A DNA stretch of 64,000 nt from NCBI RefSeq assembly GCF_003391095.1, contig NZ_CP031447.1, positions 372,001 through 436,000 of the forward strand. The letters run 5' to 3'. Made by a program: the position numbers and the translations under genes. Shown in pieces: positions 1-64,000 of the stretch. Source of the DNA: Austwickia chelonae. GTDB lineage: Bacteria; Actinomycetota; Actinomycetes; Actinomycetales; Dermatophilaceae. How positions within the stretch are numbered: position 1 is the stretch's first letter; each line of letters begins with the position of its first letter. The notes under the pieces were generated by a model. It searched no databases and was not told where the DNA came from. It was given only the letters and a program-made list of their open reading frames with translations.

Positions 1-1406
1 TGGCATGAACTGACTTGGTGAATGAGGAAACTGCCGAGAAATCCAATGCTCATCGCGATGAGGACGCCGGCGCCGGAACGCGCGAGATGTCCTTCTGGGT
101 CGCCGAACCACGGCAGGAGGAATCCCAACACGGGCAGTGTTGGATTCGTCACCAGCCCCCAGCCCACCGTTGTTCCCAGTGCCATCAGTACCAGTGGGAC
201 CAGGCGGTTCCGGTGGGGCATCTCCTCCGGAGCGGTAGCGTCGGGATACTGGCCTTGTCGTTGGGCGAAGTCGGCGAGAAATACTCCGATCCAGGCAGCC
301 AGCGGTACTCCCAGAGCGAGGAGAAAAGCTTGGAAGACGGTCAGGAAACCGGGCGCGAACCAGACCATGTAGGCGGAACCGGCCATCATCAGCGCCCCGT
401 CCACGGCGACGGCCTGCCACCTCTTCAGTGGCAGACCCAGGTTGAGCAGGGTCAGTCCCGAGGAATAGATGTCCAGGATCGCCCCGGAGAGCAGGCCGAG
501 CAGAGCTACCATCGCGAAAGGCAGGACGTACCAGGTGGGGAGAGCCCCGGTGAGTGCTCCGATCGGGTCGGAGGCGATGTGTCCGGCGAGTTGTCTGTCG
601 GAGGCACTCAGAAAAAGTCCGGTCATCACCAACGCCAGGATCGGTAATGATCCTCCGAAGACGGTCACGGAGACCACTTTCTTCCCGGAGACCCGACGGG
701 GAAGATAGCGGGAATAGTCTGCCGCGCAGCTAGCCCAGCTCAGGCCGAAACTGGTGAGGCAGAAGACGAACAGGCCGACCATGGCACTGACGGACGCCTC
801 AGGGCGCTCCAGCACGACCTCGGGGTGGATGTGGTCGGCGACGAGGAACAGGTAGCCGATGGTCAGGACGCCGGTGGCCCAGGTGAGACCGGACTGTATT
901 CGCATGATCGAGGGGAACCCGCGTATCCCTGAGGCCATCACGATGATCACCATCGTGACGAAGGTTGCCGCCATGGCGAGGGAGCCGTCGCCGGCGCCGA
1001 TCCGTCGGGCCACAGTGCGGGCCATGAGCGTTCCGATGGAGATCAGGACGATCTCCCAGCCGATCAGCGAGAGGTAGGCCACTGCGGTGGGGACCAGGTT
1101 TCCCCAGGGGCCGAAGGCCGATCGGGAGAGGGTCATCGTCGGGGCCGAGCCGCGTTGTCCGGCCAGGGAGATCATCCCGACCAGGAGGAAGGAAGCGAGT
1201 ACTCCGAGGAAGATGGCCAGAACGGATTGCCGCAGCGAACCACCGAAGGCGGACAGCCAGGCTCCGTAGCTCAACCCCAGGACGGAGGCATTCGCTGCGA
1301 ACCAGGGGAAGAAGAGGTCGCCTGCGCGACCGTACCTTTCGTCCTCGGCGATCACATTGATGCCATTGCGCTCCACCCCGGACCGGGCGTTGCCGTTGGA
1401 CGTCAC
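1..1406 (-). CDS. NCS1-family purine/cytosine permease (3' end beyond window)
   Basis: Reading the minus strand from a GTG at 1406 gives at least 468 codons without a stop, running off the left edge. The N-terminus contains GVERNGINVIAEDER followed by FFPWFAANASVLGLSYG, the usual opening of nucleobase:cation symporter-1 permeases of the cytosine/purine/allantoin type. About twelve hydrophobic segments follow, as in this family (about 450-500 aa), so only a short tail is missing. An AAAGGGAG ribosome site lies just upstream of the GTG. It is a cytoplasmic-membrane importer of a nucleobase or related compound; the substrate cannot be read from sequence. The divergent PfkB kinase suggests a nucleoside/nucleobase salvage pair (inference). 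Confidence 0.85.
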   Translation of the reverse strand, partial: MTSNGNARSGVERNGINVIAEDERYGRAGDLFFPWFAANASVLGLSYGAWLSAFGGSLRQSVLAIFLGVLASFLLVGMISLAGQRGSAPTMTLSRSAFGPWGNLVPTAVAYLSLIGWEIVLISIGTLMARTVARRIGAGDGSLAMAATFVTMVIIVMASGIRGFPSIMRIQSGLTWATGVLTIGYLFLVADHIHPEVVLERPEASVSAMVGLFVFCLTSFGLSWASCAADYSRYLPRRVSGKKVVSVTVFGGSLPILALVMTGLFLSASDRQLAGHIASDPIGALTGALPTWYVLPFAMVALLGLLSGAILDIYSSGLTLLNLGLPLKRWQAVAVDGALMMAGSAYMVWFAPGFLTVFQAFLLALGVPLAAWIGVFLADFAQRQGQYPDATAPEEMPHRNRLVPLVLMALGTTVGWGLVTNPTLPVLGFLLPWFGDPEGHLARSGAGVLIAMSIGFLGSFLIHQVSSC

Positions 1407-1796
1407 CGCACTCCCTTTCGTCCAGGAACCGTCAGGAAGGCGTCCGATGTGACCGGAGAGAATTTTTCCCGAGGCTCAGGCCGAGGAGAGGTCTTCTCTC
1501 TCTACTGTGCCCGAGGGAATGCTGCACGGGAACGGGGCACGCAGAAGCTGAGGTGAAGTCTTTGCGCGACCTTTTGCGATGAGGGGTGCGCCTTGCCCAT
1601 CGATCGGTGGACTTCGACGGGCAGCGCAGGGTTTCTCCTTGACATATGCGTGCACATGGGGCAAACGTGACCAACAAGTGGAGTTGAATGCTACTGAAGT
1701 CCAACGCATTCGAAAATTTTTAGTGTGTGACGCCTTGGTCGGACGCCGTCGCACGAGACCTATTTCTGCCATGCGTGGACTTCGGAGGAACGGAGT
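1407..1796. promoter_or_regulatory. Divergent intergenic region with imperfect inverted repeat
   Basis: No gene is visible here. The region must hold both divergent promoters for the permease and the PfkB kinase. An inverted repeat pairs GAAGTCCAACGCAT (1696-1709) with ATGCGTGGACTTC (1771-1783), differing by one extra base, so the transcript leader of the kinase could fold into a long-looped hairpin. A TTGACA hexamer lies near 1638, but no well-spaced -10 box was found. Confidence 0.35.
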
Positions 1797-2753
1797 GTGA
1801 TGAATATCAGACCACGACGGCTTGTCGTCGCCGGAAGCGTCATCGTTGACGTCATCATGCCGGTATCCCAGCTGCCTTCCCGAGGCGGTGACGTCATGGC
1901 TCGTAGTGCGACCGCCCAAGCCGGTGGTGGTTTCAACGTCCTGGCGGCTGCGGCGAGGCTCGGCCTGCCTGGGGCTCTGGCTGGTCGGATCGGCACCGGA
2001 CCTTTCGCCGGAATCGTCGCTGCAGCGCTGATCGAGGAAGGGACTGCTGAACTGATCCCCCGAGTCGTCGGCGAGCAAGGTTTCTGTGTGGGGATGGTCG
2101 AGCCTGACGGTGAGCGCACCTTCGTCACCTCTGCCGGGGTCGAATCGGAACTGACTCGCGAGGAGCTCTCGCTGGTCCCCGTTCGTTCGGACGATGTGGT
2201 CTTCGTCTCCGGGTACGACCTGACCTACCCGGGTTCAGGTCCGGCCCTGGCGACTTGGCTCGCCGAAGACGTCGGCGATGACGCCTTGGTGGTCATCGAC
2301 CCCGGGCCTTTGGTCGCGGAGATTCCTGAGGATGTGGCAGATGCTGCTTTCCGACGAGCGGACGTGCTCTCGCTGAACACCCGTGAGTTCTCCTTGCTCA
2401 GTGGAGAACTCTCCCCCGTCGTGGATCCCCATGACATCCGTCGCTCAGCGGCTGTGCTCGACCTGGTCCGCCCCGATGGTTTCCTTCTTCTGCGGGACGG
2501 GGCTCGCGGCAGTCATCTGATCCGTCCTGACCGGGAAAGTCTTCACTTCCCTGCGCCGGTGATCTCGGATGTGGTGGATACGACCGGGGCTGGGGACGCC
2601 TACACAGGAGCCTTTCTCGCTGAGATCGCGAGAGGGGAGAGCCTGGAGGGTGCGGCCCGGGTGGCGACGGTGGCTGCGGCGCTGTCGGTGCGTCAGCCGA
2701 TCTCGGCGGCTGGGCCGACCAGGGAGGCATTGGAGGAGGTGCTTGCCGCCTGA
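1797..2753 (+). CDS. PfkB-family carbohydrate/nucleoside kinase
   Basis: A 318-aa protein of ribokinase/PfkB type, which phosphorylates a sugar or nucleoside with ATP in the cytoplasm. The N-terminal strand VVAGSVIVDVIMPVSQLP and the AQAGGGFNVLAAAARLG stretch (substrate-binding GG region) are typical, and the C-terminal signature DTTGAGDAYTGAF carries the catalytic Asp. A GGAGGAA site lies 6 nt before GTG 1797 and 9 nt before ATG 1800; either may be the start. The substrate is unknown. Divergent orientation with an NCS1 permease suggests a nucleoside or ribose-type substrate, which is inference. Length is normal for the family. Confidence 0.85.
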   Translation: MMNIRPRRLVVAGSVIVDVIMPVSQLPSRGGDVMARSATAQAGGGFNVLAAAARLGLPGALAGRIGTGPFAGIVAAALIEEGTAELIPRVVGEQGFCVGMVEPDGERTFVTSAGVESELTREELSLVPVRSDDVVFVSGYDLTYPGSGPALATWLAEDVGDDALVVIDPGPLVAEIPEDVADAAFRRADVLSLNTREFSLLSGELSPVVDPHDIRRSAAVLDLVRPDGFLLLRDGARGSHLIRPDRESLHFPAPVISDVVDTTGAGDAYTGAFLAEIARGESLEGAARVATVAAALSVRQPISAAGPTREALEEVLAA

Positions 2754-2772
2754 ATCGTGCCTGCTCTGCTCC

Positions 2773-3342
2773 TCAGCAGCCTCCGCTGCTCGGGCCGGGG
2801 CTGATGCTGCTGAACTTCTCGCCCAGGGCGATGTCGATCGTGTCATCGCTGCGGTTGTCCTGGACTTTCACCGCGCCGACGACCCTGCTGACCAGGAAAT
2901 CCGCTTTGGCTTCCCCGGAAGCTCCGAAGCGGATCTCTGCGGATTCCTCGACCTTCTTGTTCGACGGGTCGTTGGAGACCTTACCCACCGAGAAGCCCTG
3001 GTCCTTCAAGATTTTCGCTGCTGTCCCGGCTAATCCTGGGCGTTTTGTCGCGTTGAAGACGTTGACCGTGACCTTCTTCGGCGTCATCGGGGTACAGGAC
3101 GGTGAGGAAGGTGGCGCAGAAGGCGGCGCAGGTGAGCCCGATGGCTGGGCGGGTTCGGTGGCCTTCGAGGTCGGGGCTGCGGGCTGGGCCACGCTCTGCG
3201 AGGGGAACCATCCGTGGATGTAGGAGAACGCGGTGAGGAAGGCGATGAGGAGAACAGACCCCAGTGCAGCCAGAGCGATGATCGAACGGCGGCGCTGGCT
3301 AGTGGATGCGCTCGGATATCCACGTCCGTCGAGGTCGGTCAC
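2773..3342 (-). CDS. LytR C-terminal-domain membrane protein
   Basis: A 189-aa protein with a short cytoplasmic N-terminus, one transmembrane helix around residues 21-42 (IIALAALGSVLLIAFLTAF), a Pro/Ala/Ser-rich linker, then a LytR_C domain (PF13399 type) from about residue 85: KVTVNVFNATKRPGLAGTAA is the recognisable start of that domain. Stand-alone LytR_C proteins are common in actinobacteria and are thought to act at the cell envelope; no enzymatic function is established for this form. The GTG start is supported by AGGAGGAG a few bases upstream. It converges on the PfkB kinase with a 19-nt gap. Confidence 0.8.
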   Translation of the reverse strand: MTDLDGRGYPSASTSQRRRSIIALAALGSVLLIAFLTAFSYIHGWFPSQSVAQPAAPTSKATEPAQPSGSPAPPSAPPSSPSCTPMTPKKVTVNVFNATKRPGLAGTAAKILKDQGFSVGKVSNDPSNKKVEESAEIRFGASGEAKADFLVSRVVGAVKVQDNRSDDTIDIALGEKFSSISPGPSSGGC

Positions 3343-3898
3343 GATCTCCTCCTAGTTCCCCCCCTGAATCAATCCTGCCCCGGTGCAGATCTCCATCCTC
3401 GCCCATCGTCATTCCTCGGCGTGCCGGAGACCGGCGGACGCTCTCCGGGCGGGGAGCGTTGGTCGTTGCCGAAGGTCGTCAGGAAACGGAACAGGGGTGG
3501 CGACGCTTCACTGCGTAGGGTTCGCCGCGAACGAGGGGTGCGGTCGCGCGCAGCGAGAGGTGCCGGTGAGCCAGCTGCTATCCGTAGGGAGCCGTGGGGC
3601 TCGTCGCCGGTGCAACAGGGGCCGAGGTTCCTGTGCGGCCACCGTTTCTTCGAGAGAAAAAAGGTGTGTCTCACTGGGCTTCGACTTCTCTCACCGACAT
3701 CTAGGACGAATTTCCTACGCGGTACGTGCCCGGATTCGGCAACGATTAGTCACGATTTCGTGAACGGAATGCTGCAGGGGCTGTCTGGCCACACCTTCTC
3801 CGAAGGAGATCTTACCGTCGGGTAAGACATTGACCAATTCTTCGATTTTCCCGTCGAGGAACACTTCTCATCCCTGGAAAAGTGGAAGGGGCGCCCAG
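3343..3898. other. Gene-free spacer with a small hairpin
   Basis: No convincing coding region is seen; overlapping ORFs here have Arg/Pro-rich compositions typical of frame shadows. A DUF3263-type partner often found beside LytR_C genes was looked for and not found. A perfect 6-bp inverted repeat CTTACC-GTCG-GGTAAG lies at 3811-3826, about 70 nt before the next gene, and may be an operator or hairpin. The stretch 3650-3850 is AT-richer than its surroundings and is the likely promoter area. Confidence 0.35.
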
Positions 3899-4876
3899 GT
3901 GGCCGATGGGTCACGTATGAGCGAGCTGACCCCTCCTGCCCGCGATGTCCTGGCCGTCACCGTGGGCACCGGCGGCGTCCGGGCCAGACGTACTGGGACG
4001 ACCGACGCCGCGGACTCCTTCGTCGAGGTCCCTGACGCCGCGGTCGACCCCGGAGATCTTTCTGACGCGGCTGCGCTCGTCGCTGCTGTCGCCGTCCTCA
4101 CCGAGCGGGGTGGCCGGCCTCCGGAAGCAGTGACCTGGGCGGTGCACCCGGGCTGGCGTGGCGGGCCGACCCTCGACCTTCTCGCCGCCTTGCACGCCGT
4201 GGGCGCCCAGCGGACGGTCGTCGTCGACGAGAGTTATGCCGCCCACGTCGGGGCTTTCGGTGGTGTGCTGCCCGGTATCTGCCTCAACCTCGGTCCCACG
4301 GCTTCCGCGCTCGTCACGGATCTTGGCGACCGCTGGCATCTCCTTGACGGGTGGCCGGTTCCCTTGGGCGGGAGAGGATCCGGGGCGTGGATCGGTGCAC
4401 AGGGATTGGCCGCAGCGTTATGTCACCGCGACGGAGTGCCCGACGGTTCGGAACGGCTGCTCGCGGCAGCCCGCGTGGAGTTCGGCGACGAGCGTGACTG
4501 GTCGAGGCTGCTCGCCGAGCACGGAGACCTCGCGCTCACCCGTTTCGCGCCGGTGGTCTGTGAGGTGGCCGCTGATGACGCGCTTGCCCGGGCCATCGTG
4601 ACTGCTGCCGGTGAGCATCTCGCTGACCTGGTGGAGTCGGCGCGGACAGTTCTGCCTGACGGTCCGGTGGTGGCGGTAGGCGGCTTGCTGTACCTCGACG
4701 GGGTGCGGGTGGCCTTGGCCTCTGCGTTGGGTCGACGACGATTCTTCGTCATGCCGGCGCTCGGCGGCGCATTGGAGGGGGCCCGCCTGGTCGGGGAGCA
4801 TCTGCTTGCCGGGGGTGTCCTGCCGCATCGTCCGCCCTATGTGGTGCTTGACGCGCAGGGGGAGTTGTCTTCTTGA
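3899..4876 (+). CDS. N-acetylglucosamine-kinase-like (BadF/BcrA ATPase family) protein
   Basis: About 325 aa of the actin-like ASKHA fold. The N-terminal phosphate-1-type segment is VTVGTGGVRARR, the middle has NLGPTASALV and GRGSGAWIGAQGL (GSGxWIG, as in eukaryotic-type N-acetylglucosamine kinases), and the adenosine motif region is VVAVGGLLYLDGV. I chose GTG 3899 because GGAAGGGG sits 7 nt upstream; a TTG at 3830 extends the frame but with unconvincing sequence, and ATG 3917 is a further option. Role: probable cytoplasmic kinase of an amino sugar. The N-terminal phosphate loop lacks the usual D-x-G-G-T form, so activity and substrate are uncertain. Confidence 0.65.
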   Translation: MADGSRMSELTPPARDVLAVTVGTGGVRARRTGTTDAADSFVEVPDAAVDPGDLSDAAALVAAVAVLTERGGRPPEAVTWAVHPGWRGGPTLDLLAALHAVGAQRTVVVDESYAAHVGAFGGVLPGICLNLGPTASALVTDLGDRWHLLDGWPVPLGGRGSGAWIGAQGLAAALCHRDGVPDGSERLLAAARVEFGDERDWSRLLAEHGDLALTRFAPVVCEVAADDALARAIVTAAGEHLADLVESARTVLPDGPVVAVGGLLYLDGVRVALASALGRRRFFVMPALGGALEGARLVGEHLLAGGVLPHRPPYVVLDAQGELSS

Positions 4877-4943
4877 CCGGGGGAAGACGCGCCCTGGAAA
4901 AGCCAAGGGCTCCGGATCGCGGACGATCTCGGAGCCCTGAGAC

Positions 4944-5033
4944 TGGCGGAGGATGCGGGATTTGAACCCGCGAGGGGTTTCATCCCCAACACGATTTCCA
5001 ATCGTGCGCACTAGGCCACTATGCGAATCCTCC
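4944..5033 (-). tRNA. tRNA-Ser (anticodon GGA)
   Basis: Reverse-complement reading gives a 7-bp acceptor stem (GGAGGAT with ATCCTCC), a D-arm, anticodon stem CACGA/TCGTG with loop TTGGAAA (anticodon GGA), a long class-II variable arm, the T-arm sequence GGGTTCGAATCCC and an encoded CCA end. At 90 nt it has the length expected of a bacterial tRNA-Ser. Confidence 0.97.
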
Positions 5034-5182
5034 GTGGACGAGCGTACCCGACAGCTCCGCAGGAACCCAATCCGGCTGCCTGAAGTCAGGATCGCAGCTC
5101 ATCGCCACCGACTCCCGATGCTGCCGAGCAGGGCAGGAAGATGTGCCGGCAACCGGGATTCGAATCGAGCGGTCCGCTGGAC

Positions 5183-5188
5183 TACAGT
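5183..5188 (+). promoter_or_regulatory. Candidate -10 box of SRP RNA gene
   Basis: TACAGT lies 7-8 nt before the predicted 5' end of the SRP RNA, the right distance for a -10 element. A TTCGAA about 18 nt upstream could serve as a -35. Confidence 0.5.
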
Positions 5189-5193
5189 GGAAC

Positions 5194-5286
5194 CCGGCCC
5201 CCCGCGTGGTGGTACCTCACCGAACTCCCCCAGGGCAGGAATGCAGCAAGGGTAAGTGAGCTCTTCCAGGTACGCGGGGGGTCCTT
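5194..5286 (+). ncRNA. ffs: Signal recognition particle RNA, small bacterial type (4.5S-like)
   Basis: The conserved apical domain is present: CCCCAGGGCAGGAATGCAGC followed by AAGGGTAA, i.e. the Ffh-binding symmetric loop and the GGAA-type tetraloop. Flanking sequences pair into one long hairpin (GGCCCCCCGCGT at 5196-5207 with ACGCGGGGGGTCC at 5272-5284), giving a molecule of about 90 nt. It binds Ffh to target signal-peptide proteins to the membrane. Ends are set by the base of the stem and are approximate. Confidence 0.93.
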
Positions 5287-5340
5287 TCGTACCCCGGGGC
5301 TTGCTCCGCTCTGCTGCCGGGCAAGGACGTCCAGCGTGGC

Positions 5341-5398
5341 GAAGGGCCCGCCCCAGGAGGACAGGCCCTTCGATCGACGTGCCGGTGTCGCACACCGG
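5341..5398. terminator. Two hairpins between SRP RNA and gntP
   Basis: GAAGGGCC (5341-5348) pairs with GGCCCTTC (5364-5371), and CCGGTGT (5382-5388) pairs with ACACCGG (5392-5398) around a 3-nt loop. They lie between two convergent transcripts and are likely a two-sided termination region. No long U-run is present. Confidence 0.5.
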
Positions 5399-5403
5399 TT
5401 GGT

Positions 5404-6807
5404 TCACATCACCAGCGACAGCACCATCACGACGGCCAAACCGGATACCGAAATGATCGTCTCCATCAACGACCAGGTCTTGATGTTCTGCCCCACGTCC
5501 AGGCCGAAGTACTCCTTGACCAACCAGAAACCGGCGTCGTTGACGTGGCTGAAGAAGACCGAACCCGCACCGATCGCGAGAACCAGCAGAGCGGTCTCAT
5601 TGCCGGTCATCGACGCAGCGACCGGAGCCATCACGCCGGCTGCGGTGATCGTCGCGACGGTAGCCGAACCGGTGGCCAGGCGGATGAAGACCGCCACGAC
5701 CCAGGCCAGCAGGAGAGGGGAGAAGCTCGACCCCTGGATCCACTGCGCGAGCATCGTGCCGATCCCGGTGTCCACCAGGACCTGCTTGAAGCCGCCACCG
5801 GCGGCCACGATCAACAGGATCCCAGCGATCGGGCCGAGCGAGTCACCGATCGTCTTGCCCAGGGCGCTGCCGTTCATGCCCGAGCCGCGGCCCAGGGTCC
5901 ACATCGAGACCAGCACCGTCAGCAGCAGGGCGATCAACGGGGCGCCCACGAAGTCCAGCGCCTGCCGGGTCACATCGCCCTTCGGGAGGAAGATGTCCGC
6001 CAACGACTTGCCCATCATCAGGACGACCGGGAGGAGCACGGTGATCAAGGTCGCCGCGAAGCCGGGGCGACGGACCTCCTTCGTGCCTTCTTCGCCCTCG
6101 GCGGGCTGACCGGACGGGCCGAGAAAGAGATCCGGGGCGCCCACCGGGACCCACTTCGCGGCGAAGGTCGCGAACAGCGGTCCGGACAGTGCGATCACCG
6201 GGAGGGAGACCAGGACACCCAGACCCAGGGTCAACCCCAGATTGGCTTTGAGTGCGTCCACGGCGACCAAAGGCCCCGGGTGCGGCGGCACGAAACCATG
6301 CATCGCAGAGAGGCCGGCCAATGCGGGGATCCCGATCTTCATCAGGGGTAGGCCGGACCGACGAGTCACCAGGAGGATCACCGGGATCAGCAGCACCAGA
6401 CCGATCTCGAAGAACATGGGCAGGCCGATCACCGCGCCCACCAGGCCCATCGCCCAGGGCAGGGCTGCCGGGCTGGCCCGATCGATGATCGTGTCCACCA
6501 ACTGGTCGGCGCCGCCGGAATCGGCGAGCAGCTTGCCGATCATGGCGCCCAGCGCGATCAGCAGCCCCACGCCGGCGACGGTCGAGCCGACACCTTTCGT
6601 GAAGCTGTCGGTGGTGGCCTGCATCGAGAGCCCGCCGATCAGGCCCACCAGAAGCGAACCGAGGGTCAGGCTGAGGAAGGGGTGCAGCTTGTATTTCGTG
6701 ATCAAGACGACGAGGAGGGCGATGCCGATGAGAGCGGCGGCCACGAGTTGACCGGCTGGCGCCGTCACCTTCGCGGCATCAGCCGCGATGACGGTGAAGG
6801 ATGACAT
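5404..6807 (-). CDS. gntP: GntP-family gluconate:H+ symporter
   Basis: 467 aa with 12-14 hydrophobic segments and clear GntP/GntT family sequence: KYKLHPFLSLTLGSLLVGL near the N-terminus, GLPMFFEIGLVLLIPVILL, FVPPHPGPLVAVDAL and the C-terminal NDAGFWLVKEYFGL. It imports gluconate or a related sugar acid across the cytoplasmic membrane. AGGAG lies 9 nt before the ATG. gntK starts 58 nt upstream on the same strand and a divergent regulator follows, so gntK-gntP form a catabolic operon. Confidence 0.92.
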   Translation of the reverse strand: MSSFTVIAADAAKVTAPAGQLVAAALIGIALLVVLITKYKLHPFLSLTLGSLLVGLIGGLSMQATTDSFTKGVGSTVAGVGLLIALGAMIGKLLADSGGADQLVDTIIDRASPAALPWAMGLVGAVIGLPMFFEIGLVLLIPVILLVTRRSGLPLMKIGIPALAGLSAMHGFVPPHPGPLVAVDALKANLGLTLGLGVLVSLPVIALSGPLFATFAAKWVPVGAPDLFLGPSGQPAEGEEGTKEVRRPGFAATLITVLLPVVLMMGKSLADIFLPKGDVTRQALDFVGAPLIALLLTVLVSMWTLGRGSGMNGSALGKTIGDSLGPIAGILLIVAAGGGFKQVLVDTGIGTMLAQWIQGSSFSPLLLAWVVAVFIRLATGSATVATITAAGVMAPVAASMTGNETALLVLAIGAGSVFFSHVNDAGFWLVKEYFGLDVGQNIKTWSLMETIISVSGLAVVMVLSLVM

Positions 6808-6865
6808 GTCCGATTGCTCCTGAACTGGCTAAGGGAGGGGAGGAAGTGGTGGAGAGGGACGACAC

Positions 6866-7381
6866 TCAGTGGTGCGTCGGCACCCGGACCGCGGCATCGG
6901 CGGCGGCGACGAGGTCGTCCACGTTCAGTGCCAGGTCGAGGGTGACGCCGTGTTCGTCGGCCGACAGGTGTTCCAAGGTCGCGTACTGCGAGTCGACGAG
7001 GGAAGCGGGCATGAAGTGGTCGGTGCGGGTGCACACGCGTTCGGTGACCACCTCGGCGTCCCCGGCCAGATGGACCAGGACGATCCCGGGGGCCTGGGCA
7101 CGCAACATGTCGCGGTAGATGCGTTTGAGCGCGGAACAGGTGACAACTGCTCCGGTCTGGTGGTGTTCGGACAACCAGATGCCGATCGCGGCGAGCCAGG
7201 GCGCGCGGTCGGTGTCGTCAAGGGCATGTCCGGCGGCCATCTTGTCGATATTCGCCTGGGGATGGAATTCGTCGGCGTCGGCGAAGGGAACGGAGAGTTT
7301 TTCGGCCAGGGCCTGGCCGACGGTGCTCTTACCGGATCCGCACACACCCATGACGACGACGAGTGGGGCGTCGTTGCCCAT
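6866..7381 (-). CDS. gntK: Gluconokinase
   Basis: 171 aa. Phosphorylates gluconate to 6-phosphogluconate, feeding the pentose phosphate pathway. The P-loop GVCGSGKST is at residues 12-20, followed by FADADEFHPQANIDKMAAGH and DRAPWLAAIGIWL, both diagnostic of GntK. I start at ATG 7381 because GGAGG lies 4 nt upstream and the protein then begins like other family members; the upstream in-frame extension is not conserved in type. First gene of the operon with gntP. Confidence 0.93.
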   Translation of the reverse strand: MGNDAPLVVVMGVCGSGKSTVGQALAEKLSVPFADADEFHPQANIDKMAAGHALDDTDRAPWLAAIGIWLSEHHQTGAVVTCSALKRIYRDMLRAQAPGIVLVHLAGDAEVVTERVCTRTDHFMPASLVDSQYATLEHLSADEHGVTLDLALNVDDLVAAADAAVRVPTHH

Positions 7382-7438
7382 ATGGCCTCCTTGGTCAACC
7401 TTGACCGCTAGCGCGCTGTCGATGCCCCCTGAGGATGC

Positions 7439-7459
7439 GTCAAAAGTATGATCTTTGAC
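7439..7459. promoter_or_regulatory. Candidate operator of the gluconate regulator
   Basis: GTCAAAAG (7439-7446) and CTTTGAC (7453-7459) form a near-perfect inverted repeat around TATGAT, midway between the divergent gntK and regulator genes. TTGACA at 7455-7460 may be a rightward -35 box. This is where a FadR/GntR-type repressor of both units would be expected to bind. Confidence 0.5.
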
Positions 7460-7488
7460 AACTATGTGTCTCAATCAGATGTTGGCAA

Positions 7489-8262
7489 GTGGCCGTTATG
7501 CTTCCTGCCATGCTCCCCGTCAAGCCTCCGGGCGCCGGTGTCGGCTTGCACGAGTGGGTGCTCGGACATCTAGGTGCGGCAGTCGTATCCGGTGAGATCC
7601 CGGAAGGGACGATCCTGCGGATCGAAGAGCTCGAGGTGCGCTACGAGGTGTCTCGCACTGTGGCTCGTGAAGCCGTCAAAGTACTCGAATCGATGTCGCT
7701 GCTCGAGAGCCGCAGACGGGTAGGGATCCGTGTGCTGCCACGCGCGCGGTGGAATGTCTACGACCCACGTCTCATCCGATGGCGGTTGGAAAGCCCCGGG
7801 CGGATGGACCAGCTGATGTCGATCAGCCAGTTGCGCCGCGGACTCGAGCCGCTGGCCGCCAGGCTCGCAGCACTTCAGGCCACCGAGGAACAGGCTCGGG
7901 CCCTGTCGTCGGCGGCTGCCGGGATGGCGATGACCGCTCGCATCCCCGACCTGCTGGCCTATCTCGAATACGACATCGTCTTCCACGAGACCCTGCTCCA
8001 GGCGTCCGGCAACGAGATGCTCGTGGCCTTGGCACCTGTCGTCCGTGAGGTGCTCACCGGACGTACGCACCACCACTTGATGCCTGAGCAACCTGAGGCC
8101 GACGCCGTCCATCTCCACGGCCGTGTTGCCGCCGCCGTCGCCACCGGTGACGCGAACACCGCTGAGATCGCTATGCGCACCATCGTGGACGAAGCACTCG
8201 GCGCGATGATGGAGATCGCCGCGGTGGAGAGCGCGCGGAATGACGGGGCCGACCCCGGATAG
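7489..8262 (+). CDS. FadR-type (GntR/FCD) transcriptional regulator
   Basis: 257 aa. Residues about 20-90 are a GntR winged helix (EWVLGHLGAAVVSGEIPEGT, then EVSRTVAREAVKVLESMSLL as recognition helix), followed by an arm residue set DPRLIRWRLESP and an all-helical FCD ligand-binding domain (about 110-245), including the acidic/His positions DIVFHETLL and HLHGRVAAAV. It probably represses gntK-gntP and responds to gluconate or 6-phosphogluconate (inference from position). Starts: GTG 7489, with ATG 7498 and 7510 as alternatives; no strong ribosome site separates them. Confidence 0.85.
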   Translation: MAVMLPAMLPVKPPGAGVGLHEWVLGHLGAAVVSGEIPEGTILRIEELEVRYEVSRTVAREAVKVLESMSLLESRRRVGIRVLPRARWNVYDPRLIRWRLESPGRMDQLMSISQLRRGLEPLAARLAALQATEEQARALSSAAAGMAMTARIPDLLAYLEYDIVFHETLLQASGNEMLVALAPVVREVLTGRTHHHLMPEQPEADAVHLHGRVAAAVATGDANTAEIAMRTIVDEALGAMMEIAAVESARNDGADPG

Positions 8263-8362
8263 ATGTCCTCACGCGACCTGCCCGGGACGAGGAGTGCTAT
8301 TCATCCGTCGTGTTCGTGAGGTCGTCAGAAGAGGAAGGTTCCTCTCATGTGATCCTGGACGA

Positions 8363-9214
8363 GTGGTGGAAACGACGTCGGGCGACCCTGGCCGTGAACT
8401 GATCCTGGTCGTCGACGACGATGCGACCGTGCGGGAGGTCGTCGTCGGTTACCTGCGCGCTGCGGGCTTCGACACCTGTGAAGCCGTCGACGGCCCGAAT
8501 GCGTTGGAAAAGGTCAGAGCAGCCAAGCCGCACCTTCTCGTGCTCGACCTCAACCTTCCCGGGATGGACGGTCTGGAAGTCTTCCGCCGGCTACGGGCCG
8601 ACATCGGAGCGACACCGGTGGTCATGCTCACCGCACGAGGTGAAGAACCTGACCGCGTCCTCGGCTTCGAGATCGGCGCAGATGATTACGTCACCAAACC
8701 CTTCAGCCCGCGCGAACTGGTGCTCCGCGTCCGCTCGGTCCTGCGCCGCACCACGGCGACCATTCACACCAAAGAACACACCGGACAAGAAGCCCGCGCC
8801 GGTCATGGCCCCGACGGTGGCCCCGCGGATTCAGGCATCTCGCCCGGGCCTGGCTGTGCCGCAACCACTCCCATGCGGGAGATCCGGCGCGATGGCGACC
8901 TCGTCGTCGATGTCACTGCTCGCCGAGCCACTCGGGGACGCACGACCCTGACGCTGACCATGCGGGAATTCGACCTCCTCGCCCATCTGGTCGCCCACCC
9001 CGGTGTGGCCTTCTCCCGGGAAGAACTGATGCGCCAGGTCTGGGGATGGGAACACGGCGACCAGTCCACCGTCACCGTTCATGTACGTCGGCTGCGCGAG
9101 AAGATCGAGACCGGTCCTCGCCCGACCCGGTTGGTCACCGTCTGGGGTGTCGGCTACCGGTGGGACTGTGCGCCACAGGCGAGTGAAGGCGACCCTGGGG
9201 CCGGAGCGGCATGA
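8363..9214 (+). CDS. OmpR/PhoB-type response regulator
   Basis: Receiver domain with acidic pocket VVDDD, phospho-acceptor Asp near residue 62 (LLVLDLNLPGMDG), Thr in MLTARG and Lys in DYVTKPFSP, then a winged-helix Trans_reg_C domain (REFDLLAHLVAHPG, VWGWEHGDQSTVTVHVRRLREKI, VTVWGVGYRW). The linker between the domains is about 50 residues and Gly/Pro-rich, longer than usual. I start at GTG 8363, just ahead of the receiver strand; the frame stays open to 8240, overlapping the previous gene, but that extension is Arg/Cys-rich. The downstream histidine kinase overlaps by 4 nt. Confidence 0.87.
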   Translation: MVETTSGDPGRELILVVDDDATVREVVVGYLRAAGFDTCEAVDGPNALEKVRAAKPHLLVLDLNLPGMDGLEVFRRLRADIGATPVVMLTARGEEPDRVLGFEIGADDYVTKPFSPRELVLRVRSVLRRTTATIHTKEHTGQEARAGHGPDGGPADSGISPGPGCAATTPMREIRRDGDLVVDVTARRATRGRTTLTLTMREFDLLAHLVAHPGVAFSREELMRQVWGWEHGDQSTVTVHVRRLREKIETGPRPTRLVTVWGVGYRWDCAPQASEGDPGAGAA

Positions 9215-10242
9215 CCTCCCAGATGCACTCGGTCAGTACGGCACTGGCCGCGACCCTCGTCGTCGGTCTCTTCGGGGCCTCAGCCACCGCGATGCTCGCC
9301 CGACGGTCAATGACTGCGGCAACCGTTGCCGCGCCCCTGGTCACCGTGCTCTGCGTCGCAGCCGGAGTGCTGACCGGAGCCCGCACCATGCTCTTCGACG
9401 AAGCGCGACTACACGCCCTGCTGTCGATGATCGGGGCGACGCTGCCAGCGGCTCTCCTCGTCGGTGTCCTCATCGCCGTCCGGGTCCGCGCCGTCGACCG
9501 GGCCCTGGCCGACCAGGAATCGCACCGTCGGGAAACCGCCGAAGCCGAACGGGCCAGGCGAGAGGTCGTCGCTGCGGTCTCCCACGACCTGCGCACCCCT
9601 CTCGCAGGGATCCGTGCCATGGCCGAAGCCCTCGAGGACAAAGTCGCGACCGACCCCGACGACTACGTGCGACGCATCCTGAAAGAGATCGATCGCACCA
9701 CCGCAATGGTCGACGACCTCCTCGCCCTGACCAGCCTGCACGCGGGGACGAGCGCCACCGTCATCGACGAAGTCGACCTGACCGACCTGCTCTCGGACAC
9801 CCTCGCCAGCGTCGGCCCGGCCGCTCGGGCCACCGGTGTACAGCTCCACGGGCAAGCCCCAGCGTCCCCGGAACCGTTGACCGTCCGCGGAGACATCCGG
9901 CAACTCTCCCGAGCCTGCCTGAACCTGGTGGTCAACGCCGTCCAGCACAGCACCACCGGAGGGATGGTCGTGATCTCCGCCCAGCGGGTCGCAGACCAGG
10001 TCGAGCTGACCGTCGAGGACAGCTGCGGAGGAATCGCCGAAGCCGACCTGCCACGGGTGTTCACCGCAGGCTGGCGGGGCACCAGCGCGCGAACCCCCGA
10101 GAGCGGCCCCTTCCGTTCCTCAGGAGCAGGCCTCGGCCTGGCGATCGTGCACGCCGTGGCCCAAGCCCACGGCGGCGATATCGGCGTGGCCAACATGTCG
10201 ACCACCGGCTGCCGATTCACGCTGCGTCTGCCTGCTGGCTGA
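9211..10242 (+). CDS. Membrane sensor histidine kinase
   Basis: 343 aa. Two to four hydrophobic helices at about residues 8-95 anchor it, with very little extracytoplasmic sequence, so it may sense an intramembrane or envelope signal. HisKA dimerisation helix with phospho-acceptor His125 in VSHDLRTPLAGI, then HATPase with N-box NLVVNAVQHS, G1 box DSCGGI and G2 box GAGLGLAIVHAV. Its ATG overlaps the regulator stop (ATGA), so the pair is cotranslated. No target is evident; the adjacent convergent oxidoreductase could be one. Confidence 0.9.
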   Translation: MTSQMHSVSTALAATLVVGLFGASATAMLARRSMTAATVAAPLVTVLCVAAGVLTGARTMLFDEARLHALLSMIGATLPAALLVGVLIAVRVRAVDRALADQESHRRETAEAERARREVVAAVSHDLRTPLAGIRAMAEALEDKVATDPDDYVRRILKEIDRTTAMVDDLLALTSLHAGTSATVIDEVDLTDLLSDTLASVGPAARATGVQLHGQAPASPEPLTVRGDIRQLSRACLNLVVNAVQHSTTGGMVVISAQRVADQVELTVEDSCGGIAEADLPRVFTAGWRGTSARTPESGPFRSSGAGLGLAIVHAVAQAHGGDIGVANMSTTGCRFTLRLPAG

Positions 10243-10281
10243 CCCGCCACGAACGAGCCCCGCAACGATGGCCGAAACATT

Positions 10282-11850
10282 TCATTCGCAAAGGAACTCC
10301 ACGACGTGCAGGCCGGTGGCGCCGTCCGGGACCACCGGAGCCGGATCGGCGATCTGCACCGCTCCCGTCGCGTCGACCGCTCGTACCTGAACCCGGTGCA
10401 CTCCTCGGCCCAGTTCCACCGGCAACCGCCACTGCCGCCAGTAGTCCACTCCGACCTCGTCACCCAACTCGGCCTCCTGCCAAGGGCCCCCGTCGACCTG
10501 CGCCTGGACGCCGGCCACTCCACGATGGTTGGCCCACGCGACCCCTGCCAGAACGACCCGCCCTGCAGGGACAGCCGAACGTGCCCGTGGCGTGTCGATC
10601 CGGGAAGAGGTCTTCACCTCACCACGCTCAGACCAGCCCCGCTTCGTCCAATACGCCTGCTCCTCGGCGAAGGTCGACACCGACAACGATTGCAACCACT
10701 TGGTGGCACCGACATAGCCGTACAAGCCAGGAACCAACAGCCGTGCTGGAGCACCATGCTGACGGGTCAACGGTTCCCCGTCGAGCGCAATCGCGATCAA
10801 CGCATCCCGCCCGTCCAGAAGCACCTCCAACGGAGTGCTGGCCGTGAAACCGTCCGCCGCCCGACTGAGCACCTGGTCGGCCCCACCCCGAGGACGGGCC
10901 CGCCGCAGCAGCGGCGCGACCTCGACCCCCAGCCACCGTCCACTACCGATCAATGAGCCACCGACCACATTGGACACACAAGCCAAAGTCATGTCCCGCT
11001 CGACCATCGGCAGTGCCGTCAACTGCTCCCACGTGAGGGAGAACGGCGCGTCCACCATCCCGTCGATCGCCAACCGCCAGTCACCAGGATCCACCCGAGG
11101 CGCCGCCAAAGCGATATCGATCCGGAAGAAATCGGACTGCGGGGTCTGCAGCGGAGCCACCCCCGGGGTATCCAGACCAGCCGGAAGTTTCGCCAACGGT
11201 TCAGCCGGCCGCGGCAAGGTCACCGGGGTCTGCGGGCCCGGCACCCCCGCCACGACGACCACCACCCCGGAAGCGGCCAGCACCGCCAAACCGCCCACCG
11301 TGAACGTCCGCCGGTCGATCCCCGACGGAGTCGACGGCTGCCGATCCCCCGGCCGTGCCGCCATCTCCGAAGAGACCCGCACCGAGGCAGACCTCGGCTC
11401 AGGGGAAGGATGCAGCAGGAAAACCGCCACGGCATAAGCCACCACGGTCAGCACGACAGCCGCCAACGACGGAATCAGCAGGAACGAAGCACCATCTGTG
11501 CGATAAAGATCCGCAGCTGCTCCGAGAGCACCCACCCCCACCAGAGCGACCAGCCCCCGCAACGGGGAGGACCGTCCGAGCAACCCGCACCCCCACGCCA
11601 GGACACCCACCCCGACCAGGACCACCCCGACCAGGACAGCCTTGTCCCACAGCCCGAAAGTGTCGATCGCCCAGTCCTTCAACCACGCCGGAACCAGATC
11701 GACAGCCACGGCACCCACCGCGGTCACCGGACCGCTCGTCGGATCCGTCACCGACGCAACGAACTGCCCAGCCGCGACACCGACTCCGGCAGCGACCAAC
11801 CCGGCCAGGCCATCGACCCACGGCGGTGAAGACTCTGCAGTGGTGGACAT
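10282..11850 (-). CDS. Membrane-anchored molybdopterin oxidoreductase (sulfite oxidase/YedY superfamily)
   Basis: About 522 aa. The N-terminal third has five or so hydrophobic helices (residues about 10-170), then a further segment TFTVGGLAVLAASGVVVVVAG, and from about residue 235 an oxidoreductase molybdopterin-binding domain: DWRLAIDGMVDAPFSLTWEQ, then ERDMTLACVSNVVGG with the Mo-coordinating Cys, RWLGVEVAPLL, and HGAPARLLVPGLYGY with the conserved pterin-binding region. A C-terminal Mo-co dimerisation domain (VLAGVAWANHRGVAGVQAQV) follows. Catalysis is presumably extracytoplasmic; the substrate is unknown. ATG 11850 has AGGAAGG about 5 nt upstream; the upstream extension to 11988 is not needed. 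Fusion of polytopic membrane domain and sulfite-oxidase fold is a recognised actinobacterial arrangement. Confidence 0.85.
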   Translation of the reverse strand: MSTTAESSPPWVDGLAGLVAAGVGVAAGQFVASVTDPTSGPVTAVGAVAVDLVPAWLKDWAIDTFGLWDKAVLVGVVLVGVGVLAWGCGLLGRSSPLRGLVALVGVGALGAAADLYRTDGASFLLIPSLAAVVLTVVAYAVAVFLLHPSPEPRSASVRVSSEMAARPGDRQPSTPSGIDRRTFTVGGLAVLAASGVVVVVAGVPGPQTPVTLPRPAEPLAKLPAGLDTPGVAPLQTPQSDFFRIDIALAAPRVDPGDWRLAIDGMVDAPFSLTWEQLTALPMVERDMTLACVSNVVGGSLIGSGRWLGVEVAPLLRRARPRGGADQVLSRAADGFTASTPLEVLLDGRDALIAIALDGEPLTRQHGAPARLLVPGLYGYVGATKWLQSLSVSTFAEEQAYWTKRGWSERGEVKTSSRIDTPRARSAVPAGRVVLAGVAWANHRGVAGVQAQVDGGPWQEAELGDEVGVDYWRQWRLPVELGRGVHRVQVRAVDATGAVQIADPAPVVPDGATGLHVVEFLCE

Positions 11851-12020
11851 CGGTTCCTTCCTCGTCCCGCGAACGACCCCTTCCCCACCAGGCTCCGCCC
11901 GGAGGACGTCACACACCATTGCGAAGTTCTTACGAAAGGCTGACGTCCGCCCGCCGACCCCGGACCGCTCGCCGATCGCAGCCATCACACGCAGGAGATG
12001 AGCCTGACGGCCCTGGCCGA

Positions 12021-12026
12021 TAAGGT
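12021..12026 (+). promoter_or_regulatory. Candidate -10 box for leaderless dnaX
   Basis: TAAGGT is followed by 6 nt and then GTG 12033. No Shine-Dalgarno is present, so transcription starting at the GTG (leaderless mRNA) fits best. Confidence 0.55.
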
Positions 12027-12032
12027 CACACC

Positions 12033-14459
12033 GTGAGCACCGCCCTGTACCGCCGCTACCGGCCCCAGACCTTCGCCGACGTCATCGGGCAGGAACATGT
12101 CACCGAGCCACTCATGCAGGCACTCCGGACAGGACGCACCGGACACGCCTATCTGTTCAGCGGGCCACGCGGCTGCGGAAAGACCACCAGCGCACGCATC
12201 CTCGCCCGATGCCTGAACTGCGAACAGGGCCCGACACCGACACCGTGCGAAGAATGCCCGTCCTGCGTCGCCCTGGCCGCCGGCGGCCCCGGCTCGGTCG
12301 ACGTCATCGAAATCGACGCAGCCAGCCACGGAGGCGTCGACGACGCCCGCGACCTGCGTGAACGAGCCGCCTACGGGCCCGCGCAGTCCCGGTACAAGGT
12401 GTACATCATCGACGAAGCGCACATGGTCACCCCACAGGGCTTCAACGCCCTGCTGAAGATCGTCGAAGAACCACCAGCGCACGTGAAATTCGTCTTCGCG
12501 ACGACCGAGCCGGAAAAAGTCATCGGCACGATCCGCAGCCGAACCCACCACTACCCCTTCCGGCTCGTGCCACCAGCCCGGCTGACCGACTACCTGGAGC
12601 ATCTGTGCCACCAGGAAGCGGTGCCCGTAGAACCCGGCGTGCTCTCCTTCGTCGTGCGAGCAGGCGGCGGATCTGTCCGGGACTCACTGTCGGTGCTCGA
12701 CCAACTCATCGCCGGCTCCGGAGAAAGCGGACTGACCTACGCCGGAGCAGCCGCACTCCTGGGATTCACCGAAGTAGAACTCCTGGACGCCGTGGTGGAG
12801 GCCTTCGCCGCCCAGGACGGAGGCGGCGTCTTCCGACAGATCGACAAAGTCGTCGAGACCGGCCAGGATCCCCGCAGGTTCGTCGAAGACCTCCTGGAAC
12901 GCTTCCGCGACCTGATCATCGTCGCCGCCAGCACCGAAGGCGCCGAAGCCGTCCTCAGAGGCCTCCCCGAGGACCAGAGGCAACGGCTGCACCACCAGGC
13001 CACCTCCTTCGGCGCCGCGGAACTCTCCCGATGCGCAGACCTGGTGAACATCGGCCTGACCCAGATGAACGGCGTGACCTCACCTCGCCTCCAACTGGAA
13101 CTGATCTGCGCGAGGCTGCTCCTGCCCGCCGTCTCCGGCGCAGAAGGACACGGCGCACGCCTGGACCGGATCGAACGACGACTCGACACGGCTGGGCCCC
13201 TGTCCACGGCACAGGCCGGCGCACCCCCCGCCGTTGCACCCACCGGCGACGTTCTCCCGCCGGATAACCCGCCGACCGGCCACAGTCCACGGACCTCCGC
13301 GGCCACCGGCGCGCGCGGCCGTGAAGCCTTGCGCCGCGCGCACGCCGCGATGCGTGGGGCAGACCAGCCGGCACCTGCGGCCTCTGCCCCGCCGGCGCAG
13401 GAGAGCACCCCGGCTCCGGAGCGTCCGGCGGCCTCGTCTCCAGTGGCAGCGCCTCCGGTGGTGGAGCGTCCGGCGGCGGAGCCTCCCGCGACCCCGGCAC
13501 CATCCGTGCCACCTGCCGATGCCGCGCGCGCGCCGGGCGCGAACCGGCCAGATGTCTCCGGGCTCCGCCAACGCTGGCCCGATGTGCTCGCCGCGATCCT
13601 GCCCGTTCGCAAAGTGACCTGGGCCCTCCTGGCCGAGCATGCCCATGTCGCCGACGTCGACACCGAACGAGTCGTCCTCGGATTCGCCAACCCAGGCCTG
13701 GTGCGTGCCTTCCACCAGGGCGGACACGCCGATATGGTCGGCCAGGCCCTGAACCATGTCCTCGGCCTGCGCCTCCGGGCCGAAGGAACAGTGCTGTCGC
13801 CTCCTGGGGCGGCGGGAGGCCCCGGCCACGGCGGTGGCACACCAGGGCCTCGCAACGGACCCGGCGCGGCAGAGCCTCGTCACCGACCTGATCCGAAGAG
13901 CCGGGACACGCCGGCGGCACCTCCTGAGCCGCCCGCTCCGGACAACCGCGGACGGGGGCAGTCCGCACCCCCACCAGCTGATGGCGGCTGGCCGGACGAC
14001 CGGGACATTCCCCCGGACGACGACGTGCCTCCGGACCCCTGGGAAGACCCCGGATACGAGCCGCCACCGCCACCGCCGGTGGACCGTTCGGCCGAGCACA
14101 CGCCGGCGCCGGCCCAGGCACCCCCACCGGCCCAGGCACCCCCACCGGCCCAGGCACCTTCACCGGCCCAGAGTCCTTCGGTGGCACCAGAAGCACCGCT
14201 GACCGCCCGGGGGCCGGCTCCCGACAGCGGTCGGATGAGCGGTTACCAGCGAGCCAAAGCCGCGCTTCAACAAGCTGGAGGTAGTCGCGCTGCCCAGGAC
14301 GTTCGACCTGGTATGGCTCAGGCTGCCCCCTCTTCTCCGGAGAACGAGGATCCCGGTATCAGCGATGACGACGAAACCGTCGAAGACATGACCTCCATCG
14401 GGCAACCGGTGATCGCCAGGGTCCTCGGCGGAGTCGTTATCGACGAGTACGAAGGCTGA
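12033..14459 (+). CDS. dnaX: DNA polymerase III subunit gamma/tau
   Basis: 808 aa clamp-loader ATPase. N-terminal AAA+ module: [18 protein letters not shown]-loop [17 protein letters not shown], four zinc-binding Cys ([18 protein letters not shown]), Walker [21 protein letters not shown] and sensor 1 [10 protein letters not shown] tau-like DNA-binding region follows near residue 530 ([13 protein letters not shown]). The rest, about residues 380-520 and 600-770, is Pro/Ala-rich linker containing an 18-bp tandem repeat. GTG start without ribosome site, see the -10 box upstream. No slippery heptamer typical of E. coli frameshifting was seen. Confidence 0.95.
14108..14170 (+). repeat. 18-bp tandem repeat inside dnaX linker
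   Basis: Three to four copies of CCGGCCCAGGCACCCCCA encode a PAQAPP hexapeptide repeat in the disordered linker of gamma/tau. Copy number probably varies between strains. Confidence 0.75.
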
Positions 14460-14533
14460 CCGGGCTTCCCCGCACTGGCTCGTGGGCTCCGGCCTGGACC
14501 GCCACGGCGGTGTGCTTTGTGCGCTTATGCCCG

Positions 14534-14539
14534 TAGGCT
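14534..14539 (+). promoter_or_regulatory. Candidate -10 box for leaderless acyltransferase gene
   Basis: TAGGCT ends 8 nt before GTG 14548. The same hexamer precedes recR at nearly the same distance. Confidence 0.45.
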
Positions 14540-14547
14540 CGCTCCTC

Positions 14548-15234
14548 GTGGAAGGAACCAGGTTCTACGAGACAGGGCGCAAGATCGCCGGGCCGGTGCT
14601 GCGCGCCATACTGCGAGCCCAGGTGGAGGGGCAGCAGCACATTCCCACGACAGGGCCGGTGATCATCGCCGCCAATCATCTGTCCTTCTTCGACAGCATC
14701 ATCCTTCCGGCCACGTCGCCACGTCCGATCACCTTCCTGGCGAAATCGGAGTACTTCACCGGTAGCGGGATCTCCGGGGCGTGGAATCGCTTCTTCTTCA
14801 CCGCGGTCGGGGCGATTCCCGTGGATCGGGAGGAGATCAGGGCGGCGCAGAAGTCCCTCGATCTGGCTCTGGGGGTCCTGTCCGGACAGGGTGCTTTCGG
14901 GATCTACCCGGAAGGGACACGCTCGCGGGACGGCCGGCTGTACCGGGGACATTCGGGGATCGGTCATCTGGTGTTGGAGTCAGGTGCGCCGGTGGTGCCG
15001 GTGGGTTTGCGGGGCACCGACCGGATCCAACCGGTGGGGTCTTCCTTCCCCCGGCCGGCGAAGGTGGGGGTCCGCTTCGGTGAGGCCTTGTACCTGCAGG
15101 AAAAGTACGCGGGGATGCCGAAGGGGAAGGCCCGTCGGGAGATCGCGGACGAGGTGATGCGGGCGGTTCATGCCCTGAGCGGGCAGGAGTGGGCGGGGGA
15201 GTACAACGTGCGATCGACCACGGAGACCGACTGA
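14548..15234 (+). CDS. plsC: 1-acyl-sn-glycerol-3-phosphate acyltransferase-like protein
   Basis: About 228 aa PlsC-family acyltransferase of membrane phospholipid synthesis. Catalytic block NHLSFFDS (HX4D) near residue 45, substrate motif [12 protein letters not shown], and the [11 protein letters not shown] strand. An amphipathic N-terminus takes the place of a clear transmembrane helix. The start is set at GTG 14548: the protein then begins like other family members, and TAGGCT lies 8 nt before it with no ribosome site, so a leaderless transcript is likely. ATG 14527 is the alternative. The gene symbol is by family only. Confidence 0.8.
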
Positions 15235-15307
15235 TCCGGTGAAGATGTTCGGCTCGTCCGGTCAGCGCGTCGTCGACTGGACGCTCAACCTTGTCGGTGC
15301 GGCGTCG

Positions 15308-15313
15308 TAGGCT
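15308..15313 (+). promoter_or_regulatory. Candidate -10 box for leaderless recR
   Basis: TAGGCT is followed by 7 nt and then GTG 15321, the conserved RecR start ([14 protein letters not shown]). No Shine-Dalgarno is present. Confidence 0.55.
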
Positions 15314-15320
15314 GGTCGGT

Positions 15321-15920
15321 GTGTACGAGGGTGCGGTTCAGGATTTGATCGATGAGCTCGGGCGGCTGCCCGGGGTCGGCCCGAAGAGCGCCCAGAGGAT
15401 CGCCTTCCATCTGTTGCAGGCCGACGAGGAGGACGTCCACCGGCTGGTGGACTCCTTGGTGCGGGTGAAGAAGCGGGTCCGTTTCTGTGTGCTCTGCGGA
15501 AATGTCGCCGAGGGCGAGAAATGCCGTATTTGCTCCGACGAGCGGCGCGACGACAGCGCGATCTGTGTGGTCGAAGAGCCGAAGGACGTGCTGGCGATCG
15601 AACGGACCCGGGAGTTCCGGGGGCGGTACCACGTGCTGGGCGGAGCGATCAATCCAATGGATGGCGTCGGGCCGGACCAGCTGCGTTTTTCTGAATTGTT
15701 CGCGCGTTTGTCGGACGGACGGGTCGAGGAAATCATCATCGCGACCGACCCGAATCTGGAGGGTGAGGCCACAGCTGCTTATCTTGCGCGGCTGTTGTCC
15801 CCCTTGAATGTGCGGGTCACTCGTTTGGCCTCAGGTCTTCCGGTCGGTGGGGATCTGGAATATGCCGATGAGGTGACTCTCGGTCGAGCTTTCGAAGGGA
15901 GGCGTCTGCTCAATGTCTGA
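15321..15920 (+). CDS. recR: Recombination mediator protein RecR
   Basis: 199 aa, standard length. N-terminal HhH region [20 protein letters not shown], a four-Cys zinc finger ([19 protein letters not shown]), and the Toprim domain ([32 protein letters not shown]). Works with RecF/RecO in loading RecA on gapped DNA. The frame is open upstream to 15291, but family alignment puts the start at GTG 15321. The next gene overlaps its end by 8 nt. Confidence 0.95.
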
Positions 15921-16557
15921 TTTTTCGTCGACATCAGAGGAATCGCGTTCTGAGGTGACTGAACCAGCTGGGCCGGTCGAGGAGCCGCCGATGGTCGAGG
16001 CGCTCGATGCCGACCTGGCGCTGCTGGGGGAGGAGACAGCCCAGGAGGCGCGTCAGTTCCTCGCCGTGGTGCGTCAGGTCGGGGCTGGTGAAGTTCCGGA
16101 GCAGGCGATTCCGTTGCTGCTGCTGGCCGTTTCGCAGATCTTGGTGACCGGGGCCCGCTTGGGCGCCATCAACGATGTCGTCCCGCTCGAACGTTTCGAA
16201 CCCGACCTGGGGATCGATTTCGATGTGGAGAAGCTGCGGGATTCCTTGGCTGCTTTGTTCACCGGGCTCGACGACTATGCCGAGGTCGTGGACCCGCTGA
16301 CCACGATGGAGCTGTCGACCGCAACGCTCTCCGGCGAGCTCGCCGAAGTAGCATCGGCGCTGGTCCACGGGCTGCGTCACTATGCGGACGGGCGGGTCAG
16401 CGAGGCCCTGTGGTGGTGGCAGTTCAGCTATCTCTCCGACTGGGGTGCCCGGGCCTCTGGGGCCTTGCGGGCCTTGCAGTCGATCCTGAGCCATATCCGG
16501 CTGGATGCGGACGAGGACACCGTCGCTGAGGCGGAGTTCGACGCTCTTCACCGGTGA
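15913..16557 (+). CDS. DUF5063 domain protein
   Basis: 214 aa, acidic. After a disordered 30-residue N-terminus it is mostly helical; [14 protein letters not shown] and [27 protein letters not shown] match the DUF5063 family that follows recR in many actinobacteria. The tight overlap (ATGTCTGA) with recR indicates translational coupling. Function unknown; a link to recombination repair is only positional. Confidence 0.8.
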
Positions 16558-16762
16558 GTCGGGCGGGTCGTCCCTCGTATGGGCAGATCCGGTCGGTTCC
16601 CGCAGGTGAACGGGGTGAGCTTTCCGGATGACGGAGCCGTGAATCGTTCGATCGTCGAGATGTCGATGTCAGCGTTTAAGACGGTCACTTCGAGTGCCTT
16701 TCAGGCGCACCGATAGACTTCACCTCGTCAACCGTCGCTCGAGAATGCAGGGAGCGAAAAGC

Positions 16763-18045
<1,283 letters not shown>

Positions 18046-18049
<4 letters not shown>

Positions 18050-19131
18050 GCACACTGACCGAACGCAGCAAGCCGACCCTCGCCGTGGTGGGGGCGACCG
18101 GTGCGGTGGGCAGCGTGATGCTGTCGATCCTCTCCTCCCGTGAGGACGTCTGGGGCGAGATCAAACTGGTGGCCTCGGCGCGGTCTGCGGGCAAGGTGCT
18201 CCAGGTGCGTGGCGAGGATGTCGTCGTGCAGGAGCTCACCCCTGAGGTCTTCGACGGGGTCGACGTCGCCATGTTCGACGTCCCCGACGAGGTGTCGGCG
18301 CAGTGGGCGTCGGTCGCGGTCGAGCGGGGTGCCGTGGTCGTCGACAACTCGGGCGCTTTCCGGATGGACCCGGAGATCCCCCTGGTCGTGCCGGAGGTGA
18401 ACCCGGCGCAGGTGAAGAACCGGCCCAAGGGCATCATCGCCAACCCGAACTGCACCACCTTGACGATGATGGACGCCTTGGGCGCCCTGCACGCCGGGTG
18501 GGAGCTCACCGAACTGGTCGTTTCCTCCTACCAGGCGGCTTCCGGTGCCGGACAGCCCGGCGTCGACCGGCTGTACTCCGAGCTCGCAGCGGTATCCGGG
18601 CAGAATGTGGGCACCCAGACCGGGGACGTGCGTCGCCTGGTGGAGGGGCAGCTCGGAGCCGATTCGCCCTTCCCGGCTCCGTTAGCACTCAACGTCGTCC
18701 CGTGGGCAGGCTCACTGAAGGACGACGGCTGGAGCAGTGAGGAGCTGAAGGTTCGCAACGAATCCCGCAAGATCCTGGGCATCCCGGATCTGAAGGTCTC
18801 CGCGACCTGTGTGCGGGTGCCGGTCGTCACCACCCACTCCTTGGTGGTGCACGCCACCTTCCGCAAGGAGATCACCGTCGACGAGGCCCGCGAGGCTCTC
18901 GTGCAGGCACCGAGCGTGGTCGTCCTCGACGACCCGGAGCACCAGGAATGGCCGACGCCGGCCGATGTGGTCGGCAGCGACCCGACCTGGGTGGGCCGGA
19001 TGCGTCAGGCCTTGGACTTCCCGAACACCTTGGAACTGTTCATCTGCGGTGACAACCTACGCAAGGGTGCCGCGCTGAACACGGCACAGATCGCCGAGCT
19101 GGTGTGCGCGGAGCTGACCGCCCGCGACTGA
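18046..19131 (+). CDS. asd: Aspartate-semialdehyde dehydrogenase
   Basis: 361 aa. Reduces aspartyl phosphate to aspartate semialdehyde with NADPH. NADP motif [18 protein letters not shown] near the N-terminus, catalytic Cys in [12 protein letters not shown], and the catalytic His region [15 protein letters not shown]. Overlaps lysC by ATGA, forming the usual actinobacterial lysC-asd operon, ended by the hairpin downstream. Confidence 0.95.
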
Positions 19132-19168
19132 GCATGATGCGTGTCCCGGGATTTCTCTGACCCTGGGG

Positions 19169-19231
19169 GATATGCCGACGGCGTCGGAATCGCCACCTTC
19201 GGGTGATGGATTCCGACGCCGTCGGCATATC
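19169..19231. terminator. Long perfect hairpin with UUCG loop after asd
   Basis: A 23-bp perfect inverted repeat (arms 19169-19191 and 19209-19231) encloses a short CACC-TTCG-GGTG tetraloop hairpin. It lies 38 nt past asd and between it and a minus-strand small ORF, so it can serve both strands. There is no U-run, as usual in high-GC actinobacteria. Confidence 0.8.
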
Positions 19232-19294
19232 GGGGGCTGTCGCTGCGACTTCGTCTTCGGGCCGATGTGTGGCCTTGGGCACCGTGTGCAGAGA

Positions 19295-19465
19295 TCAGCT
19301 GTGTGTATGGGCACCGGAGCGCGGACTGCGCACTCCGGTGCGTTCTTGGTGGGTGGCCCGGCGGGCGTGGACGCGTCGTTCCTGTTGACGAGCCGAATCG
19401 ACTTTCGCCTGGAGACGTAGGCGTTCTTCTTCGTCGATGGGAGCAAGGCCTTCTTCGAGCATCAT
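19295..19465 (-). CDS. Small charged hypothetical protein
   Basis: 56 aa from ATG 19465, with GAGGTG 6-8 nt upstream. The sequence, MMLEEGLAPIDEEERLRLQA followed by a Lys/Arg/Gln-rich stretch, looks like a single amphipathic, coiled-coil-forming helix with a basic tail. The codon third positions favour G/C, which supports coding. It may be a conserved actinobacterial small protein, but I cannot name a family. The longer frame up to 19915 is not supported. Confidence 0.4.
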   Translation of the reverse strand: MMLEEGLAPIDEEERLRLQAKVDSARQQERRVHARRATHQERTGVRSPRSGAHTHS

Positions 19466-19796
19466 GGCGATCACCTCGTGTCGTACCCCTCGGGAATGAG
19501 TGGTGGGCGAGACGGAGGGGTCACAGCAGGTTGACATAAGTGAACGGGAAGAGTCCACAGAGACATGTGTCCAGGACAGCTCGGTAAAGATACGAGGTCG
19601 GGGCGGACGACACCCCCCATCCGCTACGGCGAGAGTGCCGGGCCCCGGGGGATTCGGCCGAGCGCCTGACCATGGGCGGGCCGACCATGACCGATCGTGG
19701 CAATAAGCGTCCTCTGGTCTCTCCGATGACCCCGTAGACAACTTTTTCTGAGCGATGCACTTGCCTAGTTGGCAACAGAATTGACAGCATGACGGA
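19466..19796. other. Spacer with segment similar to the 37.24 kb leader
   Basis: No gene recognised. Positions 19624-19665 resemble 37247-37288 without gaps (about 31 of 42 bases), sharing TACGG, AGTGCCG and GGATTCGGC blocks. The 3' part carries the likely promoter of the 19797 gene. Confidence 0.35.
19761..19775. promoter_or_regulatory. Palindrome upstream of membrane protein/regulator pair
   Basis: TTGCC-TAGTT-GGCAA is a perfect inverted repeat 22 nt before the start of the two-gene unit and is a candidate operator for the winged-helix protein encoded there (inference). Confidence 0.4.
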
Positions 19797-20186
19797 ATGG
19801 ACGCCCACGACGACTCGCTTCTCTTCGGGGAATTGGATGACTTGAGCGCAAGGAGGCATCCTTCCTCGGTGATCACGAAAACCCTCGGTGCGGCAAGCGT
19901 CGTGGCAGGCGCCATCGTGCTTGTCGGCGCTTATGCTATGGCTAGCCCTGTGTGGTTAGCCGGGTTCTGGATTCTCGAAACGCTGTGGGTTCTTTACTAT
20001 TCCATGCGTTGCAATACCCCGCGGATTCGAGGTGTCCCCTTCTATTCGTATGTGGTCGGCAGTGTCGTGCTGGTCATCGTCGCTACGAGTGACTTCGGCA
20101 AGATTCCCTGGTTCGTGTTCGGGGGCGCTTCTGTTCTCTGCGTGGCGATGTTCACCGTCATGCTCGGTAGTCTGTGGAGGCGGTGA
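19797..20186 (+). CDS. Four-helix membrane protein of unknown function
   Basis: 129 aa. A 25-residue hydrophilic N-terminus is followed by four transmembrane segments, around residues 28-48, 52-68, 83-98 and 103-125. No enzymatic motif. The ribosome site is weak (GACGGA directly before ATG), so start choice is uncertain. The gene ends 1 nt before the start of a winged-helix regulator, an arrangement typical of small membrane protein plus regulator pairs. Confidence 0.65.
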   Translation: MDAHDDSLLFGELDDLSARRHPSSVITKTLGAASVVAGAIVLVGAYAMASPVWLAGFWILETLWVLYYSMRCNTPRIRGVPFYSYVVGSVVLVIVATSDFGKIPWFVFGGASVLCVAMFTVMLGSLWRR

Positions 20187-20187
20187 T

Positions 20188-20481
20188 ATGGACGAATTTG
20201 ACAACCTCATTCACTCGCCCACCCGTCTGAGGATCATGGCACTGCTCTCAGGGACGAACTCGGCCAGCTTCGCTTACCTGCAAGACGTTTTAGGTATCAC
20301 GCCGCAGAACCTATCCAAGAATCTCAAGATTCTGGCAGATCATGGATGCATTTTCTCCATGAAAAGACGCGGAGCCTACGGTCAAGAGACGATTGTTCAT
20401 GCCACCGGCAAGGGGCTGGCCGCCTTTCAGAGACACAAGAGGTCTCTCCTGCGTCTTCTCACCGATCCCGAGAACGCATAA
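20188..20481 (+). CDS. Winged-helix DNA-binding regulator (HTH_34-like)
   Basis: 97 aa. RLRIMALLSGTNSASFAYLQ, then GITPQNLSKNLKILADHGCI as the recognition region and a beta-wing at KRRGAYGQETIVHAT, matching stand-alone winged-helix proteins of the PF13601 kind (MarR/ArsR-like). GGAGG lies 7 nt before ATG 20188. Cotranscribed with the membrane protein upstream; the target may be its own promoter palindrome, or the adjoining biosynthetic locus. Confidence 0.8.
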   Translation: MDEFDNLIHSPTRLRIMALLSGTNSASFAYLQDVLGITPQNLSKNLKILADHGCIFSMKRRGAYGQETIVHATGKGLAAFQRHKRSLLRLLTDPENA

Positions 20482-20497
20482 GCGAGAACACATAAGC

Positions 20498-20529
20498 GGG
20501 GGTGGCGAATAGCAGCATCTGCCACCCCC
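20498..20529 (+). terminator. Hairpin after winged-helix gene
   Basis: GGGGGTGGC (20498-20506) pairs perfectly with GCCACCCCC (20521-20529) around a 14-nt loop, 17 nt after the stop codon. A short direct repeat (CATAAGCG at 20477 and 20491) precedes it. Confidence 0.65.
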
Positions 20530-20689
20530 TGTCCCACACCCTGCTCAGCTGGCGAGGTCGAGCCTTCGGAAAGGAGGCTCTCATCCTGAACAAGCCGCTG
20601 GGCACTCTTCGCTGCCGCTCGATCGGTCCGCTGGGGGACATGGAGTGACGGTGGGTGAAGGCATGCTGCTTCATAGTCCATGAATATGA

Positions 20690-21045
20690 CAGTGAAATAT
20701 TTTGCCTATGAAAAGTGTGCCCTGCGTTGAAGTTGTCGCAGGTCGCATGGAATTGGTGTCCAATGATGAAGTTGCGACCAAATTATTAAATTAGATTAAT
20801 GATAATATATCAGACATTTAGCTCATTCAAAGTTAAAGTACCCCTCCATTGAGAAAGAAATGATGTCATGTAGGATCGAGCATGTCGGAGCTTTTGGTGC
20901 GCTTTGGAGCGACCATCAAAGCTGTGCTTTTGTGCTGGAAAAAACTGGCCTGTAGTCGATGGATAAATTATATGGATCCCAGGCTTTCGTGCCGGGCGAG
21001 GAGGTAGTTCGACTTTTTCTTGAGAATAGTTCATATCAATGATGG
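20690..21045. other. AT-rich gene-free island before the biosynthetic locus
   Basis: About 350 bp of much lower G+C (near 40% by eye) than the surroundings. No protein with a plausible start and ribosome site is seen. A nested hairpin (GGTCGCA 20741-20747 with TGCGACC 20773-20779, enclosing ATTGG-TGT-CCAAT) lies within it. It could be a promoter/silencing region bound by an Lsr2-type protein, or a remnant of inserted DNA. 20530-20690 and 21046-21231 hold no recognisable gene either. Confidence 0.6.
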
Positions 21046-21231
21046 CTGCTCGAGTGCTTATTCCAACGACCGTTTTGTGACCTCACCCAGGGCTCGACGA
21101 GCCCCCGCCGTGCAGCCGGAAGTCTGCGCCACATGGTCTGTATGAGCATTCGGCCGGACGAGAACCCTGCTCCCCGCTTCTGATGCCCTCCATCACGACG
21201 CCACGACCGTGGCGCAGGGAAAGGAGTACAG

Positions 21232-22137
21232 ATGACCGGGGTCATCCACTGCGAGCGGGTCACGAAGGTCTTCGGCTCGTTCCAGGCCGTTCAGGACCTC
21301 GACCTCGTCGCCGAGCCGGGCGAGGTGATCGGCTACCTCGGCCCGAACGGTGCGGGGAAAAGCACGACCATTCGCATGCTGATGGGTCTGACCAGACCGA
21401 CCGGCGGGACCGTGCACCTACTCGGCCAGAACCCGGCCGAGGTGCCAGCAGTGCGTGCCCAGGTCGGCTATTGCCCAGGTGAGCTGCGTCTCGACGACCG
21501 CCTCACCATCCGCGAGACCCTGGAGACCTGGTCCATGCTCCGGGGCGGGGTCGATCGTGCTCTGATGACCGATCTCATCGAACGGTTCGACATCGACCCC
21601 GGCAAGGTCGTGCACTCGCTCTCCACGGGGAACCGCCGGAAAGTCGGTCTGGTGGGCGCCTTCATGGTGCGCCCCGACGTACTCATCCTCGACGAGCCCA
21701 CGAACGGGCTCGACCCGCTGATGCAGCGGGCCTTCGTCGAGACCCTGGGCGAGGCGGTGTGGGAGGGCGCGACCGTACTGCTCTCGTCCCACGTGCTTTC
21801 CGAGGTGGAACGGCTGGCCACCCGCTTGGTCATCCTCCGCCAGGGAAAGGTCGTGGCCGAGGGGTCCGTCGCCAGTTTTCGTGATCAGGCCCAGCAGATC
21901 GTCGAGAGCGTGGTCGGCCGTGCGCCTGATATCGCGGAGCTGAACTCCTTGGCCGGTGCCAGTGACGTGGAGATCGACGGTGACATGCTGCGCCTCGCCT
22001 GGCGCGGCCCGATGGACGGTCTCATCCAGGTGCTGAGTCGGTGTCAGGTACAGAAAATGCGAATCCATGAGCCGGATCTGGAGCGCTCCTTCATGGACTA
22101 CTACCGCAATGACAGCAACGACGGAGGTGGCAAGTGA
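21232..22137 (+). CDS. ABC transporter ATP-binding protein
   Basis: 301 aa. Walker A GPNGAGKST, signature LSTGNRRKVGLVGAF (unusual Asn-Arg after LSTG), Walker B VLILDEPTNGLDP and switch His in LLSSHVLSEVERLA. C-terminal 80 residues are the extension seen in drug/antibiotic-type exporters. AAAGGAG precedes the ATG. The permease overlaps its stop by GTGA, so both form one exporter unit; position suggests export of, or resistance to, the product of the downstream cluster. Confidence 0.9.
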   Translation: MTGVIHCERVTKVFGSFQAVQDLDLVAEPGEVIGYLGPNGAGKSTTIRMLMGLTRPTGGTVHLLGQNPAEVPAVRAQVGYCPGELRLDDRLTIRETLETWSMLRGGVDRALMTDLIERFDIDPGKVVHSLSTGNRRKVGLVGAFMVRPDVLILDEPTNGLDPLMQRAFVETLGEAVWEGATVLLSSHVLSEVERLATRLVILRQGKVVAEGSVASFRDQAQQIVESVVGRAPDIAELNSLAGASDVEIDGDMLRLAWRGPMDGLIQVLSRCQVQKMRIHEPDLERSFMDYYRNDSNDGGGK

Positions 22138-22937
22138 GCGGTTTCACGCATCTGCTGAAGCGTGCTCTGCAAGCGCAGCAACGGGATCTCCTGCTCTGGG
22201 GAGGCTCGGTGTTACTCCTCGTGGTCAGCGTCCTGGCAGTCTGGCCGCCACTGCGTGACTCCGGCTCCCTGGGCAGCCTCACCGCCGGGATGACACCGGA
22301 AATGGCCCAAGCCATGGGCTTGGACGGGTTCGGAACGGCCACCGGCTACCTCAAAGGAAACCTGTTCGCCGTGATCCTTCCCCTCCTGATCGGGTTCATG
22401 GGTATCTCGGGTATCTCGGGGCTCCTCTCCGGGGACGAACGCAGCGGGCGCCTCGAAATCCTTCTTTCACTTCCCGTCCGGCGCTGGACGGTGGCTCTCT
22501 CCCGCCTGTGCGCTGTCGTTGTCGTGCTGCTGCTGACCAGCCTTCCCATGGCGGCGTCCGTGATTCTCGGCGCGCGTTGGCTGGACATGGATGTCGACAC
22601 CCGAGGAGTCCTGGCGGTGACGACGGCCATCTTCCTGCTGGGCTTCTTCCACGCCGCCCTGGCATTCCTCTGTGCCTGTGCCGGTGCCTCGAAGGGGGCC
22701 GTGAGCGGCACGGCAGGTGGCGTACTGGTCGCGGGATATGTGGTGCAGGCGGTTGTCGCTCTCGTCCCGGACCTGCGGTGGTCGGCGAAGCTCTCCCCCT
22801 GGGAGTGGGCATTGGGCGGGGACCCGCTCGTGAACGGATGGCAGGGGGCCGGGCTGCTGCTGTTGTTGCTGACCGGGGCGGCCTGTCTTGCCGTGGGCTG
22901 TTTGTTCATCGAGCGTCGCGATATCGCCAATGCGTGA
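22134..22937 (+). CDS. ABC-2-type transporter permease
   Basis: 267 aa with six hydrophobic segments, beginning around residues 20-42 (LLLWGGSVLLLVVSVLAVW). LLSGDERSGRLEILLSLPVRRWTVALSR is the typical cytoplasmic coupling loop of ABC-2 exporters. GTG start overlapping the ATPase stop codon. Partner of the preceding ATPase. Confidence 0.88.
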   Translation: MSGFTHLLKRALQAQQRDLLLWGGSVLLLVVSVLAVWPPLRDSGSLGSLTAGMTPEMAQAMGLDGFGTATGYLKGNLFAVILPLLIGFMGISGISGLLSGDERSGRLEILLSLPVRRWTVALSRLCAVVVVLLLTSLPMAASVILGARWLDMDVDTRGVLAVTTAIFLLGFFHAALAFLCACAGASKGAVSGTAGGVLVAGYVVQAVVALVPDLRWSAKLSPWEWALGGDPLVNGWQGAGLLLLLLTGAACLAVGCLFIERRDIANA

Positions 22938-22976
22938 TCCGGCTGGTCGCCGGAAATAAAAACTGACCTATCAGTT
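22938..22976. promoter_or_regulatory. Stop-proximal hairpin and 16-bp palindrome ahead of ketosynthase operon
   Basis: TCCGGC-TGGTC-GCCGGA (22938-22954) directly follows the permease stop. AACTGA-CCTA-TCAGTT (22961-22976) follows in an AT-rich leader about 80 nt before the first ketosynthase start, and looks like a regulator operator. It is the only strong palindrome between exporter and operon. Confidence 0.45.
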
Positions 22977-23058
22977 CTCAATTCCTTCGTTTCTTTATTC
23001 GTCGGCAGTCGAATTGAGTTCATTTCGTGCTGCCTGTGGCAATGGTGAGGATTGTTGT

Positions 23059-24330
23059 ATGGGAAAATTCTTTGAAGAATCTATTGCCATTACCGGTATC
23101 GGGCTTGTCCTGCCAGGGACGTCAAGTGTGGCGGACTTCTGGGAAAATGTGAGTCAGGGAAAGTCGCAGATAGGTGCGCTCACCCGGTTCAATGGCACAG
23201 CAGGTGGGTTGAACGTCCACGCGTCGGCCGAGATCCGGGACTTCGATCATCGCCATGACCTTCCCGATCTCCCTGAGAAACATGCAGCGAAATACAGTCG
23301 CGAAATTCTCATCTCGATGTCTGCGATTTCTTCTGCTCTCCACGATGCCGGCCACCGGGCCCAGACGATCGCCGGGCCACGGCTCTCCATCGTCCAGTCC
23401 TCCTCACGGGGGCCGCTGGAATGGTGGCGAGGAGCCATGTCCGGCGACGGCAGCCACGCTTTCGCCGACCGCGGCGCCATGTTCCGAGGCCTGGCCGGCT
23501 GCCCCGCCTCCCTCAGCGCGGTCCACCTGGGTGCGCAAGGGCTCGTGACCACGCTGTCCAGCGCCTGCGTCGGAGGGCATCATGCCCTCGGCCTGGCCAT
23601 GGACCAGCTTCGTGCCGGACGAGCAGACGTCGTGTTGGCCGGCGGACACGAATTCCCCGTGCTGGCCGAAGTAGCCCACTGCTACACGGCGATGGGCCAG
23701 GGAGTGCTCTCCAGGCAACAGGACGAACCGCATCGGGCAGTCAAGCCGTACCACCGCGACCGCGACGGATTCGCCCTTGGAGAAGGAGCCATCACGCTCT
23801 GTCTCGAACGGGAAAGCGATGCCAGGGCGCGCGGCGCTCGGATCTACGGTCTGCTGCTCGCCCACGTCCCCATGAACGAAGCCAACCACGGTACGAGCAT
23901 GGACCTCGAAGGACATGTCACCGCCGATGTGCTCTCCCGCGCACTCGAATCCTCAGGTCGAGCTGCTGACGAAGTGGGCTTCGTGTGCGGACACGGAACA
24001 GCCACCCGCTACAACGACCTCGCTGAAGTCCGGGCACTGCGCACCCTCTACTCCGGTCGCCTGTCCGGAGCGCTTCCGCCGCACGGCTCCAACAAGGCGA
24101 TCTACGGACACACCTTCGGGATGGCCGGTGTACTCAATGTCACCGCCACAACACTGGCTCTACACCACGGCCTGCTCCCGAAGACCGCCAACCTCGACGT
24201 CGTCGACCCCGAATGCGACATCGACCACCTCGCTGACGGACCTCGGGCGACGAAGGCAGACCTCGCACTGTCGATGTCCTTCGCCTTCGGCAGCCAGACC
24301 TCCGTCATGTCCGTGGGATCGGCCGCATGA
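23059..24330 (+). CDS. Beta-ketoacyl synthase (KAS I/II type), canonical triad
   Basis: 423 aa thiolase-fold condensing enzyme. Nucleophile Cys170 in LSSACVGGHHALG, His312 in CGHGTATRYND, Lys346 and His351 in NKAIYGHTFGMAG: a complete Cys-His-His set with the active-site Lys. It should carry out decarboxylative Claisen condensation on an acyl thioester. Start ATG 23059, with GAGG about 10 nt upstream. First gene of a long run of overlapping genes; the next start overlaps its stop (ATGA). Of three KAS II-like proteins in the operon this is the only one with all catalytic residues. Confidence 0.88.
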   Translation: MGKFFEESIAITGIGLVLPGTSSVADFWENVSQGKSQIGALTRFNGTAGGLNVHASAEIRDFDHRHDLPDLPEKHAAKYSREILISMSAISSALHDAGHRAQTIAGPRLSIVQSSSRGPLEWWRGAMSGDGSHAFADRGAMFRGLAGCPASLSAVHLGAQGLVTTLSSACVGGHHALGLAMDQLRAGRADVVLAGGHEFPVLAEVAHCYTAMGQGVLSRQQDEPHRAVKPYHRDRDGFALGEGAITLCLERESDARARGARIYGLLLAHVPMNEANHGTSMDLEGHVTADVLSRALESSGRAADEVGFVCGHGTATRYNDLAEVRALRTLYSGRLSGALPPHGSNKAIYGHTFGMAGVLNVTATTLALHHGLLPKTANLDVVDPECDIDHLADGPRATKADLALSMSFAFGSQTSVMSVGSAA

Positions 24331-26048
24331 AAATGACACCGGAAAAACGAGACTCGACATTCATCGCCGACGGACCGGACGAACTGGTCAGCGCATTGGT
24401 GCGCCCCGGTGAACATGTCCACCTAGCCGCCACGATGTCCCGCCCCAATGCGCTCCAGCGGTCCCTCGCCCGGGTTTTTCGTGGACAAAGGAATCTGGTG
24501 GTGAGCACACCTGCAGTGCACTCCAGTGCCCACGCCCTCGCGCTCTCCGGATGTTGCCGGAAACTCATCACCGGTTTTCTCGGCGACACCTACCCGACGC
24601 CGCGTCCCAACAGCCTGTACCGAAATGTCCACCAAGGGATCCCCTTCGAGGTGGAGCTCTGGTCACTCCTGACCTACACCCAGCGGCTCATGGCCGGCGC
24701 TCTCGGACAACCGTTCGCCACGACAGGCTCCGACCTCCTCGGCACGAGCCTGGGCGCAGACAAGGAAGAACATCTCACCACCGTCGAGGTCGGCCCCGAA
24801 GGCCACACCGTGACCTTGATGACCCCGCTTCGTCCCGATATCGCGCTCTACCACGGCGTCTGCGCCGACCCAGAGGGCAATATCGCGATCTGCGCCCCCT
24901 ACGGCGAGGGCCCCTGGGCGGCCTACGCGGCGAAGCGAGGTGTGATCGCCTCGGTGGAATACCTCGTCCCTCGTGGGGAACTGCCCGATATCGCCGATCA
25001 CATCCTCATCCCCGCTTCACGCGTCATCGGGCTCTGCGAGGCACGCTACGGGGCCCACCCCAACTCGCTGCGCGCCAAAGGACTCGCCGGCGTCGAAACA
25101 TATCTGGACGACTACGACCACCTACGTCACATCGTCGAGGCCTGCTCAACAGAAGCCGGAGCCCGACGCTGGTTCGACGAATGGGTCCTGGACGGAACAC
25201 ACCAGGAGTACGTGCGCAAACTTCAACAGACCGGAGCCGTCACCCGGATCGCTCTACCAGTCAGAACAACCGAACCACCGCCGAACGATGACACCGTCGA
25301 GATCAGCTCGATTCCTGCGGAACCGACCAAGCAGGAACGACTCGTGATCCTCGGTGCCCGGGCCATCAAAAGACTGGTGCTGGAACGAGGCTATGACACC
25401 GTCCTCGCCGGGATCGGCACCTCACACATCGCGGCCTGGGTCGCCTGCCAGCAGCTACGGGCCGACGGACATCCCGTCGTCTTCGCTGCCGAGCTCGGCC
25501 TCGTGGCCGACGAACCTTCGACGGGCGACGTCTTCCTCTTCAGCCAACGGCACGTCGCCAAGGCACAGATGCTCACCGGCATTCCGGAGATCCTCGGCGG
25601 ACTCGTCGCAGCGAACGACCGATGCCTGGGCGTCCTCTCAGCCGCCGAGGTGGACCCGGAAGGCAATCTCAACACCGTCCTCCTGCCCGACGGGCGGTGG
25701 GTGACCGGCAGCGGAGGAGCCAATGACATCGCGTCGAGCTCCGACTGCGTCGTGATCGCACCCGCCTCACGTCGACGGTACGTCCGCGAACTCGCGCACA
25801 CCACGAGCCCAGGAAAACGAGTGCAAACACTGGTTTCACACGTGGGCACATTCCACCGCAGGGAGGACGGGCGTTTCGCGCTCGCCTCCTGGCTACCCGA
25901 AGACCAGGCGGAGACCCCGGCCGACGCCATGGCCCGCCTCACCAGTTGGGACCCCGAGGACTTGCCGACCCCCTGGGACGAGGAACCCATCTCCGAAACA
26001 GAGCTCGCCTGCGTGCGTGCCATCGATCCGAAAGGGGACTACCGCTGA
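24327..26048 (+). CDS. Fused family I CoA-transferase (alpha-beta)
   Basis: 573 aa containing both halves of a glutaconate/3-oxoacid-type CoA-transferase in one chain: alpha-like domain about residues 15-310 (GEHVHLAATMSRPNALQRSL; GSDLLGTSLG), beta-like domain about 340-540 (YDTVLAGIGTSHIAAWVACQ; SGGANDIASSSDCVVIAP). The likely catalytic Glu is Glu389 in FAAELGLVADEP, in the E-x-G context of this family. It would move CoA between carboxylic acids, making or recycling a CoA thioester for the condensing enzymes around it. Donor and acceptor unknown. Overlaps both neighbours. Confidence 0.8.
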   Translation: MKMTPEKRDSTFIADGPDELVSALVRPGEHVHLAATMSRPNALQRSLARVFRGQRNLVVSTPAVHSSAHALALSGCCRKLITGFLGDTYPTPRPNSLYRNVHQGIPFEVELWSLLTYTQRLMAGALGQPFATTGSDLLGTSLGADKEEHLTTVEVGPEGHTVTLMTPLRPDIALYHGVCADPEGNIAICAPYGEGPWAAYAAKRGVIASVEYLVPRGELPDIADHILIPASRVIGLCEARYGAHPNSLRAKGLAGVETYLDDYDHLRHIVEACSTEAGARRWFDEWVLDGTHQEYVRKLQQTGAVTRIALPVRTTEPPPNDDTVEISSIPAEPTKQERLVILGARAIKRLVLERGYDTVLAGIGTSHIAAWVACQQLRADGHPVVFAAELGLVADEPSTGDVFLFSQRHVAKAQMLTGIPEILGGLVAANDRCLGVLSAAEVDPEGNLNTVLLPDGRWVTGSGGANDIASSSDCVVIAPASRRRYVRELAHTTSPGKRVQTLVSHVGTFHRREDGRFALASWLPEDQAETPADAMARLTSWDPEDLPTPWDEEPISETELACVRAIDPKGDYR

Positions 26049-27061
26049 TGAATCCCGAGACCTTCCACCGCCTGGGGCAAGTGCCGCACCTACCGCCGAC
26101 TCATCTGAGCGGCATCGCGCACTACTTTCCCGGTGCGCCGGTGACCAACGACTACTTCACGAACCTGCCGGATCTCGGGATCGACGAAGCCTGGATCCAG
26201 GAACACACCGGAATCCACAGCCGGCACTGGCCGGACGAGACGGTCGAACGCCCGGTGGAGATGGCCGCACACGCCGTCGAACAGGCCTTGGAACGAGCAC
26301 AGCTCGAACCGACCGATATCGACCTGGTGATCGGTACCACCTCGACCACGCGACCGAGGGTGAACCCCTCCTCCCTGACCAACCGTTACATGGACATCTC
26401 CCTGCCGTTGCAGGCCCAATGCGGCCTCACCCGGGCAGTGTGTTTCGACGTCGCCGCTGTCGCCTGCGCAGGCTTCCTCTACGGGAGCGCGGTGTCGATG
26501 TCCCTCCTGGCCTCTCTGGGCATGCGCAATGCTCTCGTGGTCTGCGCAGAGAATCCGCGCCCGATCCTCAACTTCGGATACCGCTACTCGACGCTCTTCG
26601 GTGCAGGCGCGGCAGCTGCTGTCTGGTCCGCCGGCGACGGCCCCGGGAAGCTCTGCGACGTCGTGCTCCACGCCGACGGAAAGTATTTCGGTGCCTTCGA
26701 CATCGACGACAACGACAAGATGCTCATGAAGGGGAAGACCATCGGCGAGGTCGGCCCGGGACTGCTGGCAGCCGCGGCACAAGAACTCATGGAACGCAAC
26801 GAGCTGACGCCGGACGACATCACCTGGTTCCTTCCCCACCAAGGCAACCTCAACATGATCGACGCCGTCTGCGACCTCGTGCAGATCCCGCGCAGCGTCA
26901 CACTGACCAACATCCAGTCCCGGGGGAACACCTCCAGCGTGAGTATCCCGAGCTGCCTGTCGGAGAATCTCCAATCGGGCCAGGTCAAGCCCGGTGACAC
27001 CGTCCTCACCGTCGGTATCGGCCGTGGACTGAGCTGGGGAGGGATGCTGTTCCGTGCCTGA
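26048..27061 (+). CDS. FabH-like beta-ketoacyl synthase III (first)
   Basis: 337 aa. KAS III triad complete: Cys in VAAVACAGFLYG, His in WFLPHQGNLNMID, Asn in SRGNTSSVSIP. The N-terminal IAHYFPGAPVTNDYF and WIQEHTGIHSRHW (GI-x-R-R equivalent) match FabH. It would start chains from an acyl-CoA. ATG 26048 overlaps the preceding TGA by one base. The frame is open upstream to 25946, but those residues overlap the CoA-transferase. A second FabH-like gene follows, overlapping by 8 nt. Confidence 0.88.
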   Translation: MNPETFHRLGQVPHLPPTHLSGIAHYFPGAPVTNDYFTNLPDLGIDEAWIQEHTGIHSRHWPDETVERPVEMAAHAVEQALERAQLEPTDIDLVIGTTSTTRPRVNPSSLTNRYMDISLPLQAQCGLTRAVCFDVAAVACAGFLYGSAVSMSLLASLGMRNALVVCAENPRPILNFGYRYSTLFGAGAAAAVWSAGDGPGKLCDVVLHADGKYFGAFDIDDNDKMLMKGKTIGEVGPGLLAAAAQELMERNELTPDDITWFLPHQGNLNMIDAVCDLVQIPRSVTLTNIQSRGNTSSVSIPSCLSENLQSGQVKPGDTVLTVGIGRGLSWGGMLFRA

Positions 27062-28034
27062 GCAGCCAAAACCCGACGCGGGGATCTGGTCCCATGCAGG
27101 GATCCAGATCATCGGCTACGGGCACAACTACCCCGCTGAACTCGTCGTCAACGATCCCGGTGAAGCACTCCGTCCTGGATCGGTGGACCAGGCGGTCATC
27201 GGCGGCATCGACGTGCGCTCACGCTATGTCACCGCCGAGAACGAGACCCTCGTCGAACTGGCCGCAGGCGCAGCACAACGAGCCCTGGCCGATGCAGCGA
27301 CGCGGCCTGAGGACGTCGGACTGGTCGTGCTGAGCAACTGGACAGACCGGCAGTTCGTCCCCGAACCCGCACCGGAGCTCGCGATGGTGCTCGGGATGCC
27401 TGGCGCATTCGCCTACAACACGTGCGGTGCCTGCACAGGTTTCATCCACGGCGTGCAACAGGCAGCTGCACTGCTGATGACTGGCGGATACGGTCAGACC
27501 GCGCTCGTGGTCAGCGCCGACCGGTTCTCCCGGCGCGTGAGACCCGGCAGCAAGGGAACCCTCATCGTCGGCGATGCCGCAGGCGCGGCAGTACTGCACA
27601 CCGGAGGTGCCCCAGGAACCGGACTTCTTGACACCGTCATGTTCGCCAGCGGCCTGGACCGAGAAGTCACTACGGTGCGACCCCCGGACGGATACATCCG
27701 CAGCCAACGGCATCTGCTCGAGCTTGCGGTCGCTTCCCACCGGAGGACGGTCAACGTCCTGCTCGCACGCAACGGACTGGCCATGGACGACCTCGACTGG
27801 TTCGTTCCGCATCCCGGCACCGGTGCCTTGCACCGCGCCATGCAGGAAGAACTGTCGGTTCCTTCGCAGAAGTTCGTCACCAACTACGAGGAGCGAGGCA
27901 ACACCGGTAGCGCGTCCATCCCCATCATGCTGTCCGAGATGCGGGCGGACGGGCGGCTGCGCGACGGAGACCTGGTGATGACGCCGACAGTCGGCGCAGG
28001 CTGGTTCTACGGGGGGATGATTTTCCGTGCCTGA
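27054..28034 (+). CDS. FabH-like beta-ketoacyl synthase III (second)
   Basis: 326 aa. Cys in NTCGACTGFIHG, His in WFVPHPGTGALH and Asn in EERGNTGSASIP keep the KAS III triad, but it is clearly diverged from the preceding paralogue (shorter N-terminus, IDVRSRYVTAENETLVELA in place of the usual arginine motif). Both end in the same G-G-M-x-F-R-A sequence. The two may form a heterodimer or act on different acyl-CoAs. GTG start overlapping the previous stop region. Confidence 0.86.
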   Translation: MPEQPKPDAGIWSHAGIQIIGYGHNYPAELVVNDPGEALRPGSVDQAVIGGIDVRSRYVTAENETLVELAAGAAQRALADAATRPEDVGLVVLSNWTDRQFVPEPAPELAMVLGMPGAFAYNTCGACTGFIHGVQQAAALLMTGGYGQTALVVSADRFSRRVRPGSKGTLIVGDAAGAAVLHTGGAPGTGLLDTVMFASGLDREVTTVRPPDGYIRSQRHLLELAVASHRRTVNVLLARNGLAMDDLDWFVPHPGTGALHRAMQEELSVPSQKFVTNYEERGNTGSASIPIMLSEMRADGRLRDGDLVMTPTVGAGWFYGGMIFRA

Positions 28035-28818
28035 CGCACCCTGGGCTTTGGTCACCGGCGCCAGCAGAGGCCTGGGCAGCTCACTCGCCGTCGCACTGGC
28101 TCGTACCGGATACCAGGTCGTGACCTGCGCGCGCTCACAAGAGCGGCTTGAAGAGCAGGCGGAAATAGCACGGGCAGCAGGCCTCACGCTGCATCCTGTC
28201 GTGGCAGATGTGACCGACGAGTCGAGCGTGGACTCGCTGTTCACCGAAGTGGAACGACTGGCCGGACGACTCGACCTCTGCGTGAACAATGCCGGCACGA
28301 ACAACTCCCACCAGCTGGTTCGTGCTACATCCGATCCCGAGCAACTACATCGCTACCCGCTGCAGGACTGGCGGACCACGATCGACCTCTGCCTCACCGG
28401 AACCTTCCTGGTCGGCCGCGCCGCTGCCGCCATGATGGTTCGGCAGAGCAGCGGCGTCATCGTGAACATCTCGTCCGCGGTGCGACATGGCGCTTACGGG
28501 CAATCTGCTTACGCCGCAGCCAAAGCCGGAGTGGAGTCGCTCACGCGTACCTGGTCCTGGGAACTCGGGGAACACGGCGTCCGCGTGGTGGCGATCGCTC
28601 CCGGCGTGCTCGATGGCGAACGACTACGAGAACGCATCGCTGCAAGTGAACGCCACCGGGCCTACATGGCAGCGCTGAAGACACAAACCCCGCTCCAACG
28701 GTGGGCCGAGACGGACGACGTCTGCGACGCAGTCATCTTCGCCGCATCCCATGACTCGGTGACTGGAACAGTTCTGGAGGTTCACTGTGGAGGCATCCCC
28801 CCACGCGTCCGTATCTGA
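28027..28818 (+). CDS. Short-chain dehydrogenase/reductase (FabG-like) 1
   Basis: 263 aa classical SDR. Cofactor motif TGASRGLG at residues 10-17, NNAG, Ser in NISSAV, YxxxK in YAAAKAGVES. Likely NADPH-dependent 3-ketoacyl thioester reductase for the condensation products. Contains an extra loop after NNAG (residues about 85-110). GTG start overlapping the second FabH-like gene by 8 nt. Confidence 0.88.
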   Translation: MPDAPWALVTGASRGLGSSLAVALARTGYQVVTCARSQERLEEQAEIARAAGLTLHPVVADVTDESSVDSLFTEVERLAGRLDLCVNNAGTNNSHQLVRATSDPEQLHRYPLQDWRTTIDLCLTGTFLVGRAAAAMMVRQSSGVIVNISSAVRHGAYGQSAYAAAKAGVESLTRTWSWELGEHGVRVVAIAPGVLDGERLRERIAASERHRAYMAALKTQTPLQRWAETDDVCDAVIFAASHDSVTGTVLEVHCGGIPPRVRI

Positions 28819-29632
28819 CCGGACCCACCGACGCTTCGTCGGCCGGACCGCCCTGGTGAGCGGCGCAAGCAGCGGCATCGGCGCAGAAGTGGCACGAAGC
28901 CTGGCCCGGGAAGGCGCAGCGGTCGCGATCCTGGCCCGGAACGAGCAGGCACTGGCCGCAGTCGCCACACAGATTCAGGACGAAGGCGGCGAAGCCATCG
29001 TCGTCGCCGCCGATCTCCGCTACACGGACGCCGTGAAGGCCGCAGTGCAGGAGGTGAGAGAACGACTAGGCGGGCCGGACCTACTCGTCAACTGTGCCGT
29101 CGACGCCACCGACCAAGTCTTCCTGGAGGACCAGGACGACAAAGACCTGGCCCGCGGCCTGGACATCAACCTCGGGGGAGCATTCCGCCTGTGCCACGCC
29201 GTCGTGCCCGACATGACCCAGCGACAACGGGGCGGGATCGTGCTGGTCTCCTCCGTGGCCGGACTGCGCGGCCTCCCGTCCAACACCGGGTACTGCGCCG
29301 CGAAGCACGGGGTCATCGGGCTCGTGCGAGCCCTCGCCCTGGAAGTCGGACACGTGGGCGTACGCGTCAATGCCGTCTGCCCGGGGCTGGTCGATGCTCC
29401 GGGGACCACCGATGCTCCACGGTACGCCAACGACTTCATGCGCAGCCTCGCGGAACATCACGGCCCGGTCGACCTCACCTGGGAGCGTTACCTGGCCCGG
29501 GCCGTACGCTCGACAGCGCTCCGCAGACTCATCTCCCCGGGAGAAGTCGCGAGCACCATCCGCTTCCTGCTCTCGGACGATTCCGACGGCATCACAGGCC
29601 AAGCGATCGTCATCGACGGAGGCGCCTCATGA
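28787..29632 (+). CDS. Short-chain dehydrogenase/reductase 2
   Basis: 281 aa. SGASSGIG cofactor motif near residue 25, Ser in LVSSVAGL, YxxxK in GYCAAKHGVI, and the C-terminal GQAIVIDGG strand. A 30-residue insertion after PGLVDAPG (residues about 205-240) resembles the substrate loop of hydroxybutyrate-dehydrogenase-like SDRs. In the glycine-Asn region, NCAVDA replaces NNAG. Starts at GTG 28787, overlapping the previous gene by 32 nt; no closer in-frame start is apparent. Confidence 0.85.
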   Translation: MEASPHASVSDRTHRRFVGRTALVSGASSGIGAEVARSLAREGAAVAILARNEQALAAVATQIQDEGGEAIVVAADLRYTDAVKAAVQEVRERLGGPDLLVNCAVDATDQVFLEDQDDKDLARGLDINLGGAFRLCHAVVPDMTQRQRGGIVLVSSVAGLRGLPSNTGYCAAKHGVIGLVRALALEVGHVGVRVNAVCPGLVDAPGTTDAPRYANDFMRSLAEHHGPVDLTWERYLARAVRSTALRRLISPGEVASTIRFLLSDDSDGITGQAIVIDGGAS

Positions 29633-30942
29633 CGCCACCCTCTGCCCTCGACCCGGTGATCACCGGGATGGGCTTCTGCCTTCCCGGCGACAGCGAGACA
29701 CCGACGACAACCATCGACCAGCTCTGGAAGGTCGCCTCGACCGGCACCAGCAGGGTGCGCACCGGCGACTTCTTCCACGGGACAGTGCACGGGGCCGCAG
29801 CGGAAGCCGCCCGGCGATGGCCGACGATCCCCGAACACCATCTGGCTTCCTACCAGGAGGTGCACCACCTCGGTCTGGTATCCCTCCACGAGGCTCTCCA
29901 CGACGCAGGGCTCGACCCCGCCGGTGAGGAAGTCCGCGACTCAGCAGTCCTCACCGCCCGAGCAGGAGTCGACTCGACCTATGACACCTACCGCGCCTGG
30001 CACGACCTGGGAACAACGGCAGACCCGCGGAACATCAAGTCACATTTCGTGCAGCTCCTCCTGGGCGGAACCTGGTCCGACGTCGGACTGATCCAGAGCG
30101 CCATGCTCCGCAGCCGCGGAACGAGCTTTGTCCTCAGCTCCGGGTGCGCCTCGTCCGCGGAGCTCCTCGGGATCGCCGCGGACCTGATCCGCAGCAGACG
30201 AGAGGACCTCGTCGTCGTCACCGGCGTAGACCATTTCAAAGCAGACCGGGTCCTCCACGGAGCCAGACTCGCCGCCAGCGTGGAACAGACGATGCCGGTG
30301 ACGGCCACCCACCATGCCGACCCCCCCGCCGCTCCGCGACACGACCGGCAGATGCGCCCCTACGACGTGCACAGCGACTGCATGAACTACGGCAGCGGCG
30401 CCGCGACCCTCGTCGTGGAGTCCCGGGCACGGGCCGAGCGACGTCCTGCCCGGATACACGGGCGCATCCTCGGCCAATGCACCCGCCGCGGAGGACTGCA
30501 CAGCGCAGTAGCGCTCGCGACAGACGGCTCGGCTCTTGCCGAGGCGGCCCGCACCGTTCTCCGGCGTGCGGGCCTGACGCCTAAGGACATCACGTACGTG
30601 AACGGCGGCGCCGAAGGCGATCCGCTCTTCGCTCGGCTGGAGGCGAATGCTCTCATCGAGCTGATGGGGTCTGCGCCGATGCCGCTCGTCAGCTCTCAGG
30701 AGGCATGTTTCGGACACAGCGGGGCACCCTTGGGCGCACTCGAAGCGGCACTCACGGTCCTCATGATGTCTCGAGGAGAGGTCTGCCCCACGGCGGCCTG
30801 CATCTACCCCGACCCCACGTTGCCCTTCGATCCGATGCCGGGCACATGGACACGACCGCTCGAGATGGACAGAGCACTGAGCTTCAACTACCAGGTCGGT
30901 GGCGTGTACAGCGCGTTGCTTCTCGGGGCTTCCGATGAGTGA
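29629..30942 (+). CDS. Divergent ketosynthase homologue lacking first His (A)
   Basis: 437 aa, KAS I/II fold. Cys173 is kept (LSSGCASSAELLG) and so is the second His363 (CFGHSGAPLGALEA). But the first His block (normally HGTGT) reads NGGAEGD, with Gly327 at the His place, and the active-site Lys five residues before the second His is Glu358. This is not a chain-length factor, which loses the Cys. It may be an acyl-transfer, decarboxylation-deficient or structural partner. ATG 29629 overlaps SDR2 by ATGA; the protein overlaps the next ketosynthase homologue by 8 nt. Confidence 0.8.
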   Translation: MTPPSALDPVITGMGFCLPGDSETPTTTIDQLWKVASTGTSRVRTGDFFHGTVHGAAAEAARRWPTIPEHHLASYQEVHHLGLVSLHEALHDAGLDPAGEEVRDSAVLTARAGVDSTYDTYRAWHDLGTTADPRNIKSHFVQLLLGGTWSDVGLIQSAMLRSRGTSFVLSSGCASSAELLGIAADLIRSRREDLVVVTGVDHFKADRVLHGARLAASVEQTMPVTATHHADPPAAPRHDRQMRPYDVHSDCMNYGSGAATLVVESRARAERRPARIHGRILGQCTRRGGLHSAVALATDGSALAEAARTVLRRAGLTPKDITYVNGGAEGDPLFARLEANALIELMGSAPMPLVSSQEACFGHSGAPLGALEAALTVLMMSRGEVCPTAACIYPDPTLPFDPMPGTWTRPLEMDRALSFNYQVGGVYSALLLGASDE

Positions 30943-32200
30943 CGGCCGGTTCACTTTGCTTGGTGCCGGCGTTCTGTTCCCCGGACCCGGCGGAGGGGCG
31001 TGCACGACATTCTCCGAGGTGATGGCCTGCGTCCGGGCGTCGACGAGTTGCCTCACTCCGTTGTCACCTCACAACGGGCTGGGGAGCACCGTCCTCGGAC
31101 GGATAGATGACCTCGAAGGCGCTGCGGCACTGTCACTGGACCCAGGGGAAGCGAGCCGTTACTCGCGGGCGGCGCTGCTGGGCGCTGCCGCAGTGCGGGA
31201 TGCGCTACGCGAGGCAGGTGTCGACGCCGCGGACACCTCCGGACGGACGATCCTGGTGACCGCGTCGCTGCAGTTCGGGGCGAGCGAGTTGCAGGAGATG
31301 TACGAAACATTCGTGCAGGGTGATGCAGCCGATGTGGGGATGGCCTATTGGCGCCGGGGGACACCGGCTGCGCTGATCGGAGGGATCTCCGCGCTTCTAG
31401 GGCTCAGCTGGCCGACTCTCAATATCGCCGGGAGCTGCAATGTCGGTCTCCGGGCGCTGGAGGTGGGGCTGGCAGTACTCTCCGCCGGGCTGGCGGATCG
31501 GCTGGTCCTCCTCGGTGTCGACAGCTGTGTGGACGACCTCTTCCTCGCCGGGGCGCTGCACCAGGGAAGCAGCGGCTATCAGGCCGCGGTGGCCAGTCTC
31601 GACATCGAGGACGTGCGCCCGCACGACAGCGACCCGCGCGGCAATGCCAGCGGAGAGGGCGCCATCGCCTTGGTCATCGAGGCTGACACTCTGCCCGACC
31701 GGGGACGGCCGTTCCGAATCGACCTTCGCACGGTGCGGAGCTCCGGGCGGTCGACGGTGGCGACAGGGCCCACCGCACCCCTGGCCCAGGCGACCAGTGA
31801 GCTGCTCAGAGACGCCGAGATCGGTCTGGCCGACGTGGCCTTCGTCAACGACTATGCAGACGGGAACGCCTTTGTCGAGGAACATTTCGTGGCTTTTCTC
31901 GACGAACTCAGATCCCTTGAGGAGCACCGGGGGCGGCTGACGCTGGTCAACCAGGAGGGGATCTTCGGCCATGTCGCCGGGCCCGGTGGCCTGCTCCGCC
32001 TCCTCGTGACATTGGAGATGCTGGCCGAGGGAGCCGCCGCGCCGTGCCCGCACGTCCGCGCACCCCACGGGGGTCTCGGCTCGGTGAATCTCGCCGGTGG
32101 ACCGTTGAACGACGCGGCGGGACCGGCCCTGATCGTGAGTTCCGGCGCGGGGGGAGACGCCACTGTCGCGCTCGTCTGGGCCGGGGGAGAAAGACAATGA
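30935..32200 (+). CDS. Divergent ketosynthase homologue lacking first His (B)
   Basis: 421 aa, KAS I/II fold. Cys168 is kept (NIAGSCNVGLRALE) and His349 (IFGHVAGPGG), but the first His is Tyr307 (FVNDYADGN) and the active-site Lys is Glu344. The same two losses occur in the gene just upstream, so the pair probably evolved together and may form a heterodimer resembling the KS-alpha/beta pairs of type II polyketide systems, but with the opposite residue pattern. Start ATG 30935 lies inside the end of the previous gene. Confidence 0.8.
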   Translation: MSDGRFTLLGAGVLFPGPGGGACTTFSEVMACVRASTSCLTPLSPHNGLGSTVLGRIDDLEGAAALSLDPGEASRYSRAALLGAAAVRDALREAGVDAADTSGRTILVTASLQFGASELQEMYETFVQGDAADVGMAYWRRGTPAALIGGISALLGLSWPTLNIAGSCNVGLRALEVGLAVLSAGLADRLVLLGVDSCVDDLFLAGALHQGSSGYQAAVASLDIEDVRPHDSDPRGNASGEGAIALVIEADTLPDRGRPFRIDLRTVRSSGRSTVATGPTAPLAQATSELLRDAEIGLADVAFVNDYADGNAFVEEHFVAFLDELRSLEEHRGRLTLVNQEGIFGHVAGPGGLLRLLVTLEMLAEGAAAPCPHVRAPHGGLGSVNLAGGPLNDAAGPALIVSSGAGGDATVALVWAGGERQ

Positions 32201-33642
32201 AGGGAGAGACGACGATGCAGGTAGCCGTGGAGGGCCCTGACCCTGAACCCGTCTCGTTGGTCCGAAGGGCACTCGATCTCATCGGTCAGCCGGCCGGATC
32301 AGGCGACATGACAGGACAGGTCGATGCCGCATGCCTGGCGGTGGCGGTCAATGCTGCTCTGGGTGCGCCCCGTAGCGCAGCGGATATTGACCGTTCCCGT
32401 TTCGAGGCCCATGCCGCCGAGCTCGTCTCTCGGGGGTCAGGGCGGTTGATCCTGGTCTCCGACATAGGTCCGGGGAGTCGACGAGGGGGCGGTTTCCACG
32501 CCGAAGCAGCTGAGCTGCTCGGGTGGTGGGAGCAGCTGGTGGTCGACGCCGCGCGGCACGGCGTATCGGCGTGCCACATCCAGGTCGGCTACTCGCCGGA
32601 GGCGGGGCACGCTCTGACCGGGATTCAGGCGCAGCACGTCCTGCGCTACCAGCCACTCCGGCGAGGAACCCGAGCCGAGGATCTCGCCTCAGCTTTCGAT
32701 CTCCTGCTCGCTCCCGCCGGTGGATACCTGGTGGGAGAGACCCTGCGGGTCGACGGCGGAGCACATCTCGGTTGTTTCCCCGCGATCCGTGGCGATGGAT
32801 CCCCGGGGCCCAGCCGCGCAGAGGTGCCTGTCACCGGCAGCCCCGGCCTGTTGCAGGGGCAGGTTGCCCTCGTGACCGGAGCGAGCAGCGGGATCGGGCG
32901 GGCGATCTCCTTGGAACTTGCTGCACGGGGAGCCGATGTCGTGCTGGCTGCACGGCGCGTCGACAAACTCGACGAGGTGGCGCACGAGATCGTTTCCGGC
33001 GGTTCGCAGGCGTGGACACTCGAGACCGACCTGAGCGATCCGGCGGCGGCGGCATCACTCGTCGACAGGGCTTGGGCAGCGGCAGGCGGTCCGGTGCATC
33101 GTCTCGCCTGCTCGGCGGGTCAGCTCGGGCTGGCCGAACCAGGTGGTGAAGGCGTTCGGCGAACCACCATGCAGGTGAACTTCTTCTCTTCTGCGACGGT
33201 GACCGAGAACATGGTGACCAGATGGGTGGACCGTGGATTGCCCGGCTCCGCCGTCGCGGTCAGCTCGGTGAGTTCGACTCTGGCTCCCGTCGCCCTGCTG
33301 GAGAACTACGGTCCGAGCAAAGCTGCTCTCAGCCAGCATCATCGGGCCTTGGCGGTCTCGGTGGGACGGTGCGGAATCCGCACCAATACCGTCTGCCCCG
33401 GCATCATCCAGACCGACATGGGCGATGTGGCTGAGGAGATGCACCGCCGTGGCTGGTTGAGCAGGATCCCCCTGGGGCGAGTGGGAACACCGGCAGAGGT
33501 CGCGGCCGTCGTCGGCTACCTCCTGGCTTCAGGATCGGAGATGGTCACGGGCACCGCCCCACGTATCGACGGAGGATTCGGGCTCGGATGGGTGGCCGGT
33601 CTTCAGGACGTGCGTGCGCTGTGTGCGGGGGAGACGTCATGA
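32197..33642 (+). CDS. Tandem SDR fusion: degenerate N-domain plus active C-domain
   Basis: 481 aa. Residues about 1-210 follow an SDR-like fold but lack both the TGxxxGxG cofactor motif and YxxxK; the end of that domain, GGYLVGETLRVDGGAHLG, is a typical SDR C-terminal strand. Residues about 217-481 are a complete SDR: VTGASSGIG from about 226, Ser in VSSVSSTLAP, YxxxK in NYGPSKAALS, CPGIIQTDMG. ATG 32197 has GGGGGAG 7 nt upstream and overlaps the ketosynthase stop (ATGA). The N-domain may be a structural or binding module, as in bifunctional SDR fusions. Confidence 0.82.
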   Translation: MKGETTMQVAVEGPDPEPVSLVRRALDLIGQPAGSGDMTGQVDAACLAVAVNAALGAPRSAADIDRSRFEAHAAELVSRGSGRLILVSDIGPGSRRGGGFHAEAAELLGWWEQLVVDAARHGVSACHIQVGYSPEAGHALTGIQAQHVLRYQPLRRGTRAEDLASAFDLLLAPAGGYLVGETLRVDGGAHLGCFPAIRGDGSPGPSRAEVPVTGSPGLLQGQVALVTGASSGIGRAISLELAARGADVVLAARRVDKLDEVAHEIVSGGSQAWTLETDLSDPAAAASLVDRAWAAAGGPVHRLACSAGQLGLAEPGGEGVRRTTMQVNFFSSATVTENMVTRWVDRGLPGSAVAVSSVSSTLAPVALLENYGPSKAALSQHHRALAVSVGRCGIRTNTVCPGIIQTDMGDVAEEMHRRGWLSRIPLGRVGTPAEVAAVVGYLLASGSEMVTGTAPRIDGGFGLGWVAGLQDVRALCAGETS

Positions 33643-34409
33643 CGCGGCCACGGACTGCCCTGGTACTCGGTGCGTCCAGTGGAGTCGGCGCAGCGGTGGC
33701 GCGGATGCTCGCCGGTTCAGGCCATACCGTCTCGTTGTGCGCACGTCGTGAGCGTGAGCTGAAAGCGATCTGCGATGACATCACCGCCTCAGGCGGGCAC
33801 GCTGTGAAGCTTGCACGGGATCTGTCCGTGCCTGGAGCGGCCGAGGAAGTGGTCCGCTGGACGCAGGACGAGCTGGGAGAGATTGACATCCTGGTCTCCT
33901 GCGCGGGGATGGCCCGGCTGTCTCCACTGCACGAGTACAGGTTCCAGTGGTGGGAGCGGCAGCTGCGCCTGAACAGCCTCGTCAACGTCGAGGCAGCGGC
34001 AGCGGTGCTGCCTTCGATGCGCGCCCGCAGATCGGGCTGGATCATCATCATCGGGTCTGCGGCCGGCCTCTCCGCGGTGCCCGGCACTGGGGGCTACGGG
34101 GTGTCGAAGGCGGCCGCACACCATGTCGCGAAAGTGCTCTGCGCCGAGAACCGCGGCCACGGCATCCATGTCCACGCGCTGTGTCCGGGGTGGGTGCGTA
34201 CCGAGCTCGCTGCCGACCCGCACACACTCGGAGTGCCCGAGGAACTCCTGCTTCAGGCGGAGGACATCGCTGAGGTGGTCAGGTGGCTCGTGGCCCTTCC
34301 TGCGAGGGTGCAGATCGGGCCGGTGATCGAGGTTCAACCACTCGACCCCGCTGCTGATGCCACAGCGGGCATCGCGCGTTTCGTCGGCCACCAGCAGGAA
34401 GGCCCTTGA
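33639..34409 (+). CDS. Short-chain dehydrogenase/reductase 4
   Basis: 256 aa. LGASSGVG near residue 10, SCAG, Ser in IIGSAAGL, YxxxK in GYGVSKAAAHH, CPGWVRTEL. Classical SDR. Start ATG 33639 overlaps the fusion gene's stop (ATGA). It is the fifth SDR domain of the operon, so several keto groups or different chain positions are probably reduced. Confidence 0.87.
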   Translation: MTRPRTALVLGASSGVGAAVARMLAGSGHTVSLCARRERELKAICDDITASGGHAVKLARDLSVPGAAEEVVRWTQDELGEIDILVSCAGMARLSPLHEYRFQWWERQLRLNSLVNVEAAAAVLPSMRARRSGWIIIIGSAAGLSAVPGTGGYGVSKAAAHHVAKVLCAENRGHGIHVHALCPGWVRTELAADPHTLGVPEELLLQAEDIAEVVRWLVALPARVQIGPVIEVQPLDPAADATAGIARFVGHQQEGP

Positions 34410-34410
34410 C

Positions 34411-34491
34411 ATGACGACTTCTTGGACCGGCGGTGACGGTTTCGTCCAGCAGCTGGCCGTACCGGATCGTCAGCGAGGGATTCCTCGATGA
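34411..34491 (+). CDS. 26-codon ORF between SDR and crotonase
   Basis: ATG 34411 is preceded by AGGAAGG at 8 nt and opens 26 codons (MTTSWTGGDGFVQQLAVPDR followed by six more) ending in a TGA that overlaps the next ATG (ATGA). So it has a ribosome site and stop/start coupling like its neighbours. It is too short to be a carrier protein. It may be a real peptide, a leader for coupling, or a gene remnant. Confidence 0.4.
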   Translation: MTTSWTGGDGFVQQLAVPDRQRGIPR

Positions 34492-35327
34492 GACATGTCG
34501 CAGGCCCTCGTGGCGACCTGAACGCTCTGGCGGGGGACGACGACGGTATCCGTGTGTGTCGTGACGGTGCCGTCGGCGTCATCGCCCTTCACCGGGGTGG
34601 GCAGCACAACGCCCTGACAGCTGCCATGGGTCGCCGTCTGCTCGACGCGGTCGTACGGGCGGCGGCAGATCCGTCGGTGCGCTGCCTCCTCCTCGTAGGA
34701 GAAGACGGATCCTTCTGCGCGGGCGATGACCTGCACGGTGTGCAGGCGTGGAACGGCGGTAAACCCGGGGAAGCGCCCTTCGATCCGTTGACCCACGACG
34801 CCTACTACTTGCGGATCTGCGAGTCGCTGATCCAAGCGCCGAAACCGGTCGTGGCTGGTCTGACGGGAGTGACCGCCGGGGCCGGGCTCGATATCGCGTG
34901 CGCTGCCGACTACCGGGTCGCCGGTGAGCAGGCCAGGTTCGCCAGCCGCCTGATCAACGTGGGCCATGTCGGCCATGCCGTGCTGTTGCCACGGATCATC
35001 GGGGTGGGCCGGGCCACGAACTGGTACTTGACCGGGCGCCTGGTGGGTGCGCGGGAAGCCTTCTCCGCAGGGTTCCTGGACGAGGTCGTGCCTGACGACG
35101 AAGTTCATACGAGGGCCACGCGGCTTGCCCGTGAGCTGGCCTGCGCACCGACGGCATCCATCGGATTGTTCAAAGATCTGCGGGAACGGGCATGGGGTCA
35201 GCCTGTTCAGGCGGGCCTTCGCCTGCAGGACGCCTGTCATCTCGTGACCCACGATCAGGTGAGGGACGCCTCCCGGGGCATTGAGGCTGCGGCCGACGGG
35301 CACCGAGCGGACTTTCAGGGCGACTGA
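34488..35327 (+). CDS. Crotonase-fold protein with altered catalytic residues
   Basis: 279 aa enoyl-CoA hydratase/isomerase superfamily. Oxyanion-hole segments are kept (SFCAGDDLHG and GVTAGAGLDIACAADYR). The first catalytic Glu of hydratases is Asp in AGAGLDIA, and the second is absent (ARFASRLINVG instead of a P-E motif), so a reaction other than simple hydration is possible. Last gene of the plus-strand operon; its 3' end overlaps a convergent gene by up to 158 bp. Confidence 0.8.
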   Translation: MRHVAGPRGDLNALAGDDDGIRVCRDGAVGVIALHRGGQHNALTAAMGRRLLDAVVRAAADPSVRCLLLVGEDGSFCAGDDLHGVQAWNGGKPGEAPFDPLTHDAYYLRICESLIQAPKPVVAGLTGVTAGAGLDIACAADYRVAGEQARFASRLINVGHVGHAVLLPRIIGVGRATNWYLTGRLVGAREAFSAGFLDEVVPDDEVHTRATRLARELACAPTASIGLFKDLRERAWGQPVQAGLRLQDACHLVTHDQVRDASRGIEAAADGHRADFQGD

Positions 35328-36279
35328 GGCGGAGAGCGTTGCCGGACAACCAGTCCGAGGCCACTTCGGGCGCGATGGGTAGCGAGGCCAGCTCGGCGGC
35401 GAGGACGTCGACGGGTTGCGGGTTGACCCATCTGCTGGTGCCGAAGAGGATCTTCTTCCGCAGCGGGCCGTGAGCAGCACGGATCAGCGCTCGCCACTCC
35501 GGTTCAGCACCGATGACACGGGGGCGGTGCGAGGAGAACTCCAGGTGGACGTTGGCATGTCTGCTGGCGACGAGTGTGCTTTCGAGGACTTGGGGCCAGC
35601 CGGCATGGCCGATGACGATGGTGAGTCGCGGGTGCCGGCGTGCGAGGTCGTCGATGTCACGCCAGCTGTCTGCTCCTTGCCGGTAGCGGGAGGCGAAGTG
35701 GTGGCCGGAGTGGATCCACACGGGGAGGCCTGCTTCAGCGAGCGCGCCGAAAAGGTGGGTGTTCCGGGGGTCGGTGACCGGGACGCCGTCGAGGAAAGGG
35801 ATGACATTGCTGCCTCGCGCGCCGTGGGCGACCGAGTCCTCCAGGGTCTGCATGGCGCGGCTGGGATCGTTCAACGGGAGGCCGACCCAGATGTCGGTCC
35901 CCGGTTCATGTGCGAGCGCGTGCAGCATCGACTCGTTCACGGTCGCTCCGGAGCCGGTTTCTTCGGCGGAGCCCATGAGGAACTCCAGGACGACTCCGCG
36001 TTGCCGGCGCTCCTCAAGCGTGCGGCGGGTGTCGATCCGGCGGTCGACGGGGAGGAGGTAATCGACTGCGGCTTGTGGGCTTGTCGCCAGCGCTGCCTGG
36101 TACTTCTGCAGGTCACCGTCGAAGAGCCGACAGAAAGCGGCTCCGAACACTGACAGGTATTCGGGTGCTGGCTCCGCGAAGCGGAGCAGGTAGGCGCGCC
36201 AGCCGTCAGTGTCGAGGACGAGTGAGCAGGCGTCGGCGATGGACGGACGAGGACTTTCCGGTGGGGAGGGGGAGTGCAT
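35170..36279 (-). CDS. Amidohydrolase-2-like protein without usual metal ligands
   Basis: 369 aa from ATG 36279. A TIM-barrel of the amidohydrolase-2/ACMSD-like kind is indicated by AEAGLPVWIHSGHHF, RLTIVIGHAGWPQVLES and KKILFGTSRWVNPQP. The N-terminal D-x-H-x-H metal motif is not found, and the usual Asp of FGSD/FGTD is Ser here, so it may be metal-free or inactive. The last ~45 residues after SGNALRLS are Arg/Pro-rich and antisense to the crotonase end. It starts 3 nt after the stop of the upstream crotonase, same strand. Confidence 0.65.
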   Translation of the reverse strand: MHSPSPPESPRPSIADACSLVLDTDGWRAYLLRFAEPAPEYLSVFGAAFCRLFDGDLQKYQAALATSPQAAVDYLLPVDRRIDTRRTLEERRQRGVVLEFLMGSAEETGSGATVNESMLHALAHEPGTDIWVGLPLNDPSRAMQTLEDSVAHGARGSNVIPFLDGVPVTDPRNTHLFGALAEAGLPVWIHSGHHFASRYRQGADSWRDIDDLARRHPRLTIVIGHAGWPQVLESTLVASRHANVHLEFSSHRPRVIGAEPEWRALIRAAHGPLRKKILFGTSRWVNPQPVDVLAAELASLPIAPEVASDWLSGNALRLSRPESPLGARRPQPQCPGRRPSPDRGSRDDRRPAGEGPPEQADPMPVPADL

Positions 36280-36281
36280 GG

Positions 36282-37040
36282 TCAGCGGCCCTGCCAGCGA
36301 GGCCGGCGGTGTTCGACGAAGGCAGTAGCGCCTTCGCGGGCGTCGGTGCTGTTGAGGACGGGGGAGAACCAGGTGTCCTGATGCGCCCACATGTCGGGGC
36401 TGGGGGTGTTCTGCTGACGTAGGACTTCGAGGGTCGCCCGGAGGGCCAATGGTGCCATTGTCGAGATCAGACGGCCCAGCTCCTGCGCCGTCGACAGGGC
36501 CTGCCCTGGTTCGACGAGGCGGGTGAACAGCCCGGTTCCGGCCAGATCTGCTGCGGTGTACATGCGTCCGGTGAGCAGCATCTCGGCGGCGATCGGGTGG
36601 GGAAGGCGGCGTCCCAGCCGCAAGGCACCACCTTGTGTGGCGACCAGCCCGCGGCGGACTTCCGGCAGTGCGAAGCGGGCATCTGTGGCGGCGATCAGGA
36701 GATCAGCGGTGAGCGCGATCTCGAAGCCGCCGCCGACAGCGGCGCCTTCGACTGCTGCCAGGAGGGGAAGGCGAGGTTCGTGCCGGGTGATGCCGCAGAG
36801 TCCTCGTCCTGGGATCGAGGGGCGTTCTCCTCGCGCGAAGGCGTTGAGGTCCATCCCGGCGCAGAATGCACGTCCTGCACCGGTGACCACGATCGCGTGG
36901 ATGTCATCGAGCTGTTCGGCTTCGTCGATGGCTTCGGAGACCTCTGTGGAGAGGGTGCTGTCGATGGCATTGCGGACCTCGGGACGATTGAACGTGATGG
37001 TCCGGACGCCTTGAGCGTCGTCGACGAGGATGGACTGCAT
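36282..37040 (-). CDS. Enoyl-CoA hydratase/isomerase (canonical)
   Basis: 252 aa crotonase. Oxyanion segments RAFCAGMDLNAF and GAAVGGGFEIALTADLL; both catalytic Glu positions are present (FEIAL and ALPEVRRG). It can hydrate enoyl-CoA or act as an isomerase. C-terminal EGATAFVEHRRPRWQGR is typical. Forms a two-gene minus-strand unit with the amidohydrolase-like protein and is divergent from the alpha/beta hydrolase. Confidence 0.88.
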   Translation of the reverse strand: MQSILVDDAQGVRTITFNRPEVRNAIDSTLSTEVSEAIDEAEQLDDIHAIVVTGAGRAFCAGMDLNAFARGERPSIPGRGLCGITRHEPRLPLLAAVEGAAVGGGFEIALTADLLIAATDARFALPEVRRGLVATQGGALRLGRRLPHPIAAEMLLTGRMYTAADLAGTGLFTRLVEPGQALSTAQELGRLISTMAPLALRATLEVLRQQNTPSPDMWAHQDTWFSPVLNSTDAREGATAFVEHRRPRWQGR

Positions 37041-37298
37041 GCGAACTCCGCTGCCGGGTAAACGTTGAAGAAGCTTACCTCTCCATATTGTTCGTTCATT
37101 CTGGTGTCAGAAAGGCCTGACAAGCAGCGGATTTGTGGCCTTTCGGACGACGGGGTCGTTGCGGCACCCTGCGTCTTGAGTGGTGACGCAGGGTGTTCCT
37201 CTGCGGTTTATGCCAATCCTCGGGCCTGCCCTCGTCCCACCCATTACGGTGAAAGTGCCGTGGCTCAGTGGATTCGGCTGGATGCCAGGAGGGCTCCC
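37041..37298. promoter_or_regulatory. Divergent promoter region with conserved leader block
   Basis: Contains the promoters of the crotonase and hydrolase genes. The 3' part (37247-37288) resembles 19624-19665 on the same strand, suggesting a shared leader element or related remnant. A GTGGCTCAGTGGATTCG stretch resembles a tRNA D-arm, but no tRNA folds. Confidence 0.35.
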
Positions 37299-38090
37299 AT
37301 GGAGAGTCGGTTGAGGGTACGACGAGCTGGGTGTGAGCTCGTGGGCGAAGTACGAGGGCAGGGTCGTGACGTCGTACTCGTGCACGGGGCAGGCATGAAC
37401 CGTTCCATGTTCGACGCTCAGGTCCCCGCATTGGTGGAGGGCGGCTGCCGCGTCCTGACCTTCGACCTGAGGGGGCACGGCGAGTCGCGACCGGCCACCA
37501 TTTCTCTGGCCGACTGCGATGTCGTCTCGGAGGTCGTCGCCATGATGGACGAGGCAGCGATGACGAGTGCCGTACTGGTCGGGCAGTCCCTGGGTGGGAA
37601 CATCTGCCAGCACGTGGCGCGATCGGCCCCGGACCGGGTGGATTCGCTGGTCGTCATCGACTCGGCGTGGAATGCCGAGGAGCTGTCACCCCTGGAGAAT
37701 GCGGCTCTTCGGGCGTTGGGTCCGTTGCTGAGCTGTCTTCCGTGGCCGTGGTCGGTGAAACGGATGGCGAAGGCGAGCGCAGCCACTTCGGAAGGGGTCG
37801 GCCTTGCCCGGCGCAGCTTCGCGCAGTTGTCTCGTGAGGAGTTCGTGCAGGCCTGGGAGACGGCGCGGGGGCAGTTGACGAAGGATCGGTCGGCGCCGTC
37901 GGGAATGCCGCTGTTGTTGATCTGCGGGGAGCTGGACGGGACAGGTCAGGTCCGGCGTTCGATGCAGGGGTGGGCGACGGCAGCCGGTACGGTTCTTCAT
38001 CGTGTGCCGCAGGCCGGGCATCTGGCCAATGTGGATCGCCCGGAGCTGGTCAACGAGTTGCTCCTCGACTTCATCTTTCGGGGGCCTTGA
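37299..38090 (+). CDS. Alpha/beta-hydrolase
   Basis: 263 aa. Oxyanion HGAGMNRSMFD, nucleophile elbow GQSLGGN, acid in CGELDGT and His in AGHLANVDRP complete a Ser-Asp-His set. ATG 37299 with AGGAGGG 6 nt upstream; the frame is open further upstream, but that part is leader. As it borders the biosynthetic operon it could be a thioesterase or release enzyme (inference). Confidence 0.83.
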   Translation: MESRLRVRRAGCELVGEVRGQGRDVVLVHGAGMNRSMFDAQVPALVEGGCRVLTFDLRGHGESRPATISLADCDVVSEVVAMMDEAAMTSAVLVGQSLGGNICQHVARSAPDRVDSLVVIDSAWNAEELSPLENAALRALGPLLSCLPWPWSVKRMAKASAATSEGVGLARRSFAQLSREEFVQAWETARGQLTKDRSAPSGMPLLLICGELDGTGQVRRSMQGWATAAGTVLHRVPQAGHLANVDRPELVNELLLDFIFRGP

Positions 38091-38171
38091 TTTCGGGGCT
38101 GTTGCGTCTTCTGTGAACGGGGCGCTGTGGTGGGCCGGGCCGGTACGCGAGGGTTAGGTGTACCCGGCGAG

Positions 38172-38208
38172 AGGACATCAGGACGAATGTCCTGTTTACT
38201 TGTCCTGA
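38172..38208. promoter_or_regulatory. Overlapping inverted repeats
   Basis: AGGACA (38172-38177)/TGTCCT (38188-38193) and TCAGGAC (38178-38184)/GTCCTGA (38202-38208) overlap in the spacer ahead of the YdjM-like gene. Possible operator or alternative-hairpin terminator for the hydrolase. Confidence 0.35.
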
Positions 38209-38307
38209 CAACACAGTGCCGAGGGTGGCCGGGGTCTCGCCGGTGGCGCCCGGATCAACGAATCGTCGTTCTCCTCCGCTGTTCACACCCGAGGAGGGCG
38301 ACCGCAC

Positions 38308-39042
38308 ATGATGGGCAGCACCCACGCCACCTGTGGTTGGCTCGCAGGACTGCTCACCCTCCCCGTCGCACCGGTCAGTGGTTTCGCCGAATGCGCGGCC
38401 TGGGTGATCACCTGCGCCGGATGTGCGCTCCTGCCCGACCTCGACGAACCGAAATCGTCCATCGGCTCGATGTGGGGGCCGATCTCCCAGTCGGTGGCCA
38501 CCGTTGTCCGGGTCGTCGCCCGCGGCCACAGGTGGGGTACCCATGACATCATCCTGTCGCCCTTGGCCTATGCCTTCATCGCCAGCTGGGCCACTCGCAG
38601 CACCCTCGGGTCGGCCATCCTCCTGGCCGTCGTCGTCGGGCTTTCGCTCAAAGCGCTCGGTCTGTCCGGGGTCACCAAGATCGGTCCGCTGCTCAACCTG
38701 GGACTTTCTGCGCTCATCGGAGTCCAGCTGGCCCCGCATGTCGCCGCTCACCTCGACCAGCTGGCCCTCGTCGTCGCTCTCGGTGTGCTGGTCCACTGCG
38801 CCGGTGATCTCGTCACCGAACGCGGTCTGCCCGTCCCTGTGCTGTGGATCTGGCGGCGGAAACGCTTCGCCATCCCGTTGTTCGAGACGGGGAAGAAAAC
38901 CGAGCGGCGGATCGCCGTCGTGCTGAATATCGCCGTGGTCTGGCAGCTCGTCGTCGTCCTCGGCGGACCGGACCGTGCCGTGACCAATGCGCTGCACTTC
39001 GTCAAGCAGGTCGGCACCGAGCTCTTCCCCCACTTGGCGTGA
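38308..39042 (+). CDS. YdjM-type membrane-bound metal-dependent hydrolase
   Basis: 244 aa. Starts THATCGWLAGLL, then LLPDLDEPKSSIG and RWGTHDIILSPLAYAF: the conserved H, DxD and HR/TH motifs of the LexA-regulated YdjM family (DUF457), with five or six membrane segments. Biological role poorly defined. GAGGAGGG lies about 9 nt upstream. Confidence 0.82.
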   Translation: MMGSTHATCGWLAGLLTLPVAPVSGFAECAAWVITCAGCALLPDLDEPKSSIGSMWGPISQSVATVVRVVARGHRWGTHDIILSPLAYAFIASWATRSTLGSAILLAVVVGLSLKALGLSGVTKIGPLLNLGLSALIGVQLAPHVAAHLDQLALVVALGVLVHCAGDLVTERGLPVPVLWIWRRKRFAIPLFETGKKTERRIAVVLNIAVVWQLVVVLGGPDRAVTNALHFVKQVGTELFPHLA

Positions 39043-39060
39043 GCCCGTCCCGGCCTGGAT

Positions 39061-39444
39061 TCAACCGCCCAACCACAACCGCAGGACGTCGGCATCGGCC
39101 TGAGCTTTCTCCGGCGGGCGGGAGTCCCGCCGTTTGTCCTTCGTCACGGACAGCTGACACATCGCGATGAAATAGGCCCCGAAAGCTTCCGGTTCGCCGG
39201 CCGCTCGCAGCTTCCGGTCGTACTCCTGCATCGCCGGGATCATCTCCCCGCCGGGAGCGCCACCGAAGACCGACGTACGAATCCGTGCCATGTGTTTCGC
39301 CTGCGGAGGAGGCGTCGAACGCAGAGCCGGCCACATCACCACCTGGCCGGACACCCTGCTCAACAACGCCAGATCCGAATCGGTCAACACCAGACCCTCC
39401 GGGTCGACATGGACCCGGTCACGGGGAACCGCCACGACCCACAC
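39061..39444 (-). CDS. Hypothetical protein
   Basis: About 127 aa, no recognised family. Sequence features: VHVDPEGLVLTDSDLALLSR near the N-terminus, a central RIRTSVFGG, and a charged helical C-terminal half (EPEAFGAYFIAMCQLSVTKDKRR). No signal peptide or membrane segment. GTG start at 39444 or the GTG two codons later, preceded by GTGAAAGG. Converges on the YdjM-like gene with an 18-nt gap. Confidence 0.55.
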   Translation of the reverse strand: MWVVAVPRDRVHVDPEGLVLTDSDLALLSRVSGQVVMWPALRSTPPPQAKHMARIRTSVFGGAPGGEMIPAMQEYDRKLRAAGEPEAFGAYFIAMCQLSVTKDKRRDSRPPEKAQADADVLRLWLGG

Positions 39445-39630
39445 CTTTCACCGCGGACGAAGAATCCGCCCGACGAGCGGCGAGGAGAACCGGCTGCCGC
39501 GGATCGAACAGACCTCCTCCAGATCGACCGCGCTATCTGCGACGTGAGCTTTCACCACCGACCCGAGAACGCCGGCGATCTCGCGAAGAGCCTGGTGACG
39601 AACGGCCCTCGCTCTCCAGGGAGGCTCTGC

Positions 39631-39636
39631 TAGCGT
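39631..39636 (+). promoter_or_regulatory. Candidate -10 box for leaderless cobD
   Basis: TAGCGT ends 7 nt before ATG 39644; there is no ribosome site. No B12 riboswitch signature was found in 39445-39643. Confidence 0.45.
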
Positions 39637-39643
39637 CCAGCGC

Positions 39644-40609
39644 ATGGCCTCACCCCATGCCACCCGCGCCGCCGGGCTGGCTCTCGGACTCCTTGTCGAC
39701 GCCGCCATCGGCGACCCCCGCCGGGGGCACCCTGTCGCACTCTTCGGCAGGTGGGCCGCTCGGCTGGAACAGACCACTTACCGGGACAGCCGCGCCGCCG
39801 GTGCTGTCCACCTTCTCGCGGCGACCCTGCCTGTTCTCGCGCTGGGTGTTGCCGCCGAACGGGCGAGCCGACGACACCCCGCCGCTCACGTCCTCGCCAC
39901 CGCCGCCGCGACCTGGGCCGTCGTCGGTGCCCGTACCCTCGCCCACGAAGGCGAAACCCTTGCTGCGGCGCTCGCCGACGGTGACCTGGATGCCGCCCGG
40001 CGTCGGTTACCGCACCTGTGCGGGCGTGAACCTTCCGACCTGGATGAAAACGAACTCGCCCGGGCCGCCGTCGAATCCCTCGCCGAAAACACCTCGGACG
40101 CGGTCACCTGCCCGTTGATCTGGGGTGCCTGCCTCGGTATCCCCGGGCTGCTCGTCCACCGCGCCGTCAACACGCTGGACGCGATGGTCGGCCACCGTCG
40201 CCCCCGTTATGCCCGTTTCGGTACTGCCTCGGCTCGCCTCGACGACCTGATGGCGCTGCTGCCCGCCCGAGCCACCGGGCTACTCGCCTGCGCTGTCGCG
40301 CCTCTCGCCGGGGGCGACCCGGCGGCGGCATGGACGACGATGCTCCGCGACCACGCCGCGCACCCCAGCCCCAACGGAGGGTGGTGCGAATCGGCTTGGG
40401 CTGGAGCACTGCACGTCCAACTCGGTGGACGCAATGTCTACTGTTCGAGGGTTGAGGAGCGGCCCTTGCTCGGCGACGGGCGACGCCCCGACGGCACCGA
40501 CATCCACCGGGCCGCCCGCCTCGTCCGCGCCGTCACCGCCGCCGGAGCAGCGGTCGCCGTCACGGCCCTGGGCCTCGCCGCCGCCCGTACCCAGGAGACC
40601 CACTCATGA
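39644..40609 (+). CDS. cobD: Adenosylcobinamide-phosphate synthase
   Basis: 321 aa CobD/CbiB membrane protein that attaches aminopropanol (phosphate) to adenosylcobyric acid. LLVDAAIGDPRRGHPVALFG at the start, ENTSDAVTCPLIWGACLGIPGL, HRAVNTLDAMVGHRRPRYARFG and the C-terminal HPSPNGGWCESAWAGALHVQLGG region are diagnostic. cobQ overlaps its stop by ATGA. Confidence 0.94.
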   Translation: MASPHATRAAGLALGLLVDAAIGDPRRGHPVALFGRWAARLEQTTYRDSRAAGAVHLLAATLPVLALGVAAERASRRHPAAHVLATAAATWAVVGARTLAHEGETLAAALADGDLDAARRRLPHLCGREPSDLDENELARAAVESLAENTSDAVTCPLIWGACLGIPGLLVHRAVNTLDAMVGHRRPRYARFGTASARLDDLMALLPARATGLLACAVAPLAGGDPAAAWTTMLRDHAAHPSPNGGWCESAWAGALHVQLGGRNVYCSRVEERPLLGDGRRPDGTDIHRAARLVRAVTAAGAAVAVTALGLAAARTQETHS

Positions 40610-42129
40610 CCGGAATCCTCATCGCCGGAACATCCTCCGACGCCGGGAAATCCCTCGTCGTCACCGGGTTGTGCCGGGCCGCCCGCCGCCGCGGCCTCGA
40701 CGTCGCCCCGTACAAGGCGCAGAACATGTCGAACAACTCGATGGTCTGCGCCGACGGCACCGAGATCGGCCGGGCCCAATACCTCCAGGCCCTGGCCGCG
40801 CAGGTCGAGGCGCACTCCGGGATGAACCCGGTCCTCCTCAAACCCGGCACCGACCGCCGTTCTTTCGTCGTGCTGCGTGGACAACCCGCAGGACGTCTCG
40901 AAGCCGGTGAATATGCCACCGGGCGGAAGCATCTCGCCGAAGCCGCTTTTGCTGCTTACGAAGAGCTCGCTGCTGCGCACGACCTGATCATCTGCGAGGG
41001 CGCCGGATCACCTGCCGAGATCAACCTGCGCGCCGGTGACTACGTGAACCTGGGGCTCGCCCGCCGGTTCGACCTGCCGATGGTGCTCGTCGGCGACATC
41101 GACCGGGGCGGGCAGCTCGCCGCGCTCTACGGACACTGGGCCATCCTCGACGACGCCGACCGGGCCTGCCTGGCCGGGTACATCATCAACAAATTCCGTG
41201 GAGACGCCCGCGTCCTCCAACCCGGGTTGGACGAGATCACCCGGCGTACCGGGATGCCCGGACTGGGCGTCCTGCCCTGGGTCGACGGGGTCTGGCTCGA
41301 CGGCGAGGACGCCCTCGACCTGGGGGCTTGGCGGGCACACGGCGGCCCGGAGGGAGACGACGACGAACGCCTGCGGGTCGCTGTCGTCGCTTTCCCCCGC
41401 ACCTCCAATGCCACCGACGTCGACGCCCTCGCCCACGAGTTCGGAGTGGAGGTCGTCATCACCCGTGACCTGGGACGGCTCCGCGACGCCGACCTCGTCG
41501 TGCTTCCCGGTTCTCGATCGACGCTCTCCGACCTGGAGTGGCTGCGCCGTCAGGGCATCGCCGACGTGATCGTCGACCGGTGGCATCGGGGTCGTCCCGT
41601 CCTGGGGATCTGCGGCGGCTACCAGATGCTTGCCCGTACGGTCGACGACCGTGACGGCGTCGAATCACGCGGCGCATCACGCGGCGCAGGGCGGTCGGCG
41701 CAGGGCCTGGGGCTGCTACCGGTGACTGTGCGCTTCCACGCCGAGAAGACCCTCGCCCGGCCGCGCGGAAGCTGGGCCGGGCACCCCGTCGAGGGATACG
41801 AGATCCACCACGGCCTCTGCGAGGTCGACAGCGACGGGGTCGGGGCTGGGGGCTGGGGCGGGGCTGGGGGCTGGGACGGGGAGGTCGAGCCTTTCCTCGA
41901 CGGCTGCCGCCGGGGAGCCGCCTGGGGCACCCTGTGGCACGGCGCCTTGGAGAATGACGACTTCCGTCGGGCCTGGCTGACCGGTATCGCCGAGACCACG
42001 GGGAACCTCTGGCGGCCTCACCAGGGACATCCTGGTTTCGGTGAGCGGCGCGAACAGATGATCGAGGCGCTCGCTGATGCCGTCGAGACGCATCTCGACC
42101 TGGACAGGTTGTTCGACATGGCCCGGTGA
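40606..42129 (+). CDS. cobQ: Cobyric acid synthase
   Basis: 507 aa glutamine-dependent amidase (CbiP) that amidates four side chains of adenosylcobyrinic a,c-diamide. N-terminal ATPase: GTSSDAGKSLVVTGLCRAA, YKAQNMSNNS, GAGSPAEINLR; C-terminal glutaminase with Cys nucleophile in LGICGGYQMLA and His in YEIHHGLCEV. An insertion encoded by 20-bp repeats (GAGGWGGAGGWDG, around 41834-41880) lengthens the glutaminase domain. Confidence 0.95.
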   Translation: MTGILIAGTSSDAGKSLVVTGLCRAARRRGLDVAPYKAQNMSNNSMVCADGTEIGRAQYLQALAAQVEAHSGMNPVLLKPGTDRRSFVVLRGQPAGRLEAGEYATGRKHLAEAAFAAYEELAAAHDLIICEGAGSPAEINLRAGDYVNLGLARRFDLPMVLVGDIDRGGQLAALYGHWAILDDADRACLAGYIINKFRGDARVLQPGLDEITRRTGMPGLGVLPWVDGVWLDGEDALDLGAWRAHGGPEGDDDERLRVAVVAFPRTSNATDVDALAHEFGVEVVITRDLGRLRDADLVVLPGSRSTLSDLEWLRRQGIADVIVDRWHRGRPVLGICGGYQMLARTVDDRDGVESRGASRGAGRSAQGLGLLPVTVRFHAEKTLARPRGSWAGHPVEGYEIHHGLCEVDSDGVGAGGWGGAGGWDGEVEPFLDGCRRGAAWGTLWHGALENDDFRRAWLTGIAETTGNLWRPHQGHPGFGERREQMIEALADAVETHLDLDRLFDMAR

Positions 42130-42139
42130 CATCGGGGCG

Positions 42140-42251
42140 GGGGCTGCGGCAGTGGGTCGGATCCTGTCGACTGACAGCCCCTTTCCGGTACTGGTTGACG
42201 TGATGAAACCAGGGGGCAGTGTAGGAAATGTGGGGGCAGTGTAGGAAATGT
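42140..42251. repeat. Terminator-like stem and 20-bp tandem duplication after cobQ
   Basis: GGGGCTG (42140-42146) can pair with CAGCCCC (42175-42181). Downstream, the 20-mer GGGGGCAGTGTAGGAAATGT occurs twice head to tail (42212-42231 and 42232-42251). The rest of 42130-42394 shows no gene. Confidence 0.6.
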
Positions 42252-42394
42252 GCTGTCAGTGGGGCGTGAGAATGCTTGTTGAGTTTGTAGATACGAGGCA
42301 TACTTATTGAGTGAGTTGATCTAGTCATGCGGTCGGCCCACTTTCGCCCGTGAGTGACATTCGCTCTTGTGGCCCACGGCCACCTGGAGGAAAT

Positions 42395-43471
42395 GTGGAA
42401 TCCAAGAACACGCTGTCCGACCTGAGAGACCTCTTCCCTCCGGCCGACTCGGACTGGGTCGACCGTGCCGTCTTCACCCTGATCCGGGCCGGGGTCACCC
42501 GCACCTACGTCGAGACCGCTCTCATCGACGCCGCGATCGCCTGCGACGGCGAAGGCCGCCGCGCCGCAGACCTACACGGACCTGCGGACGACTGGGCGGC
42601 GGCCACTGTCGCCGACTGGCGTGACGAAGGCACCCCCGTCTGGGCCGTCGAAGCCACTCTCGACCTGCGAACCATGCTGGTCGGCGCCTTCTGGCTCGCT
42701 GCGACCCTGGCGCTCTTCTTCGGGCTCTTCGACCGGTTCGACGACCAGGCCATCGAGGTCACCGTGGGGTACGCGCTCCTTCCCACGCTCGTGGCGCTCG
42801 GCTGCACCGCCGGCTATGGCACCTACGAACGTGCGCTGCGGCGGTTCTCCCGCCCGGTTGCCGCGGCCTGTGCCTGCGCCGTCGCAGGGGTGGCCGTCGC
42901 CCTGGCCGTCGTACTGATCGCGGTCACCCGTGGGCACGTGCTCGGGTTGAACGGCTTTCTTCTCCATCTGTGTCAGGTCGTCGGTAACGCCGGTGTCGCC
43001 ATGCTTCTTGCCGCGGTTCTCCCGCGGGAGTGGCGACGTGAGAAGCAGTCTCCTCGCGGCACCGACATCTCGGGCATGGATGACGAGGAATGGCTGGCTG
43101 TGTTCGGCCAAGAGCTGCGACGGTCGACCATGTACTCCGAAAGCCGGGTGCGTGCCCGCTGCGCCGAGGCCCGCGCTCATGCTGTCGCGACCGGCCGCAC
43201 CCTCGTCACGGAGTTCGGTGCACCCACCGACTATGCGGCCGGCCTGCCACGGGACACCGAAGCCGAGTTCAAGGGGCGGGTGCGCTCCCGGGCGCTGCTC
43301 TTGCTGTTCTGGATCGGTATGGGTGTCTACAGCTTTCTGTGCAGCGACCGGTCCGACCTGATCGCGGTCGGGTTGATCGGCATCAGCCTGCTGCTTTTCC
43401 TTGATCTGGCCCGTCAGATATGGCGCAACCGTCGAGCGAAAGAGGAGCGCGCCACAGCGAAGCGCTGGTGA
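42395..43471 (+). CDS. Multi-pass membrane protein, unknown
   Basis: About 358 aa. Soluble N-terminal 95 residues, then membrane segments at about 105-125, 135-155, 170-195 and 205-225, a cytoplasmic loop with DDEEWLAVFGQELRRSTMYS and LVTEFGAPTDYAAGLP (resembling the soluble repeats in HAAS/DUF1700-type proteins), and two C-terminal helices. GTG 42395 has GGAGG 4 nt upstream. Function unknown. Confidence 0.7.
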   Translation: MESKNTLSDLRDLFPPADSDWVDRAVFTLIRAGVTRTYVETALIDAAIACDGEGRRAADLHGPADDWAAATVADWRDEGTPVWAVEATLDLRTMLVGAFWLAATLALFFGLFDRFDDQAIEVTVGYALLPTLVALGCTAGYGTYERALRRFSRPVAAACACAVAGVAVALAVVLIAVTRGHVLGLNGFLLHLCQVVGNAGVAMLLAAVLPREWRREKQSPRGTDISGMDDEEWLAVFGQELRRSTMYSESRVRARCAEARAHAVATGRTLVTEFGAPTDYAAGLPRDTEAEFKGRVRSRALLLLFWIGMGVYSFLCSDRSDLIAVGLIGISLLLFLDLARQIWRNRRAKEERATAKRW

Positions 43472-43486
43472 GTGGTGACGCCGACT

Positions 43487-43513
43487 CATGCACCACCGGT
43501 GCGCATGTTCTTT
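43487..43513 (+). terminator. Rho-independent-like terminator
   Basis: GCACC-ACC-GGTGC, flanked by CATG on both sides, is followed by TTCTTTT, 16 nt after the stop of the membrane protein gene. Confidence 0.55.
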
Positions 43514-43618
43514 TGTGCAAACACAATCCGGTGAAGAAGCGGAATCGCGCCCGGTCTCGGGTTAAATTCTTGTGTCGCGTGTCAGGTGTTTCTTATCGGT
43601 GTGAGGAGTGGGTCGTCG

Positions 43619-45091
43619 ATGTCCGGGGGTCGTCACGGTGAGTACGAGGGTCTGCGCGCGGAGCAACTGAAGGGTGTGGCGGCGAGCGTGCGCCCGGGAG
43701 AGATGATCGCAGCGGTCGACGCATTCAGAGAGGCCTCGAAGGAGGTGGAGCGGGTGTCGGGCCTGCTCCACAACGAACTGGCGCGACTGGTGGGCACGGG
43801 CTGGAGTGGTGAGGCGTCCGTGGCTGCCCTGGAGAAGGTGATTGACACCGCCTCCAAAGGAAGAGAGTTGTCGGTGGCGGCGAAGTCCACCGAAGACACG
43901 GTTGCCGTGTTCCAGACGACGATGAGCCGTTTTCAGCAGGAGATCTCAGGCATGCAGGCGCGTAAGGCCACGATGCCCGAGGTGTCCGGGACGGGGTGGT
44001 TGACCTCTCCCTTGGCTGCCTGGGAGTACAAGAAGCAGTACGACCAGGAGGAGGCCGACCGGGAGGCGCTGGTGGCGAAGGTGAAGGAGATGGACGCGGC
44101 TGCGCTGTCTTCCGGCGACAAAGCCGACGGGGTGAGGTGGCCTGGTTTGAAGTTTCAGTCGGAAGAAGAGCCTCCGGAGTCGTTGTCGGGTGGTGGGGGT
44201 TCTTCGTCGGATGGGGGGTCGGGGAGTGGGCTTGGGGTTGGGCCTGTTCGGTCGGGTGGTTCGGGGGTTGGTGTGTGGCCGGGTGGTCCTGGTGGGGGTT
44301 CTTCCGGTGGGGGTGTTGTTCCTGGGGTGCCGGGTGGTTCTGGTGGTGGGGGTGTAGTTCCGGGGTTGCCGGGTGGCGGTGGTTCTGGGGTGCCTGGTGG
44401 CTCGGGTATTCCTGGTGGTCCGGGTGGGAGTGTCCCGGGTGTGCCTGGGGTGCCGGGTGGTTCTGGTGGTGGGGGTGTGTTTGCTCCGGTGGGGGTGTTG
44501 CCGCTGCCTCCGGGTGGGGTGCCGGGTGGTCCGGGTGGTTTTGTGCCGGGTGGTCCTGGGGGTCCTGGTGGTGTGGGGGTGTTGCCGCCTGGTAGTGGGT
44601 TGCCGGGTGGTGCTGGTGGGGTTCCTGGTGGTGTGGGGGTGTTGCCGCCTGGTGGTGGTTTCCCGCCTGGTGGGGTGGTGCCGGGTGGTCCGGGTGGGGT
44701 GCGGCCGGGTGTGCCTGGTGGTGCCGGTGTCGCTGGTGGTGGTTGGGCCCGTGGGGTTGGTGGTTCTGGTGGTGTCGGCGGTAGCGCTGGGGGTGCGGGT
44801 AGCGCTGGTGGTGGTGCCGGTGGTGGTGGTTGGGCTCGTGGTGCGGGTGGGTCTGGTGTGGGGTCTGGTGGTTTTGGTGCTGGGCCTGGTGGCACCGGTG
44901 GTGGTGTGGGGTCTGGTGTGGGTTCGGTGGGTGGTCGTGGGGGTGCTGGTCAGGGTGGTGTGCCGTTGGGTGGTGGGTCTGGTGGTGAGCGTGATCGGGG
45001 GTTGCGTGCTCGTCCGGAGTTTTTGGTGGCGTCGGATGAGGTGTGGGGGGATACGGAGTTGGTGGCTCCGCCGGTGTTGGGTGATGAGTGA
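43619..45091 (+). CDS. WXG100-like protein with Gly/Pro-rich repeat tail (type VII secretion candidate)
   Basis: 490 aa. Residues about 20-120 are helical and contain a central TGWSGEASV (W-x-G turn) and long amphipathic helices, as in ESX-secreted WXG100/LXG proteins. After a charged connector comes a very low-complexity tail (about residues 185-460) of GGPGG, GVPGG and VLPPG repeats, then a short folded-looking end (RARPEFLVASDEVWGDTEL). ATG 43619; GAGGAG is 10 nt upstream. Probably secreted or surface-associated together with the mycosin proteases downstream (inference). Confidence 0.65.
   Translation: MSGGRHGEYEGLRAEQLKGVAASVRPGEMIAAVDAFREASKEVERVSGLLHNELARLVGTGWSGEASVAALEKVIDTASKGRELSVAAKSTEDTVAVFQTTMSRFQQEISGMQARKATMPEVSGTGWLTSPLAAWEYKKQYDQEEADREALVAKVKEMDAAALSSGDKADGVRWPGLKFQSEEEPPESLSGGGGSSSDGGSGSGLGVGPVRSGGSGVGVWPGGPGGGSSGGGVVPGVPGGSGGGGVVPGLPGGGGSGVPGGSGIPGGPGGSVPGVPGVPGGSGGGGVFAPVGVLPLPPGGVPGGPGGFVPGGPGGPGGVGVLPPGSGLPGGAGGVPGGVGVLPPGGGFPPGGVVPGGPGGVRPGVPGGAGVAGGGWARGVGGSGGVGGSAGGAGSAGGGAGGGGWARGAGGSGVGSGGFGAGPGGTGGGVGSGVGSVGGRGGAGQGGVPLGGGSGGERDRGLRARPEFLVASDEVWGDTELVAPPVLGDE
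44180..44990 (+). repeat. Degenerate G/T-rich repeats encoding GGPGG-type tail
   Basis: Short units built on GGTGGTCCGGGTGG and GGGGTGTTGCCGCCTGG recur across about 800 bp. The coding strand is strongly G-biased. The region also leaves the opposite strand open, which explains a very long antisense ORF. Confidence 0.75.
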
Positions 45092-45145
45092 GTTGGGTGT
45101 GGTCGGGTTGGTTGGTGGAGCGTGTCGGGAAAGGACGTGTGGGTG

Positions 45146-45619
45146 ATGGCGGAGAACGCGGAGAGTGCTTCCACGTGGGGTGCGTGCTGGGCTGATGGGA
45201 GAGAGACCCGGCCTCCTGAGGTGCTTTGGGACCGGCCGAATATGGACAAGGTGCGGGGGGCTAGTTTCGACCTGAAGTTCGACTCCTACCGGGAGACCTA
45301 TAAGAAACTGCGTGACTTGCACAAGGAACTGGAGGCGGCGTACCAGAAAGTAGGGTCGGCGAAGGAGCGGCTGGAGGGCGCCCGACCTGGTGGGAGTCTC
45401 AAAGGTGCCGAGGACTGCTGGCGGGCGGTCCAAGTTTCGGCGAGCAAGCTGGAGAATGACGCCGAGGCCCTTGACAGCATGGTGAAGCAGGTCTTGAACG
45501 GTTTGGCTAAGTCGCATGCGAGTTATGTGCAGGCTGAGGCGCAGGGCCGAACAGGGCTGCTGCAAGCGGATGGTCAGGCGAAGTTCGCCTTCAACAAGAA
45601 GGATTCTTCTGGTTCGTAA
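45146..45619 (+). CDS. Helical ESX-substrate-like protein
   Basis: About 157 aa. FDSYRETYKKLRDLHKELEAAYQKV and SASKLENDAEALDSMVKQVLNG predict a helical hairpin like WXG100-related proteins, though no strict W-x-G is present (CWRAV near the turn). No signal peptide. GGAAAGGA lies 8-10 nt upstream of GTG 45143/ATG 45146. It sits between the Gly/Pro-repeat protein and the first mycosin. Confidence 0.6.
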   Translation: MAENAESASTWGACWADGRETRPPEVLWDRPNMDKVRGASFDLKFDSYRETYKKLRDLHKELEAAYQKVGSAKERLEGARPGGSLKGAEDCWRAVQVSASKLENDAEALDSMVKQVLNGLAKSHASYVQAEAQGRTGLLQADGQAKFAFNKKDSSGS

Positions 45620-45664
45620 CTTCCGTGTAGTCGGTGTAGTCGGTGTGGTTGAGGGTTGGGTGTG

Positions 45665-46993
45665 ATGGTGGGTCGTTGGGGTCGGGTGTGGTGTGCGGTT
45701 GTGGCGGTGGTGGCGGTGGGGTGTGCTCCGTTGTCGGCGGTCGCGGTGCCGGTGCCGTCTGCTGGCGTGGGGGTGTCGTCGTCGGCGAGTGTGGGGGATG
45801 GGCGGTTGGCGCGGGAGCGGGCGTGGTGGATTTCGGGGTTGGGGGTGGATCGGTCGTTGGTGGTGTCTCGGGGGGCTGGGGTGACGGTGTGTTTGGTGGA
45901 TACGGGGGTGGATGCGAAGCATCCGGATTTGGTGGGGGTGCGTATTGAGGCGGGGACGGATACGTCGGAGAAAGGGGGGACTGATGGGTTGAAGCCCACG
46001 GATGAGCATGGGACGTCGATGGCGGGGTTTATTGCGGGTTTGGGGTCTGGTCCGGGGCGTTCGGAGGGGGTGTTGGGGGCGGCTCCGGAGGCGAGGGTGA
46101 TTTCGGTGACGTCGAGTGCGAGTTTGGGGGTGACGTGGAGTGATTCGTTGACGAAAGCGATCAGGTATTGCGTGGGGCGGGGGGCGAAGGTGATCAATCT
46201 TTCGATGGGCGGGGGTCTGGAGGGTCACGGGAAGGTTGAGGCGTTGGTGGAGGCGCAGGAGAAGGATGTGGTGATTGTCGCGGCGGCGGGGAATTTCGGT
46301 AATACCGATGGTGGTTCGTGGGCGCGTGCGTTTGGTTTTTTGCAGGTGGGTGGGGTGATGGCGGATCTGCAGTTGGCGCCGAAGTCGAACCGGGGTGTGG
46401 TGAGGGAGCGTGGTGGTTTGCTCAATGGTCAGGGGAATGGGGTGTGTGGGCCTTTTTCGGTGAGGCCGGGGGTGCCGGTGTTGGGTCCGTTGCCGGGTGG
46501 GGGGTATTACGCGAGTGGTGGGACGTCGTCGGCGGCTGCGGTGGTGTCGGGGGTGGTGGCTGCGGTGCGGTCGAAGTATCCGGAGCTGAATGCGGGTCAG
46601 GTGATTCGTCGGGTGTTGGCGACGGCGAAGCGGGATGGGTCTGGTCCGGTGCCGGATGAGAAGTGTGGGTGGGGTGTGGTGGATGCGTATGCGGCGGTGA
46701 CGGCGGATGTTCCTGCTGGGGGTAAGGAGAACCCGTTGGGCCGGTTGGAATTCCGGGCGAGGTCCAGCAAATGGAATGTGAGTTCGGTGGGGTCGATGGG
46801 GGAGTGGGAGCCGGCGTACAAGCCGGAGGCTCCGGTTGCTCCTCAGAAGCCGCCGGCTACGCAGTACGACAAGGACAAGTGGTTTATTTGGGCGGCGGTG
46901 GCGTTGTGGGGGACGGCGGCGGCTGCGGTGGTGGCCGGGGGTATCGGCGGGGTGGTGTGGTTGGTGCGGCGGAGGCGTGGGCGTTCTGGTTGA
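45665..46993 (+). CDS. Mycosin-like subtilase (type VII secretion-associated), copy 1
   Basis: 442 aa. Signal peptide at residues 1-28 (AVVAVVAVGCAPLSAVAV), peptidase S8 domain with Asp79 (CLVDTGVD), His115 (DEHGTSMAG), oxyanion Asn (VAAAGN) and Ser288 (GGTSSAAAVVSG), then a Pro-rich linker and a C-terminal transmembrane helix (WAAVALWGTAAAAVVAGG) with a basic tail. This layout is that of mycosins, which face the outside of the membrane and support type VII secretion. ATG 45665, GAGGG 9 nt upstream. Confidence 0.88.
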   Translation: MVGRWGRVWCAVVAVVAVGCAPLSAVAVPVPSAGVGVSSSASVGDGRLARERAWWISGLGVDRSLVVSRGAGVTVCLVDTGVDAKHPDLVGVRIEAGTDTSEKGGTDGLKPTDEHGTSMAGFIAGLGSGPGRSEGVLGAAPEARVISVTSSASLGVTWSDSLTKAIRYCVGRGAKVINLSMGGGLEGHGKVEALVEAQEKDVVIVAAAGNFGNTDGGSWARAFGFLQVGGVMADLQLAPKSNRGVVRERGGLLNGQGNGVCGPFSVRPGVPVLGPLPGGGYYASGGTSSAAAVVSGVVAAVRSKYPELNAGQVIRRVLATAKRDGSGPVPDEKCGWGVVDAYAAVTADVPAGGKENPLGRLEFRARSSKWNVSSVGSMGEWEPAYKPEAPVAPQKPPATQYDKDKWFIWAAVALWGTAAAAVVAGGIGGVVWLVRRRRGRSG

Positions 46994-47039
46994 TGTCGGG
47001 GTGGGTGTGTCGCGTCGGTGTGGTTGAGGGTTGGGTGTG

Positions 47040-48368
47040 ATGGTGGGTCGTTGGGGTCGGGTGTGGTGTGCGGTTGTGGCGGTGGTGGGGGTGGGGTGTG
47101 CTCCGTTGTCGGCGGTTGCGGTGCCGGTGGTTCCTGTTGCTGTTCCTGTGTCGTCGTCGGCGAGTGTGGGGGATGGGCGGTTGGCGCGGGAGCGGGCGTG
47201 GTGGATTTCTGGTTTGGGGGTGGATCGGTCGTTGGTGGTGTCTCGGGGGGCTGGGGTGACGGTGTGTTTGGTGGATTCGGGGGTGGATGTGAAGCATCCG
47301 GATTTGGTGGGGGTGCGTATTGAGGCGGGGACGGATACGTCGGAGAAAGGGGGGACTGATGGGTTGAAGCCCACGAGCGATCACGGGACGTCGATGGCGG
47401 GGTTTATTGCGGGTTTGGGGTCTGGTCCGGGGCGTTCGGAGGGGGTGTTGGGTGCTGCGCCGGAGGCGAGGGTGATTTCGGTGACGTCGAGTGCGAGTTT
47501 GGGGGTGACGTGGAGTGATTCGTTGACGAAGGCGATCAGGTATTGCGTGGGGCGGGGGGCGAAGGTGATCAATCTTTCGATGACGGGGGGGATAGATGGT
47601 CACGGGAAGGTTGCGGCGTTGGTGGAGGCGCAGGAGAAGGATGTGGTGATTGTTGCGGGGGCGGGGAATGACGGTGATACCGATGGTGGTTCGTGGGCGC
47701 GGGTCTTCGGGGTTTTGCAGGTGGGTGGGGTGATGGCGGATCTGCAGTTGGACCCGAAATCGAATCGGGGCGTGGCTAGGCAACCGAATGGCGTGCTTTA
47801 CGGTCAGGGGAATGGGGTGTGTGGGCCTTTTTCGGTGAGGCCGGGGGTGCCGGTGATTGGTCCGTTGCCGGGTGGGGGGTATTACGCGAGTGGTGGGACG
47901 TCGTCGGCGACGGCGGTGGTGTCGGGGGTGGTGGCTGCGGTGCGGTCGAAGTATCCGGAGCTTTCGGCGGGTCAGGTGATTCGTCGGGTGTTGGCGACGG
48001 CGAAGCGGAATGGTGATGGTGCGGTGCCGGATGAGAAGTGTGGGTGGGGTGTGGTGGATGCGTATGCGGCGGTGACGGCTGATGTCCCGGCGGGGAGTAA
48101 GGAGAACCCGTTGGGCCGGTTGAAGGCCGGGGCGACGAGTGATCGGTTCTCGTTTGATACGGAGTCGATGGGGGAGTGGGATCCGTCGTTTAAGCCGGAT
48201 GCTCCGGTTGCTCCTCAGAAGCCGCCGGTCACGCAGTACGACAAGGACAAGTGGTTTATTTGGGCGGCGGTGGCGTTGTGGGGGACGGCGGCGGCTGCGG
48301 TGGTGGCCGGGGGTATCGGCGGGGTGGTGTGGTTACGGCGGCGGCTACGTAGCCGCGCTGGTCGGTGA
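47040..48368 (+). CDS. Mycosin-like subtilase, copy 2
   Basis: 442 aa and nearly the same as copy 1 through most of its length, including leader and start context. Asp79 (CLVDSGVD), His115 (SDHGTSMAG) and the GGTSSATAVVSG Ser are intact, so both copies should be active. Differences are clustered: mature N-terminus, residues about 230-260 and 355-385. C-terminal transmembrane helix and Arg-rich tail present. Confidence 0.88.
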   Translation: MVGRWGRVWCAVVAVVGVGCAPLSAVAVPVVPVAVPVSSSASVGDGRLARERAWWISGLGVDRSLVVSRGAGVTVCLVDSGVDVKHPDLVGVRIEAGTDTSEKGGTDGLKPTSDHGTSMAGFIAGLGSGPGRSEGVLGAAPEARVISVTSSASLGVTWSDSLTKAIRYCVGRGAKVINLSMTGGIDGHGKVAALVEAQEKDVVIVAGAGNDGDTDGGSWARVFGVLQVGGVMADLQLDPKSNRGVARQPNGVLYGQGNGVCGPFSVRPGVPVIGPLPGGGYYASGGTSSATAVVSGVVAAVRSKYPELSAGQVIRRVLATAKRNGDGAVPDEKCGWGVVDAYAAVTADVPAGSKENPLGRLKAGATSDRFSFDTESMGEWDPSFKPDAPVAPQKPPVTQYDKDKWFIWAAVALWGTAAAAVVAGGIGGVVWLRRRLRSRAGR

Positions 48369-48424
48369 GGACCTTCGACCCGGTACAGGCGCCCGATGAC
48401 ATGCGAAAATGGCCGGAGCGTGCG

Positions 48425-48545
48425 GAACGGAGGAACACCGGTGCAGCACTCGGCCAACCGGCCCAGGCGCCACTCCGGGGCGGTCCCGCCACTGTGACCG
48501 GCTGACGCGATCAATGTCTCCCGCCGGAAGCCAGGAACTCCACCG
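48425..48545 (+). promoter_or_regulatory. Cobalamin riboswitch upstream of cobI
   Basis: CACCGGTGCAGCACTCGG region, then GCGGTCCCGCCACTGTGA (the B12 box) and GCCGGAAGCCAGGAACTC, in the order and spacing of adenosylcobalamin riboswitches. It ends about 40 nt before the cobI start and would repress the cob operon at high B12. Confidence 0.93.
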
Positions 48546-48586
48546 AACGCGGCATGTCATTCGGGCGGTAGACCTGAGGAGGCCAG

Positions 48587-49366
48587 GTGGACGGCGCGAC
48601 GCCGCAGACGGCAGCACACCCACGTCGACAACTGATCGGCATCGGCGTCGGCCCCGGCGACCCCGAACTCGTCACCCTCAAAGCCGTACGCGCACTCGAA
48701 GACGCTGACGTCATCCTGGTCCCCGCCACCGAAGCCTCCCGCGGAAACGCAGGCCGCGCCGAACAGATCGTCCTCGCCTGCTGCCCACAGACAGCACCCG
48801 CGATCCGCCGCATCCCCTTCACCATGGCCGACCGCAGCGGAGTCACCGACCGGCGCCGAGAAGCCTGGGAAACCTCCGCCCAAGCGGCACTGGACGCCTA
48901 CGCCGAAGGCGCATCCACCGTCGTCTTCGCCACCGTCGGCGACCCCAACGTCTACTCGACCTTCTCCTATCTCGCCGAGCACGTCATCGCCGCCCAACCC
49001 GACGTCCAGGTCCAGGTCGTCCCCGGCATCACCGCCATGCAAGCCCTCGCCGCCAGCGCCGGGACCCCCCTCGTCGAAGGCACCGAGGTACTCGCGCTCG
49101 TACCCATCACCGCAGGTGCCGAAAAGTACCGGCAAGCACTCGAATTCGCCGACACCGTGGTCGCCTACAAAGGTGGACGCCAACTGCCGCAGATGCTGCG
49201 TCATCTCACCGACACCGGTCGCACCGCCCACACCGTCATCGGGGAAAACATCGGCCTCGACCGCGAAAAGATCACCCCGGTAAGCGAACTCACCGAGAAC
49301 ACAGTCCCCTACTTCTCGACGGCACTCACCACCCCCACCCGCACCGAGATCGGAGGACGACTGTGA
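48587..49366 (+). CDS. cobI: Precorrin-2 C20-methyltransferase
   Basis: 259 aa SAM-dependent methyltransferase (CobI/CbiL). LIGIGVGPGDPELVTLKAVRAL, the TP-methylase P-loop-like start, then FATVGDPNVYSTFSYL and VVPGITAMQALAASAGTPL. Adds the C20 methyl in corrin synthesis. GTG 48587 with GAGGAGG about 4 nt upstream. First gene of a tightly coupled cob operon. Confidence 0.93.
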   Translation: MDGATPQTAAHPRRQLIGIGVGPGDPELVTLKAVRALEDADVILVPATEASRGNAGRAEQIVLACCPQTAPAIRRIPFTMADRSGVTDRRREAWETSAQAALDAYAEGASTVVFATVGDPNVYSTFSYLAEHVIAAQPDVQVQVVPGITAMQALAASAGTPLVEGTEVLALVPITAGAEKYRQALEFADTVVAYKGGRQLPQMLRHLTDTGRTAHTVIGENIGLDREKITPVSELTENTVPYFSTALTTPTRTEIGGRL

Positions 49367-50268
49367 CCACCGACGAAACCGCCACACCGGACACGAACCC
49401 CTCGGACCAGGACACCCGCACCGGCAAAGTCGTCTTCGTCGGCGCAGGCCCCGGCGCAGCCGACCTGATCACCGTCCGCGGCGCCCGCATCATCGCCGAA
49501 GCCGACATCGTCATCTGGGCGTCCAGCCTCGTCCACCCCGGCATCATCGCCGCCGCCCGTCCCGACGCCCTCGTCATCGACTCCGCCTCCGCCTCCCTCG
49601 AAGACCTCGAACCACTCCTGATCCGCGCCCGCGACGAAGGCCTCCTCGTCGCCCGCGTCCACACCGGCGACCCCTCCATCTACGGGGCCACCGCCGAACA
49701 ACGCGACCAATGCAACCTGCTCGGCCTCACCCACGAAACGATCCCCGGCATCTCCGCCTACTCGGCGACCGCCGCCCGCACCGACAACGAGATCACCGTC
49801 CCCGAAATCAGCCAGTCCTTCGTGCTCACCCGACTCGAAGGAGGCCGCACCCCGATGCCGCCCCGCGAAACCGTCCGTGGCTTCGCCACCCACGGCACCA
49901 CCATGGCGCTCTACCTCTCCGCCGCCCGGCACCGGCAACTCCAGGACGAACTTCTCGCCGGCGGATATCCCTCCGACACCCCCTGCCTCATCGGCTACCG
50001 GGTGACCTGGGAAGACGAACTGATCATGCGCTGCCGACTCGACGAACTCTCCGCGACCATGCACGAACACCACCTCTGGAAACACACCATCGTGCTCGTC
50101 GGACCAGCCCTCGCCGAAGGACCCATCTCAGCGCGCAGCCACCTCTACCACCCCGGCTTCCGCCACGAATACCGCGCCGCCGACCCGGCCGCCCAGGACG
50201 AACTACACCGACACGGTGCCCTCGGCGTCGCCACCGACCCACAACACACAGCGGAGGAAACACGATGA
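49363..50268 (+). CDS. cobM: Precorrin-4 C11-methyltransferase
   Basis: 301 aa (CobM/CbiF). VVFVGAGPGAADLITVRGARII, VHTGDPSIYGATAEQ, TIPGISAYSATAA and LTRLEGGRTPMPPRE are characteristic. Extended N- and C-termini relative to the usual ~255 aa. GTG overlaps the cobI stop. Confidence 0.93.
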   Translation: MTTDETATPDTNPSDQDTRTGKVVFVGAGPGAADLITVRGARIIAEADIVIWASSLVHPGIIAAARPDALVIDSASASLEDLEPLLIRARDEGLLVARVHTGDPSIYGATAEQRDQCNLLGLTHETIPGISAYSATAARTDNEITVPEISQSFVLTRLEGGRTPMPPRETVRGFATHGTTMALYLSAARHRQLQDELLAGGYPSDTPCLIGYRVTWEDELIMRCRLDELSATMHEHHLWKHTIVLVGPALAEGPISARSHLYHPGFRHEYRAADPAAQDELHRHGALGVATDPQHTAEETR

Positions 50269-51401
50269 TCGAGGTCTACGGCTACCTCGGATCACCACCC
50301 GACGACGTCCGTCGCGCCTGCGCCGAAGCGACCCTCGTCGTCGCCGGAACCCGAGCCCTCGACAGCCTGAACGTCCCCGACGAACGGCGAGTCGTGCTCG
50401 GCCGGGTACTCCCCGCCATCGAGCGACTCATCGCCCACCAGGCCGACCCCGACGCCGGGCCCGCCGTCGTCCTCGCCAGCGGCGACCCCCTCTTCTACGG
50501 TGTCGTCCGACGCTTCCGCGCCGCCGGGCTGACCTGCCGGGTCCACCCCGGAACCTCCTCCATCGCCCACGCCTTCGCCGCCGTCGGACTGCCCTGGGAC
50601 GACGCCCAAGTCGTCAGCGCCCACGGACACGGCATCGGCCCGGCACTGGCGGCCTGCCGGGCCCTGCCCAAAGTCGCCCTGCTCACCGCCCCCGGCCAAG
50701 GACTCTGCGAGATCGCCGCCGGACTCGCCGACCTCCCCCGCTGGTACGTCCTCGCCGAACGTCTCGGTGAGGACGACGAACGTGTCCGCACCTTCGACGG
50801 AACAGCAGCCCGCACGCTGACCGCAGAAGACATCGCCCAACCCAACGTCGTCCTCGTCCTCGACAGCACCCCGGACAGCCCGGACGCCCTCGGCAAACCG
50901 ACCGCCTACGTCGGCGGTCCCCGCCCCGCCTCCGCCGCCCTCGACCGGCACCCCGAACGCGCCGGTGACACCGTGATGCCCGCCGCCGGGCCGACCCGCG
51001 ACGGACTCAGCCTCATCTGGGGGAGACACCTCCCCGTCCTCGGAGAAACAGTCTGGTGCTCAAGCGGACTGGTTGGCCAGATCCGTGGGCTGGCCGCCCG
51101 CACCGGCGCCGCCGTCCTGGAACTGCCCACCGACACGGCCGAAGCACCCGCCCCCGCAGCCGGTGAAGCCGACCTCGTCGTCCTCGACGACCCCCGCCAG
51201 GTATCCCTGCTGACCGGACGCACGCCACGCCGACTGGTCCTCCTCGCCGACGAGAACACCGCCCAGGCCTGCGCCCACGCCCTCGACGACGCAGGCCTGC
51301 CCGGCGACGCCGTCGTCGAACACCTGGCCATCACCGGCGACGCCGGAAGCACCCGCCACGACTACCTGATCACCCTCGATCTGGAGCAGGAGCAGCAGTG
51401 A
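50265..51401 (+). CDS. cbiE: Cobalt-precorrin-7 C5-methyltransferase (CbiE) with unassigned C-terminal domain
   Basis: 378 aa. Residues 1-200 are a CbiE TP-methylase: VVLASGDPLFYGVVRRF, HPGTSSIAHAFAAVGLPWDDAQVVSAHGHG, VLAERLGEDDERV. In CobL proteins a CbiT methyltransferase/decarboxylase follows, but residues about 245-378 here (RHLPVLGETVWCSSGLVG; EADLVVLDDPRQVSLLTG) lack the CbiT SAM motif. So the decarboxylating step may be encoded elsewhere, or this is a decayed CbiT. ATG overlaps cobM stop (ATGA). Confidence 0.82.
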   Translation: MIEVYGYLGSPPDDVRRACAEATLVVAGTRALDSLNVPDERRVVLGRVLPAIERLIAHQADPDAGPAVVLASGDPLFYGVVRRFRAAGLTCRVHPGTSSIAHAFAAVGLPWDDAQVVSAHGHGIGPALAACRALPKVALLTAPGQGLCEIAAGLADLPRWYVLAERLGEDDERVRTFDGTAARTLTAEDIAQPNVVLVLDSTPDSPDALGKPTAYVGGPRPASAALDRHPERAGDTVMPAAGPTRDGLSLIWGRHLPVLGETVWCSSGLVGQIRGLAARTGAAVLELPTDTAEAPAPAAGEADLVVLDDPRQVSLLTGRTPRRLVLLADENTAQACAHALDDAGLPGDAVVEHLAITGDAGSTRHDYLITLDLEQEQQ

Positions 51402-53296
51402 ACCACCCCGATGCGCAGGACGCGCCCGGAGACAGCCCCCGCATCGGACAGATCGTGGGCAGCTCACCGGCCTCCCGCGCCCGCGCAGAAGAACTCGACC
51501 AGGCCCTCGGCAGAACCACCTGGTACGAAGGACCGGCCGCCGACGCCCTGCCCCGAGCCTGGCACGACTGCGACCTGATCGTCAGCCACCTGGCGCTGGG
51601 CGCGACCACGCGGATCATCGCGCCTCTCCTGCAGGACAAGAAAACTGACCCCGGCGTCGTCGTCATCGACGAAGCAGGCCGTTTCGCGGTCCCCCTGGTC
51701 GGCGGACACGCCGGAGGCGCCAACGAACTCGCCACCCGCATCGCCCGGGCACTCGACGGCACCCCCGTCGTCACCACCGCCACCGACTCCCTCGGCATTC
51801 CCGCCCTCGACACCCTCGGCTGGGCCTACCGCGGAGACGTCGCCGGAACCACCCGGGCCCTGCTCGACGGGAAAAACATTCGCCTGGAACGTGAACACCG
51901 CTGCCCGCTACCGCCCCTGCCGGGCAATGTGATCGACGCCAGTGCTCCTGCGACGACACCCGACCACGAAGCCGCATCCGACAGCGACGAGCCCGCCGCC
52001 CGGATCGTCGTCACCGACCGCGCCGCCGAACAGATCCTCGCCGAATCCGACCTGCCCACCGTCGTCCTCCACCCGCGCACCCTCGTCATCGGCATGGGCT
52101 GCAACTCCGGCACCGACGTCGACCACCTGGCCGGACTCCTCGAAAACACCCTCGCCGAAGCCGGACTCGCCCGTGAATCCGTCGCCGCACTGACCACCAT
52201 CGACCTCAAAGCCGGCGAACTCGGCCTCATCCAACTCGCAGCCCGGCTCGGGCTCTCCCTCGAGCACCACCCCGCCGAAGAACTCGCCCACCAGGACGTC
52301 CCCACCCCCAGCACCGTCGTCGACGGGCACGTCGGCAGCCCCAGCGTCAGCGAAGCCTCCGTCCTCGCCCGCGGCGCCGACCTCGTCGTCCCCAAACACA
52401 AAACCACCGACGCCACCTGCGCCATCGGACGACTGCCCGCACGCGGACGGCTCTGGGTCGTCGGGCTCGGCCCCGGAGTACGAGACCTACTCACCCCCCG
52501 CGCCGTCGCCGCCATCCGAGAAGCCACCTTCGTCGTCGGCTACGCCCCGTACGTCCGCCAGATCCGCGACCTGGTCCGACCCGGCGTGGAGATCTACGCC
52601 AGCAAGATGGGCACCGAACAAGCCCGCACCTCAGCCGCCATCGACCGTGCCCGCGCCGGAGAATCCGTCGCCCTGGTCTGCGGCGGCGACCCCGCCGTGT
52701 ACGCCATGGCCAGCCCCGTCCTCGAACAAGGCACCGACGGGATCGACGTCCACATCGTCCCCGGAGTCACCGCAGGCCTGGCCGCCTCCGCGATCCTCGG
52801 CGCGCCGCTGGGCCACGACCACGCCATCATCTCCCTGTCCGACCTGCACACCACGTGGCAGGCCATCGAACGACGCGTGGTCGCCGCCGCCGAGGGCGAC
52901 CTCATCGTCGCGCTCTACAACCCCCGCAGCCGAACCCGCACCTGGCAGCTGCCCCGCGTGCTCGAGATCATGGCCGACCACCGCCCCGCCGACACCCCCG
53001 TCGCCGTCGTCATGCAAGCCGAACGGGCACGGCAACGAGTGATCATGAGCACCCTCGCCGACTTCACCCCCGACGACGTCGACATGAACTCCCTGGTCAT
53101 CATCGGGTCCAGCACCACCACCTATGTGACCTCGGGCGGCGGAGAGAAACGCATCGTGACCCCCCGCGACTACTCGTGGATGCCGGAGACCACGACCCAG
53201 CAGAACCCGCCCACAGGCACCCCGGAGACGACCGACCCCACCACGCCGGCCGCACCTGTGCGCGAACCATCCGCCGAGGAAGACCGCCATGAATGA
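51398..53296 (+). CDS. cbiG-cobJ: CbiG-CobJ (CbiH) fusion
   Basis: 632 aa. CbiG part: N-domain to about residue 190 (LIVSHLALGATTRIIAPLLQ; PLVGGHAGGANELATRIA) and CobE-like C-domain about 225-340 (LVIGMGCNSGTDVDHLAGLL; TTIDLKAGELGL). CobJ/CbiH precorrin-3B C17-methyltransferase part from about 350 (LWVVGLGPGVRDLLTPRA; VCGGDPAVYAMASPVLE; VPGVTAGLAASAILGAPLGHD). CbiG opens the delta-lactone after ring contraction by CobJ, so the fusion joins successive steps of the anaerobic route. GTGA overlap with cbiE. Confidence 0.93.
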   Translation: MNHPDAQDAPGDSPRIGQIVGSSPASRARAEELDQALGRTTWYEGPAADALPRAWHDCDLIVSHLALGATTRIIAPLLQDKKTDPGVVVIDEAGRFAVPLVGGHAGGANELATRIARALDGTPVVTTATDSLGIPALDTLGWAYRGDVAGTTRALLDGKNIRLEREHRCPLPPLPGNVIDASAPATTPDHEAASDSDEPAARIVVTDRAAEQILAESDLPTVVLHPRTLVIGMGCNSGTDVDHLAGLLENTLAEAGLARESVAALTTIDLKAGELGLIQLAARLGLSLEHHPAEELAHQDVPTPSTVVDGHVGSPSVSEASVLARGADLVVPKHKTTDATCAIGRLPARGRLWVVGLGPGVRDLLTPRAVAAIREATFVVGYAPYVRQIRDLVRPGVEIYASKMGTEQARTSAAIDRARAGESVALVCGGDPAVYAMASPVLEQGTDGIDVHIVPGVTAGLAASAILGAPLGHDHAIISLSDLHTTWQAIERRVVAAAEGDLIVALYNPRSRTRTWQLPRVLEIMADHRPADTPVAVVMQAERARQRVIMSTLADFTPDDVDMNSLVIIGSSTTTYVTSGGGEKRIVTPRDYSWMPETTTQQNPPTGTPETTDPTTPAAPVREPSAEEDRHE

Positions 53297-54539
53297 ACCA
53301 GCCGCCGGCGCGCTGCCGCTGGTGCTCGCCGCCCACGGGACCCGCGACCCCGAAGGCGTCGCCACCTGCCGATCCTTCGTCGACCGGGTACGACGTCACC
53401 TGCCCGGCGTCCACGTCGAAGAAGGGTACGTCGAACTGGTCGAACCGCCCATCGCCGACGCCCTCGCCGACGTGCTCGCCGCTCGGAAGGGGGACGCCGA
53501 AGACCCCCGTGCCGTCGTCGTCCCCCTGATGGTCGGCACCGGATGCCATGTGCAACAAGACATCCCCGAGGCCATCGCCGAAGGGACCTCCCGGGTTCCA
53601 GGAGGCCACGCCGCCTACGGCCGACCGCTCGGCCACGACCCGCGACTCCTCGGCGTACTACGCCGCCGCCTCGTCGAGGCCGCCGGTGACTGGGCGGTCG
53701 ACGGCACCGCTGTCGTCCTGCTGGGGCGCGGGACGAAAGTGCCCCAGGCGAACGCCGACCATGCCGCACTGGCCAGGCTCCTGTGGGAGGACACCGGCGC
53801 GGCGACCGTGCTGCCCGCGTACATCCAAGTCACCCATCCGTCGCTGCCCGAAGCCTTGGACCAGTTGGCTGTGCTAGGGCACCGCCGGATCGTCGTCGTA
53901 CCGAACTTCCTGTTCCCGGGGATGCTGCGCACCTGGACCCACCAGCAGTCGGCCGCGTGGAGGCAAGCGCACCCCGAGGTGACCGTTCGGGTCGGTGAAG
54001 TGATCGGCGACTGCGACGAACTCGCGGAGGTCGTCGCTGATCGCTATTACGAGGTCGCTCACGAGTGCGGCACCACCGCCACCGGTGACGCCCCGGTCTA
54101 TCTGGCCGGGCTGCGGTTGAACGGGCGTACCGTCCTGGTCGTCGGCGGCGGACGGGTCGCCGAACGCCGGGTGCCTCGTCTGATCGAAGCCGGTGCTCGG
54201 GTACGGATCGTTTCCCCCGAGCTGACCACCCGACTGTCGCGATTACGCCGAGACTGTGGCCAAATTGATTGGCAACAAAGGTTTTTCGTAGATTCCGATG
54301 TGGATGGCGCATGGTATGTCCTGGCCTGCACCGACGACCCGACAATCAACGAACGGGTCGTCGACCTCGCCGGCCGGACACAGACCTTCTGCGTCCGTGC
54401 CGACGCCGCCCGATGCGGCACCGCCTGGACCCCCGCAGTAGAACGCGCCGGAGGACTCGCCGTCGCCGTCGTCGGCGACCGTGACCCGCGCCGCTCCGCC
54501 CAGGTCCGCGACGCCCTCCTCCGCGCACTGCACGAATAA
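53289..54539 (+). CDS. cbiX-sirC: Sirohydrochlorin cobaltochelatase fused to precorrin-2 dehydrogenase
   Basis: 416 aa. Residues 1-265: CbiX/CbiK-type chelatase with metal-binding His in VLAAHGTRDPEG and conserved VVPLMVGTGCHVQQDIPEAI. Residues about 275-416: Met8/SirC NAD-dependent dehydrogenase (LNGRTVLVVGGGRVAERRVP; VLACTDDPTINERV). It would oxidise precorrin-2 to sirohydrochlorin and insert cobalt, marking the early-cobalt route. A short AT-rich patch at 54245-54310 interrupts otherwise high G+C. Overlaps the previous gene. Confidence 0.93.
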   Translation: MNEPAAGALPLVLAAHGTRDPEGVATCRSFVDRVRRHLPGVHVEEGYVELVEPPIADALADVLAARKGDAEDPRAVVVPLMVGTGCHVQQDIPEAIAEGTSRVPGGHAAYGRPLGHDPRLLGVLRRRLVEAAGDWAVDGTAVVLLGRGTKVPQANADHAALARLLWEDTGAATVLPAYIQVTHPSLPEALDQLAVLGHRRIVVVPNFLFPGMLRTWTHQQSAAWRQAHPEVTVRVGEVIGDCDELAEVVADRYYEVAHECGTTATGDAPVYLAGLRLNGRTVLVVGGGRVAERRVPRLIEAGARVRIVSPELTTRLSRLRRDCGQIDWQQRFFVDSDVDGAWYVLACTDDPTINERVVDLAGRTQTFCVRADAARCGTAWTPAVERAGGLAVAVVGDRDPRRSAQVRDALLRALHE

Positions 54540-54550
54540 CCTGAACCGAC

Positions 54551-54593
54551 GAGCCGGTGCCCGGCCGGACAGGACCCGGGCGGGCACCGGCTC
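54551..54593. terminator. Bidirectional terminator hairpin
   Basis: GAGCCGGTGCCCG (54551-54563) pairs perfectly with CGGGCACCGGCTC (54581-54593) between the convergent cbiX-sirC and cobH genes. Confidence 0.8.
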
Positions 54594-54626
54594 GGCAACC
54601 ACCAGACCGTTCGAGAAAGCGACCGG

Positions 54627-55286
54627 TCAGCGCTCCGAATCCGAAGCCGCCGCATTCACCGCCGCAACCGTCACCGCCGAACCACCCCGTCGGCCCTGCA
54701 CCACCAGGTGCTCCAAACCCAACTCGCTCTCCACCAGCGCCTGCTTCGACTCGGCCGCACCCACGAAACCCACCGGGATCCCGAAGACCGCAGCAGGACG
54801 GGCCGACGTTTCGTGGAGGCCCTCCAACAGGTGGAAGAGCGCCGTCGGTGCATTCCCGATGGCGACGAGCGCGCCGTCGAGCAGCCCCCGCTCCACCCAC
54901 CACTCCACCGCACGAGCCGTTTTCGTGGTGCCTCGTTCGCGGGCCTCCTCGGCAAGCCCCGGCTCACCCAACAGGCAGATGACGTCATTGTCGCGGGGGA
55001 GCCTGGACCGGATGATCCCGGTAGCGACCATCGTCGAATCACACAGGATCGGGGCACCGTCGAGCAATGCCGACCTGGCTGCCGCCGCGACCCCCGCGGA
55101 GAAAGCGACCTCGTCGGCGATCGACGGGTCACCAGCGGCATGACACATGCGCACCACCAGCGGCTCGACATCGGCAGGGAAACGGGACAGGTCTGCCTCG
55201 GCGCGGATGATCCGGAAGGACTCGTCATAGATGTCGGCGCCCAGGTGACGGTAGTCGTAACGAGGTACCTGCTGTGACGGCTGCAT
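54627..55286 (-). CDS. cobH: Precorrin-8X methylmutase
   Basis: 219 aa CobH/CbiC. IYDESFRIIRAEADLSRFPA, VVRMCHAAGDPSIADEVAFS with the catalytic His, and IGNAPTALFHLLEGL are diagnostic. Moves the C11 methyl to C12. Encoded opposite to the rest of the cob genes; AGGAGG lies about 10 nt before the ATG. Confidence 0.94.
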   Translation of the reverse strand: MQPSQQVPRYDYRHLGADIYDESFRIIRAEADLSRFPADVEPLVVRMCHAAGDPSIADEVAFSAGVAAAARSALLDGAPILCDSTMVATGIIRSRLPRDNDVICLLGEPGLAEEARERGTTKTARAVEWWVERGLLDGALVAIGNAPTALFHLLEGLHETSARPAAVFGIPVGFVGAAESKQALVESELGLEHLVVQGRRGGSAVTVAAVNAAASDSER

Positions 55287-55386
55287 GGTGGGGCTGCCTC
55301 CTGGGCCGATGAGGGGATGCGCTTTCCGCCCAGTCTGCCAGCGCCCCCAACGATCCGGACAGGGACATCCGGCCTCGTCCTGCCCT

Positions 55387-55487
55387 GGATCGGGGCGTGG
55401 ATCGGGGCGTGGACCGGGGTTTGGTTCGGGGTGTGGACCGGGGCGTGGATCGGGGCGTAGATCGGGGCGTAGATCGGGGTGTGGATC
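55387..55487. repeat. 12-bp tandem repeat array
   Basis: About eight copies of GGATCGGGGCGT with small variations (GGACCGGGGTTT, AGATCGGGGCGT). Non-coding in context: it lies upstream of cobH and before a large inverted repeat. Confidence 0.85.
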
Positions 55488-55594
55488 GGAACCTGGGCAC
55501 CGTACTCGGTGCTCAGGTTCCGGTTGATGGGGGAGATCAGCGGGAAACCTTGGAACAACCTTGACCTGAGCACCGAGTACGGTGCCCAGGTTCC
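55488..55594. repeat. Perfect 31-bp inverted repeat with 45-bp spacer
   Basis: Arms 55488-55518 and 55564-55594 are exact reverse complements. Each arm is itself nearly palindromic (GCACCG-TACT-CGGTGC core flanked by CCTG/CAGG). It could form a large cruciform or, in RNA, either one long stem or two short ones. Confidence 0.9.
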
Positions 55595-55768
55595 GAGAAG
55601 GGTGGGGAAGAGGGTGAAGAAGAGGTGGGGAAGAGGGCGCAGGAGGGAACGGGAGAGAAAGGGGTGAGGAAGAGGGTGCAGGAGGGAAGAGGGTGAGGAA
55701 GAGGGTGCAGGAGGGAAGAGGGTGAGGAAGAGGGTGCAGGAGGGAAGAGGGTGCAGGAAGGAAGAGGG
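55595..55768 (+). repeat. Polypurine tract with 29-bp tandem repeats
   Basis: Almost pure G/A on the plus strand for about 170 bp. Three exact 29-bp units beginning GTGAGGAAGAGGGTGCAGGA are at 55664-55692, 55693-55721 and 55722-55750, followed by a partial unit. Polypurine mirror-rich DNA can form triplex structures. It ends at the stop of the CGNR gene. Confidence 0.9.
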
Positions 55769-56369
55769 TTACTCAGGACGCCGGGCGAACTCGGCCCGAC
55801 GGCGACGCCGCGCCGCTGAATTGACCCGGCTCTGACAGCGAGTCGAACAGAAACGCCGATGAGCGCTCCGTGAGGCATCCAAATAGACCCGGTCACACAG
55901 CGGAGCCGAACACACCCCGAGCCGACCACCCAGATCGCCGTCCACCGCCATCGCCAGACCCGCCGCGATCCCCGCCACCCAACTCCGCCCGAACGAACCG
56001 TCCGGGCCACGGAAATACAAACCGTGACCACCACCGGACGTCGGATACAGACACGGACGGACATCACTGTCGACCAACATCCGATTGACCGTGCCCACCG
56101 CGGTCTCCTCGTCCCCCGCCTCCAAAGCCTCGAAGACCGTACGAGCCTGCGCCGCACATGCCGCGATCAGCCGGGCATCGTGCAACGAAGGCCGGGTCGC
56201 ATAGTCCGGACGACGCAGCGCCTCCACGATCGCGTCGGCCAGAGCCATCCCGCTGGGTGCCTCGAAAGGATGCCCGCCGGCATGCCCAGGCGTCAGCGCA
56301 TTCACCAGAGCGACAGCGGCGTCGGTGAGCCGATCGACATGGCTGTGGAAGCACATGAGCTCGTTCACC
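55769..56369 (-). CDS. CGNR zinc-finger transcriptional regulator
   Basis: About 200 aa. N-terminal ABATE-like helical domain (DRLTDAAVALVNALTP; ARLIAACAAQARTVFEALEAG) and a C-terminal CGNR-type zinc finger: GVCSAPLCDRVYLDASRSAH then RRFCSTRCQSRVNSAARRRR, with the four Cys. GTG 56369 has AAAGG 4 nt upstream; ATG 56357 is an alternative, and the frame up to 56524 is not needed. Divergent from cbiM, so it may control cobalt uptake or B12 genes (inference). Confidence 0.82.
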
Positions 56370-56484
56370 CGGCCTTTCCCCTGCGGCACTGCTGCCTGGG
56401 AAGCGTACGACGAGCACACACCCGCCGGTGCAGAGGACCGAGGACCCGGGCCGAAAATGCCCGAATATGCCACGATGCGTATAT

Positions 56485-56585
56485 CTGATCGTTCATCTCG
56501 GAGGAAGCCGGGCGAAGCCGGCACGGTCGCGCCACTGTGAACACCGCATCGACGCGGTGGAAGTCAGGAACTCCGGAAGAACGAG
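56485..56585 (+). promoter_or_regulatory. Cobalamin riboswitch upstream of cbiM
   Basis: GCCGGGCGAAGCCGGCACGG, B12 box CGCGCCACTGTGA, a stem ACCGCATCGACGCGGT and GGAAGTCAGGAACTCC follow in order. About 45 nt separate it from the cbiM start. It should switch off cobalt uptake when B12 is plentiful. Confidence 0.92.
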
Positions 56586-56630
56586 AAACCGACGATCGAG
56601 ACGCGTCATCTCGAGAGGAGATATCTGCTC

Positions 56631-57326
56631 ATGCACATCGCCGAGGGATTCCTCCCTCCACTCCACTGCGCACTGTGGGCGTTGACCTCCGCGCCCTTCG
56701 TGGTCCACGGAGCCAGAGCCGTGGTCGCCGAATCCCGCGAAAACCCCGAGAACCGGCTGCTGCTGGCTGCTGCGGGAGCCTTCACCCTGGTGCTCTCCGC
56801 CATCAAACTGCCCTCGGTGACCGGCAGCTCCTCCCATCCCACCGGCACAGGACTGGGCGCAGTGATCTTCCGCCCACCGGTCATGGCCTTCCTCGGCGGG
56901 GTAGTCCTGCTCTTCCAAGCGTTGCTCCTCGCCCACGGCGGGCTGACGACACTCGGCGCGAACATCTTCTCGATGGCGATCATCGGCCCCTGGTGCGGAT
57001 ACGCCTGCTTCGTCGCGGCCCGCCGCCTGCGCCTGCCCGCAGAAATCGGCGTCTTCGTGGCGATGGCGGTCGCGAACCTGGCGACCTATGTGACGACCAG
57101 CCTGCAGCTGGCCCTCGCCTACCCCGACGCATCTGGTGGGTTCATTGGAGCAGCAGTGAAATTCCTTGGAGTATTCGCGCTGACCCAGATACCGCTCGCC
57201 CTCGTCGAAGGCTTCCTCGGCATCGCGGTCTTCCGGTTCCTCACCCGAGTCGCCGCCCCCGAACTGGCCCGGCGAGGACTGCACACATCCGACAGCGCAC
57301 CGGAACCGGAGGCCTCCCATGTCTGA
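56631..57326 (+). CDS. cbiM: Cobalt ECF transporter substrate-specific subunit
   Basis: 231 aa. Begins [16 protein letters not shown]: the N-terminal Met-His motif is the conserved metal ligand of CbiM. Six or seven membrane helices. AGGAG lies about 11 nt upstream of the ATG. Overlaps cbiN by 8 nt. Confidence 0.95.
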
Positions 57327-57687
57327 ACGCCCCCGCCGCGCGCCGCGCCGAACCCCCTGGGTGAGCGCCTGCTGCCTCCTGGCCGCCGTGGCCCTGGCCG
57401 TCCTGTCCTGGTCGTTGGCGCCCCGCCCGAAAGACGACGGAGAAGAAGCCTTCGGCGGGACGGACGCCGCAGTCAGCGCCATGTTGGAGAAGGACGGCGC
57501 CCAACGGTGGTTCGAGCCACTCTTCGAGCCCGGCAGCGGTGAAGTCGAATCGGGTCTCTTCGCTGCCCAGGCCGCACTGGGCGGGCTGATCTTCGGGTAC
57601 GCGGTCGGTAGGCTGCACGGGCGTCGCGGAGCTCACGAAACCCGCTCGGAGACCGGACCGGCTGCGGCATCGACAGGCCGACCCTGA
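57319..57687 (+). CDS. cbiN: Cobalt transport protein CbiN
   Basis: 122 aa with two membrane helices (about residues 16-34 and 80-98) around an extracytoplasmic loop containing [33 protein letters not shown], the usual CbiN loop type. Required together with CbiM for cobalt uptake. ATG overlaps cbiM. Confidence 0.9.
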
Positions 57688-58527
57688 GTGTCCATCCGTC
57701 TGACCTCCCTCGATGACGCCGCGTGGACCAGCCCGTGGCGTCATCGCGCCGTCCGGGACAAAGCTCTGCTGAGCGCCGGACTGATCGGAACAGCTTTGTT
57801 CGCGCCGGTGTTGCCCGGCGGTGTTCTCGCTGCGCTGGCCTCCACGGCGGTCCTGGTCGGCCCGGCCCGGGTGCCCGGACGTCTGTTCGTCGAAGCGATG
57901 GTGGTTCCGGTGCTCTTCACCGTGCTGGGTGCCGTGCCGGTGGCGGTGGCTGTCGGACCCTCGACCGCCGACGCCTGGTGGTCCTGGGGCGCGCTGTCGG
58001 TCGGTCCGGACGGTGCAGCGCGGGCCGTCGCCCTGGTCGTCCACGGCGTCGCCGGAGCTGCTGCGGTCATGGTCTTGGCGACCACGACTCCCGTGGTCGA
58101 CCTGGTCACCGCAAGTCGCCGCCTGCGGGTGCCCGAGGCCTGCTTGGACGTGGCAGCGTTGATCTACCGGTGGTGTTTCGTTCTGCTCGACACCGTGGTC
58201 ACCGTGCGTGAAGCCCAGGCAGGACGGCTCGGGACGGCGCCGGTGGGGCGTCCTGGCCGGTCGGTCTGGCAGGGGCGGATGGAGACGACAGGGGCGCTGG
58301 TCGGTGTGGTCCTGGTGCGTTCCTGGGCGCGGGCGGCCAGGCTGTCCGACGGTTTGGCCGGGCGAGGCTACGACGGTGATCTGATCACCCTTCCCCGGCA
58401 GCGGGAGAGCTCACCGTTCTTCCTCGCCGCCACAGTAGCCGGTCTGCTCATGATCTGGGCAGTCACCGCCTTGTGGACGTGGTACGGGCTCGGGGAGCAC
58501 GCCTGGTGGGCGGGGGTATCCCGGTGA
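57688..58527 (+). CDS. cbiQ: Cobalt ECF transporter T component
   Basis: 279 aa with six membrane segments. The coupling motifs of EcfT proteins are present: [13 protein letters not shown] and [21 protein letters not shown] (A-R-G type). GTG directly follows the cbiN stop. Confidence 0.92.
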
Positions 58528-59345
58528 CTTCTGCTGTGGTAACCGTGCACGGCCTCGTCGCCGGGCACCCAGGCGCTGAACCGGTGCTGCGCGGCTTGGA
58601 CCTTCATGTCCCCGCAGGTCGACGGCTTGTGCTGCTCGGTGCCAATGGTTCGGGGAAGACCACCTTGTTGCGTTGCCTCTCCGGGGCGCACCGGCCCACA
58701 TCCGGACGGATCGTTGCCGGTCACCGTACGTTGACCTACGACCGGGCAGGGTTACGCACCCATCGCACCGAGGTGCAGCTGGTCCTGCAGGACCCGGACG
58801 ATCAGTTGTTCTCCGCAGACGTCGCCCAGGACGTCTCCTTCGGCCCGATGAACCTCGGCCTGCCCGTCGAGGAGGTCCGTACCCGCGTTGACGAAGCCCT
58901 CGCCCTGGTCGGGGCCTCGCATCTCGCGGAACGTCCTACGCATCAGCTGTCCTACGGGGAACGTAAACGGGTGGCCACGGCCGGTGCGGTGGCCATGCGA
59001 CCCCGGGTGCTTCTGCTGGACGAGCCGACGGCCGGGTTGGATCCGGCCGGGACCGCCGCGATGCTCACCGCACTGGAACGTCTCGAAGCAGCCGGGACGA
59101 CGGTCGCCCTGTCCACCCATGACGTCGATTTGGCCTTGTCCTGGGCCGATGACGCCGCCGTGGTGCACTCGGGAACGGTGACCTCGGGGCCGGTCACCGA
59201 GCTGTTGGACGATGCGGCATTGTTGGGACGTGCCGGTCTGGCGCGGCCCTGGCCCTTGGAACTGGCGCGCAGGGTGGGCCTGCCGGGGCGTCCGCGCACG
59301 CTCGAGGCCGTCGCGCAGGCCTGGACCGCTCAGGAGAGAACATGA
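58524..59345 (+). CDS. cbiO: Cobalt ECF transporter ATPase
   Basis: 273 aa. Walker [11 protein letters not shown]-loop [16 protein letters not shown] (typical of ECF/CbiO ATPases), signature [15 protein letters not shown], Walker [13 protein letters not shown] and His in [12 protein letters not shown] start overlaps the cbiQ stop (GTGA). The frame is open upstream, but that part is inside cbiQ. Confidence 0.94.
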
Positions 59346-61927
59346 CCGAAGCCGTCACCCTTCCACGTCTGGTGATCGCGGCTCCGGCCTCCGGCCACGG
59401 CAAGACCACGGTCACCATCGGGGTGATGGCGGCGCTGCGCCGGCGCGGTCTGGAGGTGGCCCCGGCGAAGGTGGGCCCCGACTACATCGATCCCGGCTAC
59501 CACTCGTTGGCCGCTGGACGGCCAGGCCGGAACCTCGACCCTTTCCTCGTCGGTGAGGAACTCGTCACCCCGCTGCTGCTCCACGGCGCGCGCACCCCGA
59601 AACCCTGCGATGTCGCCGTCATCGAAGGAGTCATGGGTTTGTACGACGGCCGCCTGGGCACTGCGGGTTTCGCGTCGACGGCGCATGTAGCGGCCTTGAC
59701 CGACAGCCCGGTGGTCCTCGTCGTCGACGTCCGTCACGTGTCTCGCACCGTCGGCGCGGTCGTCCAGGGGCTGGCATCCTTCGACCCGTCGGTCACGGTG
59801 GCGGGGGTCATCCTCAACCAGGTGGGTTCGCCTCGGCACGAGGCCGAGATCAGACGGGTCCTCGACGAGATCGGGATGCCGGTCGTCGGCGCGCTGCCTC
59901 GCGACCGGAAGATCGAATCCCCTTCCCGCCACCTGGGGTTGGTCCCTGCTGAGGAACGGCCGGAATCCTCGGCCGTGCTGGAAGCGCTCGCCGACCATGT
60001 CGTCGACCGGGTCGATCTGGATCTTCTGCTCGACTTGGCCCGTTCGGCGCCACCGCTGCCCGGACCGGCCTGGGATCCGGTCGCAGCCCTGTCCGCGGAC
60101 GAGACCTCCCTGGTCGCGGACGTTCAGTCCGGTGCCGGGCCGGGTGCCGCCGGATCAGATGCCGAACGTCCGGTGGTCGCGGTCGCCGGAGGCCGGGCCT
60201 TCACCTTCCGGTACGCGGAGACCACTGAGCTGCTCGCCGCCGCAGGATGTACGCCGGTCGTCTTCGACCCGTTGCGTGACCCGAGCCTGCCTGAAGGCAC
60301 CCGGGGGCTCTACCTGGGTGGGGGATTCCCGGAGGTTCATGCTGCCGAACTCACCGCCAATGAGGCTCTGCGGGCGCAGATCGCCGATGCCGTGGTGGCG
60401 GGGATGCCGACGGTCGCCGAGTGCGCGGGGCTGCTCTACCTGTGCCGGACGGTCGACGGCGTGCCCATGACAGGGGCTTTGCCGGTGGAGGCGGCGATGG
60501 CGCCTCGTTTGACGATGGGTTATCGGCGGGGGGTGGCTCCAGCGGATCTGCTGGTCGCCGCGCAGGGGGAGGAGGTCGCCGGACATGAGTTCCACCGCAC
60601 GCAGGTATGTCTTCCCGAGGGCGGTCTGGGCTCCGGGGCGTGGTCGGCGGCTTGGGAACTGGACGGACGGGAGGACGGGGTGTCGGCCGACCCTGCGGGG
60701 ACGGGGCGGCCAACGGTCCACGCCAGTTATCTGCACACCCATTGGGCGGGATGTCCACGCTCGGTGCGGAATTTCGCGGCGGCGGTGCGGGCCTTCGAAC
60801 CGGCGGCAGGCGCGCAGATCGGGCTGCTTGCGGGGGCCGGCGCAGAGGCTGCCTCGCAGGATGTCGTGTCGGTGGCTGTGGCCTCGGCCGGAGCAGTGGA
60901 CCTGCACCATCACGGGGACGACGATCTTGCACCGGGGCTGGTCGATCTGGCGGTGAACGTCCGCCCGGCACGTACCCCGGACGTCTTGGTGCAGGCGGTG
61001 GTCGAGGATGCCGACTGGGCGGCCTATCCGGATGTGCGGCCGTTGCGGGAGGCCTTGGCGGCGCATCACGGGGTGCCGGTGGAGTCGGTGCTGCCCACGG
61101 CTGGTGGTGCGGAGGCTTTTACGTTGGTGGCGCGGGCCGTCGCCGCGTCGATGCCGGTGGTGGTGCATCCTCAGTTCACCGAGCCGGAGGCTGCTTTGAC
61201 CGCGGCGGGGCGGCGGGTGCGCCGTCACGTGTTGACCGCAGGTCATGGTTTCCGTCTGGACCCGGGGGCGATCGCCGATGATGCGGACCTGGTGGTGGTC
61301 GGTAATCCCACGAATCCGACATCGGTCCTGCATCCGGCGTCGGTCCTGGATGCGCTGCGTCGGCCCGGCCGGGTCCTGGTGGTGGACGAGGCCTTCATGG
61401 ATGCGGTGCCGGGGGAGCCGGAGTCGTTGATCCGGCCGGGTGATCTGGCCGGGGTGCTGGTGTTGCGGTCGTTGACGAAGACGTGGGGGATCGCAGGCCT
61501 TCGGGCGGGCTACGTGGTGGGCGATCCGGAGTTGGTGGCCGGGCTGGCGGCCCAGCAGCCGCCGTGGTCGGTGTCGACCCCGGCGATCCGGGCGGGGCTG
61601 GCGACGTTGACCGCGTCGGCGCAGCAGGTTGCTGCTGAGGATGCGCGTCGTCTTCCGGTGGAGCGGGACGATCTGGTGGCGCGCCTGCGCGCGGTCGGTG
61701 CTGAGGTGGTCACTCCTGCGCAGGGTCCGTTCGTCCTGGTGGATACGTCGGCCTGGGGTTCGGGTTCGGTGAGGGAGGCGTTGGCTGCTGAGGGTTTCGC
61801 TGTCCGTCGTGGGGAGACCTTCCCGGGGTTGGGGGAGTCGTGGATCCGGGTGGCGGTGCGGGATGCGGGGGTGCATGAGCGTTTTGTGGCTGCTGTGGCG
61901 CGGGTGCATTCCCGGGCGCGGGGGTGA
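59342..61927 (+). CDS. cobB-cobC: Cobyrinate a,c-diamide synthase fused to CobC-type aminotransferase
   Basis: 861 aa. Residues 1-~480: CobB/CbiA amidase with P-loop ASGHGKTT (16-23), [11 protein letters not shown], and a glutaminase domain with Cys361 ([10 protein letters not shown]) and [10 protein letters not shown]. Residues ~505-861: fold-type I PLP aminotransferase like CobC/threonine-phosphate decarboxylase; Lys713 in [15 protein letters not shown] binds PLP, preceded by GNPTNPTSV and [10 protein letters not shown]. The chain would provide both the a,c-diamide and the aminopropanol arm. ATG overlaps cbiO stop. Codon use shifts from C- to G-ending in the second half, as if the two parts had different histories. 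Confidence 0.92.
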
Positions 61928-62005
61928 ATGCTTCCGGATCGGTGACGAGGTTTGAGAGTTCTTGATCTGTCGGGGATGACGGTGCGGGGTGGCCTTCACC
62001 TGAAA

Positions 62006-62022
62006 GTAATAATGATTCTCAC
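62006..62022. promoter_or_regulatory. Fur-family-like box over promoter
   Basis: GTAATAATGATTCTCAC lies within an AT-rich island just before the -10 box of the importer operon. AATGATTCTCA resembles Fur/iron-box half sites (TGATAATCATTATCA type), suggesting metal-dependent repression. Confidence 0.55.
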
Positions 62023-62024
62023 TC

Positions 62025-62030
62025 TATGAT
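62025..62030 (+). promoter_or_regulatory. -10 box for leaderless permease gene
   Basis: TATGAT is followed by 6 nt and then GTG 62037, with no ribosome site. Confidence 0.6.
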
Positions 62031-62036
62031 GGGGCG

Positions 62037-63101
62037 GTGTCCTCGACCCGCCGCCTCACCCGCAGAGCCCACCTGCTGTCCGTGGTGCTCGCGCTCGCCA
62101 TCCCCGTCCTGATCATCGTCTCCGGAGCGACCGGACCACTGAGGACCACCTTCACCGAAGCCGCCCAACTCGTCGCCGGACACCTCGTCCCCGGCCTGAG
62201 CTGGATGACCGACGGCAGCCTCAGCCCCGCGCAGGACCAAGCCGTCTGGAACTTCCGACTGCCCCGCACCCTCCTCGCCGGCGTCGTCGGAGCCTGCCTC
62301 GCCCTGGCCGGAGCGCTCCTGCAAGCCGTCGTCCGCAACCCCCTCGCCGAGCCCTATGTCCTCGGCGTCTCCTCCGGCGCCGGACTCGGGGCCGTCCTCG
62401 TCATCGTCTTCGGCAGCGCTGCTGTCGCCGGTCTCTCCCTGAGCGCCGCCGCCTTCGCCGGGGCCCTCCTGGCCACCGTCCTCGTCCACATCCTGGCCAG
62501 CCAGGACGGCATCATCAGCCCCCAGCGACTCATCCTCGCCGGAGTCGCGCTGGGCACTCTCCTCGCTGCCCTGACCAACTACCTCACCATCAGCACCGAA
62601 GCCCAGAACGTCTACAGCGTTCTCTACTTCACCCTCGGATCGGTCTCCGGAGCGAACTTCGAGAAAGTCATCTGGCCACTGATCGCCCTCGTCGCCGTCG
62701 CCCTCGTCGCCATCAGCCGCAGCCGCGTCCTCAACGCCATGCTCGTCGGCGATGAATCAGCCACATCCCTGGGCGTCGACGTCCAACGCACCCGGCGACT
62801 CACCCTGGCCGCCGCCGCCCTCCTCACCGGCACCTCCGTCGCCGTCGCCGGCGGTATCGGCTTCGTCGGCCTGGTCGTCCCCCACGTCACCCGGATCCTC
62901 GTCGGCTCCGACCACCGACGTACCCTCCCGGTCACCGTCCTGGCCGGAGCCGTCCTGCTCATGGTCTGCGACCTGCTGGCCCGCACCATCGCCGACCCCG
63001 TCGAGATCCCCATCGGCATCGTCACCGCCGTCCTCGGTGCGCCCTTCTTCCTGTGGATCATGCGCACCGCCGGAGCCGTCCGAGGAGGAATGAACCGATG
63101 A
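62037..63101 (+). CDS. FecCD-family ABC importer permease
   Basis: 354 aa, about nine or ten membrane helices. LPRTLLAGVVGACLALAGAL, RNPLAEPYVLGVSSGAGLGA, and GFVGLVVPHVTRILVGSDHR (EAA-like coupling loop) are typical of siderophore/heme/B12 (FecD/BtuC) permeases. The iron-box-like site upstream favours a siderophore substrate, but closeness to cobalamin genes leaves corrinoid uptake possible. Confidence 0.9.
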   Translation: MSSTRRLTRRAHLLSVVLALAIPVLIIVSGATGPLRTTFTEAAQLVAGHLVPGLSWMTDGSLSPAQDQAVWNFRLPRTLLAGVVGACLALAGALLQAVVRNPLAEPYVLGVSSGAGLGAVLVIVFGSAAVAGLSLSAAAFAGALLATVLVHILASQDGIISPQRLILAGVALGTLLAALTNYLTISTEAQNVYSVLYFTLGSVSGANFEKVIWPLIALVAVALVAISRSRVLNAMLVGDESATSLGVDVQRTRRLTLAAAALLTGTSVAVAGGIGFVGLVVPHVTRILVGSDHRRTLPVTVLAGAVLLMVCDLLARTIADPVEIPIGIVTAVLGAPFFLWIMRTAGAVRGGMNR

Positions 63102-63913
63102 TCCCCGCCACCATGAACATCCAGGGTGTCAGCGTCGATCTCGGCGGTCGCCGCATCGTCGACGACATCACCCTCGACATTCCTTCAGGACGCTGCCTCG
63201 GCCTGCTCGGCCCGAACGGATCCGGAAAATCCACCCTCATCCGGGCCGCCTGCGGCATGACCCGCCCCGCGGTCGGCCGGATCAATATCGACGGCACCGA
63301 CATCGCCACCCTGCGCTCACGCGAACTCGCCAAGCTGGTCGCCGTCATGATCCAAGAACACAGCAGCGACTTCTCCATGCACGTCGAAGAAGTCGTCATG
63401 CTCGGACGCACCCCCCACCAGTCCGGCTTCGGAGCCGACTCCGACCAGGACCGGGACATCGTCGCCGAGGCCCTCGCCGACGTCGAGGCGACCCACCTGG
63501 CCAACCGGATCTTCAGCTCGCTCTCCGGCGGCGAGAAACAACGCGTCCTCCTCGCCCGTGCCTTCGCTCAACAGACCCCGCTGCTCATCCTCGACGAGCC
63601 CACCAACCACCTGGACGTCGGCTACCAGATCGACCTGCTCGAACGGGTCGCCGCGCGCGGGGTCACCGTGCTCGCCGCCCTGCACGACATGAACCTCGCC
63701 GCCCAGTACTGCGACATGCTCGCGCTCTTGGTCGACGGCTCGGTCGCCGCCCACGGAACCCCCGAGGACGTCCTCACCCCGGACACCCTCGACCCGGTCT
63801 TCCGCGTGACCACCCACCACGTCGTCCACCCCCGCACCGGCCGGACGGTCATCGCCGTCGACCGACCCGGGAAAACAGCTCCGATGGCCGCCTCCGGCGT
63901 CGGACCACGATGA
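63098..63913 (+). CDS. FecE/BtuD-type ABC importer ATPase
   Basis: 271 aa from ATG 63098. Walker A GPNGSGKST, Q-loop VMIQEHSSDF, signature LSGGEKQRVLLARAF, Walker B LLILDEPTNHLDV, His in AALHDMNLAAQYCD. GAGGAGG 8 nt upstream; overlaps the permease stop. Confidence 0.93.
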   Translation: MIPATMNIQGVSVDLGGRRIVDDITLDIPSGRCLGLLGPNGSGKSTLIRAACGMTRPAVGRINIDGTDIATLRSRELAKLVAVMIQEHSSDFSMHVEEVVMLGRTPHQSGFGADSDQDRDIVAEALADVEATHLANRIFSSLSGGEKQRVLLARAFAQQTPLLILDEPTNHLDVGYQIDLLERVAARGVTVLAALHDMNLAAQYCDMLALLVDGSVAAHGTPEDVLTPDTLDPVFRVTTHHVVHPRTGRTVIAVDRPGKTAPMAASGVGPR

Positions 63914-63954
63914 CCACGCACACTCCACTCTCCACCCCTCCTGAAAGGACCGTC

Positions 63955-64000
63955 ATGGCCCTCGCCCGACCCCGTCCCGGCCTGCTGGCCGCACCGGCCG
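63955..64000 (+). CDS. Start of probable substrate-binding protein (cut by window)
   Basis: Only 15 codons are visible: MALARPRPGLLAAPA, which looks like the opening of a signal peptide. GAAAGGAC lies about 5 nt before ATG 63955; an in-frame ATG at 63910 overlapping the ATPase stop is an alternative. By position it should encode the importer's binding protein. Confidence 0.5.
   Translation, partial: MALARPRPGLLAAPA

Follow-up and report, generated by a model that had tools for sequence, protein, structure and literature searches.

The window analysed here is a 64,000-nt stretch of the forward strand of Austwickia chelonae (GCF_003391095.1, contig NZ_CP031447.1, positions 372,001-436,000; genome size 3.63 Mb), and it contains an operon of eleven consecutive enzyme genes (Table 1). 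Gene calls and Pfam domains agree with all eleven assignments given in a preliminary description of this DNA. Neighbouring genes overlap at nine of the ten junctions, a 78-bp gap separates the final pair, and all reading frames are intact. The operon encodes five discrete ketosynthases of the KAS I/II- and FabH-like types (KS1, KS2, KS3, FabH1 and FabH2) and four ketoreductase (SDR) ORFs. As had been suggested, one SDR domain is degenerate: the N-terminal half of the two-SDR fusion lacks both the GxxxGxG and YxxxK motifs that are found in its C-terminal half, and matches the SDR model with 22 bits, below the cut-off. The ABC exporter noted before the operon is also present, as an ATPase and a permease.

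Table 1. Features of the cluster, with positions counted from the first nucleotide of the window
Feature	Positions	Strand	Basis or remark
Insertion of 18.6 kb, regarded as the complete cluster	19594..38161		blastn against sister genome G001
Small ORF, predicted membrane protein (hydrophobic sequence)	19797..20186	+	no Pfam match
Winged-helix regulator	20032..20481	+	PF13601; true start probably downstream
ABC exporter ATPase	21232..22137	+	PF00005
ABC-2 permease	22134..22937	+	PF12679
KS1, complete C-H-K-H KAS-type ketosynthase	23059..24330	+	domain and active-site residues
Fused family I CoA-transferase	24327..26048	+	PF01144
FabH1, KAS III-like	26048..27061	+	PF08541/PF08545
FabH2, KAS III-like	27054..28034	+	PF08541/PF08545
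SDR1 ketoreductase	28027..28818	+	PF00106
SDR2 ketoreductase	28787..29632	+	PF13561/PF00106
KS2, NonK-like by position	29629..30942	+	residue signature
KS3, NonJ-like by position	30935..32200	+	residue signature
Two-SDR fusion: degenerate SDR half and SDR with intact motifs	32197..33642	+	
SDR5 ketoreductase	33639..34409	+	PF00106
Crotonase, NonS-like	34488..35327	+	PF00378
Amidohydrolase, PamH-like by position	35170..36279	-	PF04909
Second crotonase	36282..37040	-	PF00378
Alpha/beta hydrolase	37065..38090	+	PF12697; true start probably downstream

The cluster lies on a segment that interrupts the alignment with the sister genome. Blastn matches flank it at 16202-19593 (90% identity) and 38162-42130 (84%), and only 59 bp separate these two alignments in the sister genome. 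Correspondingly, the spacing between asd and cobD is 20.5 kb here, as against 1.96, 2.57 and 7.8 kb in the three other genomes of the genus that were searched. No exact direct or inverted repeats of at least 10 bp were found between the insert ends within the 400 and 350 bp around them. Judging by this clean insertion, the cluster is horizontally acquired. Besides the operon, the insert carries the regulator and the ABC exporter to the left and, to the right, the amidohydrolase, the second crotonase and the alpha/beta hydrolase; except for the exporter, these flanking genes were missing from the earlier gene list. The genes of the amidohydrolase and the NonS-like crotonase are convergent and overlap by 158 bp. 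Outside the insertion, a lipid-type acyltransferase (PF01553) is encoded at 14482-15231.

The preliminary description had noted that the operon lacks an acyl carrier protein, an acyltransferase and a hot-dog dehydratase. A whole-genome search with the acyl carrier protein (ACP) profile PF00550 gave 10 matches, none of them in the window (0/10); the nearest is located ~1.02 Mb away in linear coordinates, or ~0.54 Mb on a circular chromosome. Neither an acyltransferase (PF00698) nor a hot-dog domain was found in the window genes scanned, which begin after the first 10 kb, and no aminotransferase or methyltransferase was detected among the insert genes scanned. Operons for aryl polyenes, aromatic (type II) polyketides and fatty acids were rejected as models: neither an ACP nor a dehydratase turned up, and the synteny lies elsewhere.

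The loci nearest to the window are 12 loci of Streptomyces and Catenulispora (L020-L031), which are assigned to the nonactin type by gene order, gene set and species rather than by alignment to the S. griseus non or S. alboniger pam clusters. In 11 of the 12, the order KS1, CoA-transferase, FabH1, FabH2, SDR1, SDR2, KS2, KS3, double SDR, SDR5 and crotonase is identical to that of the window; L028 has the first eight genes in the same order and is then cut off. Like the window, these loci have five ketosynthases, four ketoreductase ORFs and no ACP, as is described for the nonactin cluster (PMC10817512). The gene order of L025, namely, crotonase, ligase, hydrolase (a TIGR00976 CocE/NonD match of 638 bits), SDR5, double SDR, KS3 and KS2, fits the Dyn numbering given in the same paper (Dyn4, NonS; Dyn5, NonL; Dyn9, NonJ; Dyn10, NonK), with three ORFs between the ligase and NonJ. 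In a concatenated tree the window joins the Streptomyces nonactin-type loci with 100% ultrafast bootstrap support. The claim that the combination of genes matches no known cluster has thus to be abandoned, as the nonactin (macrotetrolide; non, din) family of Streptomyces has the same set, including the crotonase.

Conservation differs among the individual genes, the best copy per locus showing 36-71% identity for the eleven operon genes; best-copy identities to the nonactin-type loci span 32-71%. SDR5 occupies the same place in 11/12 nonactin-type loci (46-52% identity). The exporter ATPase lies directly 5' of KS1 in nine of the 12 (52-56%), and the permease has counterparts in as many (42-45%). 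The NonS-like crotonase is diverged (46-53% identity, end branch of 1.03); it groups with the crotonases of 11 complete nonactin-type loci with support of 96/83, on a long branch and with the placement flagged as unsure. The amidohydrolase has near-full-length counterparts in 10 loci (36-50%) and partial ones at the ends of nine nonactin-type loci. The alpha/beta hydrolase, a possible resistance esterase, is 36-40% identical to a hydrolase encoded 3' of the NonS-like gene in 9/12 nonactin-type loci, which may correspond to NonR. The window differs from the nonactin-type loci in several further respects. First, it lacks the NonL acyl-CoA ligase (no tblastn match in the window at 1e-15) and the CocE/NonD hydrolase (no match in the window), both of which are present in all 11 nearest loci that reach this region; the best NonL match elsewhere in the host genome, 36% over 300 of 480 aa, is read as a generic ligase. 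Because NonL is missing, we file the operon outside the strict nonactin clusters. Second, the second crotonase lies on the right side on the minus strand, whereas 11 of the 12 loci have a distant copy on the left. Third, the host genome of the window measures only 3.63 Mb.

Other relatives of the window match the published pamamycin gene order, five of them (L052, L053, L056, L058 and L060) being treated here as pamamycin-type. They share with the window KS1, the CoA-transferase, FabH-like ketosynthases, SDR1 and KS2 and, where the DNA reaches, the double SDR, SDR5 and the amidohydrolase. Moreover, the second crotonase of the window shares 45% identity with its counterparts in two pamamycin-type loci, as against 32-38% with the nonactin-type ones; more generally, it is 42-52% identical to copies beside L033, L044, L051, L053, L058 and L063. 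One could therefore regard the operon as a pamamycin-type macrodiolide cluster, but we consider this very unlikely. KS3 and SDR2 of the window were found in none of the five pamamycin-type loci as fetched. Unlike the window, the pamamycin-type loci have a divergent KS-FabH operon, NonL (in L053 and L058), and an aminotransferase and a methyltransferase (in L053). Published gene lists for pamamycin include an ACP (PamC), an aminotransferase and a methyltransferase (PamX and PamY) (PMC10644645, PMC8176718), and neither the ACP nor, among the insert genes scanned, the transferases were found here. The placement of the window in the concatenated tree points the same way. As for the expectation that related clusters would be free of ACP genes, it holds for the window and for the 12 nearest nonactin-type loci, and fails for two pamamycin-type loci: the divergent operon of L060 has a PF00550 match of 56 bits and L056 a profile match, while L052, L053 and L058 have no match to the ACP profile.

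A further group of relatives, L032 (Streptosporangiaceae MAG), L033 (Phytoactinopolyspora limicola), L034 (Saccharopolyspora indica) and L061 (Propionibacterium acidifaciens), resembles the window in having KS1, the CoA-transferase, FabH1, FabH2, SDR1, SDR2, KS2, the double SDR, SDR5 and the crotonase, with no match to NonL or NonD in the ~10 kb fetched on either side. They differ from it in gene order, in an extra FabH2 (L033 and L061) and in that KS3 was undetected in L061 (~10 kb either side). A KS3 search across 57 other relatives yielded no more than weak matches, in six genomes and of at most 35 bits. Two rearranged relatives, L049 and L050, showed neither the CoA-transferase nor KS1 in the DNA retrieved for them. 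None of the ten proteins scanned reached an NCBIfam cut-off among the matches listed (the best 25 for four of them), as might be expected if the operon encoded a condensing pathway of a new, carrier-free kind with no kinship to known clusters. Synteny with both nonactin- and pamamycin-type clusters speaks strongly against such a pathway, leaving it barely credible. The curated cispentacin AmcF family, matched by the three KAS-type ketosynthases, was rejected, the matches lying far below the cut-off.

Active-site residues of the ketosynthases were counted in alignments containing many near-identical Streptomyces proteins, so that the counts are not independent. KS1 retains C170, H312, K346 and H351 in 25/25 rows, and FabH1 the Cys-His-Asn triad in 34/34; in FabH2, Cys and His are kept in 42/42 rows and Asn in 34, replaced by Gln in six and His in two. 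By contrast, KS2 and KS3, the NonK- and NonJ-type pair by position, keep the acyl Cys and second His (C173 and H363 in 37/37 rows; C168 and H346 in 19/19), with the first His changed to Gly (31) or Ala (6) in KS2 and to Tyr (14) or Phe (5) in KS3, and Lys changed to Glu in every row of both. NonJ and NonK are reported as C-O bond formers (PMC10006239), and the signature of KS2 and KS3 fits such an ester-forming role. That the tested catalytic residues are kept, as are the reading frames, speaks against the possibility that the operon is a decayed, non-functional remnant from which NonL and NonD disappeared by degradation. The absence of these two genes of the nearest relatives and the long branch of the crotonase would agree with decay, which we nonetheless regard as improbable.

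The top PDB matches of the CoA-transferase are subunits A and B of glutaconate CoA-transferase. Its E389, a catalytic-type Glu, is kept in 24/24 rows and aligns with the Glu of the SENG motif in 37 of 39 pairwise local alignments; hhalign against the host beta subunits gave a short, weak match that stops short of this Glu. The AlphaFold model was poor (mean pLDDT 62, pTM 0.46) and was left out of the interpretation. We infer that the enzyme probably activates a succinate-derived carboxylate, allowing growth from both chain ends, a role that the papers cited here do not describe.

Taken together, gene set, synteny and phylogeny argue that the operon very probably arrived by horizontal transfer and belongs to the non-iterative type II polyketide synthases without ACP, being of the nonactin type and having pamamycin as next relative. 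The earlier suggestion of an ACP-free and probably CoA-thioester-based pathway is consistent with this assignment: the nonactin pathway is described as starting from succinyl-CoA and malonyl-CoA (PMC4979870), and 3-oxoadipyl-CoA is a reported intermediate of pamamycin biosynthesis (PMC10731712). Alternatively, an ACP might be supplied from elsewhere, by the AcpP of host fatty-acid synthesis or by a free-standing ACP encoded near the NRPS genes, and the chain would then not be CoA-bound throughout. The genome does carry an ORF resembling AcpP and another, small and free-standing, for a PP-binding protein, and for pamamycin an ACP is placed at the initial assembly step (PMC8176718), PamC being reported as important for large derivatives (PMC10644645). 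Nevertheless, the ACP-free description of the nonactin cluster, the absence of ACP profile matches from all 12 nearest loci and the conserved CoA-transferase, which points to CoA esters, make an external carrier rather unlikely.

For the nonactin-type reading, a route can be proposed whose individual reactions, sequence of steps and end product are all predictions. FabH1, FabH2 and KS1 would each catalyse the formation of a single C-C bond, joining CoA thioesters (succinyl-, malonyl- and methylmalonyl-CoA), and the CoA-transferase would shift CoA to the free carboxylate of the succinate unit, so that extension could proceed from that end as well. The SDRs would reduce the ketones, and the NonS-like crotonase would close the tetrahydrofuran ring by oxa-Michael addition. 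KS2 and KS3, in which residues of the normal decarboxylative mechanism are missing, would esterify hydroxy-acyl units with one another, and the resulting oligomer or macrocycle would leave the cell through the ABC exporter. Since NonL is absent, the monomers are probably CoA-bound from the first step to the last. The predicted product is a macrotetrolide-like ionophore. In its most complete form, the proposal is a macrotetrolide-type line running on CoA alone up to the macrocycle, with no ACP or free-acid/ligase stage, in which the CoA-transferase switches the activation of a succinate-derived diacid from one end to the other for bidirectional growth and two ketosynthases devoid of the first His join the units to give a new ionophore of a small-genome actinobacterium; we put this forward tentatively, as a possibility with the odds against it.

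These results move the operon from a supposedly new class into a known family. A natural nonactin-type cluster without NonL raises the question whether the ligase is needed when the monomers are already CoA esters. The retained Cys, lost first His and Lys to Glu change of KS2 and KS3 may allow ester-forming ketosynthases to be recognised among database sequences. If the CoA-transferase does activate the second carboxylate of succinate, this would explain the two-ended extension of an internal four-carbon unit. Finally, A. chelonae is added as a probable source of macrotetrolide-like compounds outside Streptomyces.

Eleven enzyme genes running in one direction are present in the window as given in the preliminary description, whose domain assignments for them are correct, and the operon contains no acyl carrier protein (ACP) gene: of ten PF00550 matches in the genome, none falls within the window. 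The operon is real and well described, yet the combination of genes, previously considered not to match aryl polyene, type II aromatic PKS or fatty acid operons, is that of a known class. According to a study of S. globisporus (PMC10817512), the nonactin (non) cluster comprises five ketosynthases (KSs) and four ketoreductases without an ACP, and its homologues are numbered such that Dyn4, Dyn5, Dyn9 and Dyn10 correspond to NonS, NonL, NonJ and NonK, respectively. Scanning genome contigs with KS2 yielded 46 loci, 29 of which were treated as operon-type and 17 as other. The exact order of the eleven genes recurs in 11 of the 12 non-type loci L020-L031 (Streptomyces and one Catenulispora), while the twelfth, L028, has the first eight genes in that order and is then cut off. 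A CocE/NonD hydrolase and an AMP-forming ligase lie between SDR5 and the crotonase in all 11 non-type loci reaching that region; in L025 the hydrolase scores 638 bits against TIGR00976 (CocE/NonD) and the ligase is assigned by Pfam. Read from the crotonase, the L025 order (ligase, hydrolase, SDR5, double SDR, KS3, KS2) has the spacing of the published Dyn4-Dyn10. Two species of this group, S. werraensis and S. globisporus, appear as producers of nonactic acid in titles that PMC11051294 cites, although the strains differ from those of our loci. Five other loci (L052, L053, L056, L058 and L060) match the pamamycin (pam) order published in PMC10644645 (pamA,B,D,E,O,K,J,M,N,L,H; pamF,G,C; pamX,Y), including the divergent KS-FabH operon, with gene letters given by order alone and both the non and pam identifications made from published descriptions, not sequence alignment. 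An ACP was detected in the divergent operon of L060 (Pfam) and L056 (profile), and in L053 amidohydrolase, aminotransferase and methyltransferase genes come next, as in the published order. Those features of the nonactin class that could be checked are present in the window. NonL is absent, and for this reason we call the cluster a variant.

In a tree of five concatenated proteins from 25 loci and the window, the window groups with Streptomyces non-type loci at 100% ultrafast bootstrap, in agreement with FastTree; if the tree is rooted among the other loci, at the midpoint, Catenulispora falls outside this group. The window's NonS-like crotonase clusters with those of the non-type loci, on a long branch that the tree tool flagged as unsure. 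Neither NonL nor NonD was found in the window, and the best ligase match to NonL in its genome has 36% identity over 300 of 480 aa. Since both genes are kept in Catenulispora and in all ten Streptomyces non-type loci reaching the region, the simplest reading of these sequences is that they were lost in the window's lineage.

Comparison with the same genus indicates that the cluster is an 18,568-bp insertion, because homology with G001, the closest of three other genomes searched, is interrupted there (59 bp intervene in G001) and the asd-cobD spacing is 20.5 kb against 1.96, 2.57 and 7.8 kb in the three. Besides the operon, the insertion carries genes for a regulator, an ABC exporter, an amidohydrolase, a second crotonase and an alpha/beta hydrolase. 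For KS3, a search of 57 other related genomes gave six weak matches and no close relative, and the CoA-transferase was found in one of 393 further genomes taken from the class (E <= 1e-20). This rarity is consistent with horizontal transfer; the genes scanned included no recognisable integrase or transposase. The single class-level match, L019, has all eleven core enzymes, the exporter and the second crotonase, with no match for the amidohydrolase or alpha/beta hydrolase. Two adjacent subtilase-family proteases within a cobalamin gene region are a tandem duplication.

Coordinates of features in the window and in relative loci
Feature	Sequence	Position	Remark
Eleven-gene operon	window	23059-35327	one direction
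Insertion borders	window	19593/38162	G001 homology ends/resumes
Amidohydrolase frame overlapping crotonase 3' end	window	35170-35327	minus strand; 158 bp; last ~50 residues outside its Pfam match
Subtilase-family protease	window	45656-46993	88% identical to next over 418 aa
Subtilase-family protease	window	47031-48368	
Second double-SDR copy beside operon	L032	18103-19548	
Extra double-SDR copy beside operon	L061	11260-12645	Propionibacterium acidifaciens DSM 21887; operon divergent, rearranged; best matches 35-50% identity
Extra double-SDR copy beside operon	L061	15985-17409	

Active-site residues of the KSs were read against FabF structures, in rows that include many near-identical Streptomyces proteins and hence do not count independent events: KS1 has the full Cys-His-Lys-His set (25/25 rows), while KS2 (37/37) and KS3 (19/19) keep the Cys and second His, with Lys replaced by Glu and the first His by Gly/Ala and Tyr/Phe, respectively. 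The triad is intact in FabH1 (34/34); FabH2 has Cys and His in 42/42 rows and Asn in 34/42. In ordinary ketosynthases, the residues lost from KS2 and KS3 serve decarboxylation, so that decarboxylative C-C condensation by these two proteins is unlikely. NonJ and NonK are reported to make C-O bonds (PMC10006239). Stand-alone relatives of KS2 (L035-L039, L041-L043, L046-L048, L054, L055, L057, L062, L065) share its Cys/Gly/Glu/His signature in all 16 usable rows from 17 loci, and are possibly ester-forming KSs coupled to type I PKSs. In 15 of these a large ORF lies near the stand-alone gene; two such ORFs were scanned, and both encode a KS-AT-DH-ER-KR-ACP modular PKS.

Residue E389 of the CoA-transferase is kept in 24 of 24 rows. 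When the enzyme was paired with beta subunits encoded by the host and by S. globisporus, E389 fell opposite the SENG-motif Glu, which we take to be catalytic, in 37 of 39 pairs. Family I CoA-transferases include 3-oxoadipate CoA-transferase. Nonactin biosynthesis uses succinyl-CoA and malonyl-CoA and proceeds via 4,6-dioxo thioesters (PMC4979870), and 3-oxoadipyl-CoA is a reported pamamycin intermediate (PMC10731712). Succinate comes to lie in the interior of the chain, which requires activation of first one and then the other of its carboxyls, and a family I CoA-transferase would suit activation of the second; we infer such a role here, a published source for the step not having been found in a partial view of the nonactin and pamamycin literature. 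Of the 29 operon-type loci, 25 carry the enzyme. In L040 and L051 a contig end cuts off that side, and in the stretch around the rearranged L049 and L050 neither CoA-transferase nor KS1 was detected, an argument against the transferase being essential in these two relatives. Three points are open to test: the absence of the ligase, the signature of the KSs and the proposed function of the CoA-transferase.
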